A DNA stretch of 64,000 nt, from the NCBI RefSeq assembly GCF_040907265.1, contig NZ_JBFOHP010000002.1, positions 7,626,001 to 7,690,000 of the forward strand. Reading direction: 5' to 3'. Positions 1 to 64,000 of the stretch are shown here, one piece after another; position 1 is the stretch's first letter; each line of letters starts with the position of its first letter. The notes under the pieces were generated by a model. That model worked only from the letters and a program-made list of their open reading frames with translations, was not told the DNA's origin and did not search any database. Source of the stretch: Streptomyces sclerotialus. GTDB taxonomy: Bacteria; Actinomycetota; Actinomycetes; Streptomycetales; Streptomycetaceae. Position numbers and translations under genes: made by a program.

Positions 1-241
1 TCACGACCGTGTCGGCCCGGCGGAGCGCCGCGGCGTCGGACGTGGCGCTGAAGCCCGCCGCGCGCATGGCGGCGACGTCCCCGTCCCGCACCCCGCCGAC
101 GTGCGAACGCCCTCCGTTGAGGCCGGTGACCACGGCGTCGGAGACGTCGTACCCGAGGGTGGTCAGCCCCGCGGCGCACGCGGCACGCGCGAGCGGCAGC
201 CCGACGTGCCCCAGTCCGATCACGGCGAGATCGGCAGTCAT
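1..241 (-). CDS. Nucleotide-sugar dehydrogenase, N-terminal part (cut by window edge)
   Basis: Only the first 80 residues are inside the window. They begin with a Rossmann dinucleotide-binding motif, GLGHVGLPLA, followed by the YDVSD and LNGG region typical of UDP-glucose/GDP-mannose dehydrogenases. These enzymes oxidise the C6 hydroxyl of a nucleotide sugar to a uronate with NAD, for cell-surface polysaccharides or glycosylated metabolites. The ATG at 241 is the likely start because the binding fold starts almost immediately after it. The substrate cannot be told from this fragment. Confidence 0.8.
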   Translation of the reverse strand, partial: MTADLAVIGLGHVGLPLARAACAAGLTTLGYDVSDAVVTGLNGGRSHVGGVRDGDVAAMRAAGFSATSDAAALRRADTVV

Positions 242-277
242 CAGTCTTCCCCCTGTTCGCGACGGCTGTTCGGCGGG

Positions 278-583
278 TCAGACGGAGAAACTCCCGGTGC
301 CCGCCGCGAGATGCGAGCCGAATCCCGGCTGTACGGTGAAACTCGGTGTCATGCAGAAGGGGTCCGCGTACACCTGGACGGGTGCGTCGGTGCGATTGAC
401 CAGTACGTGGGAGTCGAGCGGCAATTTGATGCAGCCGGCCGGATTTTCGTAGGTGGTCGTCGGACTGACTTCGGTCTGGAAAACGATGACCTCGCCCTGG
501 GCCGCGGCCGCCGGAGCTGCTGTCACCGCCGTCGTGAGAAGTGCAGCGGCGAGGAGGGTGAGAACGGAACCGGCTCGGCGCAT
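278..583 (-). CDS. Small secreted protein of unknown function
   Basis: A 101-residue protein with a clear Sec-type signal peptide: MRR start, a hydrophobic alanine/leucine stretch, and a likely cut after the APAAAA region near residue 28. The mature part is about 73 residues, has two cysteines that could form a disulfide, and looks beta-rich. I do not recognise a family. It sits upstream of the sugar dehydrogenase on the same strand with a 36-bp gap, so the two may be cotranscribed. The signal peptide supports it as a real gene despite its size. Confidence 0.65.
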   Translation of the reverse strand: MRRAGSVLTLLAAALLTTAVTAAPAAAAQGEVIVFQTEVSPTTTYENPAGCIKLPLDSHVLVNRTDAPVQVYADPFCMTPSFTVQPGFGSHLAAGTGSFSV

Positions 584-712
584 ATGCCTTTCCTTTCACG
601 GAGAACAATCACCGTCGGAATCCTGCCCCTGCGCCGTCCGGCGTAATATTCACCCGTCAAGGTGCACCCGATTCAGCGACAATATGCAGATCCGGTGACA
701 TGAGGCGATCGT

Positions 713-1612
713 ATGACCGGAGTCTCCCGGGCGGATATATTCACCGCCATGGACGAACTGGCCCTGCTCGCACGCTCCGACGGCCCCGTGACGCGTGGCC
801 GTCTCCGCCGTGACCTGACCGCCCTCGGCCTCACCGACGGCGATCTCGTCATGTTCCACACCCGGCTGTCCGCACTCGGTTACGTCGCGGGCGGACCCGG
901 GACGGTCATCGGCGCCCTCGCCGATGTCGTGGGGGAGCGCGGCACCTTGATGGTCACCTGCGGCTGGAACGACGCCCCGCCCTACGACTTCACCGACTGG
1001 CCGCAGGCCTGGCAGGACGCGCTGCGTGCCGAACACCCCGCGTACGACCCCGACCTCAGCGAGGCGGACCACTCCTTCGGACGGCTGCCGGAGGCCCTGC
1101 GCCGCCGGCCGGGAGCCGTCCGCAGCCGGCACCCCGACGCGAGCTTCGCCGCACTCGGCGCGGCGGCGACGGAACTGATGGCCGACCACCCGTGGGACGA
1201 CCCGCACGGCCCCGGCAGTCCGCTGGCCCGGCTGGTCGCCATGGGCGGCCGGGTCCTGCTCCTGGGCGCGCCGCTGGACTCCCTCACGCTGCTGCACCAC
1301 GCCGAGGCGCTCGCCGACGCGCCGGGCAAGCGGTTCGTGGACTACGAACAGCCGGTCATGGTGGACGGCGAGCGGGTCTGGCGGCGCTTCCACGACATCG
1401 ACTCGGAGGACGGGGCCTTCGACTACTCCGCGGTCGTCCCCGAGGGGCAGTGGCCGTTCGAGGTCATCGCCCGGGACATGATCGCCGCGGGGCTCGGCAG
1501 CCACGGGCTGGTCGGCGCGGCCGAGAGCCATCTCTTCGAGGCCGGGGACGTCGTCGAGTTCGGCGTCGCGTGGATCGAGCGGAAGCTGCGCCCGGCAGCG
1601 CCGGACTCCTGA
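713..1612 (+). CDS. AAC(3)-family aminoglycoside N-acetyltransferase-like protein
   Basis: A 299-residue protein of the AAC(3)/YokD family, which transfers acetyl from acetyl-CoA to an amino group such as N3 of aminoglycosides. Family marks include LSALGYVAGGPGTVI near residue 50, HPWDDPHGPGSPLARL near residue 160, and LLLGAPLDSLTLLHHAE near residue 185, which carries the catalytic-region histidines. The ATG at 713 has a GAGG about 7 bases upstream; a second ATG at 749 is a shorter alternative. No aminoglycoside pathway is nearby, so the true acceptor may be something else. It converges on the ctaD-linked gene. Confidence 0.88.
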   Translation: MTGVSRADIFTAMDELALLARSDGPVTRGRLRRDLTALGLTDGDLVMFHTRLSALGYVAGGPGTVIGALADVVGERGTLMVTCGWNDAPPYDFTDWPQAWQDALRAEHPAYDPDLSEADHSFGRLPEALRRRPGAVRSRHPDASFAALGAAATELMADHPWDDPHGPGSPLARLVAMGGRVLLLGAPLDSLTLLHHAEALADAPGKRFVDYEQPVMVDGERVWRRFHDIDSEDGAFDYSAVVPEGQWPFEVIARDMIAAGLGSHGLVGAAESHLFEAGDVVEFGVAWIERKLRPAAPDS

Positions 1613-1619
1613 GCGCCTC

Positions 1620-1988
1620 TCACCGGCCGGTGGCCGGCAGACCGGCCGCCACGCAGCCGAACAGCACGCAGGCGGACAGCGTGACCGCCACCGATACGCA
1701 CACCAGCCGGTGACGCAGCTGCCGGTACCGCATCTCGTACTCCTCCCGCAGCTCCCCGCTCCGGTCGCGGACCCGTTCGAGGTAGCGGCGGGTCAGGACG
1801 ACGCGGTCGTCGGTGTACCGGGTGATCACCTCCTCGCGCTGGGCGGTGGTCAGCCAGGGCATCCCGTCGGCGAACACCGCTGCCTCGCTCCTGGCCCGCT
1901 CGGCCTCCGTCCAGCACAGCAGGTAGCCCTCCAGCCGGTCGAGGCCCGCCTCGGCCGCGCGCTCGTCCGGGCCGTGCTTCGGCGTCAC
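1620..1988 (-). CDS. Small C-terminally anchored membrane protein coupled to ctaD
   Basis: A 122-residue protein read from a GTG whose bases overlap the ctaD stop codon (GTGA, 4 bp), so it is almost certainly translated by coupling with the oxidase subunit. The first 85 or so residues are charged and look helical; the C-terminus (about residues 92-118) is one hydrophobic segment followed by a short tail. I recognise no family. Position suggests an accessory or assembly role for this cytochrome oxidase subunit, which is inference only. Confidence 0.6.
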
Positions 1989-3715
1989 TTCTTCTTCCCG
2001 CCGCGCAGCGAGGTGTCCGGGTCCTCGTCGATCATGTCCCGGCGCCCGGTGGCCTCCGCCTCGTCCAGCATGGCGACATCGGGGTGGTGCAGGTCGAAGG
2101 CGGGGGATTCGGAGCGGACCCGGGGCAGCGTGCAGAAGTTGTGCCGGGGCGGCGGGCAGGACGTCGCCCACTCCAGGGAGCGGCCGAAGCCCCAGGGGTC
2201 GTCGACGGTGATTCTCGGCGCGTACTTGGCGGTCTTCCAGACGTTGTAGAGGAACGGCAGCGTGGAGATGCCGAGCAGCAGCGCGCCGATGGAGGAGACC
2301 GTGTTGAGCACGGTGAAGCCGTCGGCCGAGAGGTAGTCGGCGTAGCGGCGGGGCATGCCTTCGGCGCCCAGCCAGTGCTGGACGAGGAAGGTGGTGTGGA
2401 AGCCCACGAAGAGCGTCCAGAAGTGGATCTTCCCCAGCCGCTCGTCCAGCATCGTGCCGGTGAACTTGGGCCACCAGTAGTGGAACCCGCCGAACATCGC
2501 GAAGACGACCGTGCCGAACACCACGTAGTGGAAGTGCGCGACGACGAAGTAGCTGTCACTCACGTGGAAGTCCATCGGTGGCGAGGCGAGGATGACGCCG
2601 GTCAGCCCGCCGAACAGGAAGGTGACGAGGAAGCCCAGCGACCAGAGCATGGGGGTCTCGATCGACAGGGAGCCGCGCCACATCGTGCCGATCCAGTTGA
2701 AGAACTTCACCCCGGTCGGCACCGCGATCAGGAACGACATGAACGAGAAGAACGGCAGCAGGACGGCGCCGGTGACGAACATGTGGTGCGCCCAGACGGT
2801 GATCGACAGGCCGGTGATCGAGATGGTGGCAGCGACCAGGCCGACGTACCCGAAGATGGGCTTGCGGGCGAACACCGGGATGATCTCGCTGATCACGCCG
2901 AAGAACGGCAGCGCGATGATGTAGACCTCGGGGTGTCCGAAGAACCAGAAAAGATGCTGGTAGAGCAGGGCGCCGCCGTTGGCCGGGTCGTAGATGTGGG
3001 CTCCGAACTTCCGGTCGGCGGCCAGGGCCAGCAGGGTGGCGGCGAGCACGGGGAAGGCCAGCAGCACCAGGACGCTGGTGAGCAGCACGTTCCAGGTGAA
3101 GATCGGCATCCGGAACATCGTCATGCCGGGCATGCGCATGCAGATGATGGTGGTGATGAAGTTGACGGCCCCCAGGATGGTGCCGAACCCGGAGAGCGCC
3201 AGACCCATCACCCACATGTCCCCGCCGACGCCGGGAGTACGGGTGGCGTCGGACAGCGGCGTGTAGGCGAACCAGCCGAAGTCGGCCGCGCCGTTCGGCG
3301 TCAGGAACGAGCCCACCGCGATCAGGGAACCGAAGAGGAAGAGCCAGTAGGACAGCATGTTCAGCCGCGGGAAGGCGACGTCCGGCGAGCCGATCTGCAA
3401 CGGCATGATGGCATTGGCGAAGCCGGAGAACAGCGGCGTGGCGAACATCAGCATCATGATGGTGCCGTGCATGGTGAACGCCTGGTTGAACTGCTCGTTG
3501 GAGAGGATCTGCAACCCCGGGCGGGCCAGCTCGGCCCGCATGGACAGCGCCAGCAGCCCGCCGATCATGAAGAAGACGAAGGCCGTCACCATATAGAGGG
3601 AACCGATTTTCTTGTGGTCCGTGGTCGTCAGCCACGTCACCACCACCGCGCCTCTTGTCCGGCGGGGGTGCTCCCGGACCATCACCTGGTCCGGACGTTC
3701 GGTCTGCGTCCCCAC
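1985..3715 (-). CDS. ctaD: Cytochrome c oxidase subunit I (aa3 type)
   Basis: A 576-residue haem-copper oxidase subunit I, the catalytic core that reduces O2 and pumps protons in the plasma membrane. It has about twelve hydrophobic segments. Visible motifs are the haem a ligand region FTMHGTIMM, the CuB/Tyr cross-link region [17 protein letters not shown] with two CuB histidines, and VVAHFHYVV with the haem ligands. The GTG at 3715 has GGGAG about 7 bases upstream and gives the usual family length. No subunit II or III gene is adjacent, so this looks like an extra, stand-alone ctaD copy. It follows the GAF-ANTAR gene on the same strand. Confidence 0.95.
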
Positions 3716-3822
3716 GACGCCACTCCCTTTCCGCTTCCCGTTCGGTACAGCCGGTATACGGCACCGTGCGGAAGCGGCCGGGGCATTGCGCCGTCCGTGG
3801 GAGGGGGAGGCCCCGCGACCGG

Positions 3823-4536
3823 TCAAGTGTCGGGGACGAGCGCCTGCTCGAGGACGTCCCGGGCCACCTCCCGGAGGCGCCGGCTGTGGCGGCGGGCGTG
3901 ACCGCGCATCGCCTCGAAGGCCTCCTCCACGCTCACCCCCATGCGATGGGCGAGGAACCCCTTGGCCTGTTCGATGACGACACGGCTCTGGAGGGCGGTA
4001 CGCAGCTGTTCGTTGACCTTGCGGTAGTTGGCCAGCGTCTCCTGGTGCGCCAGGGCGATGGCCACCACGCGCGCCAGGGCCTCCCCCAGCCGCATGTCCG
4101 TCTCGGGCACGGGCGCGGAGCCGGTACGGAGCAGCAGCAGACTGCCGGTGGCCCGGTCCCGTCGCAGCAGCGGCACCGCGCCGGCGAAGCGGTACCCCGC
4201 CGTGCGGGCCTCCCCGGTGAAATGGGGCCAGCGCACACCGGTGCCCAGGAGGTCCACCGGGACGACCGAGGAGGCGGTGCGGTGGCTCTCCCGCGCCGGC
4301 CCTTCCAGCGGCGCGGTGGCCAGCAGACCGGCGAGGGCCGGATCGGTTCCGCTCGCGGCGACCGGCACGAGCTTCTCGCCGGGTGGCGCGCACAGCACGG
4401 CGGCGGCCGAGACGTCCAGCAGCTCTACGCACCGGTTGGCGAACCGCCGCAGGTACCCGGTCCGGTCGAATTCCTCGCCCGGGCAGGCGTCGGTCAGGTC
4501 CACGAAGACGTCGGCCAGTAGCTGTTCGCGACCCAT
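3823..4536 (-). CDS. GAF and ANTAR domain RNA-binding regulator
   Basis: A 237-residue cytoplasmic protein with a GAF-type sensor domain (about residues 15-160) and a C-terminal ANTAR domain (about 175-235) containing [20 protein letters not shown] and the following helices. ANTAR proteins bind paired RNA hairpins and antagonise transcription termination; the GAF domain likely senses a small ligand or redox state. The ATG at 4536 has AAGGA five bases upstream; the ATG at 4542 is too close to it. It lies 107 bp upstream of ctaD in the same direction, which may mean respiratory genes are its target. Confidence 0.88.
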
Positions 4537-4905
4537 GATCATCCTTACGGACGTGAAGAGAGCGGGAAAGGGCCATCCGACCGGCATGGATGGTGGCGCA
4601 CGTGGTCGGCTCCTGTGCCTCCTCCGGCAATACCGCGCACCGTGCGCACCGCAACGTGGCGGCTCCCTGTCAGGATCGCGTACCCGCCCCGCGCCATGAC
4701 TATGACTCGGACACGTACGCCGCCGCCGGCACCGTCCGGGTCCGGAACGACCCCTCCCACACCCCCCGTCAGCGGCGGTCCGCGGCCGCTCCCGGACCAG
4801 CCGGGTTGCCGACGGGGCATGCCCCGCGGCCCTGTGCGCCTGTCGTGGTCGGCCAAACGGCGGGCCCGTGAAGATGGCTCGGACGCCCCGCGTACCCGGC
4901 AACGG
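4537..4905. other. Gene-free stretch between P450 and GAF-ANTAR genes
   Basis: I find no convincing gene here. Open frames exist on both strands but have arginine/proline/glycine-rich composition without motifs. It should hold the end of the P450 transcript and the promoter of the GAF-ANTAR gene; no clear hairpin or -10/-35 pair could be picked out by eye. Confidence 0.5.
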
Positions 4906-6144
4906 TCACGAGACACCGCCGGGCCGGAGGAACACGGGCAGCTCCCGGTGGCCGTTGCTGATGAAGGATGCCTGGGGCCGCAGCTCGTGCGGCGGGACGG
5001 CGAAAGCCATGTCGGGGAAGCGCGCGAAGAGCCCGCTCAGCGCGGTCTCGGCCTCCAGCCGGGCGAGGGGCGCGCCCAGGCAGAAGTGGACCCCGTGCCC
5101 GAAGGCCAGGTGCTCGGTGCTCGGGCGGGCGAGGTCGAACTCCCCGGCGGTGGGGCCGTGCAGGGCGGGATGGCGGCCGGCCGCCGCGTACGAGGCGAGG
5201 ATCGCCTCACCCGCCTTGATGGTCTGCCCCGTCGGGAGGGGGATGTCCTCGGTGGCGTAGCGCATCGGCAGCTGGGCGACCGGGGCCTCCCAGCGGAGCG
5301 TCTCCTCGACCACGGTCTGCCAGCCCACCCGCCCGGCCCGTACGGCGGCGAGCTGGTCGGGGTGGCTGAGCAGCGCGGTGATGGCCTGGTCGAGGAGGTT
5401 GACGGTGGTCTCGTAACCCGCGCTGATGACGAGCAGCAGCGTGTCGAGCAGCTCCCGTTCGCTGAGGCGGGAGCCGTCGCCCTCGACGTCGCGGGAGGCG
5501 ATCAGCGTCGAGGTGAGGTCGTCGGCGGGCTCCGCCCGCTTGGCGGCGACGAGGCCGGCCAGCAGGCCGTACAGCTTCTCGGTGTTGGCCGTGGCCTCCT
5601 CCGGGGTGAGGTTGGTGGAGAAGACCGCGTCGACGACGTCCCGGAAGGAGCCGAGCGTGTCCTCGGGCAGCCCCATGAGATGGCCGATGACCTGGATGGG
5701 CAGCGGGTAGGCGAAGCGTGCGCGCAGGTCCGCCGGTGTGCCGGGCGGCGTGGTGGCGAGCTCGTCGAGCAGCCCGTCCGTCACCTCCTGGATGCGTGCG
5801 CGCAGCGCCTGTATGCGACGCGCGGTGAAGGCCGGGCCGACCAGGCGGCGCAGCCGGCGGTGGTCGGCGCCGTACGCGGTGAACATGTTCTCCACGGCCA
5901 CCCACAGGGCCAGCGGCCACTTGCCGACGATCTCGTCGGGGAAGAGCGGCCAGTGCCGGCGGGCGTCCTTGGACACCCGCGAGTCGGTCAGCAGCCGCTT
6001 GAGCAGTGCGGGGTCGGTGACCGCCCAGGCCGGTACGCCGAGGACGTCCACGCGTGCGACGGGGCCGCGGGCGCGTAACGCGGCGTCCTCGGCGTGGCGG
6101 TCGCGCCCGGTGCCGTCCAGAACGAGTATCTGCTGGTCGTCCAT
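4906..6144 (-). CDS. Cytochrome P450 (bacterial class I type) with TTA codon
   Basis: A 412-residue soluble P450 monooxygenase. Motifs seen: the I-helix [13 protein letters not shown] (oxygen activation; the usual acidic residue before ETT is Tyr-Glu here), the ExxR pair in EETLRWE, and the haem-binding loop [15 protein letters not shown] with the cysteine ligand. The ATG at 6144 has AGGAGA 8 bases upstream. Codon 23 (6078-6076) is TTA, the rare leucine codon read by the bldA tRNA, so translation is probably tied to development. The two-component genes lie upstream on the same strand. Substrate unknown. Confidence 0.93.
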
Positions 6145-6214
6145 GCGGTTCTCTCCTTTGTTCAGGTACCAGGACCGGGCGGTGGCGTTCCCTGCGGAAC
6201 GCCGCCCCGCACGC

Positions 6215-7777
6215 TCACTTCTCCTTACCCACCACCGACTTGCCGGCCAGCCTGCCGCGTGCGTAGCAGAGCCGGTACGCGTCGGAAGCCAGCACCGCCG
6301 TGCTGTAGTAGACGCACCGCTGGCCGCGGGGCGTGGGCGGCGCGTCGTCCGGTGGCCCGTCCCGGGTGAAGACCGGCAGCCGGTCCGCCACGGCCTGCTG
6401 GCCGTCACCCACTCGCAGCCGGTCGTACGCCGCGCGGTCCAGTACCGAGAAGGACGAGCTGGCCAGGCTGACCGGGATCATGAGGAGGAAGATGCCGGCC
6501 AGGACCGCCAGTGGCGCCACGACCGTCTGCGCCAGCCGCCGCCGTACCCGCAGCCGGGCACGCGCCAACTCCCGCGCCGAGGTGGTGAGGTGTGCCCCGG
6601 CGCCGGCACTGCGCGGCGCCGTCCCCGCGACGGCCGGCAGTTCGGCCGCGACCTCGAAGCCGCCCTCGGGCGTCGGCCCCGCGCGCAGCGTGCCGCCCGC
6701 CAGCCGGACCCGCTCGTCCAGCCCCACCAGCCCGGCGCCGCCCGAAGCCGCACCGGGCAGCGGCGCGCCGGCCGGGGCGTTGGCCACCGTGACGGACACG
6801 GTGCCGGCCGTGCGGTCGATGCGTACGTGCGTGGCGGCGCCCGGTGCGTGCTTGGCCGCGTTCGTCAGCGACTCCTGGACCACACGGTGCACGGCGAGCC
6901 CCACCATGGGCGGCAGACCGGCCGGGTCCCCGGTGCGCTCCAGGCGGATGTCGACCCCGGCGGCCCTGGCCCGTTCCACCAGCGCTTCGACGGACTCCTC
7001 GGCCGGGACGACGGGCGCCCCCTCGTCGTCGGCCCGCAGCACGCCGATGATCTCCCGCAGCTTCTCGGTGGCGGCACCCGCCGCCGCCCGCAGCTCGCCG
7101 ACGGCCGCCTGCTGCCGGTCGTCGAGCGAGGGGTCGACCTCGAGGGCGCCCGCGCGCACGGCGATCAGCGTCAGTTCGTGGCCGAGCGAGTCGTGCATGT
7201 CCCCGGCGATCCGGGCCCGCTCACGCATGCGCGCACGGTCGGCGACCGCCTGCTGCTCGCGCTCCATCCGGTCGGCCAGCCGCCAGCCGCTGCCGACCAG
7301 TTCGGCGTACTGCCGCCGGAGCCGGCCGAGCAGCCACGGCAGCATCGCGGTGCCGAGCAGGGTGAGCAGCAGCGTCGGCCAGCCCCACGGGTCGCGGCCG
7401 ATGACGGTGCACAGCGGCAGCCCGGCCACCGCGACCGCGGCGAAGAACCACAGCGCCGGACGGAGCTCCGCCGTACGCCGTCCGGCCAGGAAGGCGAAGG
7501 CCGCGAGCGCGGGCCAGTACAGCGGGCTGAGCAGCTCCACGCTGTGCGCGAGGCCCAGCACCACCGGCACGCCGAGCCCGGCCAGCGGCCGGCGGCGGCC
7601 GAGCGGTACGGCCACGGCGAGCAGCGGTACCGAGGCGATCGCTACGCACAGTGGTTGCCCGAGGGGGAACACGAAGACAGCCACGGCCGGCGGGGTGGTC
7701 ACCACCAGCCACAGCAGAAGATCGTAGAGACGGGGAAGCCGGCCGTGCGCGCCCCGCACGCGAGCGAACCTTGTCAT
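6215..7777 (-). CDS. Sensor histidine kinase of the NarL/DesK type with extra C-terminal region
   Basis: A 520-residue membrane kinase. About six N-terminal hydrophobic segments (residues 20-165) lead into a HisKA_3 dimerisation region with the phospho-accepting His in DMHDSLGHE near residue 203, then a HATPase domain with NAAKHA and GLVGLDERV near 285-340. Unusually the protein continues after the ATPase domain with another membrane segment ([18 protein letters not shown] region) and an about 90-residue tail containing cysteines, probably outside the membrane. It lies 18 bp downstream of its response regulator, so the two form one operon. Confidence 0.9.
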
Positions 7778-7795
7778 GGGTCCGGTGCCGCCCGC

Positions 7796-8452
7796 TCAGT
7801 GCTCGTGCACGAGCCCGGCCTCGTACGCCAGGATCGCGGCCTGCACGCGGTTCTTGACGTCGAGCCGGGTGAGGATCTGGCTGACGTAGGCCTTCACCGT
7901 GCCCTCGACGACGTGCAGGCGGCCGGCGATCTCGGCGTTCGACAGCCCGGCACCGACCAGGGCCAGTACCTCCCGCTCGCGGCCGGTCAGTCCCTCGATC
8001 CGGGCCTGCGCGCCGGCCTGCTTGCCGAGCCGGCCGGAGCCGAACCGGCTGATCACCCGGCGCGCAACGGCGGGGGAGAGGCAGGCGCCGCCCTCCGCGA
8101 CCGCGTGGACACCGGCGATCAGCTCACGCGGGTCGCCGGACTTCAGCAGGAAGCCGGCGGCGCCGGAGGCGAGCGCGTCCGCGATGTACTCGTCCTCGGA
8201 GAACGTGGTCAGCATGACCACCGCTGTCCCCGGCGCCACCCGCTGCAGTTCGGCGGCGGCCTGCAGGCCGTCCAGGCGCGGCATCCGGATGTCGACCAGG
8301 CACAGGTCGGGGCGGTGCTGCAGGGTGAGCGCGACGGCCTCGTGCCCGTCGGACGCCTCCGCGACGACCTCGATGTCCTCCGCAGCGCCGAGGATCGCCC
8401 GGATACCGGCCCGGATCATCGCCTCGTCGTCCGCCAGCAGCACTCGAATCAT
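7796..8452 (-). CDS. NarL/FixJ-type response regulator
   Basis: A 218-residue transcription regulator: receiver domain (residues 1-120) with acidic DDE pocket, phospho-acceptor Asp in CLVDIRMP, and conserved Lys in FLLKSGDP; then a LuxR-type helix-turn-helix (about 150-210) with LTGREREVL and NAEIAGRLHVVEGTVKAYV. The ATG at 8452 follows a GGGGGAG ribosome site. It precedes the histidine kinase gene and is divergent from ddaH across 233 bp, which should contain both promoters. Likely targets are its own operon or neighbouring transport genes. Confidence 0.93.
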   Translation of the reverse strand: MIRVLLADDEAMIRAGIRAILGAAEDIEVVAEASDGHEAVALTLQHRPDLCLVDIRMPRLDGLQAAAELQRVAPGTAVVMLTTFSEDEYIADALASGAAGFLLKSGDPRELIAGVHAVAEGGACLSPAVARRVISRFGSGRLGKQAGAQARIEGLTGREREVLALVGAGLSNAEIAGRLHVVEGTVKAYVSQILTRLDVKNRVQAAILAYEAGLVHEH

Positions 8453-8685
8453 GATCTCCCCCTCGGTCGGGGCACACGCTACCGCCTGACCGGCCGGAAG
8501 GGGCCTGACGAAAGTGCTGTGCCCGCCCTGACGAAAGGGCCTGACCGGGCACGTGCGCACTCCGTAACGTCCCGTGCCGGACACGCGGCACCCCACCGGC
8601 ATCCCCGGTTCCCGCGCCCGTCACCCCGTGCACACCCCGCACACCGAGACTCCGAACCCGACAACCGGAAGAGGAACACGACGAC

Positions 8686-9519
8686 ATGCACCGCACCGGC
8701 TCCGTCCCGTCCCGCACCGCCGTTCCGCGCCGTCTTCTGATGTGCCCGCCGCGCCACTTCGACGTCACGTACTCGATCAACCCCTGGATGGAGCCGGCGA
8801 AGCCGGTCGACGGCGGGCTCGCCCTCGCCCAGTGGGAACGGCTGCGCGCCCTGTACCGGGAGCTGGGCCACACCGTGGAGGTCATCGAGCCCGCCGGCGG
8901 GCTGCCCGACATGGTCTTCGCGGCCAACGGCGCCACCGTCGTGGACGGCAAGGTGCTGGGTGCCCGCTTCCGGCACGAGGAGCGCACCGCCGAGGGCCCG
9001 CTGTACCTCTCCTGGCTGCGCGCGAACGGCTTCACCGAGACGTACTGGCCCGCGCACGTCAACGAGGGGGAGGGCGACTACCTGCTGGCGGGCCGCCGCC
9101 TCCTGGCCGGTACCGGCTTCCGCACCGACCCCCGCTCGCACGCCGAGGCCCAGGAGTTCTTCGGCGTGCCGGTCACCGGCCTGACGCTGGTCGACCCGCG
9201 CTTCTACCACCTGGACACCGCGCTGGCCGTGCTCTCCGACGACGAGATCATGTACTACCCCGAGGCGTTCACGCCGGGCAGCCGGGCCGTGCTGCGCGAG
9301 CTGTTCCCCGACGCGCTGCTCGCGACGGCCGAGGACGCGGAGGTGTTCGGCCTCAACGCGTTCTCCGACGGCCGCCATGTGCTGCTGCCGGAGCCGGCGA
9401 CCGGACTCGTCGCGGGACTGCGCGAGCGCGGGTTCGAGCCGATAGGCGTGGACCTCACCGAACTCCTCAAGGCCGGCGGCAGCGTGAAGTGCTGCACGCT
9501 GGAGCTGCGCGAGGGCTGA
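8686..9519 (+). CDS. ddaH: Dimethylarginine dimethylaminohydrolase (dimethylargininase)
   Basis: A 277-residue enzyme of the amidinotransferase/DDAH superfamily that hydrolyses methylated arginines to citrulline and methylamines. Marks are MCPPRHFDV and SINPWM near the N-terminus, [12 protein letters not shown] near residue 84, the FYHLDTAL segment with the catalytic His, and the C-terminal [11 protein letters not shown] carrying the nucleophilic Cys. A downstream in-frame start near 8740 (MCPPRH) is possible. The fit to Streptomyces DDAH length is good. It is followed by the PatB-type aminotransferase. Confidence 0.9.
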
Positions 9520-9584
9520 GCCGGCCGGCCCACCACCTCCCGCCCCATGGGGAAAATGCGACAAGCGGCCTATCTTTGGGGCGC

Positions 9585-10772
9585 ATGGACAGCATTCCGC
9601 GTGCCGCATCCGAAGCAACCGCCGAAGCGAACCCGCTGCGCCGCCTCACCCTCGACCAGCTGCGCCGGCGGACGAGCATGAAATGGCGTACGTACCCGGA
9701 CGACGTGCTGCCCCTGTGGGTGGCGGAGATGGACGTACCGCTGGCCGGGCCGGTCGCCCGGGCGGTCACGGACGCGGTCGCGCTCGGCGACACCGGCTAC
9801 CCGGCGGGGACGGCGTACGCCGAGGCGCTGGCGGAGTTCGCGGCCAAGAGATGGCGGTGGGACGGGCTCGCCGTGGAGCGCACGGCGCTCGTGCCGGACG
9901 TGATGCTCGGCGTGGTGGAGATGCTGAAGCTGACCACGGGGCCGGGCGACGCCGTGGTCGTCAACTGCCCGGTCTACCCGCCGTTCTACCAGTTCATCGG
10001 CAGCGCGGGCCGGACGGTCGTGGAGGCGCCGCTCGGCCCCGACCACCGGATCGACCCCGATGCGCTGGAGCGCGCCTTCCGCACCGCGGCCGCGGGCGGG
10101 CGGCGCGCCGCGTTCCTGCTGTGCAGCCCGCACAACCCGACCGGCACGCTGCACACGGCGGCGGAACTGGCCGCGGTGGCCGGGCTGGCCGCCCGGTACG
10201 GCGTCCGGGTCGTGGCGGACGAGATACACGCGCCGGTGGTGGCCGACGGGACCACCTTCGTGCCGTACCTGAGCGTGCCGGGCGCGGCGGACGGGCTGTC
10301 CCTGATGTCCGCCTCCAAGGGCTGGAACCTCGCCGGCCTCAAGGCGGCCCTCGCCGTCGCGGGCCCGGCGGCCGCCGCCGACCTCGCCCGGCTGCCCGAG
10401 GAGGTCGGCCACGGCCCCAGTCACCTGGGCGTGCTGGCCCACACCGCGGCGCTGCGGGACGCCGGCGACTGGCTGGACGCGCTGCTCGCCGGGCTGGACG
10501 AGAACCGCAGGCTGCTGGCGGACCTGCTGGCCGCCGAGCTGCCGGCGGTGCGGTACGCACCGGCCGAGGCCACCTACCTGGCCTGGCTGGACTGCCGGGA
10601 CCTCGGCCTGGGGGACGATCCGGCCGCGGTCTTCCTGGCGCGCGGCCGGGTCGCCCTCAGCCCCGGTACCGACTTCGGCACCGGCGGCGCGGGCCACGCC
10701 CGGCTGAACCTGGCGACCTCACCGGAGGTGCTGACGGAGGCGGTACGCAGAATGGCCGCGGCCGTGGCCTAG
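9585..10772 (+). CDS. PatB/MalY-type PLP aminotransferase or C-S lyase
   Basis: A 395-residue fold-type I PLP enzyme of the MalY/PatB group, often cystathionine beta-lyases and sometimes aminotransferases. It has [11 protein letters not shown] near residue 45, [11 protein letters not shown] near residue 180, the DEIHAPVV aspartate region, and the PLP-binding lysine in [13 protein letters not shown] near residue 245. The ATG at 9585 is the best start although the ribosome site is poor. Its stop overlaps that of the converging membrane-protein gene by 4 bp. Confidence 0.88.
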
Positions 10773-11653
10773 TCATCGTCCGGCGTGCCATCCTCCGTTT
10801 CCCGGTGGCAGCCGGTCGGCATGGCGGGGTGGCGGCCGAGGAGGAAGACGCCGGTCACCACCGCCGCCAGGCCGGCCAACTCGCCCGCCAGTGCTTCGGG
10901 GGTGATCCGGATGCGGTCGCCGAGGAAGCCGATGCCGCAGGCGATGCCGGCGAGCGGTTCGGCGGCGGTGAGCGCGGGCAGCGACATGCGCAGCGGGCCC
11001 GCCTCGAACGCGCTCTGCACGAGCATCAGCCCGGTCACGGCCAGCACCACGATCAGGTACGGCTCCCAGCTCACCAGCAGCCGGCCGATGCCGTGTTCCT
11101 CGGCGATCGAACTGGAGACCCGGGTCAGCGCGTCCTGGAGGCCGTACAGCACGCCGGCCGCCGCGGCCAGCAGCGGGGGCTCCGCCACGAGCCGTACGTG
11201 ACGGGCGGTCAGCACGAGGAGCAGGGCGAGGGCGAGGACGCCGCCGAAGACCAGCCAGTGCCGCAGCGAGCCGGTGTCGTCGGGGCCGCTGTGCGGGCTC
11301 CCGGCGATGATGAAGGCCGTCACGCCGCCGCTCAGCAGGAGCACCCCCGCCCAGCCCGACCGGCCCAGCCGCTCCCCGCTGAGCCACCGCGCCAGCACCA
11401 TGGCGAAGAGCAGGTTGGTGGCCAGCAGCGGTTCGACCCGGGACAGGTCGCCGCGGCTCAGCGCGAGCACGCTGAAGATCTGCCCGGCGACCATGCAGCC
11501 GATCCCCGCGAGCCACAGCGGCACCTTCATCAGGTCCAGCAGCAGCCGGAAGCTGAGCATGTCGGACAGCGGCGCCTCGCGCGCCGCGTGCTGCTGGAGG
11601 ACGAAGCCCAGTCCGAGCAGGCACGCCGCGAGCACACCGAAGAGGTAGATCAT
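10769..11653 (-). CDS. DMT/EamA-type multispanning membrane protein
   Basis: A 294-residue protein with nine to ten hydrophobic segments arranged as two repeats, as in drug/metabolite transporters. The N-terminus [20 protein letters not shown] and the [15 protein letters not shown] segment are characteristic of actinobacterial DMT proteins. Substrate unknown. It lies 27 bp downstream of a second protein of the same general type, so the two probably form a pair encoded by one transcript and could work as a heteromer. Confidence 0.85.
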
Positions 11654-11680
11654 GCGGTGACTCCCTGTGTGCGATCGCGC

Positions 11681-12601
11681 TCACCGGGCCGGTGGCGGAG
11701 GCCCGGCCGGTGACATGCGGTCCGCTTCGATCAGCGCCTCCTCCCCCTTGAGCAGCGGGGAACGGGTCAGTACGAGCGCGGAGAAGGCCATCAGCAGACC
11801 GCCCGCCACGGCCGGTACGACGTACCAGCCGCCGCGGACGTGCTCGGCGAAGGCGAAGCTGCCCCACAGGATGGCCACGATCGGGTCGGAGAGGGTCAGT
11901 CCTGGCTGGGCGGCGAGCAGGTTGCCGGCGTGCAGCGCCGACTGGAGGAGGAACATCGCGAGGATGCCGGCCGCGACCATGGCGTACAGCTGCCAGGTCG
12001 CGAGCACCGCGCCGATGCCGTCCTCCCCGTGGCTCATCGCGCCCTTCATGAACGCGGCCGTCAGGCCGAACTGGCAGCCGGCCGCCACGCCGAAGGCGGC
12101 GGCGCGGCGGCTGCCGCCGCTGGGGAGGGCGGGGGCCGCGCGGCGGCCCCACTCCACGGCGGCGACGACGACCAGCAGGTTGGCGCTGACGCCCACCGTC
12201 CAGGCCTCCCAGCCGGCCTCCTCGCCCGCCCCGGCGGCGGGGGAGAGGAAGTACAGCAGGGCGGCCAGCCCCACGGTCATCCCCACGATGGACAGCCACT
12301 CGCGGTGGTGCAGGCGGGTGTGGAACACCCACGACGCCAGCACCAGAGTGACCGGCAGCTCGACGACGAGGATGGGCTGGACGACCGACAGGCTGCCCGT
12401 GGCCAGCGCCGCCGCCTGGAGGACGAAGCCGAGGATCACGCAGAGGAAACCGGCGAACCACACCGGGCGGCTCAGCAGGTGCAGGATCAGCCGCGGCCGC
12501 AGACTGTCCTCACGTGGCAGGCCGCGGCTGGCGCGCCGCTGCAGCACCGAGGCGGCCGCGTTGGCGCAGGCGGCGAGCACGGCCAGGAGGTAGCTCAGCA
12601 C
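11681..12601 (-). CDS. DMT-type multispanning membrane protein, first of a tandem pair
   Basis: A 306-residue membrane protein with about ten hydrophobic segments, similar in architecture to the gene that follows it (both have [18 protein letters not shown] segments after the third helix and a QPGLTLSDPI/LTAAEPL segment in the second half). The pair looks like an old duplication. Such tandem actinobacterial DMT proteins are commonly annotated as EamA or DMT family; the substrate is not known. A GGACG region and the ATG at 12601 mark the start. Confidence 0.85.
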   Translation of the reverse strand: MLSYLLAVLAACANAAASVLQRRASRGLPREDSLRPRLILHLLSRPVWFAGFLCVILGFVLQAAALATGSLSVVQPILVVELPVTLVLASWVFHTRLHHREWLSIVGMTVGLAALLYFLSPAAGAGEEAGWEAWTVGVSANLLVVVAAVEWGRRAAPALPSGGSRRAAAFGVAAGCQFGLTAAFMKGAMSHGEDGIGAVLATWQLYAMVAAGILAMFLLQSALHAGNLLAAQPGLTLSDPIVAILWGSFAFAEHVRGGWYVVPAVAGGLLMAFSALVLTRSPLLKGEEALIEADRMSPAGPPPPAR

Positions 12602-12646
12602 GACGTCCTTCCTCGGCCGTCCGGGGCGGACGGAGCGGTCGGTCCC

Positions 12647-13483
12647 TCAGGCGAAACGCGTGGCCAGCCGCCGGAAGAGAGCGGGGGCGAGGCCCTTGAC
12701 GCGGGCGGGGAGCTGGAGCCAGCCGGGGACGAAGACCTCGCTGCGCCCGTGCGCCACCGCGTCCCAGACGGCGTCGGCGACGCGCGCCGCGGGGATCGGC
12801 CGGGGCCGGGAGCGCTGGTAGGGCGCCCCCCTGCGGGCGAAGAACGGGGTGTTCACGGCGCCGGGTACCACCACCGACACCTGTACGCCGGTACCGGCCA
12901 GTTCGTACCGCAGGCTCTCGGCGAAGGCCGCGACCGCCGCCTTGGCCGCCGAGTAGACGGCTTCCTCGCGTACCCCCACGGCTCCCGCGATCGATCCCAC
13001 GAAGAGCAGGTGACCGCGGTCGCGCTGCACTATGTGCGGAAGCACCCGGCGGGTGAGGTGCACGACGGCGGCCAGGTCCACCGCCAGTACCTCGTCGATC
13101 GCGGCGGGCGGCATGGTGGTGAACGGGCCGGCCCAGCCGATGCCGGCCCCGGCGACGAGGACGTCCACCCCGCCCGCCACGTCGAAGGCGGCGTCGACGA
13201 GCTGTCCGCAGCCGGCCGGTTCGCTCAGGTCGCAGGGCAGCGGCGTGGCAGCGCAGCGGGCCGCGACCTGTCCGAGTCGGGTCTCGTCACGGCCGTTCAG
13301 CAGCAGCTGCCAGCCGCCTTCGGCGGCGAACCGGGCGGCGACGGCGGCGCCGATGCCCGAGGAGGCGCCGGTGATCAGCGCCACCGGAGCCTTGTTCCGG
13401 TGCACCGGCCGGGCGGGGCCGTGGTGTCCGGGCCGGCCCTCGGGGAGCACAGGAGTGTGCGGCAGTGGTCCCGTGGCTTCCAC
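12647..13483 (-). CDS. Short-chain dehydrogenase/reductase
   Basis: A 278-residue classical SDR. The cofactor motif TGASSGIG is near residue 39, the NAG-type motif appears as VAGAG near 110, and the catalytic Ser-Tyr-Lys set as VGSIAGAVG and YSAAKAAV near 160-185. The C-terminal PGAVNTPF loop and the basic tail resemble membrane-associated SDRs acting on lipids or ketones. The first 28 residues before the fold are proline-rich, so a later start is possible. Leads into the DMT pair on the same strand with a 45-bp gap. Confidence 0.88.
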   Translation of the reverse strand: MEATGPLPHTPVLPEGRPGHHGPARPVHRNKAPVALITGASSGIGAAVAARFAAEGGWQLLLNGRDETRLGQVAARCAATPLPCDLSEPAGCGQLVDAAFDVAGGVDVLVAGAGIGWAGPFTTMPPAAIDEVLAVDLAAVVHLTRRVLPHIVQRDRGHLLFVGSIAGAVGVREEAVYSAAKAAVAAFAESLRYELAGTGVQVSVVVPGAVNTPFFARRGAPYQRSRPRPIPAARVADAVWDAVAHGRSEVFVPGWLQLPARVKGLAPALFRRLATRFA

Positions 13484-13617
13484 AGGAGACCTCCTCCGGG
13501 ACGGTACTCACCCTCAGCGCCTGTGCCCTGACCCGTGCCGGGCCGGACGCAGGCTCCGACTTTCTGACCAGCATGACACGACGTTCGTGATGATCCGGGC
13601 AATTGCCGTCACAGGGG

Positions 13618-14373
13618 TCACCGCTCCGTGTCGTCGGCCCCGTGGTCACGCAGCGGGCCCACGGTGAGGCCCTGCCGGCGGCAGTGCTGCACCAGTACGG
13701 GCAGGGCCTGGAGCGTGGCGCGCCAGGAACCGGGCGCCGACGTCCGGTCGCTGTCGTGCAGCAGGACGGTCGCGCCGCCCTCCAGACGGCGCTCCACGGT
13801 GCGCACGATCGTTTCCGCGGACGCGCCCGCCACCCAGTCCCGGCCCCACGCCGACCACAGCACCGTCCGCAGCCCCAGGCGGTGCGCCGCCGCCCAGCGG
13901 CCGCCGGTGAGGATGCCGTACGGCGGCCGGTACCACCGTGGCCGGACGCCGCAGACGTCCGTGACCGCGCGGACGGCCCGGCGCAGATCGCGCAGTTCGC
14001 GCACCGGCCCCGGCCACCACGGCCGGCGGTGGTCCCACCCGTGCAGCCCCACTTCGTGTCCGCGGGACACCAGCTCACGCGCCGTCTCGGGTGCCGCGGT
14101 CAGTTCGGAGCCCAGGAGGAAGAAGGTCGCCCGGACGCCCAGACCCTCCAGCGCGTCGAGGAAGTGCGGCGTGCTCGCGCGGTCGGGGCCGTCGTCGAAG
14201 GTGAGGGCGATGTGGTCCGGAGGCCCCTGCCCGTCCAGGCGGGGGAAGAGGAGGCGCCGTACGGGAGGCAGCCAGGTGCCGGCCGGTCCGATGTGCAGCG
14301 TGGCCACCGCTGTCGCGGCCGCTGCCGTCGCCTGCCACGCGGCGGGCCCCGGCGGAGGACGGTCGATGCGCAT
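13618..14373 (-). CDS. Polysaccharide deacetylase (NodB homology, CE4)
   Basis: A 251-residue protein with a NodB domain that removes acetyl groups from N-acetyl sugars in peptidoglycan, chitin or similar polymers. Motif 1 is LTFDDGPDR (metal-binding and catalytic Asp) near residue 57, motif 2 is SRGHEVGLHGWDH near 105, motif 3 RWYRPPYG near 145, and motif 5 LLHDSDR near 205. A hydrophobic N-terminal stretch may be a signal or anchor. It is divergent from the glycosyltransferase gene. Confidence 0.9.
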   Translation of the reverse strand: MRIDRPPPGPAAWQATAAAATAVATLHIGPAGTWLPPVRRLLFPRLDGQGPPDHIALTFDDGPDRASTPHFLDALEGLGVRATFFLLGSELTAAPETARELVSRGHEVGLHGWDHRRPWWPGPVRELRDLRRAVRAVTDVCGVRPRWYRPPYGILTGGRWAAAHRLGLRTVLWSAWGRDWVAGASAETIVRTVERRLEGGATVLLHDSDRTSAPGSWRATLQALPVLVQHCRRQGLTVGPLRDHGADDTER

Positions 14374-14441
14374 GCCGTCCAGTATGGTCGCGTACGTTGC
14401 GAAATGCTCGGGAATGGCATCCGGACCGGGGGCGTGGGCAC

Positions 14442-15629
14442 ATGGGCGGACGATTCGTCATCCTCAGCGCCGGCATGGGAGCCGGCCACCACGCGGTGGC
14501 CGGAGAGCTCGCCCACCGGCTGACCGGCCGCGGCCACCGCGTCGCCACCCTCGACGTCCTGGACCTGCTGCCGGCCGGGGCCGGCGCCGCCCTGCGCGGC
14601 TTCTACGCCGCCACGATCCGCCACGCGCCCGCGCTCTACGAGGCGATCTACCGCGCCTACTTCGTCCCCCGGCCGGCGTCCGCCACCGGCCGCCCGGGCC
14701 CCGACACCTCGCCCGTCGTCGCCCCCGCCGCCCGCGCTTTGCGGCGGCGCCTGGACGGCGAACGGCCCGACGCCGTCCTCGCCACCTTCCACCTGGCCGC
14801 ACAGGTCAGCGGCCGGCTCCGGGAGGCCGGCGCGCTGCGCTGCCCGAGCATCGTGGTGCTCACCGACTTCGCCGTCCACCGCCAGTGGCTGCACCCCGCC
14901 AACGACCTGCACCTCTGCCCGACCCGGCAGACCGCGCAGGACATCAGCCTGCTCGGCGGGCGCGGCGCCGAGCAGGTCGGCCCCGTGGTGCCCGCCGCGT
15001 TCCACGCCGCCCCGGCCCCCGCCCGTACCGCCGCCTTCGCCCGCCGCTTCGCGGTGCGGGCCCCGGGCCGTACCCCCGTCCTGCTCAGCAGCGGCGCCTG
15101 GGGCGTCGCCTCGCACCTGGCGCGCACGGCCGCGCTGCTCCGCGACGGCGGCTACCTCCCGGTGGTGATGTGCGGCCGGAGCCGGGCGCTGCGGCGGCGG
15201 ATCGGCCGGGTGCCCGGGGCCGTCGCGCTCGGCTGGGTGGCGGACGTACCGGCCCTGATGGCGGCGGCCGGGGCGCTGGTGGAGAACGCGGCGGGACAGA
15301 CCGCGGCACAGGCCCTGGCGGCCGGCCTCCCGGTGGTCAGCTACCGGCCGATCCCCGGGCACGGCGCGGCAGGCGCCCGCCGGATGGCCGCAGCGGGGCT
15401 GTCGAGCCTTGCCGGCGACCCGGCGGAGCTGCTGCGGGCCCTCGGCGAGCTGGCTCCCGACGGCCCGGTCCGGCAGGCCCGTACCGCCGCGGGCCGGGCC
15501 CTGTTCCGGGCGGACGCCGCCGACGCCGTCCTCGCGGCCGCGGGCGGCGCGGACGGCGGATTTCCGGCGTGGCGGGATACCGGCCCCCGGGAGAAACGGG
15601 ACGGGAGCAGACGGCCACCGGAGCGGTAG
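14442..15629 (+). CDS. GT28/MGDG-synthase-like glycosyltransferase
   Basis: A 395-residue protein of the two-domain GT-B fold. The N-terminus ILSAGMGAGHHAVAGELA is the glycine-rich, His-containing start found in MurG/monogalactosyl-diacylglycerol synthase-like enzymes; the second domain holds LLSSGAWGV near residue 220 and the donor-binding region ENAAGQTAAQALAAGLPVV near residue 285. It probably transfers a sugar to a lipid or other hydrophobic acceptor at the inner membrane face. Start chosen at the ATG at 14442, directly before the fold; an upstream TTG would add 15 residues. The neighbouring deacetylase fits a cell-envelope role. Confidence 0.83.
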   Translation: MGGRFVILSAGMGAGHHAVAGELAHRLTGRGHRVATLDVLDLLPAGAGAALRGFYAATIRHAPALYEAIYRAYFVPRPASATGRPGPDTSPVVAPAARALRRRLDGERPDAVLATFHLAAQVSGRLREAGALRCPSIVVLTDFAVHRQWLHPANDLHLCPTRQTAQDISLLGGRGAEQVGPVVPAAFHAAPAPARTAAFARRFAVRAPGRTPVLLSSGAWGVASHLARTAALLRDGGYLPVVMCGRSRALRRRIGRVPGAVALGWVADVPALMAAAGALVENAAGQTAAQALAAGLPVVSYRPIPGHGAAGARRMAAAGLSSLAGDPAELLRALGELAPDGPVRQARTAAGRALFRADAADAVLAAAGGADGGFPAWRDTGPREKRDGSRRPPER

Positions 15630-15705
15630 CGTGAGGCGACATAACGGGGCCCAGCCGACTATTCGGGTCGGAATGGGTGTTCCCGTCATGCCGGGAGGGT
15701 TACCG

Positions 15706-16632
15706 ATGTTCCCCACAGGAAAAGGTCCCAAATTACCGTTCACCAACCCGCTCGAGGCGGTCACCCAGAGCGTGACCGGCAAGATGGCCGACGGACTGGC
15801 CCTCGCCCAGGCCGCCGCCATCACCACACAGGCGGCCACCGCGCTGAACCGCTCGCCGGGCATCGACGACTGGTCGGCCCGCCCCGACGAGGACCACCCG
15901 CGGCCGGTCGTCCTCGTCCACGGCACGTTCGGCAACGCCGAGACCTACTGGCTGACCGTCGCCCCTGTCCTCGCCGCCGCCGGATACAGCGTCTTCCGGC
16001 TCGACTACGGGGCCGACCCCCGCATCCCCGTGATGCACGGCCTCGCCTCCATGGAGGAGTCGGCGGAGGAACTGGCCGCCTTCGTGGAACGCGTACTGGC
16101 GGCCACCGGCGCGGAGAAGGTCGACATCATCGGCCACTCGCAGGGCGGCATGCTCCCGCGCTACTACCTCAAGTACCTCGGCGGCGCCGCCAAGGTGCAC
16201 CACCTGATCGGGCTGGCCCCGAACAACCACGGCACCACCGGCAACGGCATCGCCGCGCTCATGAAGCAGTACCCGATGTCCATCGAGCTCACCAACATGG
16301 TCATGCCCGCGCTCACCGAGCAGCACAAGGGCAGCGACTTCATGAACAAGCTCAACGACGGCCCCGACACCGTCGAAGGAGTGCGCTACACCGTCATCGC
16401 GACCAAGTACGACGAAGTGGTCACGCCCTACACCTCGTGCTGGCTCCGGGGCCCGGACGTCCGCAACGTCCTCCTCCAGGACCTGTGCGTCGCCGACCTC
16501 AGCGAGCACAACGCCGTCGTCTACTCGCCGTTCGCCATGCGCGAGGTGCTGCGCGCGCTCGCACCGGCGAAGCCGGACAAGACCAAGGAGGCCGCCCCGG
16601 CGGCGGCGCCGCAGCCGAAGCCGGCCCCCTGA
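15706..16632 (+). CDS. Alpha/beta-hydrolase lipase (LipA/triacylglycerol lipase type) with TTA codon
   Basis: A 308-residue hydrolase with VVLVHGTFGNAETYW (oxyanion region, about residue 65), nucleophile elbow IIGHSQGGML (about 145), Asp in YDEVVTPYTS and His in LSEHNAVV near 275. This matches Streptomyces extracellular-type lipases/esterases. There is no strong signal peptide and an alanine/proline/lysine tail at the C-terminus. The ATG at 15706 has GGGAGG 7 bases upstream. Codon 10 (15733-15735) is TTA, so production likely depends on the bldA tRNA. Confidence 0.88.
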   Translation: MFPTGKGPKLPFTNPLEAVTQSVTGKMADGLALAQAAAITTQAATALNRSPGIDDWSARPDEDHPRPVVLVHGTFGNAETYWLTVAPVLAAAGYSVFRLDYGADPRIPVMHGLASMEESAEELAAFVERVLAATGAEKVDIIGHSQGGMLPRYYLKYLGGAAKVHHLIGLAPNNHGTTGNGIAALMKQYPMSIELTNMVMPALTEQHKGSDFMNKLNDGPDTVEGVRYTVIATKYDEVVTPYTSCWLRGPDVRNVLLQDLCVADLSEHNAVVYSPFAMREVLRALAPAKPDKTKEAAPAAAPQPKPAP

Positions 16633-16650
16633 CGCACCCCGCAAGGAGGA

Positions 16651-17634
16651 TCAGGTGCCCGCGTGCAGCGCGGGCACCAGTTCCCGCGCCGCCTCGGCCA
16701 GCTGATCACGCTGCGCCCCCGGGTCCAGCGACCCGATGCGCAGGATCACATGGCGCGCACCGGCCCGCACGTACCCGCCGAGCCACTCCGCGCACTCCTG
16801 CGCGCTGCCGTACCCGAACGCCTGGAACTCCGCCATCTGCTCCAGCGAGCGCCCGTAGTACGCCTGGGTGTAGGCGTCCAGCTGCTTGCGCGCCGCAGCC
16901 CGGTCCGGATCGACCGCCACCGTCGCGTACAGGCCCGGCGTGACGGCGTCCGCCGGGCGCCCCCGCTCAGCGGCCAGCTCACCGATCCGCTCCCAGGCCC
17001 GTGCGTAGGCGCCCGCGTCCGGCAGGAACGGCAGCCATCCGTCGTACAGTTCCGCCGTCCGCGCCAGCACCCGCGGGGTGTCGCTGCCCGCCAGCCAGAG
17101 CGGGGGACCGGCGGGCGAGGACGGGGTGGGCAGCCGGCCGAAGGAACCGGGCGGCCCGTCAGCGGCCGGCGCGCCGCCGCGCCACACCTCCCGCCACCGC
17201 CGGACCGTCGCGTCCAGCCGCGCGAAGCGCCCGGTGTACGCCACGTCCACCGCGGCGAACTCCGCGGCCGTCTCCGGCACCGGGAAGCCCGCGCCGAGCC
17301 CGGCGATCAGACGCCCCGCGGCCGCCCGGTCCAGGCTCGCCAGCTGGTGCGCGCCGAGCAGTGGGTGCCGCAGGGCCGCGGTGAAGGCCGCCGTGCCCAG
17401 CGTGACCCGGGTGGTGACGGCCGCCGCCGCGGCCAGTACCACCACCGGGTCCAGTCGGGGCCGGGCCAGCAGCGAGTCCCCCGTCCACACCGAGTCGTAA
17501 CCGAGCCGTTCCGCCTCGCGGGCGAAGTCCAGCAGCGGTGCCACGGTGTGGTCACCGTTGATCGCCGCCTCCCGCGTCGGCAGCAGGACACCGACCAGCG
17601 GCCGCCGTCCGTCCGTCCGTTCCCCGGTGCTCAT
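16651..17634 (-). CDS. LLM-class flavin-dependent oxidoreductase
   Basis: A 327-residue bacterial-luciferase-like TIM barrel using FMN or F420. Typical stretches are AERLGYDSVWTGDSLL near residue 40, the TRVTLGTAAF segment near 75, and GRLIAGLGAGFP near 105. The ATG at 17634 has GGGAGG six bases upstream; an in-frame GTG/ATG further out is less likely. It is the last gene of the minus-strand ACP-PKS-ligase operon (27-bp gap from the ligase), which makes a tailoring oxidation of the PKS product plausible. The substrate is unknown. Confidence 0.86.
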   Translation of the reverse strand: MSTGERTDGRRPLVGVLLPTREAAINGDHTVAPLLDFAREAERLGYDSVWTGDSLLARPRLDPVVVLAAAAAVTTRVTLGTAAFTAALRHPLLGAHQLASLDRAAAGRLIAGLGAGFPVPETAAEFAAVDVAYTGRFARLDATVRRWREVWRGGAPAADGPPGSFGRLPTPSSPAGPPLWLAGSDTPRVLARTAELYDGWLPFLPDAGAYARAWERIGELAAERGRPADAVTPGLYATVAVDPDRAAARKQLDAYTQAYYGRSLEQMAEFQAFGYGSAQECAEWLGGYVRAGARHVILRIGSLDPGAQRDQLAEAARELVPALHAGT

Positions 17635-17660
17635 CCGTTGCCTCCCGACCTGACGTACCG

Positions 17661-19271
17661 TCAATTGACCTTGCGTTCCCGGCCCTGCCACAGCGGGTCC
17701 CGCAGGGCACGGCGCAGCACCTTGCCGTTGGGGTTGCGCGGCAGCTCGGCCAGGAACTCGTAGACCGCGGGGATCTTGAAGTCGGCGAGCCGGCCCCGCA
17801 GGAACCGCATCAGCTCACGCGGGGTGGCCCGGCCGTCCGGCCGCAGCACGACGTACGCGTGCAGGGCCTCGCCCCAGCGTTCGTCCGGCACGCCCACGAC
17901 GGCCGCCTCGGCCACCGCGGGATGCGCGGCGAGCGCGTGCTCGATCTCGGTCGGATAGACGTTCTCGCCGCCGATGATGACCGTGTCGTCGATCCGGTCG
18001 CTGAGGAAGAGATAGCCGTCGGCGTCGAGCCGGCCCGCGTCCCCCATGCGGACCCAGCCGTCCCGTACCGTCTCGCGGGTGGCCGCAGGCTGCCGGTGAT
18101 AGCCCAGCATGCGCGCGGGGCTGCGGACCCAGACCTCGCCGACGGCACCGGGCGGCAGCTCCCGGCCGTCCTCCCCGGTGATCCGCAGGTCGATGCCGGG
18201 GTAGGCCCGCCCGGCCGCCGCCAGCCGCGGACTGCCGGGCACGTGGTCACCGGGCGGCAGGCAGGCCGCGAAGTTCCCCGTCTCGGTGCTGCCGTAGATC
18301 TGCGCGAACTCGCAGCCCATCGTCTCCAGACAGCGCCGCAGGAGCGGTTCGGAGATCGGCGCGCCGCCGTAGACCACCTTCCGTACGGAGCGGAAGGCGG
18401 CGGGCCCGGCGCCCGGCTCGGCCAGCAGCATCTGGAGCATGGCGGGCGTCAGCAGGCCCTGGGTGATGCCGAGTTCGCCGATCTGCCGGAGCACGTCACC
18501 GGGGACGAACGCCGGCATGCTGACCATCGTGGCCCCCGCGACGAAGCCCTGCATCGCGTAGGACAGGCCGCCGATGTGGAAGCCCGGCATGCCGATCAGG
18601 CACCGGTCACCCGGCCGCCAGTCCACCCAGTCGCAGCCGTGCCGCACCAGCGCCTCGTCGACGCCGAAGAAGGCGCGGTGGGCCAGTACCACGCCCTTGG
18701 GCAGCCCCGTGGTGCCGCTGGTGTAGATCTGTGCCACGGCGTCGTCGGGGGCGGGCGCGGGGCCGGACAGGCGACCGCCGGACGGGCGGCCGGCCTTCCA
18801 GGCCAGGAAGCCCGAGCCGCGGCCCTCGGCGGAGTCCAGTGGCACCACCGCACACAGCTCCGGCAGGACCGCGCCGAGCTCCCCGGCGACGGCCAGCCGC
18901 TCGCGCTCGGCGAAGAGCAGCTCGGTGCCGGAGTCGCGCAGGATGTGCGCGATCTCCTCACGGGTCAGCCGCCAGTTGACCGGCACCAGCACGGCGCCGC
19001 TCTTGGCGCAGGCCAGCGCGATCTCGTAGAAGTGCTCGGACTCCTTGCCGAGGTAGGCCACCCGGGAGCCCGGACCGAGGCCGGCCGCGCGCAGCGCGTG
19101 CGCGGTGCGGTCGCTCTCCTGGTGGAGCTGTCCGTACGTGAGCGTCCGGCCCTCGCACAGCACCGCCGGGTGGCCGGCGCGGTCGGCGGCCTGCCGGGCC
19201 GCGACCGCGTCCAGCGTCCGCGGCCGGACCGTCCGCCGGGCACGTACGAGCGTGTCGTCCTGCATCCTCAT
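17661..19271 (-). CDS. Acyl-CoA/acyl-ACP synthetase (AMP-dependent ligase)
   Basis: A 536-residue ANL-family ligase that adenylates a carboxylic acid and passes it to CoA or an ACP. Visible are the P-loop-like YTSGTTGLPKGVV near residue 182, the YGSTETGNFA motif near 325, GDAGRLDADGYLF near 408, and the catalytic Lys in RNPNGKVLRRAL near 520. It follows the PKS terminal ACP by 8 bp and precedes the LLM oxidoreductase, so it is in the PKS operon. It may activate a starter acid or reactivate a released chain; which of these is not visible in the sequence. Confidence 0.9.
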   Translation of the reverse strand: MRMQDDTLVRARRTVRPRTLDAVAARQAADRAGHPAVLCEGRTLTYGQLHQESDRTAHALRAAGLGPGSRVAYLGKESEHFYEIALACAKSGAVLVPVNWRLTREEIAHILRDSGTELLFAERERLAVAGELGAVLPELCAVVPLDSAEGRGSGFLAWKAGRPSGGRLSGPAPAPDDAVAQIYTSGTTGLPKGVVLAHRAFFGVDEALVRHGCDWVDWRPGDRCLIGMPGFHIGGLSYAMQGFVAGATMVSMPAFVPGDVLRQIGELGITQGLLTPAMLQMLLAEPGAGPAAFRSVRKVVYGGAPISEPLLRRCLETMGCEFAQIYGSTETGNFAACLPPGDHVPGSPRLAAAGRAYPGIDLRITGEDGRELPPGAVGEVWVRSPARMLGYHRQPAATRETVRDGWVRMGDAGRLDADGYLFLSDRIDDTVIIGGENVYPTEIEHALAAHPAVAEAAVVGVPDERWGEALHAYVVLRPDGRATPRELMRFLRGRLADFKIPAVYEFLAELPRNPNGKVLRRALRDPLWQGRERKVN

Positions 19272-19535
19272 CGCCCTTTCAGCCCAGCTGCCGGTCGAGG
19301 AAGTCGGTGAGCCGGTCCACGGAGGGGTGGTCGAACGTGACCGAGGCGGGCAGCGGCACGCGCAACGCGGTCTCCAGGGCGTTCTTCAGCTCCACCGCGG
19401 CGAGCGAGTCCAGCCCCAGCTCCAGGAAGACCGCGTCCGGCGCCACGTCGTCCGTGCCGTCGAAGTGCAGCATGTCGGCGATCCGGCCCCGCAGGTACGT
19501 GTTGAGTGCCGCCCTGCGCTCCTCGGCGGGCAGCG

Positions 19536-25595
<6,060 letters not shown>

Positions 25596-25610
25596 GGCTG
25601 GTTCCTTCCC

Positions 25611-25919
25611 TCAGCGGACCGGTTCGTCGAAGAGGCCGGGCAGGACGTCGGTGGCCAGATGCTCCGCGAGCCTCGCCAGGTTGGGGCTGTTGAACAGCAC
25701 GTTGGAGCTGATCTCGCAGCGCAGCAGGGTCTCCAGCCGCTGCTTCAGCTCCATGACGCGCAGTGACGTGACGCCGAGGTCGAAGAAGTTCTCCTCGCGC
25801 GGGAATTCCTCCTCCTCGGCCATCAGGAGGCAGGCTTTGAACTCCCTGGACAGGATTGCTTCCAGCGCCTCCCGGCGCTCGGAGCGGGGCAGCAGGTGAA
25901 TGTCGTCGGAGTCCGCCAT
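25611..25919 (-). CDS. Free-standing acyl carrier protein
   Basis: A 102-residue carrier protein with a phosphopantetheine attachment serine in FDLGVTSLRVMELK near residue 52 and the helix pattern of a type I-like ACP. It is the first gene of the minus-strand operon, 16 bp before the PKS start, so it may feed starter units to, or substitute for, the PKS carrier domain. The ATG at 25919 falls almost exactly where transcription would start from the repeat-type promoter just upstream, so the message could be leaderless; no Shine-Dalgarno sequence is visible. Confidence 0.88.
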   Translation of the reverse strand: MADSDDIHLLPRSERREALEAILSREFKACLLMAEEEEFPREENFFDLGVTSLRVMELKQRLETLLRCEISSNVLFNSPNLARLAEHLATDVLPGLFDEPVR

Positions 25920-25936
25920 GGTCGGCAGTCAAGCAA

Positions 25937-25969
25937 AGCGGGCTGACAGGGCGCTGACACCCCGCTGAC
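25937..25969 (-). promoter_or_regulatory. SARP-type operator A: three GTCAG repeats at 11-bp period
   Basis: On the minus strand GTCAG starts at 25969, 25958 and 25947, exactly 11 bases apart. This is the direct-repeat layout, one helical turn apart, recognised by Streptomyces antibiotic regulatory proteins. A TTGACT hexamer (25932-25927) lies 14 bases after the T of the last repeat, where the other three arrays carry a CAnnnT -10 hexamer, and the ACP start codon follows at 25919. It should drive the ACP-PKS-ligase-LLM operon and might also serve the divergent CoA-transferase gene. Confidence 0.75.
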
Positions 25970-26055
25970 CATGTGTTCCAGCGGTCCGCAGGCAATGGCA
26001 GACTCGGCTGGCCCACACCCGAGAACACGCCTTCCGGCGAAGAATCGAGGAAATG

Positions 26056-27504
26056 ATGGGGGACCGGTTCGACTTCACCAGGGAACTGGACAGCACACTG
26101 AAAATGATCGGCCTGGGCCGGGAATCCGCGGTGAGCGGCCTGACCGTGACCGGCTGCCACCCGTACGTCAAAAGCCCGCTCCGCATGTCCGCCGCGATCG
26201 GGGTGCCGCTGCTCGCCTCGGCCGTCGGCGCCGCGCAGATCTGGCAGCTGCGCACCGGCCGCGCCCAGCACCTGTCGCTGCACCTGGGCCGGGGACTGCA
26301 CTGCATGTCCCCGTTCCTGGGCGGCGGCACGACGCTCAACGGCTACTTCTCCAGCATGGGTTCGCTGGCCGGCCGCACCGGACTGGCCCCCGCGGTATGG
26401 GACTTCTACCGCACCGCCGACGACCGCTGGGTCATCCCCATCGCCTGCTACCCGCGCACCCGCGACACCCTGCTCGACCTCCTGGACTGCGCGCACACCA
26501 GGGAGCACGTCGCCGCCGCGGTACGCCGCTGGGAAGCGGAAGCCCTGGAAGAGGCCGCGGCCGAACGGGCCGTGCCCTTCGCCATCGCCCGTACCAGGGA
26601 GGAATTCCTCGCCCACCCGCAGGGCCGCGCCGTGCTGGCCGAGCCGCCGGTCGCGGTGGAGCGGATCGCCGACGGGCCCGCCGTGCCGCTGCCGACCGGG
26701 CCGCGGCCGCTGTCCTCGCTGCGCTGCCTGCAGTACACCCACATCCTGGCGGGCACCGCGACCGGGCGGACGCTGGCCGAGTACGGCGCCGACGTGCTGC
26801 ACGTGTGCGAACCGGACTCCTTCGAGCACGACGCCGTCTGGCACGAGTCGGCGGCCGGCATGCGCTCAGCGCGCCTGGACCTGCACGCCGGTACCGCGGG
26901 CCGCGCCACCTTCGACCGGCTGCTGCGGGCAGCGGACGTCTTCGTCCACAACCACCGCCCGGCGAAGGCCGAACGGCTCGGGCTCACCGCTGAGGAATGC
27001 GCGGAGGCCCGCCCCGGCATCATCCACTGCTCGCTCAGCGCCTACGGGCACACCGGTCCGTGGCGGGAGCGCGGCGGATTCGACCAGCAGGCGCAGGCGT
27101 TCACCGGTATCAGCCTGCGCGAAGGCGGCGGCACCCCGAAGCTGCCACCCGGCCGCATCCTCTGCGACTACGTCGCCTCCTACCTCGCGGCCGCCGGCAT
27201 CATGGCCGCCACCGTCCGCCGCGCCACCGAAGGCGGCAGCTACGCCGTGCGCGTCTCGCTCGCCGGGGTCGCCAACTGGTGCTGGGAGCTGGGCAGCTGG
27301 GACCCGGAGCTGACCGCGGCGCTCGGCGAGGACGCCGTCCCGCCGGCCCCCGAGTGGGAGACCCGCACCACCCCGCTGGGCGAGGTGCGGCACCCCGTCC
27401 CGCCCGTCCACCTGAGCGAGACGCCCGCCGGTCACGACGACCCGGTGCTCGTGCCGCGCGGCTCCTCGGCGCCGCACTGGCGCCCCCTGCCGGTCGGCCC
27501 GTGA
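26056..27504 (+). CDS. Family III (CaiB/BaiF-type) CoA-transferase
   Basis: A 482-residue protein of the class III CoA-transferase family, which moves CoA between carboxylic acids through an aspartyl-CoA thioester. The typical LQYTHILAGTATGRTLAEYGADVLHV region lies in the middle (from about residue 230), followed by VDLHAGTAGRATF-like and HCSLSAYGHTGPW segments. The N-terminal 220 residues look like a diverged half of the same fold. Two ATGs in tandem (26053, 26056) follow GAGG; the second has better spacing. It starts the plus-strand run and may exchange CoA on acyl intermediates of the cluster. Confidence 0.85.
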   Translation: MGDRFDFTRELDSTLKMIGLGRESAVSGLTVTGCHPYVKSPLRMSAAIGVPLLASAVGAAQIWQLRTGRAQHLSLHLGRGLHCMSPFLGGGTTLNGYFSSMGSLAGRTGLAPAVWDFYRTADDRWVIPIACYPRTRDTLLDLLDCAHTREHVAAAVRRWEAEALEEAAAERAVPFAIARTREEFLAHPQGRAVLAEPPVAVERIADGPAVPLPTGPRPLSSLRCLQYTHILAGTATGRTLAEYGADVLHVCEPDSFEHDAVWHESAAGMRSARLDLHAGTAGRATFDRLLRAADVFVHNHRPAKAERLGLTAEECAEARPGIIHCSLSAYGHTGPWRERGGFDQQAQAFTGISLREGGGTPKLPPGRILCDYVASYLAAAGIMAATVRRATEGGSYAVRVSLAGVANWCWELGSWDPELTAALGEDAVPPAPEWETRTTPLGEVRHPVPPVHLSETPAGHDDPVLVPRGSSAPHWRPLPVGP

Positions 27505-27527
27505 CCCTCACCACTGTTGGAGGCACC

Positions 27528-29192
27528 GTGGGGCACTCTCCCCGCAGCACCACCGCACCGGCCGGCGCGGCAGCCGCGCCGCAGCACCGCGAACGGCCGC
27601 TGCTCAGCTACTCCTCGTACATCGGAGGACGGGACGTCGAAGGCGACGGCTGGGTCTACACCGTCAGCGCCGGCTCGCTGCTGGCGGACGTCTTCACCAG
27701 CGTCGGCCTGAAACGCGCGCTGGAACGCTCACCGGATCCCCGCTCCGAGGCCGCCCAGCACCCGTACGTGGTGGGCCGGGTCGCCGTCGCGGGCGACGCG
27801 GGCATCGACGCCGCGCTCAAGGCCGCGTCCGCCGCGGCTCCCGCATGGGCCGCCGTACCACTGGACCGGCGGATGGCCCTCGGGCCGCTCTTCCGCGAGC
27901 GGCTGGCGCGGCACGGCGCGGAACTCCTCGACCTGATGGTCGCCGAGGGCACCCCGCTGCGGCTCGCCCGCTGGCAGCTCGGCGGCCTGCTGGAGCTGTA
28001 CGGCGAGGAGAGCTGCGCCTGGTACCGGCAGTGCATGCACACCGAGTTCCGGCACGCCGGGCGCCGCCTCCTCGTGCACCGGCAGCCCGACGGCGTCGTG
28101 TGCCTGAACCCGCCGCAGAACGCGCCCGCGCCCAGCGCGGCGCTCGCCGTCCTGATGCTGATGGCCGGCAACGCCGTCGTGGTCCGCGCGCCGCGCAGCA
28201 TCGCGCTCAGCACCATGTACCTGCTGCGCGAACTCGCCGCGCCCGCCCTCGTCGACGCCGGCGCGCCGCCCGGCGCCCTGGGAGCCGTCTGCGGCAATCC
28301 CGGCCGCACCCTCGAACGGTGGCTGGAGAGCCCGCTGGTGGACGACGTCTTCTACATCGGCGGCAGCGAGGAGGGGCTCCGCTTCCAGCTGCGCTGCACC
28401 GCCGCCGGCAAGAAGCCGATCCTCGAACTCGCGGGCAACGACGGCATCGTGGTCTGGAAGGACGCCGACCTGCCGCTCGCCGCCGAGGCCGTCACCGAGG
28501 CGTTCTACGGCTCGGGCCAGATCTGCATGGTTCCCAACTACGTCCTCGCCCACCCCGACATCGCCGACGCGCTCCTCACGGAGGTGACGGCCAAGGCCCG
28601 CGACATCCGGCCGGGCCACCCGGGGGACGAGGACGTCCTGCTCTCTCCGGTACGGCGCAGCGAGCGGTTCTTCGCCCTGCTCGACGAGGCACTGAAGTCC
28701 GGGGCCGAGCTGGTGTGCGGCGGGCACCGTACGGAGGCCGACGGCACCCGGTCGGAGACCGGGGTGTTCCTGGAGCCGACCGTCGTCCGCGTCGACGGCC
28801 TCGCCGGTGCCCGAAAGCTGGAGATGGTGCGCCGCGAGACGTTCTTCCCGCTGCTGCCGGTCGTCGTCGCCGAACCGGCCGCCGACGAGGCACTGCTCGA
28901 CCGGTTCCTCGACTTCCTGAACGCCAACGCCTACGGCCTGCGCAACTCCCTGTGGACCCGCAGCACCTCCGTCGTGGACGCCTTCGTACGGCGGGTGGGG
29001 AACGGCGGACTGCTCAAGGTCAACGACTCGCACATCGGCTTCCTGCCCTGCCTGCCCAGCCACGGCGGTACCGGTCTGACCGGCGGCGTGCACGGCGAGG
29101 CCAACTACCCCATGCTGACCACCTCGCACCTGCAGGGCGTCGGCATCAGTTCCGGCGTCAGCCCGCGCCGGGCGGTCTTCGGCGAAAGGTGA
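27528..29192 (+). CDS. Aldehyde dehydrogenase family protein
   Basis: A 554-residue ALDH-superfamily protein. It has the nucleotide-binding PQNAPAPSAALAVLMLMAGN region near 190, KKPILELAGNDG near 300 (the conserved Glu), and the catalytic Cys in GSGQICMVPNYVL near 335. The first 75 residues are an unusual extension compared with ordinary ALDHs. The GTG at 27528 has GGAGG five bases upstream. In this cluster it could interconvert an acyl thioester or acid and an aldehyde; an aldehyde would be the substrate needed by the class III aminotransferase. The direction is inference. Confidence 0.87.
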   Translation: MGHSPRSTTAPAGAAAAPQHRERPLLSYSSYIGGRDVEGDGWVYTVSAGSLLADVFTSVGLKRALERSPDPRSEAAQHPYVVGRVAVAGDAGIDAALKAASAAAPAWAAVPLDRRMALGPLFRERLARHGAELLDLMVAEGTPLRLARWQLGGLLELYGEESCAWYRQCMHTEFRHAGRRLLVHRQPDGVVCLNPPQNAPAPSAALAVLMLMAGNAVVVRAPRSIALSTMYLLRELAAPALVDAGAPPGALGAVCGNPGRTLERWLESPLVDDVFYIGGSEEGLRFQLRCTAAGKKPILELAGNDGIVVWKDADLPLAAEAVTEAFYGSGQICMVPNYVLAHPDIADALLTEVTAKARDIRPGHPGDEDVLLSPVRRSERFFALLDEALKSGAELVCGGHRTEADGTRSETGVFLEPTVVRVDGLAGARKLEMVRRETFFPLLPVVVAEPAADEALLDRFLDFLNANAYGLRNSLWTRSTSVVDAFVRRVGNGGLLKVNDSHIGFLPCLPSHGGTGLTGGVHGEANYPMLTTSHLQGVGISSGVSPRRAVFGER

Positions 29193-29197
29193 CCTCC

Positions 29198-30346
29198 ATG
29201 CGCTCCCTGGAATCCGCCCGCACCACCTGCGAGCAGTACCACCCGGGCCTCGGCAAGGCCCTGGAGGAGACCGACCTCATGGACCGGGAACAGGTCGGCA
29301 GCCCGGTCGTCCCGCTCTTCCGCGAGCACGGCGGCTCCGCGCTGCTGGTGCCCGCCGCCTTCGGCGGCCGCGGCGCCGACCCCGTGGACGCCGTACGCGT
29401 CCAGCGGGCCCTCGGCTCGTACTCGCCCTCCCTCGCCGCCGCCGCGACCATGCACCACTTCACGGCCGCGATGCTGTACTCCCTGGCCGGCCGCCCGGAC
29501 GGGCTCACCGCCGCCCAGCGTGACCTGCTGGCCGGCATCGTGCCCGGCCGGAAGCTGATGGCGTCCGGCTGGGCCGAGGGCCGCACGCAGCAGAACATCC
29601 TGGCCCCCGCGGTCTCCGCCCGCCCCGTCGACGGCGGCTACCTCCTCAACGGCGCCAAGAAGCCGTGCAGCCTGTCCCGCTCGATGGACCTGCTCACCGC
29701 GAGCGTCACCGTGCCCGGCGCCGACGGACGGCCCGAACTGGCCGTCGCACTGGTCGCCGCCGGCTCGCCCGGCATCACCGTGCACCCCTTCTGGGGCAGC
29801 GGCGCGCTCGCCGCCGCCGAGAGCGACGAGGTCCGGCTCGCGGACGTGTTCGTGCCCGAGGAACTGGTGCTGCGCACCACGGCCGACGGCGAGGGCCGCG
29901 ACCGGCTCTCCGAGATGCAGAGCGCCGGGTTCGTCTGGTTCGAACTGCTCATCTCCGCCGGGTACTCCGGCGCCGCCGCCGCACTCGTCCAGCGCGTACT
30001 GGAACACGCCCGTGGCAGCGTCACCGACCGGGCCGCGCTCGCGGTCCGCGCCGAATCGGCGTACCTGCTCCTGGAAGGCACGGCCCGCGGGGTCCGCGAC
30101 GGCGACCTGGCGGGCGAGGAAGCGGTCGCCGCCGTGCTCGTCGCCCGGTTCGCGGTCCAGGAGGCCCTGTCCGGCGCCGCCGACCTGGCCCTCGAACTCC
30201 TCGGCGGCATGGACTTCATCCGCTCCCCGGAAGGCGCGCTGCTCGCCGCCGCCGTCCGCCCGCTGGCCTTCCACCCGCCGTCCCGCACCAGCACCGCCGA
30301 ACCGCTGCTCGGTTACTTCGGCGGCGCCCCGCTCGTACTGGCCTGA
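29198..30346 (+). CDS. Acyl-CoA-dehydrogenase-fold flavoprotein, candidate N-hydroxylase
   Basis: A 382-residue protein with the three-domain acyl-CoA dehydrogenase fold: helical N-domain with VPAAFGGRGADP, a beta domain with GYLLNGAKKPCSLSRSMD near residue 150, and a C-terminal helical bundle ending ELLGGMDFI. The usual catalytic Glu region is not obvious. The valanimycin isobutylamine N-hydroxylase VlmH belongs to this fold together with DszC, so in this cluster it may oxygenate an amine with reduced flavin rather than desaturate a thioester. No flavin reductase gene is seen nearby. Alternative: acyl-ACP dehydrogenase. The start ATG at 29198 sits 5 bp after the ALDH stop. Confidence 0.8.
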   Translation: MRSLESARTTCEQYHPGLGKALEETDLMDREQVGSPVVPLFREHGGSALLVPAAFGGRGADPVDAVRVQRALGSYSPSLAAAATMHHFTAAMLYSLAGRPDGLTAAQRDLLAGIVPGRKLMASGWAEGRTQQNILAPAVSARPVDGGYLLNGAKKPCSLSRSMDLLTASVTVPGADGRPELAVALVAAGSPGITVHPFWGSGALAAAESDEVRLADVFVPEELVLRTTADGEGRDRLSEMQSAGFVWFELLISAGYSGAAAALVQRVLEHARGSVTDRAALAVRAESAYLLLEGTARGVRDGDLAGEEAVAAVLVARFAVQEALSGAADLALELLGGMDFIRSPEGALLAAAVRPLAFHPPSRTSTAEPLLGYFGGAPLVLA

Positions 30347-30353
30347 TGGGACG

Positions 30354-30872
30354 ATGCCGGACATGCCGGAGACGATGGAGAGCGCGATGCTCGCGCTCTG
30401 GGACCAACTGACCGGGGCACAGATGCTGCAGGCCCTGGCCGACGGAAGGGTGCCGCACGGCGCCCACCACGGCCTGCTGGGGCTGCGGGTGACCGGAGCG
30501 CGGCAGGGCGCGGTCGAGGAGACCTGGCGGCCCCCGCGGGAGCTCGCCAACTTCGCCGGGAGCGGGGTGCACGCCGGGTACCTCGCCATGGTGCTGGACG
30601 ACGCCTGCTGCGCCGCCGCGATGAGCCACGGGGACCACGCGTACCCGATGGTCACGCTCAGCCTGGACATCGACTTCCTGCGGGCGGTGCGGCCCGGCGA
30701 CACCTGCACGGTGCACGCCGAACTCGTCCACCCGGGCCGGCGCCGCATGGTCGCCAACGCCCGCGTGCTGGACGCGGAGGGCCGTACGGCCGCTCAGGCC
30801 CGCGCGAGCGTCGTCCCGGACACGGACTTCACCGACCGGATGCGGGAAGCGGGGGAAGGGGGCGCGGGATGA
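30354..30872 (+). CDS. PaaI-type hotdog thioesterase
   Basis: A 172-residue hotdog-fold protein. Marks are ANFAGSGVHAGYLAMVLDDACCAAA (active-site helix) and YPMVTLSLDIDFLRAVRPGD, as in the PaaI/YbgC group that hydrolyses acyl-CoA or acyl-ACP thioesters. Three possible in-frame ATGs lie at 30354, 30363 and 30375 and none has a strong ribosome site; the first is given. It overlaps the next thioesterase gene by 4 bp (ATGA), so the two are translationally coupled. It may release or proofread chains. Confidence 0.85.
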   Translation: MPDMPETMESAMLALWDQLTGAQMLQALADGRVPHGAHHGLLGLRVTGARQGAVEETWRPPRELANFAGSGVHAGYLAMVLDDACCAAAMSHGDHAYPMVTLSLDIDFLRAVRPGDTCTVHAELVHPGRRRMVANARVLDAEGRTAAQARASVVPDTDFTDRMREAGEGGAG

Positions 30873-31651
30873 CGCGGCCGGGCCGCTGGTTCCACACGGC
30901 GGAACCCCGCGCGGACGCGGCACGGCAGCTGTTCTTCTTCCCGCACGCCGGGGGCAGTGCCGCGTTCTACCGCCACTGGGCGGCGCTGCTCCCCGGCGTC
31001 GAGGTGCGGGTCGTCCAGCTGCCGGGCCGCGGCGAACGCCACGCCGAGACGCCCTACCGGCGGACGGAACCGCTGGTCGAGGCGTTGCACGAAGCGATCG
31101 AAGCAGAGCTGGACGACCGCCCGTACGCGTTCTTCGGGCACAGTCTGGGGGCGCTGCTCGGCTACCGGCTGGCCGTGGCGCTCGCGGCGGCCGGCGGCAC
31201 GGGACCCGCGCTGCTCGGCGCGTCCGGCTGGGCGCCCGAGCGGTTCCGGCCGGTCGACGCGCTGCTGCCGCTGCCGGACGGGGAGTTCGCCGCGGCGATC
31301 CGGCGCTTCGGCGTGCTGCCGGCGGAGACCGGCACCGACCCGGAACTGCTCGCGCTGATCCTGCCCGCGGTCCGCGCCGACCTCGCCCTGGTCGCCGACT
31401 ACCGCGACGACGGCGCCCGGGTCGGCTGCCCGGTCGTCGCGTACGGCGGCAGCACCGACCCGACGCTGGAGCCCGGCGGGCTCGCCGAGTGGAACTCCCG
31501 TACCCCCTCGTTCCTCGGGGCCAGCGAATTCCCGGGAGGCCATTTCTACCTCACGGAGCACGCCCTCGCCGTCGCGACGGATTTCTCCCGGCACATCCAG
31601 CGGGTTTCACCGGAGAGGGAAACCGATACCGACCGGAAAGCCGGACGATAG
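30869..31651 (+). CDS. Type II thioesterase (alpha/beta hydrolase)
   Basis: A 260-residue external thioesterase typical of PKS/NRPS clusters. It has FFFPHAGGSAAFYRHW near residue 22, the nucleophile elbow FFGHSLGALLGYRLA near 90, Asp in GGSTDPTLEPG near 200, and His in FPGGHFYLTEH near 225. These enzymes clear misprimed acyl groups from carrier proteins. Start ATG at 30869 overlaps the previous stop. The product of the neighbouring single-module PKS is a likely client. Confidence 0.93.
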   Translation: MTRPGRWFHTAEPRADAARQLFFFPHAGGSAAFYRHWAALLPGVEVRVVQLPGRGERHAETPYRRTEPLVEALHEAIEAELDDRPYAFFGHSLGALLGYRLAVALAAAGGTGPALLGASGWAPERFRPVDALLPLPDGEFAAAIRRFGVLPAETGTDPELLALILPAVRADLALVADYRDDGARVGCPVVAYGGSTDPTLEPGGLAEWNSRTPSFLGASEFPGGHFYLTEHALAVATDFSRHIQRVSPERETDTDRKAGR

Positions 31652-31673
31652 CCGGACGGTATAGCGTCCTGAC

Positions 31674-32483
31674 ATGGTCGAGTTCCGCATTCTCGGTGGC
31701 TTGGAAATGCTCTCCCCGGAAGGCCGTGTCACGGTGGCCGGCGGTTTTCAGCGGATGCTGCTGCAGGCCCTGCTGGTGAGCGAGGGAAAGGCGGTGTCCA
31801 GTGCGACGCTGATGGCCGAACTGTGGGCGGAGTCGGCTCCGGCGGGTGCGGCCAACGCCCTCCAGGCGCACGCCAGCCGGCTCCGCAAGAAACTCAGGAC
31901 GATCGAGCCGGGGCGCACCACACCACGCCTGGTCTGCCTGCCGTACGGCTATCAGCTCCTCATGGACGGCGCCCGGCTGGACGCCACGACCTTCATGGAG
32001 AGCGCGGCGCGGGCCGAACGGCTGCGCGCCGAGGCACCCGAGGAGACGGTCACGCTGCTGCGCGGCGCGCTGCGCCTCTGGCGCGGCGCCGTCTGCGGCG
32101 GCAGCCCCGGCGGGCCGCTCGGGAAGGCCGCCGCCGCGCGCTACGAGGAGCACCGGCTGCGGGCCCTGGAGACGCTGTTCGACAGCGAGCTGCTGCTGGG
32201 CCGGCACGCCGCGGTCCTCGCGGAGCTGCGCGAGGCCCACCTGGCCGACCCCCTGCGCGAACGCTTCTGCGAGCAGCTCATGGTCGCGCTCTACCGCTCG
32301 GGCCGGCAGGCGGAGGCGCTGGACACCTGCCGGCAGACCTGGCAGTGCCTGGTCGAGCAGCTCGGCGTGGACCCGTCCCCGTCGCTGCGCCGGGTGGAGC
32401 ACGCCATCCTGGTCCAGGACCCGGGGCTGGACCGCGGCCCGGTCTCGGCGGTGCGCGCGGCCCGGGTGCCCTCGCGCGGCTGA
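31674..32483 (+). CDS. SARP-family transcriptional activator (first of two)
   Basis: A 269-residue small SARP: an OmpR-like winged helix (residues 1-95; FRILGGLEM, LQALLVSEGKAV, LQAHASRLRKKLR) and a bacterial transcriptional activator domain (about 100-245; LRGALRLWRGAVCGG, LMVALYRSGRQAEALD). Such proteins activate antibiotic pathway promoters by binding direct repeats about one helical turn apart near the -35 position. The window has four such arrays. It follows the type II thioesterase by 22 bp and ends at a shared terminator hairpin. Confidence 0.92.
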   Translation: MVEFRILGGLEMLSPEGRVTVAGGFQRMLLQALLVSEGKAVSSATLMAELWAESAPAGAANALQAHASRLRKKLRTIEPGRTTPRLVCLPYGYQLLMDGARLDATTFMESAARAERLRAEAPEETVTLLRGALRLWRGAVCGGSPGGPLGKAAAARYEEHRLRALETLFDSELLLGRHAAVLAELREAHLADPLRERFCEQLMVALYRSGRQAEALDTCRQTWQCLVEQLGVDPSPSLRRVEHAILVQDPGLDRGPVSAVRAARVPSRG

Positions 32484-32508
32484 CCTCTTCGGTGCCGTAC
32501 GCGCACGA

Positions 32509-32539
32509 CGGCCGCCCGCCGTCCTCCGGAGGGCGGCCG
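32509..32539. terminator. Bidirectional hairpin between SARP and desaturase genes
   Basis: CGGCCGCCC at 32509-32517 pairs with GGGCGGCCG at 32531-32539 over a 13-base loop. It sits between two convergent genes, so it can end both transcripts. There is no long T tract, as usual in Streptomyces. Confidence 0.65.
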
Positions 32540-32547
32540 CGGGCTTC

Positions 32548-33612
32548 TCAGGCGGCCCGGCGGTGCCGCCCCGCCCGCTCGTGGTCCGCCCGCATCGGGG
32601 CGCTGACCTCGTGCAGGAAGACGGCGACCTCCCGGTAGGAGGCGGCGAACCCCAGCTCCCGGTACGGCAGGCCGTGCGCCGCGCAGTACGTGCGCACGAT
32701 CTTGCGGCACCGGCCGAGGTTCTGGCGCGGCATCGCCGGGAAGAGGTGGTGCTCTATCTGGTAGTTCAGACCCCCGTAGAGGAAGTCCGTCAGCGGGGAG
32801 GGGCGGACGTTGCGGGACGTCAGCACCTGCCGCTCCAGCCAGTCCAGGGACTCCTCCTCGCCCTCACGGACCGCCATGCCCTTGTGGTTCGGCGCGAAGA
32901 CCAGCCCCAGGTACACCCCGGTCAGCGCCTGGTGGACCAGGAGGAACGCCAGGGCCTTCAGCGGCGGCAGCACCAGCAGCAGGGCGCCCAGGAAGACGAC
33001 CGCCCGGGCCGCCAGCAGGAAGCCCTCCAGCAGGGGGCGGCGCATCACCCCGCGGGCGACCGCCAGCACCGAGGTCTTCTGGATCTTGTACGCCTCCAGG
33101 ACGAGCAGCACGAAGAAGAGCACCGCCTGGTGGCGCACGACGAACCGCTGCCGCGCGGTCCGCTTCGCGTACTGCTTGACGTGGAACACGGCCGTGCGCC
33201 GGGCGATGTCGGGATCGCGGTCGATGTGGTTCGGGTGACTGTGGTGACGGTTGTGGTGGCCCACCCACCACCCGTAGCTGATCCCGTTGACGAGGTTCAG
33301 ATGGACCAGCCCCACCGCGGCCGCCGCCCGCTTGTCGCGGAACATCGCCTTGTGCCCCGCGTCATGGCCCATGAAAGCGCACTGCACGGAGAACAGCGCC
33401 AGATACGCGGCGACGGCCAGCTGGTACCAGGAGTCGCCGACGAGGACGAACGCCGCCAGTCCGGCGCCGAACAGCACCGCGTTCAGCGCCAGCCGGCAGA
33501 CGTAGTGCCGGGGCCGCAGCGCGAGCAGCCCCGCGCCCCTGACCCGGTGGAACAGCTCGTTGAACGGCGCACCGGGCAGCGCGCCGGAACGGTACGGGGA
33601 TACGTAGGTCAT
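32548..33612 (-). CDS. Membrane fatty-acid desaturase-type di-iron enzyme
   Basis: A 354-residue integral membrane desaturase. The three histidine boxes are GHDAGHKAMF near residue 83, GHHNRHHSHPN near 119 and QIEHHLFP near 298, separated by hydrophobic segments, which is the di-iron site of acyl-lipid or acyl-ACP desaturases. The ATG at 33612 is preceded by AGGAGG at 10 bases. It lies 38 bp downstream of the aminoacyl-transferase-like gene and is probably cotranscribed with it. It could place a double bond in the alkyl chain of the product. Confidence 0.9.
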   Translation of the reverse strand: MTYVSPYRSGALPGAPFNELFHRVRGAGLLALRPRHYVCRLALNAVLFGAGLAAFVLVGDSWYQLAVAAYLALFSVQCAFMGHDAGHKAMFRDKRAAAAVGLVHLNLVNGISYGWWVGHHNRHHSHPNHIDRDPDIARRTAVFHVKQYAKRTARQRFVVRHQAVLFFVLLVLEAYKIQKTSVLAVARGVMRRPLLEGFLLAARAVVFLGALLLVLPPLKALAFLLVHQALTGVYLGLVFAPNHKGMAVREGEEESLDWLERQVLTSRNVRPSPLTDFLYGGLNYQIEHHLFPAMPRQNLGRCRKIVRTYCAAHGLPYRELGFAASYREVAVFLHEVSAPMRADHERAGRHRRAA

Positions 33613-33650
33613 GCCGGATGGCCTCCTGGGATGTCGGTGGCGGCGCACGG

Positions 33651-34649
33651 CTACAGCGCGTTGGCCGCCCGGAAGACGTGGGTCAGCGACCTGAGGGAGG
33701 CCCGTCCGCGGAAGGCGATGTACTCCGGGAACACCGTGTCCGGCGCCCACTTCTCCTTGTAGGCGAGCTGGCTGCGCGCGGGGTAGACGGCCTCGCCGCG
33801 CTCCCACAGCTTGCCCACCAGCCACCGGAACGCCGGGCTGTGACCGGACACCTCATGCTCGCGGGCGAGCCCGGTGAACGGGGTGAAGCCGAAGTGCAGC
33901 CAGCGCACGCCCTCACCCCGGAACACCTCGATCGCATGGCTGTTGATGGCCTCCGCCACCCCCGGCGGCCCGTCGGGGCGGCGCCGGCTCAGATCGTGCA
34001 GCCGGCCCGGACGGTTCCCGTAGACGGGCGAGTACGAGATGTAACCGGCCAGCCGGCCGTCGATGGTGCCGACGAACAGCCGGCGGTGCCGGCGCCCCGC
34101 GCCGCCGTGCTGGCCCACCAGGAACTCCAGCGGCCTGGCGTGCTTCCCCTTGCCGGCGAGCCAGCACGCGTCCAGCTCCCGCAGCGCGCCGTCCCACTCG
34201 TCCGCGGTGGCCTCCCGCACGGTCAGGCCGCTGCGCCGGGCCCGCGAGATCTTGTTCCGGAGCCGTACGAAGCGGGAGCCGCGCAGGCTGAACGAGGCCA
34301 GGTCCACCGCGTAGGACGCGCCGATCTGGTTGACGGTGAAGCCCTCCGCCGCGTACCGCACGGCGTCGGCGTGCTGGAGCTGGATGCCCACCAGCCGCAG
34401 CCGTTTACGGCGCGCGTACCCGGTGAACGCGGCGAGCAGCCGGGAGTAGTCCTCAGCGGGTGCGAAAGGCCCGCCGAACTGGACCAGGCAGCGTCCCGAA
34501 CGCCGGTAGACGATCACGCCGTCCACACCGGGGACGGTGAAATGGCTGTTCCCCTCGTTGAGTGCCAGAAAAGCGCTCGGATTCGCGGAGCCGGTAAATG
34601 TGCTGATGGCGTGGTGAGTCAGAGCGCCCGGGACCGATTCGGTGGTCAT
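33651..34649 (-). CDS. DUF2156/LPG-synthase-type aminoacyl-tRNA-dependent transferase (VlmA-like candidate)
   Basis: A 332-residue protein with the double-GNAT fold of lysylphosphatidylglycerol synthase C-terminal domains: NEGNSHFTVPG near residue 30, VIVYRRSGRCLVQFGGPFAP near 45, then LRNKISRARRSGLTVRE near 130 and HFGFTPFTGLA near 255. It lacks the membrane flippase half of MprF. Enzymes of this fold take an amino acid from aminoacyl-tRNA. In valanimycin biosynthesis VlmA moves serine from seryl-tRNA to a hydroxylamine; the neighbouring VlmJ-, VlmK- and VlmB-like genes make that the best hypothesis. The ATG at 34649 has GGAGGA about 9 bases upstream. Confidence 0.75.
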   Translation of the reverse strand: MTTESVPGALTHHAISTFTGSANPSAFLALNEGNSHFTVPGVDGVIVYRRSGRCLVQFGGPFAPAEDYSRLLAAFTGYARRKRLRLVGIQLQHADAVRYAAEGFTVNQIGASYAVDLASFSLRGSRFVRLRNKISRARRSGLTVREATADEWDGALRELDACWLAGKGKHARPLEFLVGQHGGAGRRHRRLFVGTIDGRLAGYISYSPVYGNRPGRLHDLSRRRPDGPPGVAEAINSHAIEVFRGEGVRWLHFGFTPFTGLAREHEVSGHSPAFRWLVGKLWERGEAVYPARSQLAYKEKWAPDTVFPEYIAFRGRASLRSLTHVFRAANAL

Positions 34650-34758
34650 ACGTGCATTCCTCCGAGCCTGCGCAGTGGACGGGCCGATCTCCGAGTAGAG
34701 CAGTGCGGGACGGCCGCGACAAGTAATTCCCGGGCCGCGGAACGGAAATGGAGCCGCG

Positions 34759-34834
34759 GTCAGTGCGGTGTCAGCGGAATATCAGGAATCGGTCAGGGAG
34801 AGGTCAGGGCCCGGTCAGTGCGCTGGGCCAGTCT
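34759..34834 (+). promoter_or_regulatory. SARP-type operator B: six GTCAG-type repeats at 11-bp period, with -10
   Basis: GTCAG (ATCAG in the third copy) starts at 34759, 34770, 34781, 34792, 34803 and 34814, each exactly 11 bases from the last. A CAGTCT hexamer at 34829-34834 stands 14 bases after the T of the last copy and fits a CAnnnT -10 element. Transcription would then begin at or next to the GTG start codon at 34842, giving a leaderless message. Six copies are more than the two or three usual for SARP sites. Confidence 0.82.
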
Positions 34835-34841
34835 CCTTTCC

Positions 34842-35840
34842 GTGAATCCCTTTCTCTTTCCGTCGAGCGCCCTCATCGTGGCCAACCCGGCGGCCGGCGG
34901 CCACTCCCCGGAACTGGTCGAGGAGCTGGCCGCCCGCTGCCGCGAACGGCTCGATGCGGTGACGGTGCACCGCACCACAGGACCGGGTGACGCCACGGCC
35001 GCGGTACGCCGCGCACTGACCGGAGGGCCCGCCGGGCACGGACCCCAACTGGTGGTGGCGGTGGGCGGGGACGGCACCGCGCACGAGACCGCCGAGGGGC
35101 TGCTCGGCCAGGACGACGGCCCCCGCGCCGCACTGCTCATGATCCCCGCCGGCAGCGCCAACTCCGGCTACCGCATGTTCTGGGACGACCGGCCCTGGCA
35201 GGACGCGGTCGCCATGGTGCTGGCAGGGCGCGCCGCGGTACGCCGCACCGACCTCGCGCGGCTGGCCGAGACCGGTGCGCACGTCTTCCTCGGCTCCTGC
35301 ACGGGACTGGGCGCCGAGATCCTCGCCGCCCGCGCGGCAGCGGACGGTACGACGGCGAACGGCGCGCCGGGCGGCGGCAGTCGGGGCCCCGGCGCGGGCC
35401 GGGAACGCTACGCCCGCCTGCTGGCCGACACCGCGGCCCGCTACCGCCCCTACCCCGGCCGGGTCACCGTCGACGGCGCGGTGCTCGCCGAGGGCCCCAC
35501 CGTCCTCGCCGGCGTCGGCGGCGGGCGCTACCGCGCCGGGCAGTACCTCCTGCTGCCCCGCTCCGAGCCGGACGACGGCCTGCTGGACGTCTGCGTCGTC
35601 GGCGGCCGGACCGACCCCGCGCTGCTGCCCCGGCTGGCCCGCGACGGCAGCCACCTGGACCTGCCGGACACCGCCTACGGCCGTGGCCGGCGCATCGTCC
35701 TGGAGCGGCTGGACGGCGAACGGCTCGTCCTGGAACACGACGGCGAGCTGCGCGACACCATCGCGGCCACCGCCACCTTCGAGGTGGTGCCGGGCGCCCT
35801 GCCGGTCTGGGCCGCGCACCGCGCCCGGCAGGGCGGGTGA
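34842..35840 (+). CDS. Diacylglycerol-kinase-type kinase (VlmJ-like candidate)
   Basis: A 332-residue protein of the DAGK catalytic family. It has ALIVANPAAGG near the N-terminus, the ATP-binding VVAVGGDGTAHETAEGLL near residue 72, MIPAGSANSGYRMF near 100 and a C-terminal beta domain. The known family phosphorylates hydroxyls of lipids; VlmJ of the valanimycin pathway, of the same family, phosphorylates valanimycin hydrate so that the phosphate can be eliminated. The next gene is an MmgE/PrpD lyase, as VlmK is. The GTG at 34842 lies where the upstream -10 element places the transcription start. Confidence 0.85.
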   Translation: MNPFLFPSSALIVANPAAGGHSPELVEELAARCRERLDAVTVHRTTGPGDATAAVRRALTGGPAGHGPQLVVAVGGDGTAHETAEGLLGQDDGPRAALLMIPAGSANSGYRMFWDDRPWQDAVAMVLAGRAAVRRTDLARLAETGAHVFLGSCTGLGAEILAARAAADGTTANGAPGGGSRGPGAGRERYARLLADTAARYRPYPGRVTVDGAVLAEGPTVLAGVGGGRYRAGQYLLLPRSEPDDGLLDVCVVGGRTDPALLPRLARDGSHLDLPDTAYGRGRRIVLERLDGERLVLEHDGELRDTIAATATFEVVPGALPVWAAHRARQGG

Positions 35841-35846
35841 GCCGCG

Positions 35847-37481
35847 ATGTCCCTGCTGGCAGAGGTCGGCGGCTGGGCCGCGCGGCTCACCCCCGACGCG
35901 GTACCCGAACGCGTGCTGCGCCGCGCCGCCAGCCAGGTGCTGTCCCAGCTCGGCGCCGTCCGCGCGGGCGCCGCTCATCCGCTCGGCCGGCGCCTGACGG
36001 CGGCCTTCGGGCCGCCCCTCCAGCGCGACCCGCGGCAGGCCGCGAGCGTCCTCGCCGGCCTCGGCTCCTTCCTGAACCTCGACGACACGGCGTACGCGGG
36101 ACACCTGTCGAACTCCACCGTCGCGGTGCCCCTCGCCTACGCCCACGCCCGGGGGCTGGACGGCCGCGCGCTGCTCACCGCCGTCGTCGCCGCCAACGAA
36201 TGCGCGGCCCGCATCACCGCCGCCGCCACGCTGGGACCGCTGCGCGGCCAGACCGCGCTGCACGCCCACCTCGCGGGCGCGGTCGCCGGGCGGCTGCACT
36301 GCGAGCGCGCCCCGGCGCACCGCTGGACGGACGCGCTCGGCCTCGCGTACGCGCAGCCGCCCTGGCCCCTGATGCACGCCTTCCTCGCGGGCGACGCCCG
36401 GGTGCTCAACGCCTTCGGCCCGGTCCGCACCGGGCTGGACGCCTGCGACGCGGCCGCCGCCGGGCTCGGCGGCCAGCCCGACCTGCTGGAGCACCCCGAC
36501 GGCTTCCTCCGCCGGTTCGCGACCGTACCGCTGCCCGAAGAGGTCACCGCGGGGCTCGGGACCCGCTGGCACACCGAGACGTTCTCGTACAAGCTGCACC
36601 CCGGCGGACCCGGCATCGACGCGGCCGTGGACTGCGCGCTGGACCTCCATTACGACCTGGGCGCCCCGGACGCGGCGCAGCTCGCCACCCTCGTCGACGA
36701 CGTACACGTCGCGGCGTCCCTCTACACGGTGCTCGCCGCACGGCGGGCCCGCCGCTACCTCGACGGGCCGCGCCGGCCGCTCGGCGCCCTGGTCCTGGAC
36801 GTCGCGTACCCGGTGGCCACCGCACTGCTCACCGGGCGGCTGACCGTCGCCGACCTGGAACCGCCGGCCGCCGACGACCCGGTACGCCGGGCGGTGGCCG
36901 GAAAGGTACGGCTGTGCCACGACCCCGGCCTGACCCGTGCGCTCCTCGCCTCCGAGGCACCGTTCGGCGAGGCGCTGCGCCGGGCGGGCCCGGCGGGCAC
37001 GGCGTGGCTGCGCGAGTTCGGCGGCGAGGACCTGGTCCGCACGGCGGGCGAACCGGGCACGCCCGCAGCGGACTTCACGTCCGCGACCAAGGCCACCGGC
37101 GCGCGGGTGACGGTCCGCCTCACCGACGGCCGCACCGCCGTACGCGAGCTGCTGATCCCCTACGGCGCGGCGGGCCCGCACACCCACGCGCACCACGCCG
37201 AGCTGGTACGGGAGAAGTTCCGGGCGCTCGGCGGGCCCGCCCGCGTCGCCGACGCACTGCCCCGCCTGCCGGAGATGAGCGCCGCCGAACTGGCCGCGTG
37301 GACGGCCGCCGCGCTGGACCCGGCAGCCGGGGATCAGGCGGCCGTCAGCGATCCGTCAGGCGTCCGTGCCACTGTGACGGCGCAGTCCCACCGGTCGCCG
37401 GACGGGTCCCTCCCGCGCACCGCCCGGCCCGTCCGGCGCACCGGTCCGGCCGACGACATCCTGGAGGAGCGACTCCCGTGA
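35847..37481 (+). CDS. MmgE/PrpD-family lyase (VlmK-like candidate)
   Basis: A 544-residue protein of the 2-methylcitrate dehydratase (PrpD) superfamily: VLSQLGAVRAGAAHPLG near residue 30, LDDTAYAGHLSNSTVAVPLA near 80, FSYKLHPGGPGIDAAVDCALDL near 245. In valanimycin formation the homologous VlmK eliminates phosphate after kinase action. It starts 6 bp after the kinase gene. The last 50 or so residues (from about 492) are a basic, serine/proline-rich tail with no family match, and that stretch of DNA also carries operator C, so the tail may exist mainly because the promoter does. Confidence 0.85.
   Translation: MSLLAEVGGWAARLTPDAVPERVLRRAASQVLSQLGAVRAGAAHPLGRRLTAAFGPPLQRDPRQAASVLAGLGSFLNLDDTAYAGHLSNSTVAVPLAYAHARGLDGRALLTAVVAANECAARITAAATLGPLRGQTALHAHLAGAVAGRLHCERAPAHRWTDALGLAYAQPPWPLMHAFLAGDARVLNAFGPVRTGLDACDAAAAGLGGQPDLLEHPDGFLRRFATVPLPEEVTAGLGTRWHTETFSYKLHPGGPGIDAAVDCALDLHYDLGAPDAAQLATLVDDVHVAASLYTVLAARRARRYLDGPRRPLGALVLDVAYPVATALLTGRLTVADLEPPAADDPVRRAVAGKVRLCHDPGLTRALLASEAPFGEALRRAGPAGTAWLREFGGEDLVRTAGEPGTPAADFTSATKATGARVTVRLTDGRTAVRELLIPYGAAGPHTHAHHAELVREKFRALGGPARVADALPRLPEMSAAELAAWTAAALDPAAGDQAAVSDPSGVRATVTAQSHRSPDGSLPRTARPVRRTGPADDILEERLP
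37333..37375 (+). promoter_or_regulatory. SARP-type operator C inside the lyase gene, with -10
   Basis: ATCAG at 37333 and GTCAG at 37344 and 37355, exactly 11 bases apart, lie within the 3' coding end of the PrpD-like gene. A CACTGT hexamer at 37370-37375 is 14 bases after the T of the last copy, the same offset as in operators B and D. It should give an internal promoter for the aminotransferase and the genes after it, with a leader of roughly 95 bases. Confidence 0.75.
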
Positions 37482-38758
37482 GTGCTGCGGCGGAAAGCGG
37501 ACCCGGTACGGACGCGGAGACCCTCCGCCTGTACCGGGCCCACCTGAGCAAGGGCCGCGCGACCGTGGCCGAACTGTTCGGCGGCCGGACGGAGGTCGCC
37601 TCGTCCGGCGCCTGGCTCACCACCGGCGACGGCGGGCGGTACCTGAACTGCGGCGGGTACGGCGTGTTCCTGATGGGCGCGAAGCATCCCCTCGTCATGG
37701 CGGAGGTACGCCGCCAGCTCGACGTGCACCCGGTCGCCACCCGCATCCTCCTGGAGCCGGCCGTCGCGCGCGCCGCCGCGGCACTGACCGCGGTCACCCC
37801 GCCCGGCCTGGACCGCGTGCACTTCTCGCTCTCCGGCACCGAGGCGGTCGAGACCGCGCTGAAGCTGGCCCGCGCGAACGGCAGGCGGCACGTCGTCGCC
37901 ACGCACATGGGCTACCACGGCAAGACGCTCGGCGCCCTGTCGGTCTCCGGCAAGGACGTCTACCGGGAGCCGTTCCGCCCCCTGCTGGACGGCGTCACCC
38001 ACGTCCCGTACGGGGACGCCGACCTGATGGAGAAGGAGCTGGCCGAACGGCCCGGCGAGGTCTGCGTGATCGTCGAGCCGGTGCAGGGTGAGGGCGGCGT
38101 GGTCCTCCCGCCGGACGGCTACCTCCGCGACGTCGCCGCACTGTGCCGCGCGTACGGCGGGTTCCTCGTCCTGGACGAGGTGCAGACCGGCCTGGGCCGG
38201 CTGGGCACGTGGTGGGGCGCGGACGCGGCCGGGGTGGTGCCCGACGTGCTGGTCGCGGGCAAGGCACTGGGCGGCGGCGTCGTCCCGGTCTCGGCGGCGA
38301 TCGCCACCCCCGAGGCCTTCCGCCCGTTCGACAAGGACCCCTACCTCCACACCGGCACGTTCTCCGGCGCCCCGCTCCTCATGGCCGCCGTACAGGGCGC
38401 GGTCCGCGCCGTACAGGAGGACGACCTCGTCGCGCGTGCCGCGGCGCTCGGTGCCCGGCTGCTGCCGCCGCTCATCGAGATCGCCGCGCGCAACGTCCCG
38501 GGGCTGGTCACCGAGGTACGCGGCCGCGGGCTGCTCATCGGGGTCGAGCTGGTGGAGGCGGGTCTCGCGGGCGAGCTGCTGATCGAACTCTTCAACCACG
38601 GCGTGGTGGCCAACCACTCGATGAACGGCAGCAACGTGGTGCGGTTCACCCCGCCCGCCGTGCTCACCGACGCGGACGTGGACCATCTGCTGGCCGCCTT
38701 CGACGCGGCCACCCGCGACCTGGTCGAGCACGCTGCCCGGATGCCGGAAAGGCGGTAG
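37478..38758 (+). CDS. Class III PLP-dependent aminotransferase
   Basis: A 426-residue omega-aminotransferase of the ornithine/putrescine/GABA group. It has FSLSGTEAVETALKLARA near residue 115, HMGYHGKTLGALSVSG near 143, VEPVQGEGGVV near 200, the cofactor Asp in LVLDEVQTGLGR near 235, and the PLP lysine in VAGKALGGGVVPVSA near 265. The start GTG overlaps the lyase stop (GTGA) and has GGAGGAG about 8 bases upstream. In this setting it could aminate a fatty or polyketide aldehyde to the primary amine that is then N-oxidised. Confidence 0.92.
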   Translation: MSAAAESGPGTDAETLRLYRAHLSKGRATVAELFGGRTEVASSGAWLTTGDGGRYLNCGGYGVFLMGAKHPLVMAEVRRQLDVHPVATRILLEPAVARAAAALTAVTPPGLDRVHFSLSGTEAVETALKLARANGRRHVVATHMGYHGKTLGALSVSGKDVYREPFRPLLDGVTHVPYGDADLMEKELAERPGEVCVIVEPVQGEGGVVLPPDGYLRDVAALCRAYGGFLVLDEVQTGLGRLGTWWGADAAGVVPDVLVAGKALGGGVVPVSAAIATPEAFRPFDKDPYLHTGTFSGAPLLMAAVQGAVRAVQEDDLVARAAALGARLLPPLIEIAARNVPGLVTEVRGRGLLIGVELVEAGLAGELLIELFNHGVVANHSMNGSNVVRFTPPAVLTDADVDHLLAAFDAATRDLVEHAARMPERR

Positions 38759-38763
38759 CAGAC

Positions 38764-39264
38764 ATGCGGCACGTGACCGTGGAAGCGCTCATCCCCGACG
38801 TCCCGGCGGAGGACGTCTTCGATGCCGTCCTGCACTTCGAGCGCTACCCCGAACTGACCCCGCACGTACGCTCCGCCGTGGTCCACGAAGGACCGCCGCG
38901 GCCCGGCGGCAGCTCCAGCTGGGAACTGTACTTCCGCAGCGGGCTGCTGCGCTGGACGGAGCGCGAGGAGTACGACCGGGACGGGCTGCGCATCGCCTTC
39001 CGGCAGACCGACGGCGACTTCGACCAGCTGTCCGGCACCTGGCTGCTCCGGCAGACCGGACCGGACTGCGCCCTCCGCTTCGACGCGGACTTCTGCTTCG
39101 GCATCCCCAGCATGGCCGGCATCCTCGACCCGATCGCCGCGCGCGTCATCGAGGAGACCATCGCCTGGGCGGTCACCGGCATGTTCCCCGGCGTCCGGCT
39201 CGGCGCCGGGACCGGCGCGGCGGCGGTGTCCGGTACGGGCCGGGCCGCCGGCACGGGGGAGTGA
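38764..39264 (+). CDS. SRPBCC/polyketide-cyclase-type protein
   Basis: A 166-residue START-like protein: VTVEALIPDVPAEDVFDAVLHFERYPEL at the N-terminus, a beta sheet core with WELYFRSGLLRWTEREEYD, and the long C-terminal helix. These folds bind hydrophobic ligands, and members act as cyclases, dehydratases or carriers. It sits between the aminotransferase and the small membrane protein, and its stop overlaps the region of the next start. Its role is unknown; binding the lipid amine intermediate would fit. Confidence 0.82.
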   Translation: MRHVTVEALIPDVPAEDVFDAVLHFERYPELTPHVRSAVVHEGPPRPGGSSSWELYFRSGLLRWTEREEYDRDGLRIAFRQTDGDFDQLSGTWLLRQTGPDCALRFDADFCFGIPSMAGILDPIAARVIEETIAWAVTGMFPGVRLGAGTGAAAVSGTGRAAGTGE

Positions 39265-39269
39265 GAACG

Positions 39270-39806
39270 GTGGACCAGGCCAACCCCTTCGAGACCCGCA
39301 CCACCTTCCTGCTGCACCGGGCCGAGTACCTGGCCGGGCTCGCCGCGACGGTCGTGCTGATCGTGCTGCACTTCGACGAGATCCGCTGGCTCCCGGCGCT
39401 GCTCCTCTTCGCGTACATCGACGTCATCGGCTACCTGCCCGGTGCGCTCGCCTACCGCCGCAGCCCCGACCGGCGCATTCCCAAGGTCTACTACGTCCTC
39501 TACAACACCATGCACAGCCTGATCACGGCGGGCGCCGTCGCCGCGCTGTGGTGCTGGCTGGTGCGCCCCGAGTGGGCCCTGCTGGCGCTGCCGCTGCACC
39601 TGTGCGGCGACCGCGGCCTGTTCGGCAACTTCCTCAAGCCCTTCGCCCTGCCTTTCGAGCCCGTGCCCGAGCCGCTGTACCGGCGGCTGGCCGACGCCCT
39701 GCGCCCCCGCGCGGCGGGCACCAGGGTCCCGGCCCCCGCGGCCGTCCCGGCGCCGGCCGGCGGGCCGGTCCGCACCCACCACAGGAGGACACGCAGCGAT
39801 GACTGA
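39270..39806 (+). CDS. Small multispanning membrane protein of unknown function (possible VlmO-like role)
   Basis: A 178-residue protein with four to five hydrophobic segments (about residues 20-60, 75-110, 112-125) and a conserved-looking charged pattern, HFDEIRW, CGDRGLFGNFLKPF, ending in an alanine/proline tail. I do not recognise a named family. The valanimycin cluster also has a membrane protein (VlmO) whose role is unsettled, and the placement beside the di-iron gene invites that comparison, but I cannot confirm homology. GTG at 39270 is chosen because GGGGGAG lies 9 bases upstream; GTG at 39261 is possible. It overlaps the next gene by 8 bp. Confidence 0.7.
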   Translation: MDQANPFETRTTFLLHRAEYLAGLAATVVLIVLHFDEIRWLPALLLFAYIDVIGYLPGALAYRRSPDRRIPKVYYVLYNTMHSLITAGAVAALWCWLVRPEWALLALPLHLCGDRGLFGNFLKPFALPFEPVPEPLYRRLADALRPRAAGTRVPAPAAVPAPAGGPVRTHHRRTRSDD

Positions 39807-40779
39807 CGCCGCCACACCCGCAGCGGACTGGGACACGGCGCCCGGACTCCTCGACGGGGCCAAGACCCTCGACCTCACCGCGCAGCAGTGCGACCTCGCG
39901 TACTGGCTCCGCCACGTCGCCCAGGGCACCCTGCGCGGCCGCGCGGTCACCGGACACGCCGACGACGCGCCGGTCCCCGCGTACATGAAGGAGCCGGGCC
40001 CGCTGCGCGAGGCCCTCACCCTGGAACTCGGCTTCCGTTCGGTGGCCGAGGAGATGGCCACCCGGGCACTCGGTCATTACGTCGCCAACGCCCCCGGCAT
40101 CGCCGAGCTGGAGTTCTACGCCACGCAGCTGCTGGACGAGGCCCGGCACGCCCGGGTCTTCCGCGAGCACCTGGTCGAACTCGGCCACCCCGCGCGGACG
40201 TTGGTACAGGACATCGACGAGATGGCCGCCGACTACCGCACGCGGGTGCTCCGCCCGATCGAGGAGTACTGCCTGGAAGTCGTCCGCGACCGGGCCGACT
40301 TCGCGGGCGGCGTGGCCGTCTTCACCCTCATCGTCGAAGGCGTCCTCGCGCCCGCCGCCGAACTCAGCGAGCGCAAGTGGGACCCGCTCGACCCGGCCGC
40401 CGGGGAGATCGCCCGCGGCGCCGCCATCGACGAGATCCGCCACCTCACCGTCGGCAGTTCGATCCTCCGCGACCACCTTGCAGCGCACCCCGAGTACCGG
40501 CCGCGGCTGCTGGACATCCTGCGCGAGGGCCGGAAGCTGTGGGACGAGCTGCCCGACGCCGAGTACGTCCTGGCCCGCGAGGAGCTCTTCCAGGAGGGCA
40601 TGCGGCAACACGCCGACGTGGTCGGCGACCACGAGGTCTGGCCCGGTCGCCGGCTGCTCGACACCACCCCCGAGGAGCGGTACGAGACGGCCGGGCGCTG
40701 GACGGACGAGATGGCCGGGGTCCGGCTGGTCCACATGGGGCTCCCGGAGGCCGTCGCGGTACTGGGCGGAGAGGGCTGA
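39799..40779 (+). CDS. Ferritin-like di-iron protein (VlmB-like candidate)
   Basis: A 326-residue all-helical protein with a clear di-iron set: Glu in LGFRSVAEEMATRAL near residue 78, ExxH in LLDEARHARVF near 115, Glu in FTLIVEGVLAP near 178, and ExxH in IDEIRHLTVG near 215. This resembles the VlmB-like proteins of azoxy pathways and more broadly N-oxygenases and aldehyde-deformylating-type enzymes. It probably performs the N-N bond forming or N-oxidation step on the serylated hydroxylamine; that is inferred from the neighbours. AGGAGG lies well placed before the ATG at 39799. Confidence 0.8.
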   Translation: MTDAATPAADWDTAPGLLDGAKTLDLTAQQCDLAYWLRHVAQGTLRGRAVTGHADDAPVPAYMKEPGPLREALTLELGFRSVAEEMATRALGHYVANAPGIAELEFYATQLLDEARHARVFREHLVELGHPARTLVQDIDEMAADYRTRVLRPIEEYCLEVVRDRADFAGGVAVFTLIVEGVLAPAAELSERKWDPLDPAAGEIARGAAIDEIRHLTVGSSILRDHLAAHPEYRPRLLDILREGRKLWDELPDAEYVLAREELFQEGMRQHADVVGDHEVWPGRRLLDTTPEERYETAGRWTDEMAGVRLVHMGLPEAVAVLGGEG

Positions 40780-40788
40780 GGGGGCGCG

Positions 40789-41820
40789 GTGAACGGTGAC
40801 CAGCTGACCCGGGCCGGCGTGCCCGCCGCGGTCGTGGCCGGAGTGGGCGGCCACGTGCCGCCCGGCGTGCTGACCAACGACGACCTCAGCGCCCGCCTGG
40901 ACACGACGGACGAGTGGATCCGTTCCCGGACCGGCATCGCCCGGCGCCGTGTCGCCCCGCGCGGCACGGCCACCTCCGACCTGGCGGTGGCGGCCGGCCG
41001 GCGGGCTTTGCGCTCCGCGGGCTCGCCCACGGTGGACGCGGTGCTGGTGGCCACCATGACGCCGGATCATCAGGCGCCGGCCACCGCGCCGGAGGTCGCC
41101 GCACGGCTGGGCCTCGGTGACGTGGCGGCCTTCGACATCGGTGCGATGTGCTCCGGGTTCGTCTACGGGCTCGGCGTCGCCTCCGGAATGATCGCCGGGC
41201 GCGTCGCGGAACGCGTCCTGCTCATCGGCGCCGAGGTGCTGACCACGGTCGTCGACCCGGAGGACCGTTCGGTGGCGGCGCTCCTGGCCGACGGGGCGGG
41301 TGCGGTGGTGCTGCGCGCGGGCAGGCCGGACGAGCCGGGCGCGGTCGGCCGCGTCGTCCTCGGCAGCGACGGCACCCGTGGCGAACTGCTCAAGATCGCC
41401 GGCGGCGGCTCCCGGGAACGGCAGAGCGGCCACCCGCCGGCGCCCGGCAGCGCGTACTTCCGCATGCGCGGCCGGGAGGTCTTCCGGCAGGCCGTGGAGC
41501 GGATGTCGGACGCCTCACGCACCGCACTGGAAGCCGCGGGCTGGAAGAGCGGCGACGTCGACCGGCTCGCAGCGCACCAGGCCAACGCCCGCATCCTGGC
41601 CGCGCTCGGCGCCGAACTCGACATCCCCGCCGAGCGGCAGCTCAGCAACATCGCCGACACCGGCAACACCGCCGCCGCCTCCGTCCCCCTGCTGCTGGCC
41701 GACAGCGCACGGGACGGTGGGCTCCTGCCCGGCCACCGGCTCCTGCTGACCGCCTTCGGCGGCGGCCTCACCTGGGGCGCCACCACCCTGGTGTGGCCGG
41801 ACGTGACCCCCTGCCACTGA
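40789..41820 (+). CDS. 3-oxoacyl-ACP synthase III (FabH-like)
   Basis: A 343-residue KAS III. Catalytic residues are the Cys in IGAMCSGFVYGL near residue 121, His in AAHQANARIL near 264 and Asn in DTGNTAAASVP near 294. KAS III enzymes start chains by condensing an acyl-CoA with malonyl-ACP. GTG start at 40789 with GAGGG upstream. It begins a KAS III-ACP-KAS II trio placed after the azoxy-like genes, so it probably makes or extends an acyl unit for this product rather than housekeeping fatty acids. Confidence 0.93.
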   Translation: MNGDQLTRAGVPAAVVAGVGGHVPPGVLTNDDLSARLDTTDEWIRSRTGIARRRVAPRGTATSDLAVAAGRRALRSAGSPTVDAVLVATMTPDHQAPATAPEVAARLGLGDVAAFDIGAMCSGFVYGLGVASGMIAGRVAERVLLIGAEVLTTVVDPEDRSVAALLADGAGAVVLRAGRPDEPGAVGRVVLGSDGTRGELLKIAGGGSRERQSGHPPAPGSAYFRMRGREVFRQAVERMSDASRTALEAAGWKSGDVDRLAAHQANARILAALGAELDIPAERQLSNIADTGNTAAASVPLLLADSARDGGLLPGHRLLLTAFGGGLTWGATTLVWPDVTPCH

Positions 41821-41860
41821 CAGCGGCGCGGCGCCGCCGGGACTTCCGGCGCGCACGGCT

Positions 41861-41914
41861 CCCCACCCGCCCACAAATCCCCATCCGCCCACGAAACCCC
41901 ATCCGCCCACGACT
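41861..41914. repeat. Three tandem copies of an 18-bp unit before the ACP gene
   Basis: Units at 41861-41878, 41879-41896 and 41897-41914 follow CCCCAYCCGCCCACRAAN with few differences and no gap. They lie in the 108-bp gap between the KAS III stop and the ACP GTG, just before its GAGGAG ribosome site. The pyrimidine-rich strand could act as an untranslated spacer or affect coupling; the function is unknown. Confidence 0.8.
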
Positions 41915-41928
41915 TCCGAGGAGCGACC

Positions 41929-42159
41929 GTGTTCGAGCAGCTGAAGGAGATCCTCGCCGGCAAGCTCCAGGTGCCGGCCGACCTGATCACCATGGAGGCC
42001 ACGCCCGAGGCCATCGAGCTGGACTCCCTGGCCGTCGTCGAGCTCTCCCTCGTCCTGGACAAGGAACTCGGCATCAAGATCAGTGACGACACCCTCGCCC
42101 AGGCCGGCACCGTCGGCGACATCGTCCGGCTCATGGAGGAGCAGGGGGCGGCCCTCTGA
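41929..42159 (+). CDS. Acyl carrier protein (second free ACP)
   Basis: A 76-residue ACP with the phosphopantetheine serine in IELDSLAVVELS near residue 39, the normal size for a discrete type II ACP. GTG start at 41929 has GAGGAG 6 bases upstream. The stop TGA shares its last base with the KAS II ATG (TGATG), so the two are translationally coupled. It should carry the chain for the neighbouring KAS III and KAS II. Confidence 0.93.
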   Translation: MFEQLKEILAGKLQVPADLITMEATPEAIELDSLAVVELSLVLDKELGIKISDDTLAQAGTVGDIVRLMEEQGAAL

Positions 42160-43379
42160 TGCCCGGCGCTGAGGCGGCCGTCACCGGCATCGGGCTGGTC
42201 AGCCCGGCGGGCATCGGCACCGCACCGAACTGGGAGACGCTCTGCGCGCCCAAGCCCGCCGCCGCCCTGGACCCGGAGCTCGACGGCGTACCGGTACGGC
42301 TCTCCTGCCGGGTGCCGGACTTCGACCCGGCCGCGCTCCTCGGGGCGCGCCGGGCCCACCGGCTGGACCGCTGCGTCCAGTTCGCGCTGGTGGCCGCGCG
42401 CGAGGCGCTCGCCGACGCCGGCCTGGACCCGGCCGGCTGGGACGGCGCACGGGTCGGCGTGGTGCTCGGCTGCGGACTCGGCGGACCCGCCACCCTGGAG
42501 CGCGAGCACCAGGTGCTGCGCGAGGAGGGCGCCGAGTGGGTCTCGCCCCTGCTGCTGGCGATGCATCCGGCCGGCATGCTGGCGGGCCAGGTGGCGATCG
42601 AGTGCGGCGCCCGCGGTCCCAACCTCGTGGTGAGCACCGCCTGCACCTCGGGCACCGCCGCCATCGGTGTGGCCAGGGACCTGCTCGCGCTCGGCCGCTG
42701 CGACGTCGTGCTGGCCGGCGGGGCCGAGGCCCCCGTCACCCCGCTGACCGTCGCCGGCTTCGCCCAGATGGGCGCCCTCTCCCGGCGCCACCACGACCCG
42801 TCGGGCGCGTCCCGCCCCTTCGACGCGGACCGGGACGGCTTCGTGACGGGGGAGGGCGCCGGACTGCTGGTACTGGAGCGCCCCGAGCACGCGCGGGCCC
42901 GCGGGGCACGCGTACGCGCCCGTATCGTCGGTCACGGGGGTACCGCCGACGCGCACCACATCACGGCCCCGCACCCCGAAGGCCGGGGCATCGAGGCCGC
43001 GATGCGGGCGGCGCTCGCCGACGCCGACGCGTCCCCGGACGCGGTGGCGCACGTCAACGCCCACGGCACGGCCACCCCGCTCAACGACCGCACCGAGGCC
43101 CGCGTGGTGCGCCGGGTGCTCCCGGGCGGTCCGCTGGTGACCTCCACCAAGGGCGTCACCGGCCACCTGATCGGCGCTGCCGGTGCGGTGGAGGCCGCGT
43201 ACACCGTCCTGACCGTGGAACACGGCCTGGTGCCGCCGACCGCCAACCTCGACCGGCCGGACCCGGCCGTCGACCTCGACCTCGCCACCGCCCCCACCCG
43301 CCGCAGCGTCGGCCTGGCCCTCACCCACTCCATCGGCTTCGGGGGCCAGAACGCGGTCCTCGCGGTGGCCGCAGCCTAG
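42159..43379 (+). CDS. 3-oxoacyl-ACP synthase II (KAS II/KS-alpha-like)
   Basis: A 406-residue thiolase-fold condensing enzyme. The active-site Cys is in VSTACTSGTAAIG near residue 165, the histidines in NAHGTATPLND near 302 and TKGVTGHLIGAAG near 335, with FGFGG-like IGFGGQNAVL near the end. It would elongate chains on the adjacent ACP. No chain-length-factor partner gene is present, so this is an FAS-like rather than an aromatic type II PKS pair. A strong hairpin follows the stop. Confidence 0.93.
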   Translation: MPGAEAAVTGIGLVSPAGIGTAPNWETLCAPKPAAALDPELDGVPVRLSCRVPDFDPAALLGARRAHRLDRCVQFALVAAREALADAGLDPAGWDGARVGVVLGCGLGGPATLEREHQVLREEGAEWVSPLLLAMHPAGMLAGQVAIECGARGPNLVVSTACTSGTAAIGVARDLLALGRCDVVLAGGAEAPVTPLTVAGFAQMGALSRRHHDPSGASRPFDADRDGFVTGEGAGLLVLERPEHARARGARVRARIVGHGGTADAHHITAPHPEGRGIEAAMRAALADADASPDAVAHVNAHGTATPLNDRTEARVVRRVLPGGPLVTSTKGVTGHLIGAAGAVEAAYTVLTVEHGLVPPTANLDRPDPAVDLDLATAPTRRSVGLALTHSIGFGGQNAVLAVAAA

Positions 43380-43381
43380 CG

Positions 43382-43411
43382 GGGCGGCCCGGCGGACCGG
43401 CCGGGCCGCCC
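43382..43411. terminator. Hairpin terminator between KAS II and second SARP
   Basis: GGGCGGCCCGG at 43382-43392 is perfectly complementary to CCGGGCCGCCC at 43401-43411 across an 8-base loop. It follows the KAS II stop by three bases and also lies downstream of the convergent SARP gene. Confidence 0.75.
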
Positions 43412-43439
43412 TCGCCTGTGGCTGCCTACCTGCGGCTGC

Positions 43440-44234
43440 CTACAGCACCGGGATGTCGTCCTGGCGGAGGATGGCCCGTTCCAGCGCGCGCAGCTCCCGG
43501 CCCGGTTCCAGGCCCAGTTCGGCCACGAGGTGGTGCCGGGCCCGCTGGTAGGAGGCCAGCGCCTCGGCCTGCCGGCCCGACCGGTACAGCGCCGTCATCA
43601 GATAGCCGCTCAGCCGCTCGTTCAGCGGGTGCTCGCCCACCAGGCCGGTCAGTTCGTGGACCAGCGCCCGGTGCCGGCCCAGCCGCAGCTCCAGCTCGAT
43701 GCGCTTCTCGGCCGCCGCGATCCGCTCCTCCTCCAGCTGCGCCGCCGCCCTGCCCACCGCGGCACCCTGCAGTCCGGACAGCGCGGGCCCGCGCCACAGG
43801 CCGAGCGCGGCACGGTACAGCTCGGCGGCCTGCTCCCCGCAGCCCCGTGCCGCCGCCAGATCGGCGGCCGCCACCTCCTCCCGGAACACGTCCACGTCCA
43901 GGTCACCGGGGTCGGTGTGCAGGACGTAGCCGTGCGTACGGGTCTCGATCCGGCGGCCGTCCTGTGCCGCGTCGGCCAGCTTGTGGCGCAGCTGGGAGAT
44001 GCAGATGTGGATCTGGCTGCGCGCGGTGGCCGGCGGCCGTTCCGCCCAGACCGCTTCGATCAGTCCGGCCACCGGTACGACGCGCCCGGCACTCAGCAGC
44101 AGGGTGGCGAGGATCAGCTTCTGCCGTGCCGCGCGCAGGGGCAGCGGGCATGGTCCGTGGCCCACCTCCAGGGGGCCCAGGAGGCGGAAGAAGGGCGGTT
44201 CGGCGCGTCGGGGACAGGGGTCGGAAGGGTGCAT
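43440..44234 (-). CDS. SARP-family transcriptional activator (second)
   Basis: A 264-residue SARP with an N-terminal winged helix (FFRLLGPLEV, QKLILATLLLSAGRVV, IHICISQLRHKLAD) and the BTAD domain (YRAALGLWRGPALSG, LMTALYRSGRQAEALASYQ). It differs enough from the first SARP not to be a recent duplicate. It closes the biosynthetic region on the right and its upstream gap (44235-44472) holds operator D for the divergent genes. Either SARP could be the one that reads the 11-bp repeats. Confidence 0.92.
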   Translation of the reverse strand: MHPSDPCPRRAEPPFFRLLGPLEVGHGPCPLPLRAARQKLILATLLLSAGRVVPVAGLIEAVWAERPPATARSQIHICISQLRHKLADAAQDGRRIETRTHGYVLHTDPGDLDVDVFREEVAAADLAAARGCGEQAAELYRAALGLWRGPALSGLQGAAVGRAAAQLEEERIAAAEKRIELELRLGRHRALVHELTGLVGEHPLNERLSGYLMTALYRSGRQAEALASYQRARHHLVAELGLEPGRELRALERAILRQDDIPVL

Positions 44235-44390
44235 GGACCTTCTCCGTGGCGAGAGAGCGTGGGGGTGCCGTGCTTCCGGACCGTGCGCACACTAGAGGGT
44301 TTGCCAATTCCCGCTCAAGCTGGGTGAATCGGTGCGGATGAACATGAGCCAACCGCGGTACCGAGGTTGCGTCCGAGGTCGGCCCGCGAT

Positions 44391-44433
44391 GTCAGCGGAC
44401 CGTCAGCCACCGGTCAGCGGCGACCCGCACCAT
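44391..44433 (+). promoter_or_regulatory. SARP-type operator D: three GTCAG repeats at 11-bp period, with -10
   Basis: GTCAG at 44391, 44402 and 44413 and a CACCAT hexamer at 44428-44433, which is again 14 bases after the T of the last copy. Transcription would begin near 44440, about 30 bases before the GTG at 44473 and just upstream of its GAGGA ribosome site. This supports that start over earlier in-frame codons, which lie inside the operator. Confidence 0.78.
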
Positions 44434-44472
44434 GGCGGGGACCGCTGGCGGACCACGGAAGCGAGGACGACG

Positions 44473-45114
44473 GTGCACCTGCCCGCAGAGGACGACCTGC
44501 GCCGGGAGCGCGCCCGCTTCCTCGACACGATCGAGAGCCTCACCGACGCGGAGTTCGAGGGCGCGCGGACGCTGTGCGCCGGCTGGGCGCCGCGCGACGT
44601 CCTCGCCCACGTGACCGGCACGGACCGGCTCGGCGACTACCTCGCCAAGGGACTGTGGATCGACCGGGCCAACTCCGCACAGGTACGCAGGGGCCGGGAG
44701 CTGAGCCGGGCCGAACTGACGGCGGCCGGCCGTCGCTGGGCCGCACGTCCCTCCCTCTTCGGCCGCTGCGCCGCCGCCTTCCTCCTCGGCGACCTCGCCG
44801 TCCACCACCAGGACGTACTGCGCGGACTCGGCCGCAGCCGCCGCCTGCCGCGCGCGGTGGAGCGCGCCGTCTACCAGGAAGGCGTCCTGCTCAGCTTCGA
44901 ACACAACCGGCGCCTGCTGCGCCACCGCGTGGTGCCCACCACCGCGGGCGTGCCCGCGCTCGGCCGCGGCCCCGAGGTGCGGGGCACGGCCGAAGCGCTC
45001 GGCCTGTGGCTCGGCGGGCGGGACGCGGTGACCGGAGAGCTCCAATTCGCCACCGCACACCGGGAGTTCGCGGAAGGGCAAGACCGTTCCGGACCGCCGG
45101 CAGTTACCATCTGA
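44473..45114 (+). CDS. Maleylpyruvate isomerase/DinB-family (mycothiol-dependent type) protein
   Basis: A 213-residue protein with the MDMPI N-terminal four-helix domain: LCAGWAPRDVLAHVTG near residue 35 and FLLGDLAVHHQDVLRGL near 105, with histidines positioned as the metal ligands of this family. Known members use mycothiol for isomerisation or S-transfer. The promoter with SARP repeats ties it to the biosynthetic cluster, so it may detoxify or tailor the product. Start GTG has GAGGA seven bases upstream. Confidence 0.8.
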   Translation: MHLPAEDDLRRERARFLDTIESLTDAEFEGARTLCAGWAPRDVLAHVTGTDRLGDYLAKGLWIDRANSAQVRRGRELSRAELTAAGRRWAARPSLFGRCAAAFLLGDLAVHHQDVLRGLGRSRRLPRAVERAVYQEGVLLSFEHNRRLLRHRVVPTTAGVPALGRGPEVRGTAEALGLWLGGRDAVTGELQFATAHREFAEGQDRSGPPAVTI

Positions 45115-45180
45115 CCGTCCGGTGTGGGCGACCGCCCGGTGAGACGAAGCCCTGGAACCTGGAGTCTGGAGCCCGATGTC

Positions 45181-45603
45181 ATGACCACCCGGCCCGCGTA
45201 CACCACGGACCAGCTGCTGGAGTCCATGCCGCTCGCCGTCACCCTGGGCGTCCGGATCGACTCGGCCGGACCCGCCGCCGTCGAAGGGCACCTGGACCAC
45301 TCGGCCGCGCTGACGACGCTCGGCGGTGCCCTGCACGGCGGGGCGCTGATGACCCTGGCCGACTCCGTCGGCGCGGTCTGCGCCTTCCTCAACCTGCCGC
45401 CGGACGCCACCACCACGACGCTGGAGTCCAAGACCAACTTCCTGCGTGCCGTGCGTGAGGGCTCGGTCCGGGCGACGGCGCGCCCGCTGCACGCCGGCCG
45501 GACCAGCATCGTCGTGGAGACCGACCTGCACGACGACCACGGCCGGCACATCGCCAGGACCACCCAGACGCAGGCGGTGCTCCCGGCCCGGACGACGGCC
45601 TGA
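45181..45603 (+). CDS. PaaI-type hotdog thioesterase
   Basis: A 140-residue hotdog protein with GGALHGGALMTLADSVGAVCAF (active-site helix) and TTLESKTNFLRAVREG, typical of PaaI/ComA-like acyl-CoA thioesterases. The start ATG at 45181 directly precedes the recognisable fold. It lies 66 bp after the isomerase-like gene on the same strand and may be part of the same transcript, making it the third thioesterase of the region. Confidence 0.85.
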   Translation: MTTRPAYTTDQLLESMPLAVTLGVRIDSAGPAAVEGHLDHSAALTTLGGALHGGALMTLADSVGAVCAFLNLPPDATTTTLESKTNFLRAVREGSVRATARPLHAGRTSIVVETDLHDDHGRHIARTTQTQAVLPARTTA

Positions 45604-45654
45604 CCGGGGAGCCGCCCCGCCCGGTACGGACGGTGGTGCCCGTACCGGCCGTGC

Positions 45655-46581
45655 TCACCTGGTGCGGTGCGTCAGCCGGACCCACGGGTCGGTGAGCGCC
45701 TCGGTCAGCCAGTCCAGCGCGGCCCGGCCGGTGCGGACCGGGTTGGCCAGCCGGCCCACGCCGTCGATGACGATCTCCACCAGGTCGCCTTCCCGCAGCG
45801 TGAAGTCCAGCTCCGGCACGATGCCCGTCCCGGTCGAGAGCACCGCGCCGTCCGGGAACGGCTGGCCGTGGAAGAGATGGCGTACCAGGTCCTGCGGGGT
45901 GCGGTGGAAGGCGGCGGTGGAGGTCGTGGCCTCGTAAGCGGCCCCGCCGCCCCGGTGCACGGTCATGGTGATCTTCAGGGCCGACGGGTCGGCGATCTCC
46001 CATGCGGGCACGATGCCCGGCGAGAGCGCCGTACTCCCGGCGTAGATCTTGGCCTGTGGGAGGTACAGCGGATTCTCGCCCTCGATGGAGCGGGAGCTGA
46101 CGTCGTCGGCGACGAGGTAGCCCACGGTCTCGGCGTGCCGGTTCAGGACGAGCGCGAGCTCCGGTTCCGGTACGTTCAGCGCGGAGTCGTCCCGTACGGC
46201 GACCGGTTCGCCGTCGGTCACCACGCGCCAGGGCACGGACTTGAAGAACAGCTCGGGACGCCCGGCGTCGTAGATCCGCTCGTACACCGACTGCTCGGTG
46301 CTCTCCGCGATCCGCGCCTCCCGCGAGCGCTCGTACGTCACGCCCGCCGCCCACACCTCCGTCAGCCCGTCCACCGGCGGCAGCAGGAGCACCTCCGTCC
46401 CGGTGGCGTCCGGCTCGCGTGCCGCCGTCTCCTCGACCAGTGCGCGGAGTTCGGCGGCGGTGCGGTGCAACAGGTCCGCGAGGCGGGGTGCCCCGGGGAC
46501 GGCGCGGATCGCGCCGCTGCCGTCCGCGAGCCCGGTGCGGACCGCACCCGTGGTGTCAACGAAGCGCACGATGCGGGTCAT
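45655..46581 (-). CDS. Fumarylacetoacetate-hydrolase-family protein (sugar-acid 2-keto hydrolase candidate)
   Basis: A 308-residue FAH-fold protein with VWAAGVTYERSREAR near residue 98, the metal-binding PEPELALVLN (ExE) near 160, DDVSSRSIEGENPLY near 183 and LSTGTGIVPE near 265. Members cleave C-C bonds in 2,4-diketo acids. Next to an L-fuconate dehydratase and a sugar-acid type permease, cleavage of 2,4-diketo-3-deoxy-L-fuconate to pyruvate and lactate is the most likely job. Its start overlaps the MFS gene end by 26 bp. Confidence 0.85.
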   Translation of the reverse strand: MTRIVRFVDTTGAVRTGLADGSGAIRAVPGAPRLADLLHRTAAELRALVEETAAREPDATGTEVLLLPPVDGLTEVWAAGVTYERSREARIAESTEQSVYERIYDAGRPELFFKSVPWRVVTDGEPVAVRDDSALNVPEPELALVLNRHAETVGYLVADDVSSRSIEGENPLYLPQAKIYAGSTALSPGIVPAWEIADPSALKITMTVHRGGGAAYEATTSTAAFHRTPQDLVRHLFHGQPFPDGAVLSTGTGIVPELDFTLREGDLVEIVIDGVGRLANPVRTGRAALDWLTEALTDPWVRLTHRTR

Positions 46582-47887
46582 CGGTGGTCTCCTCCTGGTC
46601 GGTGTCCGGGTGGGTGGTGGGGGAGGTGCGGAGGCCGGCCCAGCGGAAGCCGGTGACGACCGCCGCGCCGGCGGCGACGATCAGCGTGATGACGTGGAGG
46701 CCGTTGGTGCCGGAGCCGGTGGCCGACTCGGTGACGCCCATGACGTACGGGCCGAGGAAGCCGCCGAGGTTGCCGAAGCCGGAGATCAGCGCGATGGTGC
46801 CGGCCATCTGGACGCCGGTGAGGATCGTCGGCGGCACGGTCCAGAAGACCGGCTGGGCGCCGAGGAAGCCGAACGCCGCGACGCACAGGGCCGCCACCGC
46901 GGGGACCGGCGGCAGCAGCGCCCCGCCGACGAGACCGGCCGCGGTGAGGACCAGCGCGAGCCGGAGCGGGCCGCGCCGGTTGCCGCTGCGGTCCGAGAGC
47001 CAGGGCAGGACCAGCACGCCCAGCAGCGCGCACACCCAGGGCAGGGCCGAGACGAAGCCGATGCCGACGTCGTCCAGGCCGTCGATCCGGCCGACCAGCG
47101 CGGGCAGCCAGAAGGTGACCCCGTAGACGCCGATCTGGATGGCGAAGTACACGAACATCAGGCGCAGTACGCGACTGTCGCCGACGATCTCGCGGATACG
47201 GCGGGGCGGATGCGCGTCCGCCGCCGGGCGGTCCGCCTCGATCTGCGCGGTCAGCAGCGCCTTCTCCTCGTCGGTCAGCCAGCGCGCGTCCTCGGGGCGG
47301 TCGGTGAGCAGCCACGGCACGGCGAGCGCCAGGAGCACCGTCGGCGCGCCCTCCAGCAGGAACATCCACTGCCAGCCGTCCAGTCCGGCCATGCCGTGCA
47401 GCCCGATGAGGTAGCCGCCGAGCGGGTTGCCGATGATGCTGGAGACGGCCACGGCGGACTGGAACATGCCGGTCGCCTTCCCCCGGTCGGCGGCCGGGAA
47501 CCAGTATGTGAGGTAGAGGATCACGCCGGGGAAGAAGCCCGCCTCGGCGGCGCCGAGCAGGAAGCGCAGCACGTAGAAGCCGGTGGGGCTGGCGGTCAGC
47601 GCCATCGCGCAGGACAGCAGGCCCCACACGAACATCAGCACGGCGAGCCAGCGGCGGGCGCCCCAGCGGTGCAGCACCAGGTTGGAGGGCACGCCGAGCA
47701 GCGCGTAGCCGACGAAGAAGACACCGGCGCCGAAGCCGTAGGCGGCCGCGTCGATCCCGGCGTCGGTGGCCAGGTGGGTCTTGACCAGCGCGACGTTCGT
47801 GCGGTCGAGGAAGCTGAGCACGAACATCAGGAAGAGGGGTGGGAGCAGGCGCCTGGCCACTTTCCGGCGCACGGTGTCCGCGTTCAT
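46556..47887 (-). CDS. MFS transporter, anion:cation symporter (sugar-acid) type
   Basis: A 443-residue permease with twelve hydrophobic segments; LFLMFVLSFLDRTNVALVK in helix 1 and RFLLGAAEAGFFPGVILYLTYWFP in helix 4 are signatures of the ACS family (D-galactonate, phthalate and similar carboxylates). The ATG at 47887 has AGGAGG 4 bases upstream; longer frames upstream lack membrane character. It is divergent from the fuconate dehydratase gene and overlaps the FAH gene, so it probably imports the sugar acid degraded by these enzymes. Confidence 0.92.
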   Translation of the reverse strand: MNADTVRRKVARRLLPPLFLMFVLSFLDRTNVALVKTHLATDAGIDAAAYGFGAGVFFVGYALLGVPSNLVLHRWGARRWLAVLMFVWGLLSCAMALTASPTGFYVLRFLLGAAEAGFFPGVILYLTYWFPAADRGKATGMFQSAVAVSSIIGNPLGGYLIGLHGMAGLDGWQWMFLLEGAPTVLLALAVPWLLTDRPEDARWLTDEEKALLTAQIEADRPAADAHPPRRIREIVGDSRVLRLMFVYFAIQIGVYGVTFWLPALVGRIDGLDDVGIGFVSALPWVCALLGVLVLPWLSDRSGNRRGPLRLALVLTAAGLVGGALLPPVPAVAALCVAAFGFLGAQPVFWTVPPTILTGVQMAGTIALISGFGNLGGFLGPYVMGVTESATGSGTNGLHVITLIVAAGAAVVTGFRWAGLRTSPTTHPDTDQEETTDDPHRALR

Positions 47888-48014
47888 CTGACCTCCTGAG
47901 GGAGACATCTGACCGCTGGACCGTACGAGCCGCATGCCGCTCGGGCAATACTCCGCACACCGGCAATTTTTCTTGGCGAAACATCTGGTCGGGCATGAAG
48001 ACATCTGACATCTT
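47885..48014. promoter_or_regulatory. Divergent promoter region with repeated ACATCTG
   Basis: CATCTG occurs at 47885, 47906, 47982 and 48002, the last three as ACATCTG, and ACATCT again at 48008. They flank the promoters of the MFS and fuconate dehydratase genes, one copy overlapping the MFS start codon. A binding site for the FadR-type regulator encoded at 49397 is a reasonable guess, though the motif does not match the textbook FadR palindrome. Confidence 0.4.
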
Positions 48015-48071
48015 GGTCGCGCTGCGCCGCAGCGCCCCTCACCCGACGCACCCGTACAGGAGTGAGCGCCG

Positions 48072-49391
48072 ATGACCGCCCGTATCGTCTCCGTCGAGAC
48101 CACTGATCTCCGTTTCCCCACCTCGCGGGAGCTCGACGGCTCGGACGCCATGAACGAGGCCCCCGACTACTCGGCCGCGTACGTCGTCCTGAAGACCGAA
48201 GGCGCGGACACCCCCGAGGGCCACGGCTTCACCTTCACCATCGGCCGCGGCAACGACCTCGCCGTCCACGCGGCCCGTGCGATCGCCGAACGGGCCGTCG
48301 GCATGACCGTCGAGGAGATCACCGGCGATCTCGGCGGCTTCTCCCGCCACCTGCTCGGCGACAGCCAGCTGCGCTGGCTCGGCCCCGACAAGGGCGCCAT
48401 CCACCTCGGCACCGCCGCCGTCGTCAACGCCGCCTGGGACCTGGCCGCCAAGCAGGCCGGCAAGCCCGTCTGGAAGCTGCTCGCCGACATGACGCCCCGG
48501 CAGATCGTCGACCTGGTGGACTGGCGGTACCTCAAGGACGCGCTCACCCCCGAGGACGCGCTCGCCATGCTGGAGGAGAAGGCCGCGGGCCGGGCCGAAC
48601 GCGAGGCGCACGTTCGGGAACACGGCTACCCCGCCTACACCACCAGCGCCGGCTGGCTCGGCTACGACGACGCCAAGCTCGCCCGGCTCTGCCAGGAGGC
48701 CGTCGACGCGGGCTGGGACTCCGTCAAGCTCAAGGTCGGCGCCGACCTCCAGGACGACGTCCGGCGCTGCCGCATCGCCCGCGACATCATCGGCCCGGAC
48801 CGCCGGCTGATGATCGACGCCAACCAGACCCTCGGCGTCGACGAGGCGATCGCCTGGGCCAAGGCGCTGGCGGAGTTCGACATCTGGTGGTTCGAGGAGC
48901 CCACCAGCCCCGACGACGTGCTCGGCCACGCCGCCATCGCCCGGCAGATCGGCCCCACCCACGTCGCCACCGGCGAACACGCCCACAACGCCGTGATGTT
49001 CAAGCAGTTCCTCCAGGCCGGCGCCCTCGGCATCTGCCAGATCGACGCCTGCCGGCTCGGCGGCGTCAACGAGGCGGTCGCGGCCCTGCTGCTGGCCGCC
49101 GCGCACGGCGTACCGGTCTGCCCGCACGCCGGCGGCGTCGGCCTGTGCGAACTCGTCCAGCACCTGTCGGTGTTCGACTACATCGCGGTCAGCGGCTCCA
49201 TGGAGAACCGCGTCATCGAGTACGTCGACCACCTCCACGAGCACTTCCACGACCCGGTCCGCATCCGCGGCTCGCGCTACCTCGTCCCCGAAGCACCCGG
49301 CTACAGCGCGCGGATCCGCCGCGAGACGCTCGCGGAGTACCGCTACCCGGACGGCCCGGTCTGGAGCGGCGGCGGCCGGGTGGCATCCTGA
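48072..49391 (+). CDS. L-fuconate dehydratase (enolase superfamily)
   Basis: A 439-residue mandelate-racemase-type enolase. The N-terminal [17 protein letters not shown] is characteristic of L-fuconate dehydratases. The barrel shows the Lys pair in SVKLKVG near residue 221, metal ligands Asp in MIDANQ near 248, Glu in WWFEEPT near 275 and Glu in VATGEH near 302, and the His of PHAGGVG near 353. It converts L-fuconate to 2-keto-3-deoxy-L-fuconate. AGGAG precedes the ATG at 48072. Confidence 0.92.
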
Positions 49392-49396
49392 CGTCC

Positions 49397-50167
49397 ATGC
49401 CCACCAAGAGAGAGCGGCCGGGCCGCGGCGACGGGACCGGCGCCGGCGGCGGCAGCGTCGTCGACGAGGCGATCGGCCGGCTGCGCAAGCGCATCGAGAG
49501 CGGCGAGTTCGCGCCCGGTCACCGCCTCCCCCCGGAGGCGGTGCTCGCCGCCGAGCTGGAGCTGTCCCGCCCCTCGCTCCGCGAGGCGGTCCGCGCGCTG
49601 GCCATGGCGGGGGTGCTGGACGTCCGGCGCGGGGACGGCACCTTCGTCACCGACCTGCACCCCGAGCGGCTCCTCAGCGCCCTAGGCAGCTTCCTGGACC
49701 TGGCCCAGGACACCGGCCTGGACGAGATGCTGGAGTGCCGCAAGGTCCTGGAGCCCGGCGCCACCGCACTGGCGGCGACCCGTATCGACGACGCCGCGCT
49801 GGACGGGCTGCTGGAGCGCATCGAACGGATGCGGACCCTCCAGGACCCGGAGGAACTGGTCCGCGAGGACCTCGCCTTCCACGCGGACATCGTCGCCGCG
49901 GCCGGAAACCGCACGCTGACGTCCCTGGTCTCCTCCGTCACCCAGCGCACCGCCAGAGCCCGCATCTGGCGTGCCCTGGTCAAGTCGGACGTCATCTCCT
50001 GGACCCACCAGCAGCACATGGACATCTACGCGGCGCTGCGCGCGCACGACAGCCTGGCGGCGTTCACCGCGGCCAGCCGCCACGTGGGCGACGTGGAACT
50101 GTGGGTCCGCGAACGCCTGGACCCGCTCCGTACGCGCGCCGCCGATCACTCGTCCCGCGGCCAGTAG
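49397..50167 (+). CDS. GntR/FadR-type transcriptional regulator
   Basis: A 256-residue regulator: winged helix (about residues 22-92) with GEFAPGHRLPPEAVLAAELELSRPSLREAVRAL, then an FCD helical ligand-binding domain with ECRKVLEPGATALAA and metal-binding-type histidines (FHADIVAAAGN, HQQHMDIYAAL). The first 20 residues are a glycine-rich lead. It follows the fuconate dehydratase by 5 bp, so it probably controls this sugar-acid locus in response to a pathway acid. Confidence 0.92.
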   Translation: MPTKRERPGRGDGTGAGGGSVVDEAIGRLRKRIESGEFAPGHRLPPEAVLAAELELSRPSLREAVRALAMAGVLDVRRGDGTFVTDLHPERLLSALGSFLDLAQDTGLDEMLECRKVLEPGATALAATRIDDAALDGLLERIERMRTLQDPEELVREDLAFHADIVAAAGNRTLTSLVSSVTQRTARARIWRALVKSDVISWTHQQHMDIYAALRAHDSLAAFTAASRHVGDVELWVRERLDPLRTRAADHSSRGQ

Positions 50168-50364
50168 TCCAGGTCGCCGCCCCGCCACTCGATGAGTGCG
50201 GGATCGGCCAGCGGGATCTCCGCGGCGTCGGACAGCCCGGCCCGGCGCAGGAACTCCGCGACGTCCCCGCGGCCGTGGGCGAGCCCCACGATCTGGCCGT
50301 GGATGGTCACCCGCCGCCCACCGGCGGCGGGCGGATACACGATCACCGGTGGATGTGTGGTCAT
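50146..50364 (-). CDS. Small conserved hypothetical protein
   Basis: A 72-residue acidic protein. VIVYPPAAGGRRVTIHGQIVG followed by DVAEFLRRAGL gives a plausible short beta-beta-alpha fold, and similar small proteins are familiar in Streptomyces genomes although no function is assigned. Its 3' end overlaps that of the GntR gene by 22 bp on the other strand. Confidence 0.65.
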   Translation of the reverse strand: MTTHPPVIVYPPAAGGRRVTIHGQIVGLAHGRGDVAEFLRRAGLSDAAEIPLADPALIEWRGGDLDYWPRDE

Positions 50365-50544
50365 ACCCCCAGGCTGTCTCCCCGCTGCCCGCCGCGCATC
50401 CCGAAGCCCGTATTCCGCTCGTGACGATGGCCGGAGGAGGGGTTCCGGTACGTGCTCCGGACGGCGTCACGCGCGGTCGAGGGAGGACCGGCGGGCGGCT
50501 ACCATCGGCGCATTCGTGGCTGTCGCCGGGAGGAAGAGGAAGAG

Positions 50545-51492
50545 ATGGGCCTGTTCCGCCGCGGACCGAAGAGGGACCCGCGCGACACCCCGCGCGACGG
50601 GGAGTTCGGATTCTTCTCCGACCGGGAGGGCGGGTTCTTCCGCGGCCAGGTGCGGTCGGCCTTCGCCGAGCAGGGCCTGGAGGTGACGGTGTACGCCGGC
50701 ATGGTCACCGATTCGGCGGGCCGGCAGTTCGGCCTCGGCAACCTCGCCGCCGTCTGCCACCGCGACCGCCGCGGTGAGCGCGCCTGGCCCGCGCTCGTCC
50801 GGGACCACGTCGGCAAGGTCCTCCGTACGATGGACGGCCCGCAGCCGCTGGAGACGCTGCCCGAGGACGAGATCCGGGCCCGGCTCTACCCGCGCGTCGT
50901 CGCCGAGGACTCCCTCCCCGCCTCCGACGCCTTCCGGTACGCCCGTCCGCTCGCCCCCGGCCTGCGCGAGGTGCTCGCGCTCGATCTCCCCGAGGCCGTG
51001 CAGATGCTCGGCGAGGACTCGCTGCTGGACATCGGGGACGTCGCCGAGCTGCGCATCCGGGCGCTGAACAACCTGCGGGCGCTGCCCGTCGAAGGGCACG
51101 AGACGGTCCGCCGCGGTGACGGCTCGGCCTTCGAAGTGGTGCTCGGCGACTCCTTCTTCACCGCCAGCCGGGTCCTCGTCCTCGACGAGCTGGCGGAGCG
51201 GCTGACCGGGGCGCCGCTGACCCCGGACGGCGCGCTGGTGGCGCTGCCCTTCCGGCACCAGCTGGCCTTCCACCGCATCCATGACGCCCAGGTCATCCCG
51301 GCGCTCCAGGCGATGGCGCAGTTCGCCGCGGCCGGGCACGAGGACTCGGCGGGCGCGATCACCCCGAACGTGTTCTGGTGGCGGCAGGGCACGATGACCC
51401 GGCTGAGTGAACCGGACGGGGAAGGGCTGCGGGTGGTCGTCGACGAGGACTTCCAGACCATGCTGGAACGCCTGGTCGAGGACGACGCCTAG
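50545..51492 (+). CDS. Conserved hypothetical protein, unrecognised
   Basis: A 315-residue soluble protein. No signal peptide, membrane segment or catalytic motif is visible. The sequence starts MGLFRRGPKR and contains regions such as FGLGNLAAVCHRD and FTASRVLVLDELAERL, which look like alternating helices and strands. Start ATG at 50545 follows GGAAGAGGAAGAG. It is a single-gene transcript ending at a strong hairpin at 51534. Function unknown. Confidence 0.72.
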   Translation: MGLFRRGPKRDPRDTPRDGEFGFFSDREGGFFRGQVRSAFAEQGLEVTVYAGMVTDSAGRQFGLGNLAAVCHRDRRGERAWPALVRDHVGKVLRTMDGPQPLETLPEDEIRARLYPRVVAEDSLPASDAFRYARPLAPGLREVLALDLPEAVQMLGEDSLLDIGDVAELRIRALNNLRALPVEGHETVRRGDGSAFEVVLGDSFFTASRVLVLDELAERLTGAPLTPDGALVALPFRHQLAFHRIHDAQVIPALQAMAQFAAAGHEDSAGAITPNVFWWRQGTMTRLSEPDGEGLRVVVDEDFQTMLERLVEDDA

Positions 51493-51533
51493 GAGGCCGC
51501 GCCCGGCTACCGGCAGGGGGGCGGCGGGCATTG

Positions 51534-51571
51534 GTGAGGCCCCGCACACGGGGGATGATGCGGGGCCTCAC
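51534..51571 (+). terminator. Hairpin terminator after the hypothetical gene
   Basis: GTGAGGCCCCGCA at 51534-51546 pairs perfectly with TGCGGGGCCTCAC at 51559-51571 across a 12-base loop, 41 bases after the stop codon and before the ramR-like gene. Confidence 0.78.
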
Positions 51572-51726
51572 TCGGTACAACGGCCGGACCCGCCAAGAGG
51601 TTCCGCCCTTCCGGAAATTTCGCGGATACCTCCATGGGAGCGGCTCGCCGACCGGGCAAATGCCGACAGAGCCGGAGATAATTTCTCAGGGGGCCGCGGG
51701 GGCAGGTCCGATACCAGGGAGTGACA

Positions 51727-52332
51727 GTGATCCGTGTTCTTCTCGTCGAGGACAACGGGCTCATGCGCGGAGCGCTCGCCGCACTCCTGACCCGCGAAGC
51801 GGACATCGAGGTCGTCGCCCAGGCCGGGGGAGACGGCCAGGTCCTCGCGCGGGCACTGTCCTACCGCCCCGATGTCGTCGTCATCGACGTCGACAGCCAC
51901 CAGGACGAGGTGCTCGCCGCCGCGGGCACCCTGTGCGAGCGGCTCCCCGAATGCCGGACGCTGCTGGTGGCCGGGTCCCCGACGCTGGAACGGCTGCGCA
52001 GCGTACTGGCCCTGCGGCCGCCCGGCCTCATCGGGAAGGACGCGCCCTCGGACCGGCTCGTCGAGGGCATCCGCAAGGTGGTCGGGGGCCAGCGCTACAT
52101 CGATCCGGGGCTGGCGCTGCTGGTGCTCGACGCGGCGCAGGACCCGCTGACGCAGCGGGAGCGGGAAGTCCTGCGGCTCGCCGCGGCCGGTACGCCCGGG
52201 CGGGAGATCGCCGACCGGCTGTCGCTGTCCGTGGGGACGATCCGCAACCACCTCTCGGCGATCACTCGGAAGGTCGGGGCGCGGAACCGGATCGACGCCA
52301 TCCGGATCGCCCGGGAGTCGGGCTGGCTCTGA
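51727..52332 (+). CDS. ramR: RamR/AmfR-like orphan response regulator
   Basis: A 201-residue NarL-type regulator: receiver domain with VLLVEDNG and Asp in VVIDVDSH, though the usual phosphorylation-loop context is altered, and a LuxR HTH with LTQREREVLRLAAAG and GREIADRLSLSVGTIRNHLSAITRKVGARN. No histidine kinase is adjacent. The ramCSAB loci of streptomycetes have just such an unpaired regulator next to them, and this one converges on the transporter genes. GTG at 51727 is preferred (GGGAG five bases upstream) over GTG at 51721. Confidence 0.82.
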   Translation: MIRVLLVEDNGLMRGALAALLTREADIEVVAQAGGDGQVLARALSYRPDVVVIDVDSHQDEVLAAAGTLCERLPECRTLLVAGSPTLERLRSVLALRPPGLIGKDAPSDRLVEGIRKVVGGQRYIDPGLALLVLDAAQDPLTQREREVLRLAAAGTPGREIADRLSLSVGTIRNHLSAITRKVGARNRIDAIRIARESGWL

Positions 52333-54052
52333 GCCCCGGACTCCCGTCGCCCGCGCCCTCCTCCCAGTGCCCCACCAGGTCCCGGTAGAGCGCCGACCCC
52401 GCCATCAGCTCCTCGTGCGTGCCGAGGGCGGACCGCGCACCGTCCAGCACCAGGATCCGGTCGGCCCGCAGCGCCGAACTGATCCGGTGGGCGCACACGA
52501 TCAGCGTGCCCGGGCGGCGGGCGAACGCCTCCTCCGCACGCGCCTCGGCTGCCGGATCGAGATGGCAGGTCGCCTCGTCCAGCAGGACCAGCTCCGCGGG
52601 CGGCAGGTAGGAGCGTACGAGGGCCACCAGCTGACGTTCCCCGGCCGACAGCCCCTCCCGGTCCACCTGCGCGCCGTAACCGCCCAGCCGGTCCACCAGC
52701 GGCCGGGCGCCGACCTCGTCCACCGCCGCGTCCACCGCCGCCGTCGGCACGTCCGGCGCCAGATAGGTGAGGTTCTCCCACAGCGACCCCGCGAAGACGT
52801 ACGCCTCCTGCGGGATCAGTACCCGGTGCCGGGCCGTCCCCCCGTCGAGGCTCCCGACCGGTACGCCGCCCAGCCGGATGCCGCCGGACCGGGGCGTGAG
52901 CACTCCGGCCACCAGCGCGGTGAACGTCGACTTCCCCGCGCCGCTCGGCCCCACGACGGCCAGGTGCTCACCCGGCCGCAGCGCGAGGTCCAGCCCGTCG
53001 ATCACCGGTTCGGCGGACCGCGCGTAGCCGAACGTCACGCCGCGCAGCTCCACCCCCGCGTCCAGGGGACGCCCGCCCGCCCGGGCAGCGGACTCCACCG
53101 GCGGGCCCCCGGCCGCCTCCGCGATCCGGCCGAGCGTCACCAGCAGCCACAGCCCGCTGTCGCCGACACCCTGGACGAGCCCCTGCAACGCGGGCTGGAG
53201 CCCCTGCGACACGTACGTCACCGCGCCCAGCACCGCACCCGCCGTCACCCCCCGCTGCACCAGCCACGGCGCGCCGGCCAGCACGAGGACGAGCGGCAGC
53301 CAGCCGCCGACGGCCAGCGAAGCGGTCCGCACGGCCGTCATCCGCGCCAGCGCCCGGGTGGCCAGCGCCGAGGCGTCGATGTGCTGCCCCGCCCGCTCCC
53401 GTACGACGTCCTCGGCGCCGCACGCCACCACGTCCCGCAGCCCGCCGGTCACCTCGCTCGCCGCCCCGGCGACGCGCTCGTCCGCCAGCGCCACGTCCCG
53501 CTGCCGCGCGGCCATCGCCCGCAGCGCCCCCGCGAACAGCCCCAGGCCCACGAGGAGCGGCGGCAGCACGAACAGCAGGAGCGCGGGATCCAGGGCCGCC
53601 AGGCCGAGCAGCGCCCCCACCGAGGAGGCGGCGAACCCCTGCACGAACATCACCACAGCGCCGTACGCCTCGCGGGCGATCTCCACCTGTTCGGTCAGCC
53701 GCGCCACGCCACCGGTGTCGGCCGGCCGGCCGGACCGCGCCGACCGGCGCAGCGTGCCCGACGTCGCCAGCGTGACCAGCTCGTCCCGGAGCGGCTCGAC
53801 GACGGCCGCGAGCCCGAGCGTCGCGTGCCGCGTCGCCCACGCACCGACCCCCACCGCGACCGCCAGCACCCCCAGCCAGGCGAAGCCCGTCCCGGCCCGG
53901 CCGGCGAGGAAGCCGTCGTCCACCGCGCGGGCCACCACCCACCCCGAAAGGAACGCCGGCACGGCCTGCACCAGCGACCACCCGGCGAGCCGGACGAATT
54001 CCCCGCGCCGCCGGCGCAGCGACGACCGCAGCAGCCCGGCCGCGCCCGTCAC
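52262..54052 (-). CDS. ramB: ABC half-transporter, RamB-like
   Basis: A 596-residue protein with six membrane segments (about residues 20-300) fused to an ABC ATPase: Walker A VGPSGAGKST near 382, signature LSAGERQLVAL near 480, Walker B LVLLDEATCH near 500. With the overlapping upstream half-transporter it should form the exporter of the lanthipeptide. Its start overlaps the previous stop (ATGA, 4 bp). The last 71 bases overlap the converging ramR gene end. Confidence 0.88.
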   Translation of the reverse strand: MTGAAGLLRSSLRRRRGEFVRLAGWSLVQAVPAFLSGWVVARAVDDGFLAGRAGTGFAWLGVLAVAVGVGAWATRHATLGLAAVVEPLRDELVTLATSGTLRRSARSGRPADTGGVARLTEQVEIAREAYGAVVMFVQGFAASSVGALLGLAALDPALLLFVLPPLLVGLGLFAGALRAMAARQRDVALADERVAGAASEVTGGLRDVVACGAEDVVRERAGQHIDASALATRALARMTAVRTASLAVGGWLPLVLVLAGAPWLVQRGVTAGAVLGAVTYVSQGLQPALQGLVQGVGDSGLWLLVTLGRIAEAAGGPPVESAARAGGRPLDAGVELRGVTFGYARSAEPVIDGLDLALRPGEHLAVVGPSGAGKSTFTALVAGVLTPRSGGIRLGGVPVGSLDGGTARHRVLIPQEAYVFAGSLWENLTYLAPDVPTAAVDAAVDEVGARPLVDRLGGYGAQVDREGLSAGERQLVALVRSYLPPAELVLLDEATCHLDPAAEARAEEAFARRPGTLIVCAHRISSALRADRILVLDGARSALGTHEELMAGSALYRDLVGHWEEGAGDGSPGLRASPTPGRSGWRRSGSAPRPSE

Positions 54053-55800
54053 GCCGTGCCCCCGGCCCTCGCGGCCGCATCAGGGCTCACGGGCGGGTCG
54101 GGCTGGAACGCGGCCCGGTACTCCGGCCGCGACCAGAGCGCGCGGTGGGTGCCCTGCCCGCGGACCCCGCCCCCGTCCAGCCACACCACCCGGTCGGCGC
54201 GCGCCGCGGTGGACGCCCGGTGGGTCACGACGAGCCGGGTACGCCCCGCCAGGGCGCCGGTGAGGACCTGACTGACGTGGTGCTCGGTCACGGTGTCGAG
54301 GCTGGCGGCGACGTCGTCCAGCACCAGCACCCGCCCGGCCTGCACGAACGCCCGGGCCAGCCCGACCCGCTGCGTCTCGCCGCCGGAGAGCGGGGCGTCC
54401 GCCGGACACGTCCGGTATCCCTGGGGCAGCCGTCGGAGGAAGCCGTCGGCCCGCGCCGCCGTGGCCTGCCGCACCACCTCGTCGGTACCGGCAGGCCGCG
54501 GCCCCATGCCGATCGCCTCGGCGAACGTCCCGCCGAGCAGCACCGGCCGCTCGAAGCCGTACGCCACGGCCCCGCGCAGCGCGGACCTGCTGAGATCCCG
54601 CAGCGGCACGCCGTCCAGCAGCACCTCGCCCTCGTCCGGGTCGGCGAGCCGCCCGGCCAGCGCCGCCAGCAGGGACTTGCCCGACCCGGACCGGCCCACG
54701 ACCGCGACCAGCGCCCCGCCGGGAACGGTCAGCCACACGTCCTCCAGGACCGGGCCGCCCGGGCCCCGTCCGTCGCCGCCCGCGCCCCGCACGGTGACGC
54801 CCCGGAACTCCAGCGTCCCGGGCCCGTCGGGAAGGCGCGTGACGCCGTACGCCACCGGGGGCTCGGCGAGCACCTCGGCGACCCGGCCGGCGGTCGCCCG
54901 GGCCAGTGCGAGCCGGCTCGCCGCGGACACCAGGGAGCTGATGCCGGTGGCCAGCACGACGTACTCGCCGGCCGCGAGCACCTGCCCCGGCGTGATGCGG
55001 CCGCGCGCGAGCTCCAGACCGGCGACCGCCAGCACGGCGACCTCCAGCAGGGGGATGACCAGGGCCTCCCGCGCCGAGACCCGCGCGAGGGCCTGCCACA
55101 TCCCGGCGCCGTGCCGGCGCAGCTCCGGCAGCGGGCCGAGGACCCGGCCCGCCTCGCGGTCCACGGTCCCGGCCGCGGTGATCGTGCGGATGCCGGTCAG
55201 GGCGTCCACGAGCCGGGCGGCCACCCGGCCCTGCGCCGCGTAGTAGCGCTCGTTGAGGCCGGAGGCGTCGCGCACGAACGTCCGTACCAGGGACAGCACG
55301 ACCGGCAGTCCTACCAGGAAGGTGAGGCACAGCCAGGGGTCGATGAGGGCCAGCGCGACGACCGCGCCGACCGGGGGCACCAGGTCCATCACGGCCCAGA
55401 CCAGCGTCGACGCCACCTGCCCGGTGCGCGCCGAGTTGCCCACCAGCCGGCTGACCAGGTCGCCGGCGGTGAAGCGGCGCGTGGCACGGGTGCCGAGACC
55501 GAGGACGTGCCGGAGGAGGGCGTGACGGAGCCAGGCCGTGGAACGGGCTTCGGCCAGCTTTCCCACGAGGTCGTCCAGCAGGTCGCAGACCATGAGGACG
55601 GTGATCGCCGCGATGCTGAGGGAGAGCCAGCCGGCGGTGTGGCCGCCGCTGAGCACGGCGTCGACGGTACGGCCCATGAGGGCGGGCAGCACGGTGTACA
55701 CCCCGGCGAGCAGCAGCGACGTCGCCAGCATGGCGGGCACCCAGGGCCCGCCCCGCCGCGCTGTCGCCAGCAGCAGGCGGTCGGCGGCGCGTCGGTCCAT
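54049..55800 (-). CDS. ramA: ABC half-transporter, RamA-like
   Basis: A 583-residue ABC protein: six-helix membrane domain (about 15-300), Walker A VGRSGSGKSLL near 372, signature LSGGETQRVGLA near 475, Walker B VLVLDDVAAS near 497; the expected catalytic Glu is Asp (DD), often seen in one half of heterodimeric exporters. The ATG at 55800 has AGGAG seven bases upstream. It lies 68 bp after the precursor peptide gene, with a hairpin between them, the usual order in ram/amf loci. Confidence 0.88.
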   Translation of the reverse strand: MDRRAADRLLLATARRGGPWVPAMLATSLLLAGVYTVLPALMGRTVDAVLSGGHTAGWLSLSIAAITVLMVCDLLDDLVGKLAEARSTAWLRHALLRHVLGLGTRATRRFTAGDLVSRLVGNSARTGQVASTLVWAVMDLVPPVGAVVALALIDPWLCLTFLVGLPVVLSLVRTFVRDASGLNERYYAAQGRVAARLVDALTGIRTITAAGTVDREAGRVLGPLPELRRHGAGMWQALARVSAREALVIPLLEVAVLAVAGLELARGRITPGQVLAAGEYVVLATGISSLVSAASRLALARATAGRVAEVLAEPPVAYGVTRLPDGPGTLEFRGVTVRGAGGDGRGPGGPVLEDVWLTVPGGALVAVVGRSGSGKSLLAALAGRLADPDEGEVLLDGVPLRDLSRSALRGAVAYGFERPVLLGGTFAEAIGMGPRPAGTDEVVRQATAARADGFLRRLPQGYRTCPADAPLSGGETQRVGLARAFVQAGRVLVLDDVAASLDTVTEHHVSQVLTGALAGRTRLVVTHRASTAARADRVVWLDGGGVRGQGTHRALWSRPEYRAAFQPDPPVSPDAAARAGGTA

Positions 55801-55827
55801 GGCCCACTCCTGGTACGGATACACGAA

Positions 55828-55860
55828 GGGGCGGGGACGTGTGTGTCACGTCCTCGCCCC
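55828..55860 (-). terminator. Attenuator hairpin between precursor peptide and transporter genes
   Basis: Fourteen-base arms at 55828-55841 and 55847-55860 pair with a single mismatch over a 5-base loop. It follows the precursor stop by 8 bases and precedes the RamA-like ribosome site. It probably lets more transcript of the synthetase-precursor part accumulate than of the exporter part, and protects the 3' end. Confidence 0.7.
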
Positions 55861-55868
55861 TGCGGCGT

Positions 55869-55985
55869 TCAGCAGAGCAGCAGACTGAGCCGGCTGGTGC
55901 CGCCGCAGTACTTGCTGGCACCGCTCCTTCTCGGCCTCCCACCGTGGTGAGCGGTTTCCATGGTCTGCAGGTCAAGGATCGTCAT
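55869..55985 (-). CDS. ramS: SapB/AmfS-type class III lanthipeptide precursor (38 aa)
   Basis: A 38-residue peptide that is easily missed because of its length. The leader holds the class III recognition motif in ILDLQTMET (residues 3-11). The C-terminal core carries two Ser/Cys units: SGASKYC (residues 21-27) and SRLSLLLC (31-38), ending at the last Cys. The second matches the Ser-x2-Ser-x3-Cys pattern that gives lanthionine or labionin rings; the first is one residue shorter. The ATG at 55985 has a very strong GGAGGTGA. It lies 6 bp after the synthetase gene. In other streptomycetes this surfactant peptide lowers surface tension for aerial hyphae. Confidence 0.9.
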   Translation of the reverse strand: MTILDLQTMETAHHGGRPRRSGASKYCGGTSRLSLLLC

Positions 55986-55991
55986 GTCGTT

Positions 55992-58631
55992 TCACCTCCG
56001 CACTTCTTCTCCATGGGGACGGGGACGGAATGGCTCGGGGTGTCCGGCGTGCCGGACGGGCGGCGGCGCCAGGAAGGGCAGCCGCACGGGAACGTCGTGC
56101 AGGGCGGCACCGAGCGCCAGCAGCACTCCGGCGCTGCCGGTGGCCAGGTCCGTGGAGAGGCGCAGCAGCTCCTCGCCGGGGAAGGCGAGACCGCCTTCGT
56201 GGACCACGGCGTACCGGGCCAGCCGGCGTATCTGGTCACCGACGACCGGGTCACGCGCGGCCGCGGTGCCGGCGGGGTACCCGCGGCTGAGGTGGAGGAT
56301 CATGCCGGCCAGGCCGTCGAACAGGCCCGGTTCGACGTAGAAGCGTCCCTCGGCGGCGCGGCGGATCGCCGCGGCGGCCGCGGTGAAGCCCTCGTTCTCC
56401 CGGTGTGCCAGGTAGTCGTCCAGGGCGAGGCCGATGCCGACGCTGCCGTCCGCGAGGTAGGGCATCGTCCGCCAGCCCTCGTCGACCTCCATGACGCCGT
56501 CCTCGTCCCGGATCAGGCACCGGCGCAGGTCCTGCCGCAGTGCCGTCGCGGCGAGATCGAGGAATTCGGCTTCGCCGGTGTGCTCGTACCACCGCAGCAA
56601 CAGCAGCGCGGGGCCGGACGAGCCGCGCAGCAGGCCGGCGTACGGATGCCCGCCGCCGCTCACCTCCGGCACGGCGTCGGCGGGGCCCAGCCGGGCGGCC
56701 ACGGCGTCCACCGCCTCGGCGGCCGCGTCCCGCAGGGCCGGATCGCCGGTGGCAGCGGCGAAGTGGAGGAGGTTCAGGCCGATGCCGGACAGCCCGCCCT
56801 GGAGGTCGAGGCCGAGCCGGTGCCACTGCTCGCCCGCGCACCGGTCGAGGAGCATCAGCGCCTCGTGCCGGTACCCGAGACGGTCCAGGACGTACGCGAC
56901 GCCGTGCAGCCCGTCGTACAGGCCGAGCAGGGTGCCCGGCACCGGGCGCAGGGCATGCCGGATCAGCCACTCCTCGTGGCCGGGATGGCGCCCGGCGCCC
57001 GTCACGTCCAGCGCGTACAGGACTCCCGCCGCACCGTACGCCACGCCCAGGCCGCCGCCCGGCGAGGCGAACTGCTCGATGTCGCCGGGGAAGAGCCGGT
57101 CGTCCCGCGTGGGCGTGGCCGCGGCGAGGACCGCGCCCGCCAGCGCGTCGCGTGCCTCGGCCCAGCCCGCGCGGTCCGGCCGCAGCAGCGGTTCGGGCTC
57201 CGCGCCGGCGGGCGTCCCGCCGGCCCCGGTGAGGAGGCGCACCGCCCCGTCGAAGAACCCGTCGGGGACGGGGAACGTCCGGGCCGCTTCCCGGGCGAGC
57301 TGCCCCGCTTTGCCGGGCGCCAGGGTGAGCAGGCCGGTCAGCGGCAGGAAGAGGAAGAGCTTCAGGCAGGCCAGGGCGTAGTCGTCGACGGCGGTGCCGC
57401 GCAGTGCGCGCGGCGCCGTGAAGCCCTGGGCGCCGAGGGCCTGCCGCCGCTCCTCGGCCTCGTCCGCCGCTCCTTCGAGGTCGATGAGGACCACACTGCC
57501 GTCCGGGCGGACGATGACGTTCGACGGCTGGAGGTCGCCGAGGACCACACCCCGCGCATGGACCTCGCCGACGGCCCGCGCCACACGGTCGTACACGCCG
57601 AGGGCCCAGGAGGCGTAGTCGGCCGTCGCGGCCTCGTCAGACCGCGCGAGGGTGAGCGGATACCGGTCGACGAACAGGTCGTTGAGCTCGGTCCCCTCGA
57701 TGAACTCCTCGACCAGGAAGTGGTGGCCGCCCTGCTCGAAGTGGTCGTGCAGGGCGGGTACGCAGTCCAGGCCCCGCAGCCGCGCCAGCATCTCCCGCTC
57801 GCGCCGCTGACGGGCGACCGCGTCCCGGCCGTCCGGCGTCAGCCCCGCGTACGGGCGTGCCTCCTTGAGCACCACGCGGTCACCGGTACGCATGTCCGTG
57901 CCCGCGTAGATGCCGCCGCCGTTCGAGAAGTGCAGGGCGCTCTCGAAGCGGTAGGGCAGGTCGGCGAGGGCGGCGCCACCGCCGCGCCGGGCGAGGTGCG
58001 GGGCGAGGAACGCGGGCAGCTCCACCCAGTCGGGCACCTGGAAGGCGGGCCCGCGGACGTCCGGCACCAGCCGCCCCTCGCCGTCCTCGACGGCCGGCTC
58101 GATCTCGCCGTCCGCCGAGACGCAGTACCGCTCGGCGAAGGCCCCGTACCGGACGTACAGCGGGCCGTCGCCCCAGCGCAGGTCGCTGAGGATGTACGGG
58201 CCCGCCCGGCCGTCGAGCAGCGTGCCCAGCTCGGTGAGGACGCGTGCCAGCTCCGCCTCGTCCGCCGGGTAGACCGTCACGAACTTGCCGCTCGAACCCC
58301 GGTGCGCGTACTTGGCGTTGGCGAGCAGCAGCGTGTCCCGGTCCGGCAGGAACTTGAAGGCGATCCGGCGCGGGACGCAGTACTCCCAGACCGTGGTGAG
58401 GATGTCAGCGGCGTTGTCCAGGCACGCCGAGACGTGGATCTTCCAGCCCTGCGCGGGGAGCGTGCCGCCGTCGGGGCGCAGGACGAGCCAGTCGTCCAGC
58501 TCCGCGCGGCGCCAGCCGTCCGGAGCCGGCCGCAGCGCCTGCGGGAATGCGGTGTCCCCGCTGCCGGCGTGGGCCGGTGCGTCGTAGAAGCGGGGGTCCA
58601 TGAGGCAGTAGACCTCGTACCGTTTGTCCAC
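55992..58631 (-). CDS. ramC: Class III lanthionine synthetase (LanKC, RamC-like)
   Basis: An 879-residue three-part enzyme: an N-terminal lyase-type region (about 1-215), a Ser/Thr-kinase-like domain (about 225-480) with VVLKEARPYAG, the catalytic loop GVVLGDLQPSNVIV and IDLEGAADE, and a C-terminal LanC-like cyclase (about 520-860) with repeated GLxDGL-type motifs such as GLYDGLHGVAYVL and GLFDGLAGMIL. As in RamC, no obvious zinc Cys-Cys-His set is present. It phosphorylates, eliminates and cyclises the precursor. GTG at 58631 has GGAGGG upstream; the longer frame is unsupported. Confidence 0.93.
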   Translation of the reverse strand: MDKRYEVYCLMDPRFYDAPAHAGSGDTAFPQALRPAPDGWRRAELDDWLVLRPDGGTLPAQGWKIHVSACLDNAADILTTVWEYCVPRRIAFKFLPDRDTLLLANAKYAHRGSSGKFVTVYPADEAELARVLTELGTLLDGRAGPYILSDLRWGDGPLYVRYGAFAERYCVSADGEIEPAVEDGEGRLVPDVRGPAFQVPDWVELPAFLAPHLARRGGGAALADLPYRFESALHFSNGGGIYAGTDMRTGDRVVLKEARPYAGLTPDGRDAVARQRREREMLARLRGLDCVPALHDHFEQGGHHFLVEEFIEGTELNDLFVDRYPLTLARSDEAATADYASWALGVYDRVARAVGEVHARGVVLGDLQPSNVIVRPDGSVVLIDLEGAADEAEERRQALGAQGFTAPRALRGTAVDDYALACLKLFLFLPLTGLLTLAPGKAGQLAREAARTFPVPDGFFDGAVRLLTGAGGTPAGAEPEPLLRPDRAGWAEARDALAGAVLAAATPTRDDRLFPGDIEQFASPGGGLGVAYGAAGVLYALDVTGAGRHPGHEEWLIRHALRPVPGTLLGLYDGLHGVAYVLDRLGYRHEALMLLDRCAGEQWHRLGLDLQGGLSGIGLNLLHFAAATGDPALRDAAAEAVDAVAARLGPADAVPEVSGGGHPYAGLLRGSSGPALLLLRWYEHTGEAEFLDLAATALRQDLRRCLIRDEDGVMEVDEGWRTMPYLADGSVGIGLALDDYLAHRENEGFTAAAAAIRRAAEGRFYVEPGLFDGLAGMILHLSRGYPAGTAAARDPVVGDQIRRLARYAVVHEGGLAFPGEELLRLSTDLATGSAGVLLALGAALHDVPVRLPFLAPPPVRHAGHPEPFRPRPHGEEVRR

Positions 58632-58730
58632 TGAACCCTCCGGTCCCGGAGCGTCGGCCCCTGAAGTGTGTCGCCGCGCGTGGCACCGGAGCGACGGACC
58701 GTTGTGCGGACACCGCTGCGGCACCACCTA

Positions 58731-58813
58731 TCTGCGACGATCGCAGAGTTGCCGGGAGCGCAACAGCACCGTCCGTCACGTGATGGGCGGGAAAGACGCA
58801 CGGACCGTCCGTG
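58731..58813. promoter_or_regulatory. Two palindromes upstream of the lanthipeptide synthetase gene
   Basis: TCTGCGA-CGA-TCGCAGA (58731-58747) and CACGGAC-C-GTCCGTG (58799-58813) are perfect inverted repeats in the 227-bp gap between the ramC-like start and the end of the DUF6230-like gene. The first is about 100 bases before the GTG and could be an operator; the second may also work as part of the terminator for the minus-strand gene to its right. Confidence 0.45.
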
Positions 58814-58858
58814 ACGAACGCACGGTGGGCCGTACCCGGGAGGCGGCTCAGGCGGCGC

Positions 58859-59479
58859 TCAGGCGGCCGGTGGTACCGGTGCGTCCGCGCGCAGCCGCAG
58901 TCCGTCCGCGGTGATCACGTCCGAGGTGACCAGGGCCTGCTCCGCCGAGACGTCGGTCAGGTACACGAAGGGCGGCACCAGCGGCGGCACGGGCAGCCGG
59001 TCGGGCGTGAAGGTCAGGCAGAGCACCCCTTCCACACAGCCGCTGAACTTCGTCAGGTAGAGCGTGACGTCACCGCTGAGCTCCAGCGTCTTCGCCCCCA
59101 GCCCCAGCTCGTCGCCGCCGTCCCGGGTGAACAGGCGGTAGTCGGTGAGCGAGGCGGCCGTCATCTTCAGCACCATCGCCCGGACCGGGCCGCGCGCGGT
59201 GGGCACGTCCTCGACCCCGGCCAGCGTGAAGCCCTTGGGAGCGAACCGGCTGGTCGTGACGGTGGGGACGGCGGCGGGTGCGGGGATGCCGGGCCCGGCG
59301 GCCCGCGCCTCGGTGGCGGGTGTGCCGAGCGTGGCCAGCAGGGCCACCGGGAGCGCCACGGCGAGGGCGGAGCGCGGGCCCGTACGGCCGGGTGGGGGAG
59401 CGGCGCCCGCCTCGGTCTCCTCCGTCGTGGCGGCCCCCTCCGCCGCCCGGGCCGGCCACCGGGGCGGTCTCAGAAGCAC
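58859..59479 (-). CDS. Exported/membrane-anchored hypothetical protein, paired with DUF6230-like gene
   Basis: A 206-residue protein with a cytoplasmic proline-rich lead, one hydrophobic segment (residues 38-58, SALAVALPVALLATLG) and an outer domain of about 145 residues containing RAMVLKMTAASLTDYRLF and two cysteines. Its beta pattern and spacing resemble the DUF6230-like protein encoded just upstream, so the two may be diverged copies. Start overlaps the previous gene by 10 bp. Function unknown. Confidence 0.68.
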   Translation of the reverse strand: MLLRPPRWPARAAEGAATTEETEAGAAPPPGRTGPRSALAVALPVALLATLGTPATEARAAGPGIPAPAAVPTVTTSRFAPKGFTLAGVEDVPTARGPVRAMVLKMTAASLTDYRLFTRDGGDELGLGAKTLELSGDVTLYLTKFSGCVEGVLCLTFTPDRLPVPPLVPPFVYLTDVSAEQALVTSDVITADGLRLRADAPVPPAA

Positions 59480-60084
59480 TTCTCGCCGCCCAGGCCGACG
59501 CCCAGCTTCAGGCCCTTGAGGCGGAAGTTCCCGCCGGTGGCCGACCAGGCGTGCGACCGCACGCCCGCCACCTCGATGTCACCGGCCTGGAGGCCGAACT
59601 TGCCCTTCGGGCCGCGGATGCCCGGTACCTCGTCCAGTGTCGAGGCGTCCCGGCCGATCTGTGCGGTGCCGAAGCGCGCGTCGCCGACCAGGTCCTCGCC
59701 GTCGATGACCAGGTTGTCCGCGGTGACGGGCCCCGCGTCCCCGCCCGCGGTGAGCTTGAAGACCACCGGGCCCAGCGGCGTCTTGACCTGGGCCGCCTGG
59801 CAGATGTCGGTGAGCTGCGCCGCGCCGATGCCGAGCAGGGCCACCGGGTGTCCCGTACCGTCGGCCGACCGGTCGGTGTGCACGTACGAGGCCAGTCCGT
59901 CACTGGTCAACTTGCTGGAGGAGACCTGGAAGTGGGACCCGGAGACGGCGAAGGACGCGGCGAGCACGCCCTGCGCCATCACGGTCGCCAGCGCTCCGAC
60001 GGCCAGCACGGCCGGTACGGCCACGGCCGCGCTCTTCCTCCAGGACGTGCGGCCTTCCGGAACGGCCCGCTGATTCCTGCCCAC
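59470..60084 (-). CDS. DUF6230-like exported protein
   Basis: A 204-residue protein: basic N-terminus, one hydrophobic segment (residues 18-42) and a beta-rich outer domain with FAVSGSHFQVSSSKL, GAAQLTDICQAAQV and FRLKGLKLGVGLGGEKCF at the end. This fits the Streptomyces DUF6230 family, usually found next to another small membrane protein. A good promoter lies about 95-125 bases upstream. Function unknown; a cell-surface role is likely. Confidence 0.82.
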   Translation of the reverse strand: MGRNQRAVPEGRTSWRKSAAVAVPAVLAVGALATVMAQGVLAASFAVSGSHFQVSSSKLTSDGLASYVHTDRSADGTGHPVALLGIGAAQLTDICQAAQVKTPLGPVVFKLTAGGDAGPVTADNLVIDGEDLVGDARFGTAQIGRDASTLDEVPGIRGPKGKFGLQAGDIEVAGVRSHAWSATGGNFRLKGLKLGVGLGGEKCF

Positions 60085-60177
60085 TGCTTCCTCCCCGAGG
60101 AGCGCTCGGTCATGGCATATGGCGTTGGGTCACAGCGCTGACGTGCAGTTACCTGTGGTAACGAAGGGAACGACGTG

Positions 60178-60209
60178 AGAGTAGGGCCGTTGTTGACGGT
60201 GCGTCAACA
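60178..60209 (-). promoter_or_regulatory. Promoter with 8-bp palindrome for the DUF6230-like operon
   Basis: TGTTGACG and CGTCAACA form perfect arms at 60191-60198 and 60202-60209. On the minus strand this contains TTGACG (60207-60202) and, 18 bases on, TACTCT (60183-60178), a fair -35/-10 pair. A repressor bound to the palindrome would cover the -35. Confidence 0.5.
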
Positions 60210-60224
60210 GTGCTGCACGGCGAA

Positions 60225-60251
60225 GGGCGGGAGGCCTGTGGCCTCCCGCCC
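60225..60251. terminator. Perfect 12-bp hairpin downstream of the chitinase gene
   Basis: GGGCGGGAGGCC (60225-60236) and GGCCTCCCGCCC (60240-60251) pair fully with a 3-base loop, 22 bases after the chitinase stop at 60273, followed by TTCG on the minus strand. Confidence 0.85.
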
Positions 60252-60272
60252 GACGTGGTGCTCGTCCGGGTA

Positions 60273-61574
<1,302 letters not shown>

Positions 61575-61670
61575 GGTTGCTCCTCGGAGTGGGGGTCCAT
61601 CGAGGGGGAAGTGCTGTGACCTGCGTCCGCAGTGGCGCCGAACGCGTGGAGCGTCGGGTGAGAAGGTAGA

Positions 61671-61705
61671 AGGACTAGACCAACTCGGTCAATGGTTTGG
61701 ACCAA
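61671..61705 (-). promoter_or_regulatory. Chitinase promoter with paired 13-bp direct repeats
   Basis: On the minus strand TTGGTCCAAACCA (61705-61693) and TTGGTCTAGTCCT (61683-61671) are direct repeats 22 bases apart, each also partly palindromic like DasR sites. TTGACC (61692-61687) lies between them as a -35 and CTACCT about 17 bases further as a -10. This is the arrangement seen in Streptomyces chi promoters controlled by chitin and repressed by glucose. Confidence 0.7.
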
Positions 61706-61922
61706 TTTGCTGAACGCCCGACGGCCGCCGGACGGCCGCCGGAAGAAGACGATCAACCGGTGACGGACACCGCCGTACCGGGCATACTCCCTGCGCCACC
61801 GCCGCAGGTCGTCGCCTTCCGCGATCCGGAGAGGGATCATCACCGCGGCAGTGGCAACCGGCCGCGCCGCACCACCCGGGCGGCGTGCTGCCGTATCGCC
61901 CGACAGGGAGGAGAGCGCCGCC

Positions 61923-63095
61923 ATGACCGAGTACGGCCCCGGACCCGTGGACCGCAGGCTGCCCACCGACGAAGCCCGCCAGCTGATGACGCTCGTACGC
62001 GACCTGGCCGCGCGCGAGATCGCGCCCCGGGCGGCGGCGGAGGAGGAGGCGGGGCGCTTCCCCCGCGAACTGTTCACCCTGCTCTCGGAGTCGGGCCTGC
62101 TGGGCCTCGCGTACGCGGAGGAGTTCGGCGGGGGCGGCCAGCCCTACGAGGTCTACCTCCAGGTCCTGGAGGAACTGGCCGCGGCCCGGCTCACCGTCGG
62201 CCTCGGCGTCAGCGTGCACACCCTCGCCTGCCACGCGCTCGCCGCGTACGGCACCAAGGAGCAGCGCGCCGAGCACCTCCCCGCGATGCTCGGCGGCGGA
62301 CTGCTCGGCGCCTACTGCCTCTCCGAGCCCGCCGCGGGTTCGGACGCCGCGTCCCTCACCACCCGCGCCACGCGCGCCGGGGACACCTGGATCCTCGACG
62401 GCACCAAGGCCTGGACCACCCACGGCGGCATCGCCGACTTCTACACCGTCCTCGCCCGCACCGGCGGATCGGGGGCGCACGGCATCACCGCGTTCCTGGT
62501 CCCCGGAGACGCCGAGGGGCTGAGCGCGGCGCCGCCCGAGCGCAAGATGGGCATGAAGGGATCCCCCACCGCGCAGCTGCACTTCGACGGGGTGCGGATC
62601 GGGGACGCGCGCCGGATCGGCGAGGAGGGCCAGGGGTTCGCCATCGCGCTCGCCGCGCTCGACTCCGGCCGGCTCGGGATCGCCGCGTGTGCCGTGGGGG
62701 TGGCCCAGGCGGCACTGGACGAGGCGCTGGCGTACGTCGCGACACGCCGTCAGTTCGGCCGCCCGCTCGCCGACTTCCAGGGCCTGCGGTTCATGGTCGC
62801 CGACATGGCCACCCAACTGGCGGCCGGGCGGGCGCTCTACCTCACCGCGGCCCGGCTGCGGGACGAAGGCCGCCCCTTCACCAAGGAAGCGGCCATGGCC
62901 AAGCTCTTCTGCACGGACGCGGCGATGCGCATCACCACCGACGCGGTCCAGCTCCTCGGCGGATACGGCTACACCGCCGACTTCCCGGTCGAGCGCTACA
63001 TGCGCGAGGCGAAGGTCCTGCAGATCGTGGAAGGCACGAACCAGATCCAGCGCATGGTCATCGCACGGCAGCTGACGGGTCCGGAGGGCCGCTGA
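61923..63095 (+). CDS. Acyl-CoA dehydrogenase
   Basis: A 390-residue classical acyl-CoA dehydrogenase with FAD: YCLSEPAAGSDAASL near residue 135, WILDGTKAWTTHGGIADF near 160, RQFGRPLADFQGLRFMVADM near 280, and the C-terminal QLLGGYGYTADFPVERYMREAKVLQIVEGTNQ region containing the catalytic Glu (split over residues 342-378). It likely acts in short/branched-chain acyl-CoA or amino-acid degradation. The ATG at 61923 follows GGAGG-GAGCG. Divergent from the chitinase gene. Confidence 0.95.
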   Translation: MTEYGPGPVDRRLPTDEARQLMTLVRDLAAREIAPRAAAEEEAGRFPRELFTLLSESGLLGLAYAEEFGGGGQPYEVYLQVLEELAAARLTVGLGVSVHTLACHALAAYGTKEQRAEHLPAMLGGGLLGAYCLSEPAAGSDAASLTTRATRAGDTWILDGTKAWTTHGGIADFYTVLARTGGSGAHGITAFLVPGDAEGLSAAPPERKMGMKGSPTAQLHFDGVRIGDARRIGEEGQGFAIALAALDSGRLGIAACAVGVAQAALDEALAYVATRRQFGRPLADFQGLRFMVADMATQLAAGRALYLTAARLRDEGRPFTKEAAMAKLFCTDAAMRITTDAVQLLGGYGYTADFPVERYMREAKVLQIVEGTNQIQRMVIARQLTGPEGR

Positions 63096-63150
63096 CGGTA
63101 CGGCACGCGCGGGCCGGGCGAACGGCCGGGGCGTACCGGAGGCAAAAGGT

Positions 63151-63180
63151 GTGCGAGTGAGTCGTACGGCTCACTCGCAC
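63151..63180. terminator. Bidirectional hairpin between acyl-CoA dehydrogenase and DUF gene
   Basis: GTGCGAGTGAG (63151-63161) and CTCACTCGCAC (63170-63180) pair perfectly over 8 bases. On the minus strand it is followed by CCTTTTGCC, so it can end the gene at 63205 as well as the plus-strand gene. Confidence 0.8.
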
Positions 63181-63204
63181 GGTGATGTCGCGCGCCGGGG
63201 CGGA

Positions 63205-63612
63205 TCAGAGACGCCGGCGCATCACGGGGATCCGCACCGGCCGGGAGCCGGGGCCGCCCACGTGGGAGAACGGCTGGGTGCGCCAGTTCAGGCCCTCCGG
63301 GAGGGTCAGGAGCATGCCGCTGTCCTGCTCCTGGGGGGCCAGCGCGTCGTCCGCCGAGGCCGTCTCGGACACGGCACGGCCGGAACCCTGGCAGACCGTC
63401 AGGCCGAAGGGGTTCCACGGCGAGGAGCAGACCGCGTGCTCGGGCAGCGTGTCCTCGTCGGCGAGCAGCGCGATCGGCTGTGCGCAGTCCGGGCAGCTGA
63501 CCCGGTAGAGCTCGACGGTGTCAAAGGCGTCGTGGAAGTCGTCGTCGCGGAAACTGTCGCCCTCCTGGGCGGCGGTGTGCTCCAGCGTGGATTCCTGCTT
63601 CGGGCGTCGCAT
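63205..63612 (-). CDS. Conserved actinobacterial protein with CxxC, function unknown
   Basis: A 135-residue protein: acidic N-terminus (STLEHTAAQEGDSFRDDD), a CPDCAQP zinc-ribbon-like pair near residue 48, more cysteines near 70-83, and a C-terminus GGPGSRPVRIPVMRRRL. Similar proteins recur in Streptomyces genomes without known role. ATG at 63612 has GGGGGA 8 bases upstream; ATG at 63621 would add three residues. It is divergent from the Lrp/AsnC gene with a 217-bp gap. Confidence 0.75.
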   Translation of the reverse strand: MRRPKQESTLEHTAAQEGDSFRDDDFHDAFDTVELYRVSCPDCAQPIALLADEDTLPEHAVCSSPWNPFGLTVCQGSGRAVSETASADDALAPQEQDSGMLLTLPEGLNWRTQPFSHVGGPGSRPVRIPVMRRRL

Positions 63613-63829
63613 GATGTCCATCCCCCTCGGGTGGGCTGCGAGTAACCGCCATCTTCCTGTCTCGGGCGGCCTCGACCACCACGAGCATTTCCCTGCCTCT
63701 CCCGTGCATAATCTCAGCTTCGCTCCGGACACGGGGTGACGAGTGTGGCGTTCGTCACAGAGGGGGCGCGCGGTGTCCACGATCCGGCGCGAGCTGCGCC
63801 ACAGCGCCCCGGCACAGTAGGTTGATCGT

Positions 63830-64000
63830 GTGGAGGAGCTGGACCGACAAATCGTGGATCTGCTCGTCAAGGACGGGCGGATGAGCTACACCGACCTGGG
63901 CAAGGCCACCGGCCTGTCCACCTCGGCGGTGCATCAGCGCGTGCGCAGACTGGAGCAGCGCGGCGTGATCCGCGGCTATGCCGCCATCGTCGACCCCGAA
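63830..64000 (+). CDS. Lrp/AsnC-family regulator, N-terminal part (cut by window edge)
   Basis: The 57 residues present form the AsnC-type helix-turn-helix: ELDRQIVDLLVKDGRMSYTDLG, then LSTSAVHQRVRRLEQRGVIRGY and AIVDPE. Family members sense amino acids through a C-terminal domain that lies outside the window. GTG at 63830 is the likely start, with the fold beginning at once. Confidence 0.9.
   Translation, partial: MEELDRQIVDLLVKDGRMSYTDLGKATGLSTSAVHQRVRRLEQRGVIRGYAAIVDPE

Follow-up and report, generated by a model that had tools for sequence, protein, structure and literature searches.

The 64,000-nt stretch of DNA analyzed here (the window) carries a valanimycin-like gene cassette beside a reducing PKS, raising the question of whether the two together specify a possible new azoxy lipid pathway, as a preliminary description had proposed. 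Homology supported the azoxy assignment but not the novelty: judged from sequence, the locus is a distinct subtype of a known, fairly widespread and already surveyed azoxy family (PMC9379638), not a new kind of pathway. The five proteins named in that description, the DUF2156 protein, DAGK-type kinase, MmgE/PrpD protein, class III aminotransferase and ferritin-like protein, were all recovered in place by gene calling and Pfam, and the reducing PKS, aldehyde dehydrogenase (ALDH) and desaturase were also detected by Pfam. Further, a VlmO homologue, a VlmH-like flavoprotein and an ACP (41929–42159) that had been overlooked or left unassigned were identified, and a ketosynthase III (KASIII)–ACP–FabF set at 40789–43379 was added (Table 1).

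Table 1. Genes of the conserved block and their positions in the window.
Feature	Position	Strand	Basis
Alpha/beta hydrolase (lipase class 2), at one end of the block	15706..16632	+	Pfam; position shared by the four relatives compared
Luciferase-like monooxygenase	16651..17634	-	Pfam, blastp
FadD-type acyl-CoA/ACP ligase	17661..19265	-	Pfam; tree
ACP segment, out of frame; PKS-internal in S. violens and S. niger	19279..19473	-	Pfam; frame comparison
Type I PKS, KS-AT-DH-ER-KR	19536..25595	-	Pfam; KS, DH and KR motifs present; AT motif HAFH
Stand-alone ACP	25611..25919	-	Pfam
Circularly permuted class III (CaiB-type) CoA-transferase	26053..27504	+	Sequence analysis
Aldehyde dehydrogenase family protein, putative fatty acyl reductase	27528..29192	+	Pfam; 62–72% identical to proteins of azoxy loci beyond the clade
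VlmH-like flavin N-hydroxylase, acyl-CoA dehydrogenase fold	29189..30346	+	Homology
Hotdog-fold thioesterase	30354..30872	+	Pfam-based
Type II thioesterase	30869..31651	+	Pfam
SARP regulator	31755..32483	+	Pfam
Fatty acid desaturase, putatively forming the 1,2-olefin beside the azoxy group	32548..33612	-	Pfam; 52–65% identical to proteins of azoxy loci beyond the clade
VlmA-like aminoacyl-tRNA:hydroxylamine aminoacyltransferase	33651..34649	-	Pfam LPG_synthase_C/DUF2156, E 4e-60; homology
VlmJ-like DAGK-family kinase	34878..35840	+	Pfam DAGK_cat and YegS_C; GGDGT motif at residue 63
VlmK-like MmgE/PrpD lyase	35847..37481	+	Pfam MmgE_PrpD N and C domains
Class III aminotransferase, putative aldehyde-to-amine step	37478..38758	+	Pfam, E 1.6e-80
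START/polyketide cyclase-like protein	38764..39264	+	Pfam
VlmO-like membrane hydrazine synthase	39270..39806	+	178 aa; homology; D51, H82, H110, D114
VlmB-like di-iron azoxy synthase (ferritin-like)	39799..40779	+	Homology; two ExxH motifs
Ketosynthase III (FabH-like)	40789..41820	+	Pfam
Stand-alone ACP, 76 aa	41929..42159	+	Gene call, Pfam
FabF-like ketosynthase	42159..43379	+	Pfam
Second SARP regulator (BTAD domain), closing the block	43440..44165	-	Pfam

The window homologues of VlmA, VlmH, VlmO, VlmB, VlmJ, and VlmK were 61, 60, 63, 65, 46, and 57% identical, respectively, to the proteins of the valanimycin-type locus of Kitasatospora setae, confirming the valanimycin-like cassette, and 52–72% identical to those of two PKS/KASIII-bearing azoxy loci, to which they were equally close or closer. 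Homology searches could have placed these proteins in unrelated clades, but the outcome was the opposite, all six resembling azoxy-locus proteins. VlmO is the enzyme reported to form the N–N bond, and its membrane homologue here, which had no Pfam match, retained at identical numbers the four residues reported as essential (Table 1); they were invariant in a 42-row alignment and were carried by all 81 rows mapped across related loci, the window among them. The structure model of this homologue (mean pLDDT 69.5) consisted of four long helices and a short one, and a PDB search with it returned no match with E < 4. The VlmB homologue matched PDB 6d9f ("Putative VlmB homolog") with 450 bits (E 4e-134), and every one of 84 rows, a total that counts the window and one duplicate pair, carried both iron-binding ExxH motifs. 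An unrelated AurF-type N-oxygenase was rejected as the identity of this ferritin-like protein, since the Pfam AurF match was sub-threshold (E 0.00097) against the strong VlmB match. The VlmH-like protein was DszC-like in the PDB search, while phmmer found no PDB relatives of the VlmK homologue. These homologies suggest that the azoxy core is very probably made by the cluster.

The azoxy block recurred across dozens of actinobacteria, both in PKS-bearing loci and in a valanimycin-type locus that has decarboxylase and SerRS genes, and its recurrence in order in so many genomes indicates that it is not a chance assembly. Among the best 80 of 174 relatives, 62 loci had full 10-kb flanks around VlmB, four of them the close kin of the window, and at least 60 of the 62 carried VlmO, 60 a VlmH-like gene, 58 the aminotransferase, 57 KASIII, and 34 a PKS, all counts being lower bounds as only genes within 10 kb of VlmB were scored. 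A survey in 2022 counted 179 VlmA/VlmH pairs among 3,146 reference genomes of actinobacteria, with VlmJ/VlmK pairs and ketosynthase III among the frequent neighbours (PMC9379638), and the VlmA and VlmH homologues that define such a pair both lie in the present locus (33651–34649 and 29189–30346). The clustering of the VlmA/H/O/B/J/K homologues and their recurrence in dozens of actinobacteria therefore argue that the region 15706–44165 (~28.5 kb) is, in all likelihood, an aliphatic azoxy biosynthetic gene cluster of the valanimycin/KA57-A family.

The gene order of this region was kept in S. violens, S. niger, S. sclerotialus, and S. fumigatiscleroticus. Taking the long stretch in common with S. 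violens as the whole cluster was rejected; because most window genes recur in S. violens and S. niger, the cluster ends were set from S. sclerotialus and S. fumigatiscleroticus, in which the proteins were 68–84% identical and the genes outside the block mostly differed. The latter two species had no desaturase at this place, and each carried another desaturase-like gene (27–28% identity) at the far end.

The subtype is marked by a VlmB lineage of its own, by a cluster without SerRS or flavin reductase, and by a circularly permuted CoA-transferase adjoining the PKS. In the VlmB tree, a quick search with long branches flagged, the window fell in its own lineage, and seven KASIII-bearing loci lay in the tree's other half alongside the valanimycin-type row. 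Because the CaiB gene of the clade is located outside the 10-kb flanks, its absence from the 80 loci is uninformative on the clade. As noted in the preliminary description, no SerRS or flavin reductase domain was found by Pfam in the 53 called window genes, nor was valine decarboxylation represented, with a PLP-decarboxylase domain in 0 of 53; the window thus has neither the dedicated SerRS VlmL nor the valine decarboxylase VlmD of valanimycin proper. Whole-genome searches returned one match to an azoxy-type SerRS (38% identity) and flavin reductase matches 29–39% identical to a VlmR, all of them outside the window. VlmR, a highly conserved neighbour in the 2022 survey, is absent from the locus and from the window genes, and appears not to be strictly required, as none was seen in 14 of the 62 full-flank loci, four of these 14 being the close kin.

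The chemistry proposed for this organism is drawn throughout from characterised homologues, the sequences giving the enzymes only. The reducing PKS and ACPs, with FadD and the thioesterases, would build an alkyl chain, which the ALDH-family enzyme would reduce to the aldehyde and the class III aminotransferase turn into the amine; this long-chain amine route had been put forward before, and its gene linkage proved common to many relatives. The nitrogen would be hydroxylated by the VlmH-like enzyme with a flavin reductase encoded elsewhere in the genome, VlmA would use ordinary seryl-tRNA to transfer an amino acid, most likely serine, VlmO would rearrange the ester to a hydrazine, and VlmB would oxidise the latter to the azoxy group. 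VlmJ would phosphorylate the serine hydroxyl and VlmK eliminate the phosphate to leave an exo-olefin; the two genes are adjacent and form the kinase–lyase pair of valanimycin proper, and the use of serine with VlmJ/VlmK dehydration is considered likely. The KASIII, ACP and FabF would use malonate to extend the carboxyl. The desaturase would introduce the alkene beside the azoxy group. Our best guess is hence a PKS-derived 1-alkenyl azoxy compound with the serine part dehydrated by VlmJ/VlmK and malonate-extended, where the malonate extension by the KASIII set seems evenly balanced. The set might instead take part in making the alkyl chain.

If the KASIII–ACP–FabF set and the PKS built the alkyl chain only, the serine carboxyl would remain free as a 2-azoxyacrylate, giving a long-chain valanimycin. 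Such a product agrees with VlmJ and VlmK being kept together and related to the valanimycin-type pair, and with KASIII, ACP and FabF (57, 58, and 56 of 62 loci) being about as common as the amine-making ALDH and aminotransferase (54 and 58). However, long-chain amines are proposed for the azodyrecin clusters, where no ketosynthase is described (PMC9379638), and the KASIII set was not seen in the 33 kb of the valanimycin-type locus, whose product is unextended. We regard the free acrylate as rather unlikely.

Alternatively, the VlmJ/VlmK olefin would be reduced to a methyl and the C4 part become a KA57-A-like amino-diol or ketone, yielding an analogue of KA57-A/maniwamycin. The labelling pattern of KA57-A, in which serine C3 reportedly gives rise to a methyl group, counts for this product, as does the architecture, which is closest to the PKS/KASIII (KA57-A-like) azoxy class: the ALDH, VlmH, aminotransferase, cyclase-like, VlmO, VlmB, KASIII, ACP, FabF, and reducing PKS genes of that class are all present, with the order differing in that thioesterases, SARP, desaturase and VlmA/J/K are inserted between VlmH and the aminotransferase. 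The KA57-A locus of S. rochei is also listed as azoxyalkene plus type I PKS (PMC6662830). Against it, the P450, ferredoxin and SDR of the S. coeruleorubidus locus are absent from the conserved block here, and a KA57-A analogue is held to be somewhat improbable. A long-chain azoxy vinyl ketone, with the VlmJ/VlmK exo-olefin, the carboxyl made into a methyl ketone via malonate by KASIII–ACP–FabF and the acyl group activated by the permuted CoA-transferase, is a very doubtful outcome; if true, it would be an electrophilic azoxy-enone, undescribed in the accessible literature and made without dedicated SerRS or flavin reductase.

The AT motif of the PKS, HAFH, is presumably of the malonyl type. 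The terminal ACP of the PKS is out of frame in the window assembly, and single ORFs of 2085 and 2080 codons were called in S. violens and S. niger, respectively. The frame break could leave the cluster impaired here, though a stand-alone ACP exists. The break might mean that this strain has a silent or broken locus and that only close relatives make the compound; but the remaining genes are open and conserved, the separate ACP (25611–25919) may serve the PKS, and the break falls within G/C-rich sequence and may reflect misassembly, so that a silent or broken locus is judged unlikely. A swap of the PKS part from a CaiB–PKS–FadD module is not claimed: the FadDs of the five species did group with such modules (98/96, with long outgroup branches), but the KS-AT tree, with a very long outgroup, does not decide the matter, and KS-AT identities were slightly higher to azoxy PKSs (57–61%) than to CaiB modules (56–57%).

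As predicted from its genes, the cluster probably makes an azoxy lipid, assigned to no known compound, and the open-access literature searched contains neither a product assigned to this subtype nor a description of its architecture. Known azoxy natural products are few although the genes are common (PMC9379638), and a bounded, conserved subtype with identifiable core enzymes is amenable to being linked with its product; it could also show the joint role of VlmJ/VlmK and the KASIII set, which is not settled in the accessible literature.

Compared with known systems, the valanimycin cluster (vlm; K. setae locus at G538:C1 ~997–1014 kb) has the VlmA, H, O, B, J and K homologues in common with the window (46–65%), as well as a luciferase-like gene and a SARP, whereas its PLP decarboxylase, SerRS and flavin reductase are missing from the window, which adds PKS, ALDH, class III aminotransferase, KASIII/ACP/FabF and desaturase. 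Luciferase-like homologues (54–61%, blastp) occur in both the valanimycin-type and the PKS-type loci of K. setae and in S. coeruleorubidus. The KA57-A cluster of S. rochei (SRO_1819–1850) contains VlmA, VlmO and VlmB homologues and a type I PKS (PMC6662830, PMC9379638). The S. coeruleorubidus locus, standing in for the S. rochei DNA as its gene spacing appears to resemble that of the KA57-A cluster, has a core block 48–74% identical to the window; it carries SerRS, flavin reductase, P450, ferredoxin and SDR genes absent from the window block, while the CaiB and hotdog-thioesterase genes of the window were not seen in its 56 kb. The azodyrecin clusters (ady/azd) comprise dehydrogenase, transaminase, N-hydroxylase, VlmA, VlmO and VlmB homologues and a desaturase, with no aminoacyl-tRNA synthetase, as in the window, but differ in a methyltransferase, a flavin reductase and the proposed use of alanyl-tRNA, and no VlmJ/VlmK, PKS or KASIII is described in them (PMC9379638). 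Finally, the PKS/KASIII azoxy locus of K. setae (G538:C1 3.05–3.08 Mb), to which the VlmB homologue KSE_27350 belongs rather than to the valanimycin-type locus, differs by SerRS, flavin reductase, P450 and two more KASIII-like genes, and lacks a permuted CoA-transferase in the 36 kb compared, which cuts the PKS; it shares with the window the PKS end, FadD, luciferase-like, type II thioesterase, ALDH, VlmH, aminotransferase, cyclase-like, VlmO, VlmB, KASIII, FabF, VlmJ, VlmK, VlmA, and desaturase genes.

The window (G000:C2:7626001-7690000) comes from the large contig of a genome of 8.28 Mb. Codon-use gene calling yielded 52 genes, one additional 76-aa ACP gene brought the total to 53, and all 53 were covered by the Pfam scan. 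Gene calls and Pfam matches recovered every feature named in the preliminary description, and the azoxy cassette that it proposed was confirmed, with the core enzymes identified via homologues, key residues and gene order. Its association of the cassette with a reducing PKS was also right, but the N-N-bond-making enzyme, VlmO, had been overlooked. Among aliphatic azoxy clusters, this one represents an orphan subtype with clear boundaries.

Features of the window and of compared loci
Feature	Position	Remark
Conserved azoxy block	15706-44165	lipase-class-2 hydrolase gene to second SARP gene
Luciferase-like monooxygenase	16651-17634	
PKS frame stop	about 19536-19640	ahead of terminal ACP
CoA-transferase	26053-27504	
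VlmH-like	29189-30346	
Desaturase	32548-33612	
VlmA-like	33651-34649	
VlmJ-like	34878-35840	
VlmK-like	35847-37481	
VlmK plus aminotransferase	35847-38758	4-base overlap
VlmO homologue	39270-39806	178 aa
VlmB homologue	39799-40779	
KASIII-ACP-FabF	40789-43379	
RamC-type gene and two ABC transporter genes	52262-58631	
VlmK plus aminotransferase, S. violens	L136 701-3616	one 971-codon frame
Desaturase-like, S. sclerotialus relative	L146 3336-4445	27-28% to window's (with next row)
Desaturase-like, S. fumigatiscleroticus	L151 10359-11471	
Kitasatospora setae azoxy loci	G538:C1 about 997-1014 kb and 3.05-3.08 Mb	L131-L134, L141, L142

The VlmO homologue had no match in the Pfam scan. An ACS Catalysis review (PMC11705231) reports that D51, H82, H110 and D114 are essential in VlmO, which acts in the valanimycin pathway as a membrane-bound hydrazine synthase. 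All four were found at exactly the same numbers in the window protein, unchanged throughout a 42-row VlmO alignment (A1) and in 81/81 VlmO rows from related loci, window counted. H16 and E19 were also invariant in the 42-row alignment, and were aligned and retained in 79 of the 81 rows (unaligned in the other two); both are on the first helix and may be further metal ligands. A model of modest confidence (mean pLDDT 69.5) built from the 42-row alignment predicted four long helices and one short, with D51 on helix 2, H82 on helix 3, and H110 and D114 on helix 4.

The VlmB homologue scored 450 bits against a PDB chain named VlmB homolog, and many of its homologues carry the source name 'VlmB-like protein'. 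Both ExxH motifs of VlmB were retained in 84/84 rows. In a quick-method tree of these 84 proteins, the window, S. violens, S. niger, S. fumigatiscleroticus and a further S. sclerotialus genome formed a separate lineage (98) within the larger half, in whose loci KASIII is nearly universal; the other half held a valanimycin-type row and seven KASIII-bearing loci.

Window's genome included, VlmB was found in 58/392 genus genomes (E up to 1e-60) and 35/297 family genomes (E up to 1e-100, K. setae query). Scanning named genomes turned up 174 VlmB relatives, the closest to the window being Streptomyces, and the best 80 of 174 were retained for locus comparison. Neighbours were counted in the 62 of these with full 10-kb flanks around VlmB, so that the counts are lower bounds: at least 60 loci carried VlmO and 60 a VlmH-like gene, 58 each aminotransferase and ACP, 57 KASIII, 56 FabF, 54 ALDH, 48 flavin reductase, 47 VlmA, 42 desaturase, 38 SerRS, 34 PKS, 21 VlmK and 19 VlmJ, while KASIII occurred together with VlmJ or VlmK in at least 18. 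The newness claimed at the outset was overstated, since a survey of 3,146 actinobacteria had already turned up 179 VlmA/VlmH pairs, with VlmJ/VlmK pairs and ketosynthase III among the frequent neighbours of particular VlmA groups (PMC9379638); this kind of cluster was therefore already known.

Most window genes were shared with S. violens and S. niger, whereas only the conserved block was shared with the S. sclerotialus and S. fumigatiscleroticus relatives, in identical order and with 68-84% protein identity. The window desaturase has no counterpart at the same place in the latter two. These two, which lack a desaturase near VlmA, have a desaturase-like gene of another type just beyond the lipase end of the block. 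All block genes called in the four relatives were homologous to window genes, bar one 76-codon S. violens gene occupying the ACP's position, so their blocks contain no flavin reductase or SerRS. The window likewise lacks both, as previously stated: the sole genomic match to azoxy-type SerRS (38% identical) and all flavin reductases (29-39% identity to a VlmR) lie outside it. Flavin-reductase absence is not unique to this clade, being seen in 14 of the 62 full-flank loci, four of them from the clade. Separately, VlmK and the aminotransferase are possibly fused in S. violens. Elsewhere in the window, a RamC-type kinase/lanthionine synthetase-like gene is followed by two ABC transporter genes, an arrangement that resembles the SapB (ram) morphogen operon.

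The PKS comprises KS, AT, DH, ER and KR domains. Its KS, DH and KR motifs are in place, and its AT carries HAFH, a motif of malonyl-CoA specificity. Its terminal ACP continues in another frame in the window, while S. violens (2085 aa) and S. niger (2080 aa) have a single open frame including this ACP; the break may be either real or an assembly error. The CoA-transferase is of class III (CaiB-type) in circularly permuted order, the first part matching profile positions 155-323 (22.4 bits, just below cut-off) and the second positions 1-201 (143.9 bits). Homologues of 62-64% identity occur at a distance from the VlmB loci in genomes assigned by coordinates to S. hygroscopicus, S. mashuensis and S. 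triculaminicus, with PKS, FadD and thioesterase genes nearby, and ACP in 2/3. The FadD of the window and its four relatives joined the CoA-transferase-PKS modules of those three Streptomyces in the FadD tree (98/96).

The sequence itself shows which enzymes are present, their key residues, and how their genes are ordered and conserved, and characterised homologues suggest the chemistry. ALDH and aminotransferase would form an alkyl amine, as proposed for azodyrecin (PMC9379638), which the VlmH-like enzyme would N-hydroxylate. Following aminoacyl transfer by the VlmA-like enzyme, the VlmO homologue would form a hydrazine, and the VlmB homologue would oxidise it to azoxy, as ascribed to VlmB (PMC11705231). 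VlmJ and VlmK would then act by phosphorylation and elimination, as stated for valanimycin (PMC9379638). Serine is probably the transferred amino acid, because VlmJ/VlmK need its hydroxyl. Less firmly, KASIII-ACP-FabF might perform malonate extension, because the valanimycin-type locus lacks this set and azodyrecin clusters are not described with it, while KA57-A is extended by an acetate-derived carbon.

Azodyrecin products are not extended, and the KASIII-ACP-FabF set is not described for azodyrecin clusters in the main text of PMC9379638. K. setae has two azoxy loci in one genome, valanimycin-type and PKS/KASIII-type, both of which carry a SerRS and a flavin reductase of their own. The former holds VlmA, a VlmH-like gene, VlmO, flavin reductase, VlmB, PLP decarboxylase, SerRS, VlmK and VlmJ, matching the valanimycin gene set, and the KASIII-ACP-FabF set was not found in it. 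The other K. setae locus and that of S. coeruleorubidus add PKS, FadD, ALDH, aminotransferase, KASIII, an ACP-sized gene, FabF and desaturase. Homologues (54-61%) of the luciferase-like monooxygenase occur in the examined valanimycin-type and PKS-type azoxy loci. Compared with the valanimycin-type locus of K. setae, window identities were 61% for VlmA, 60% for VlmH, 63% for VlmO, 65% for VlmB, 46% for VlmJ and 57% for VlmK, while the window was closer to the K. setae PKS/KASIII-type and S. coeruleorubidus loci, with VlmB identities of 72% and 71%, respectively.
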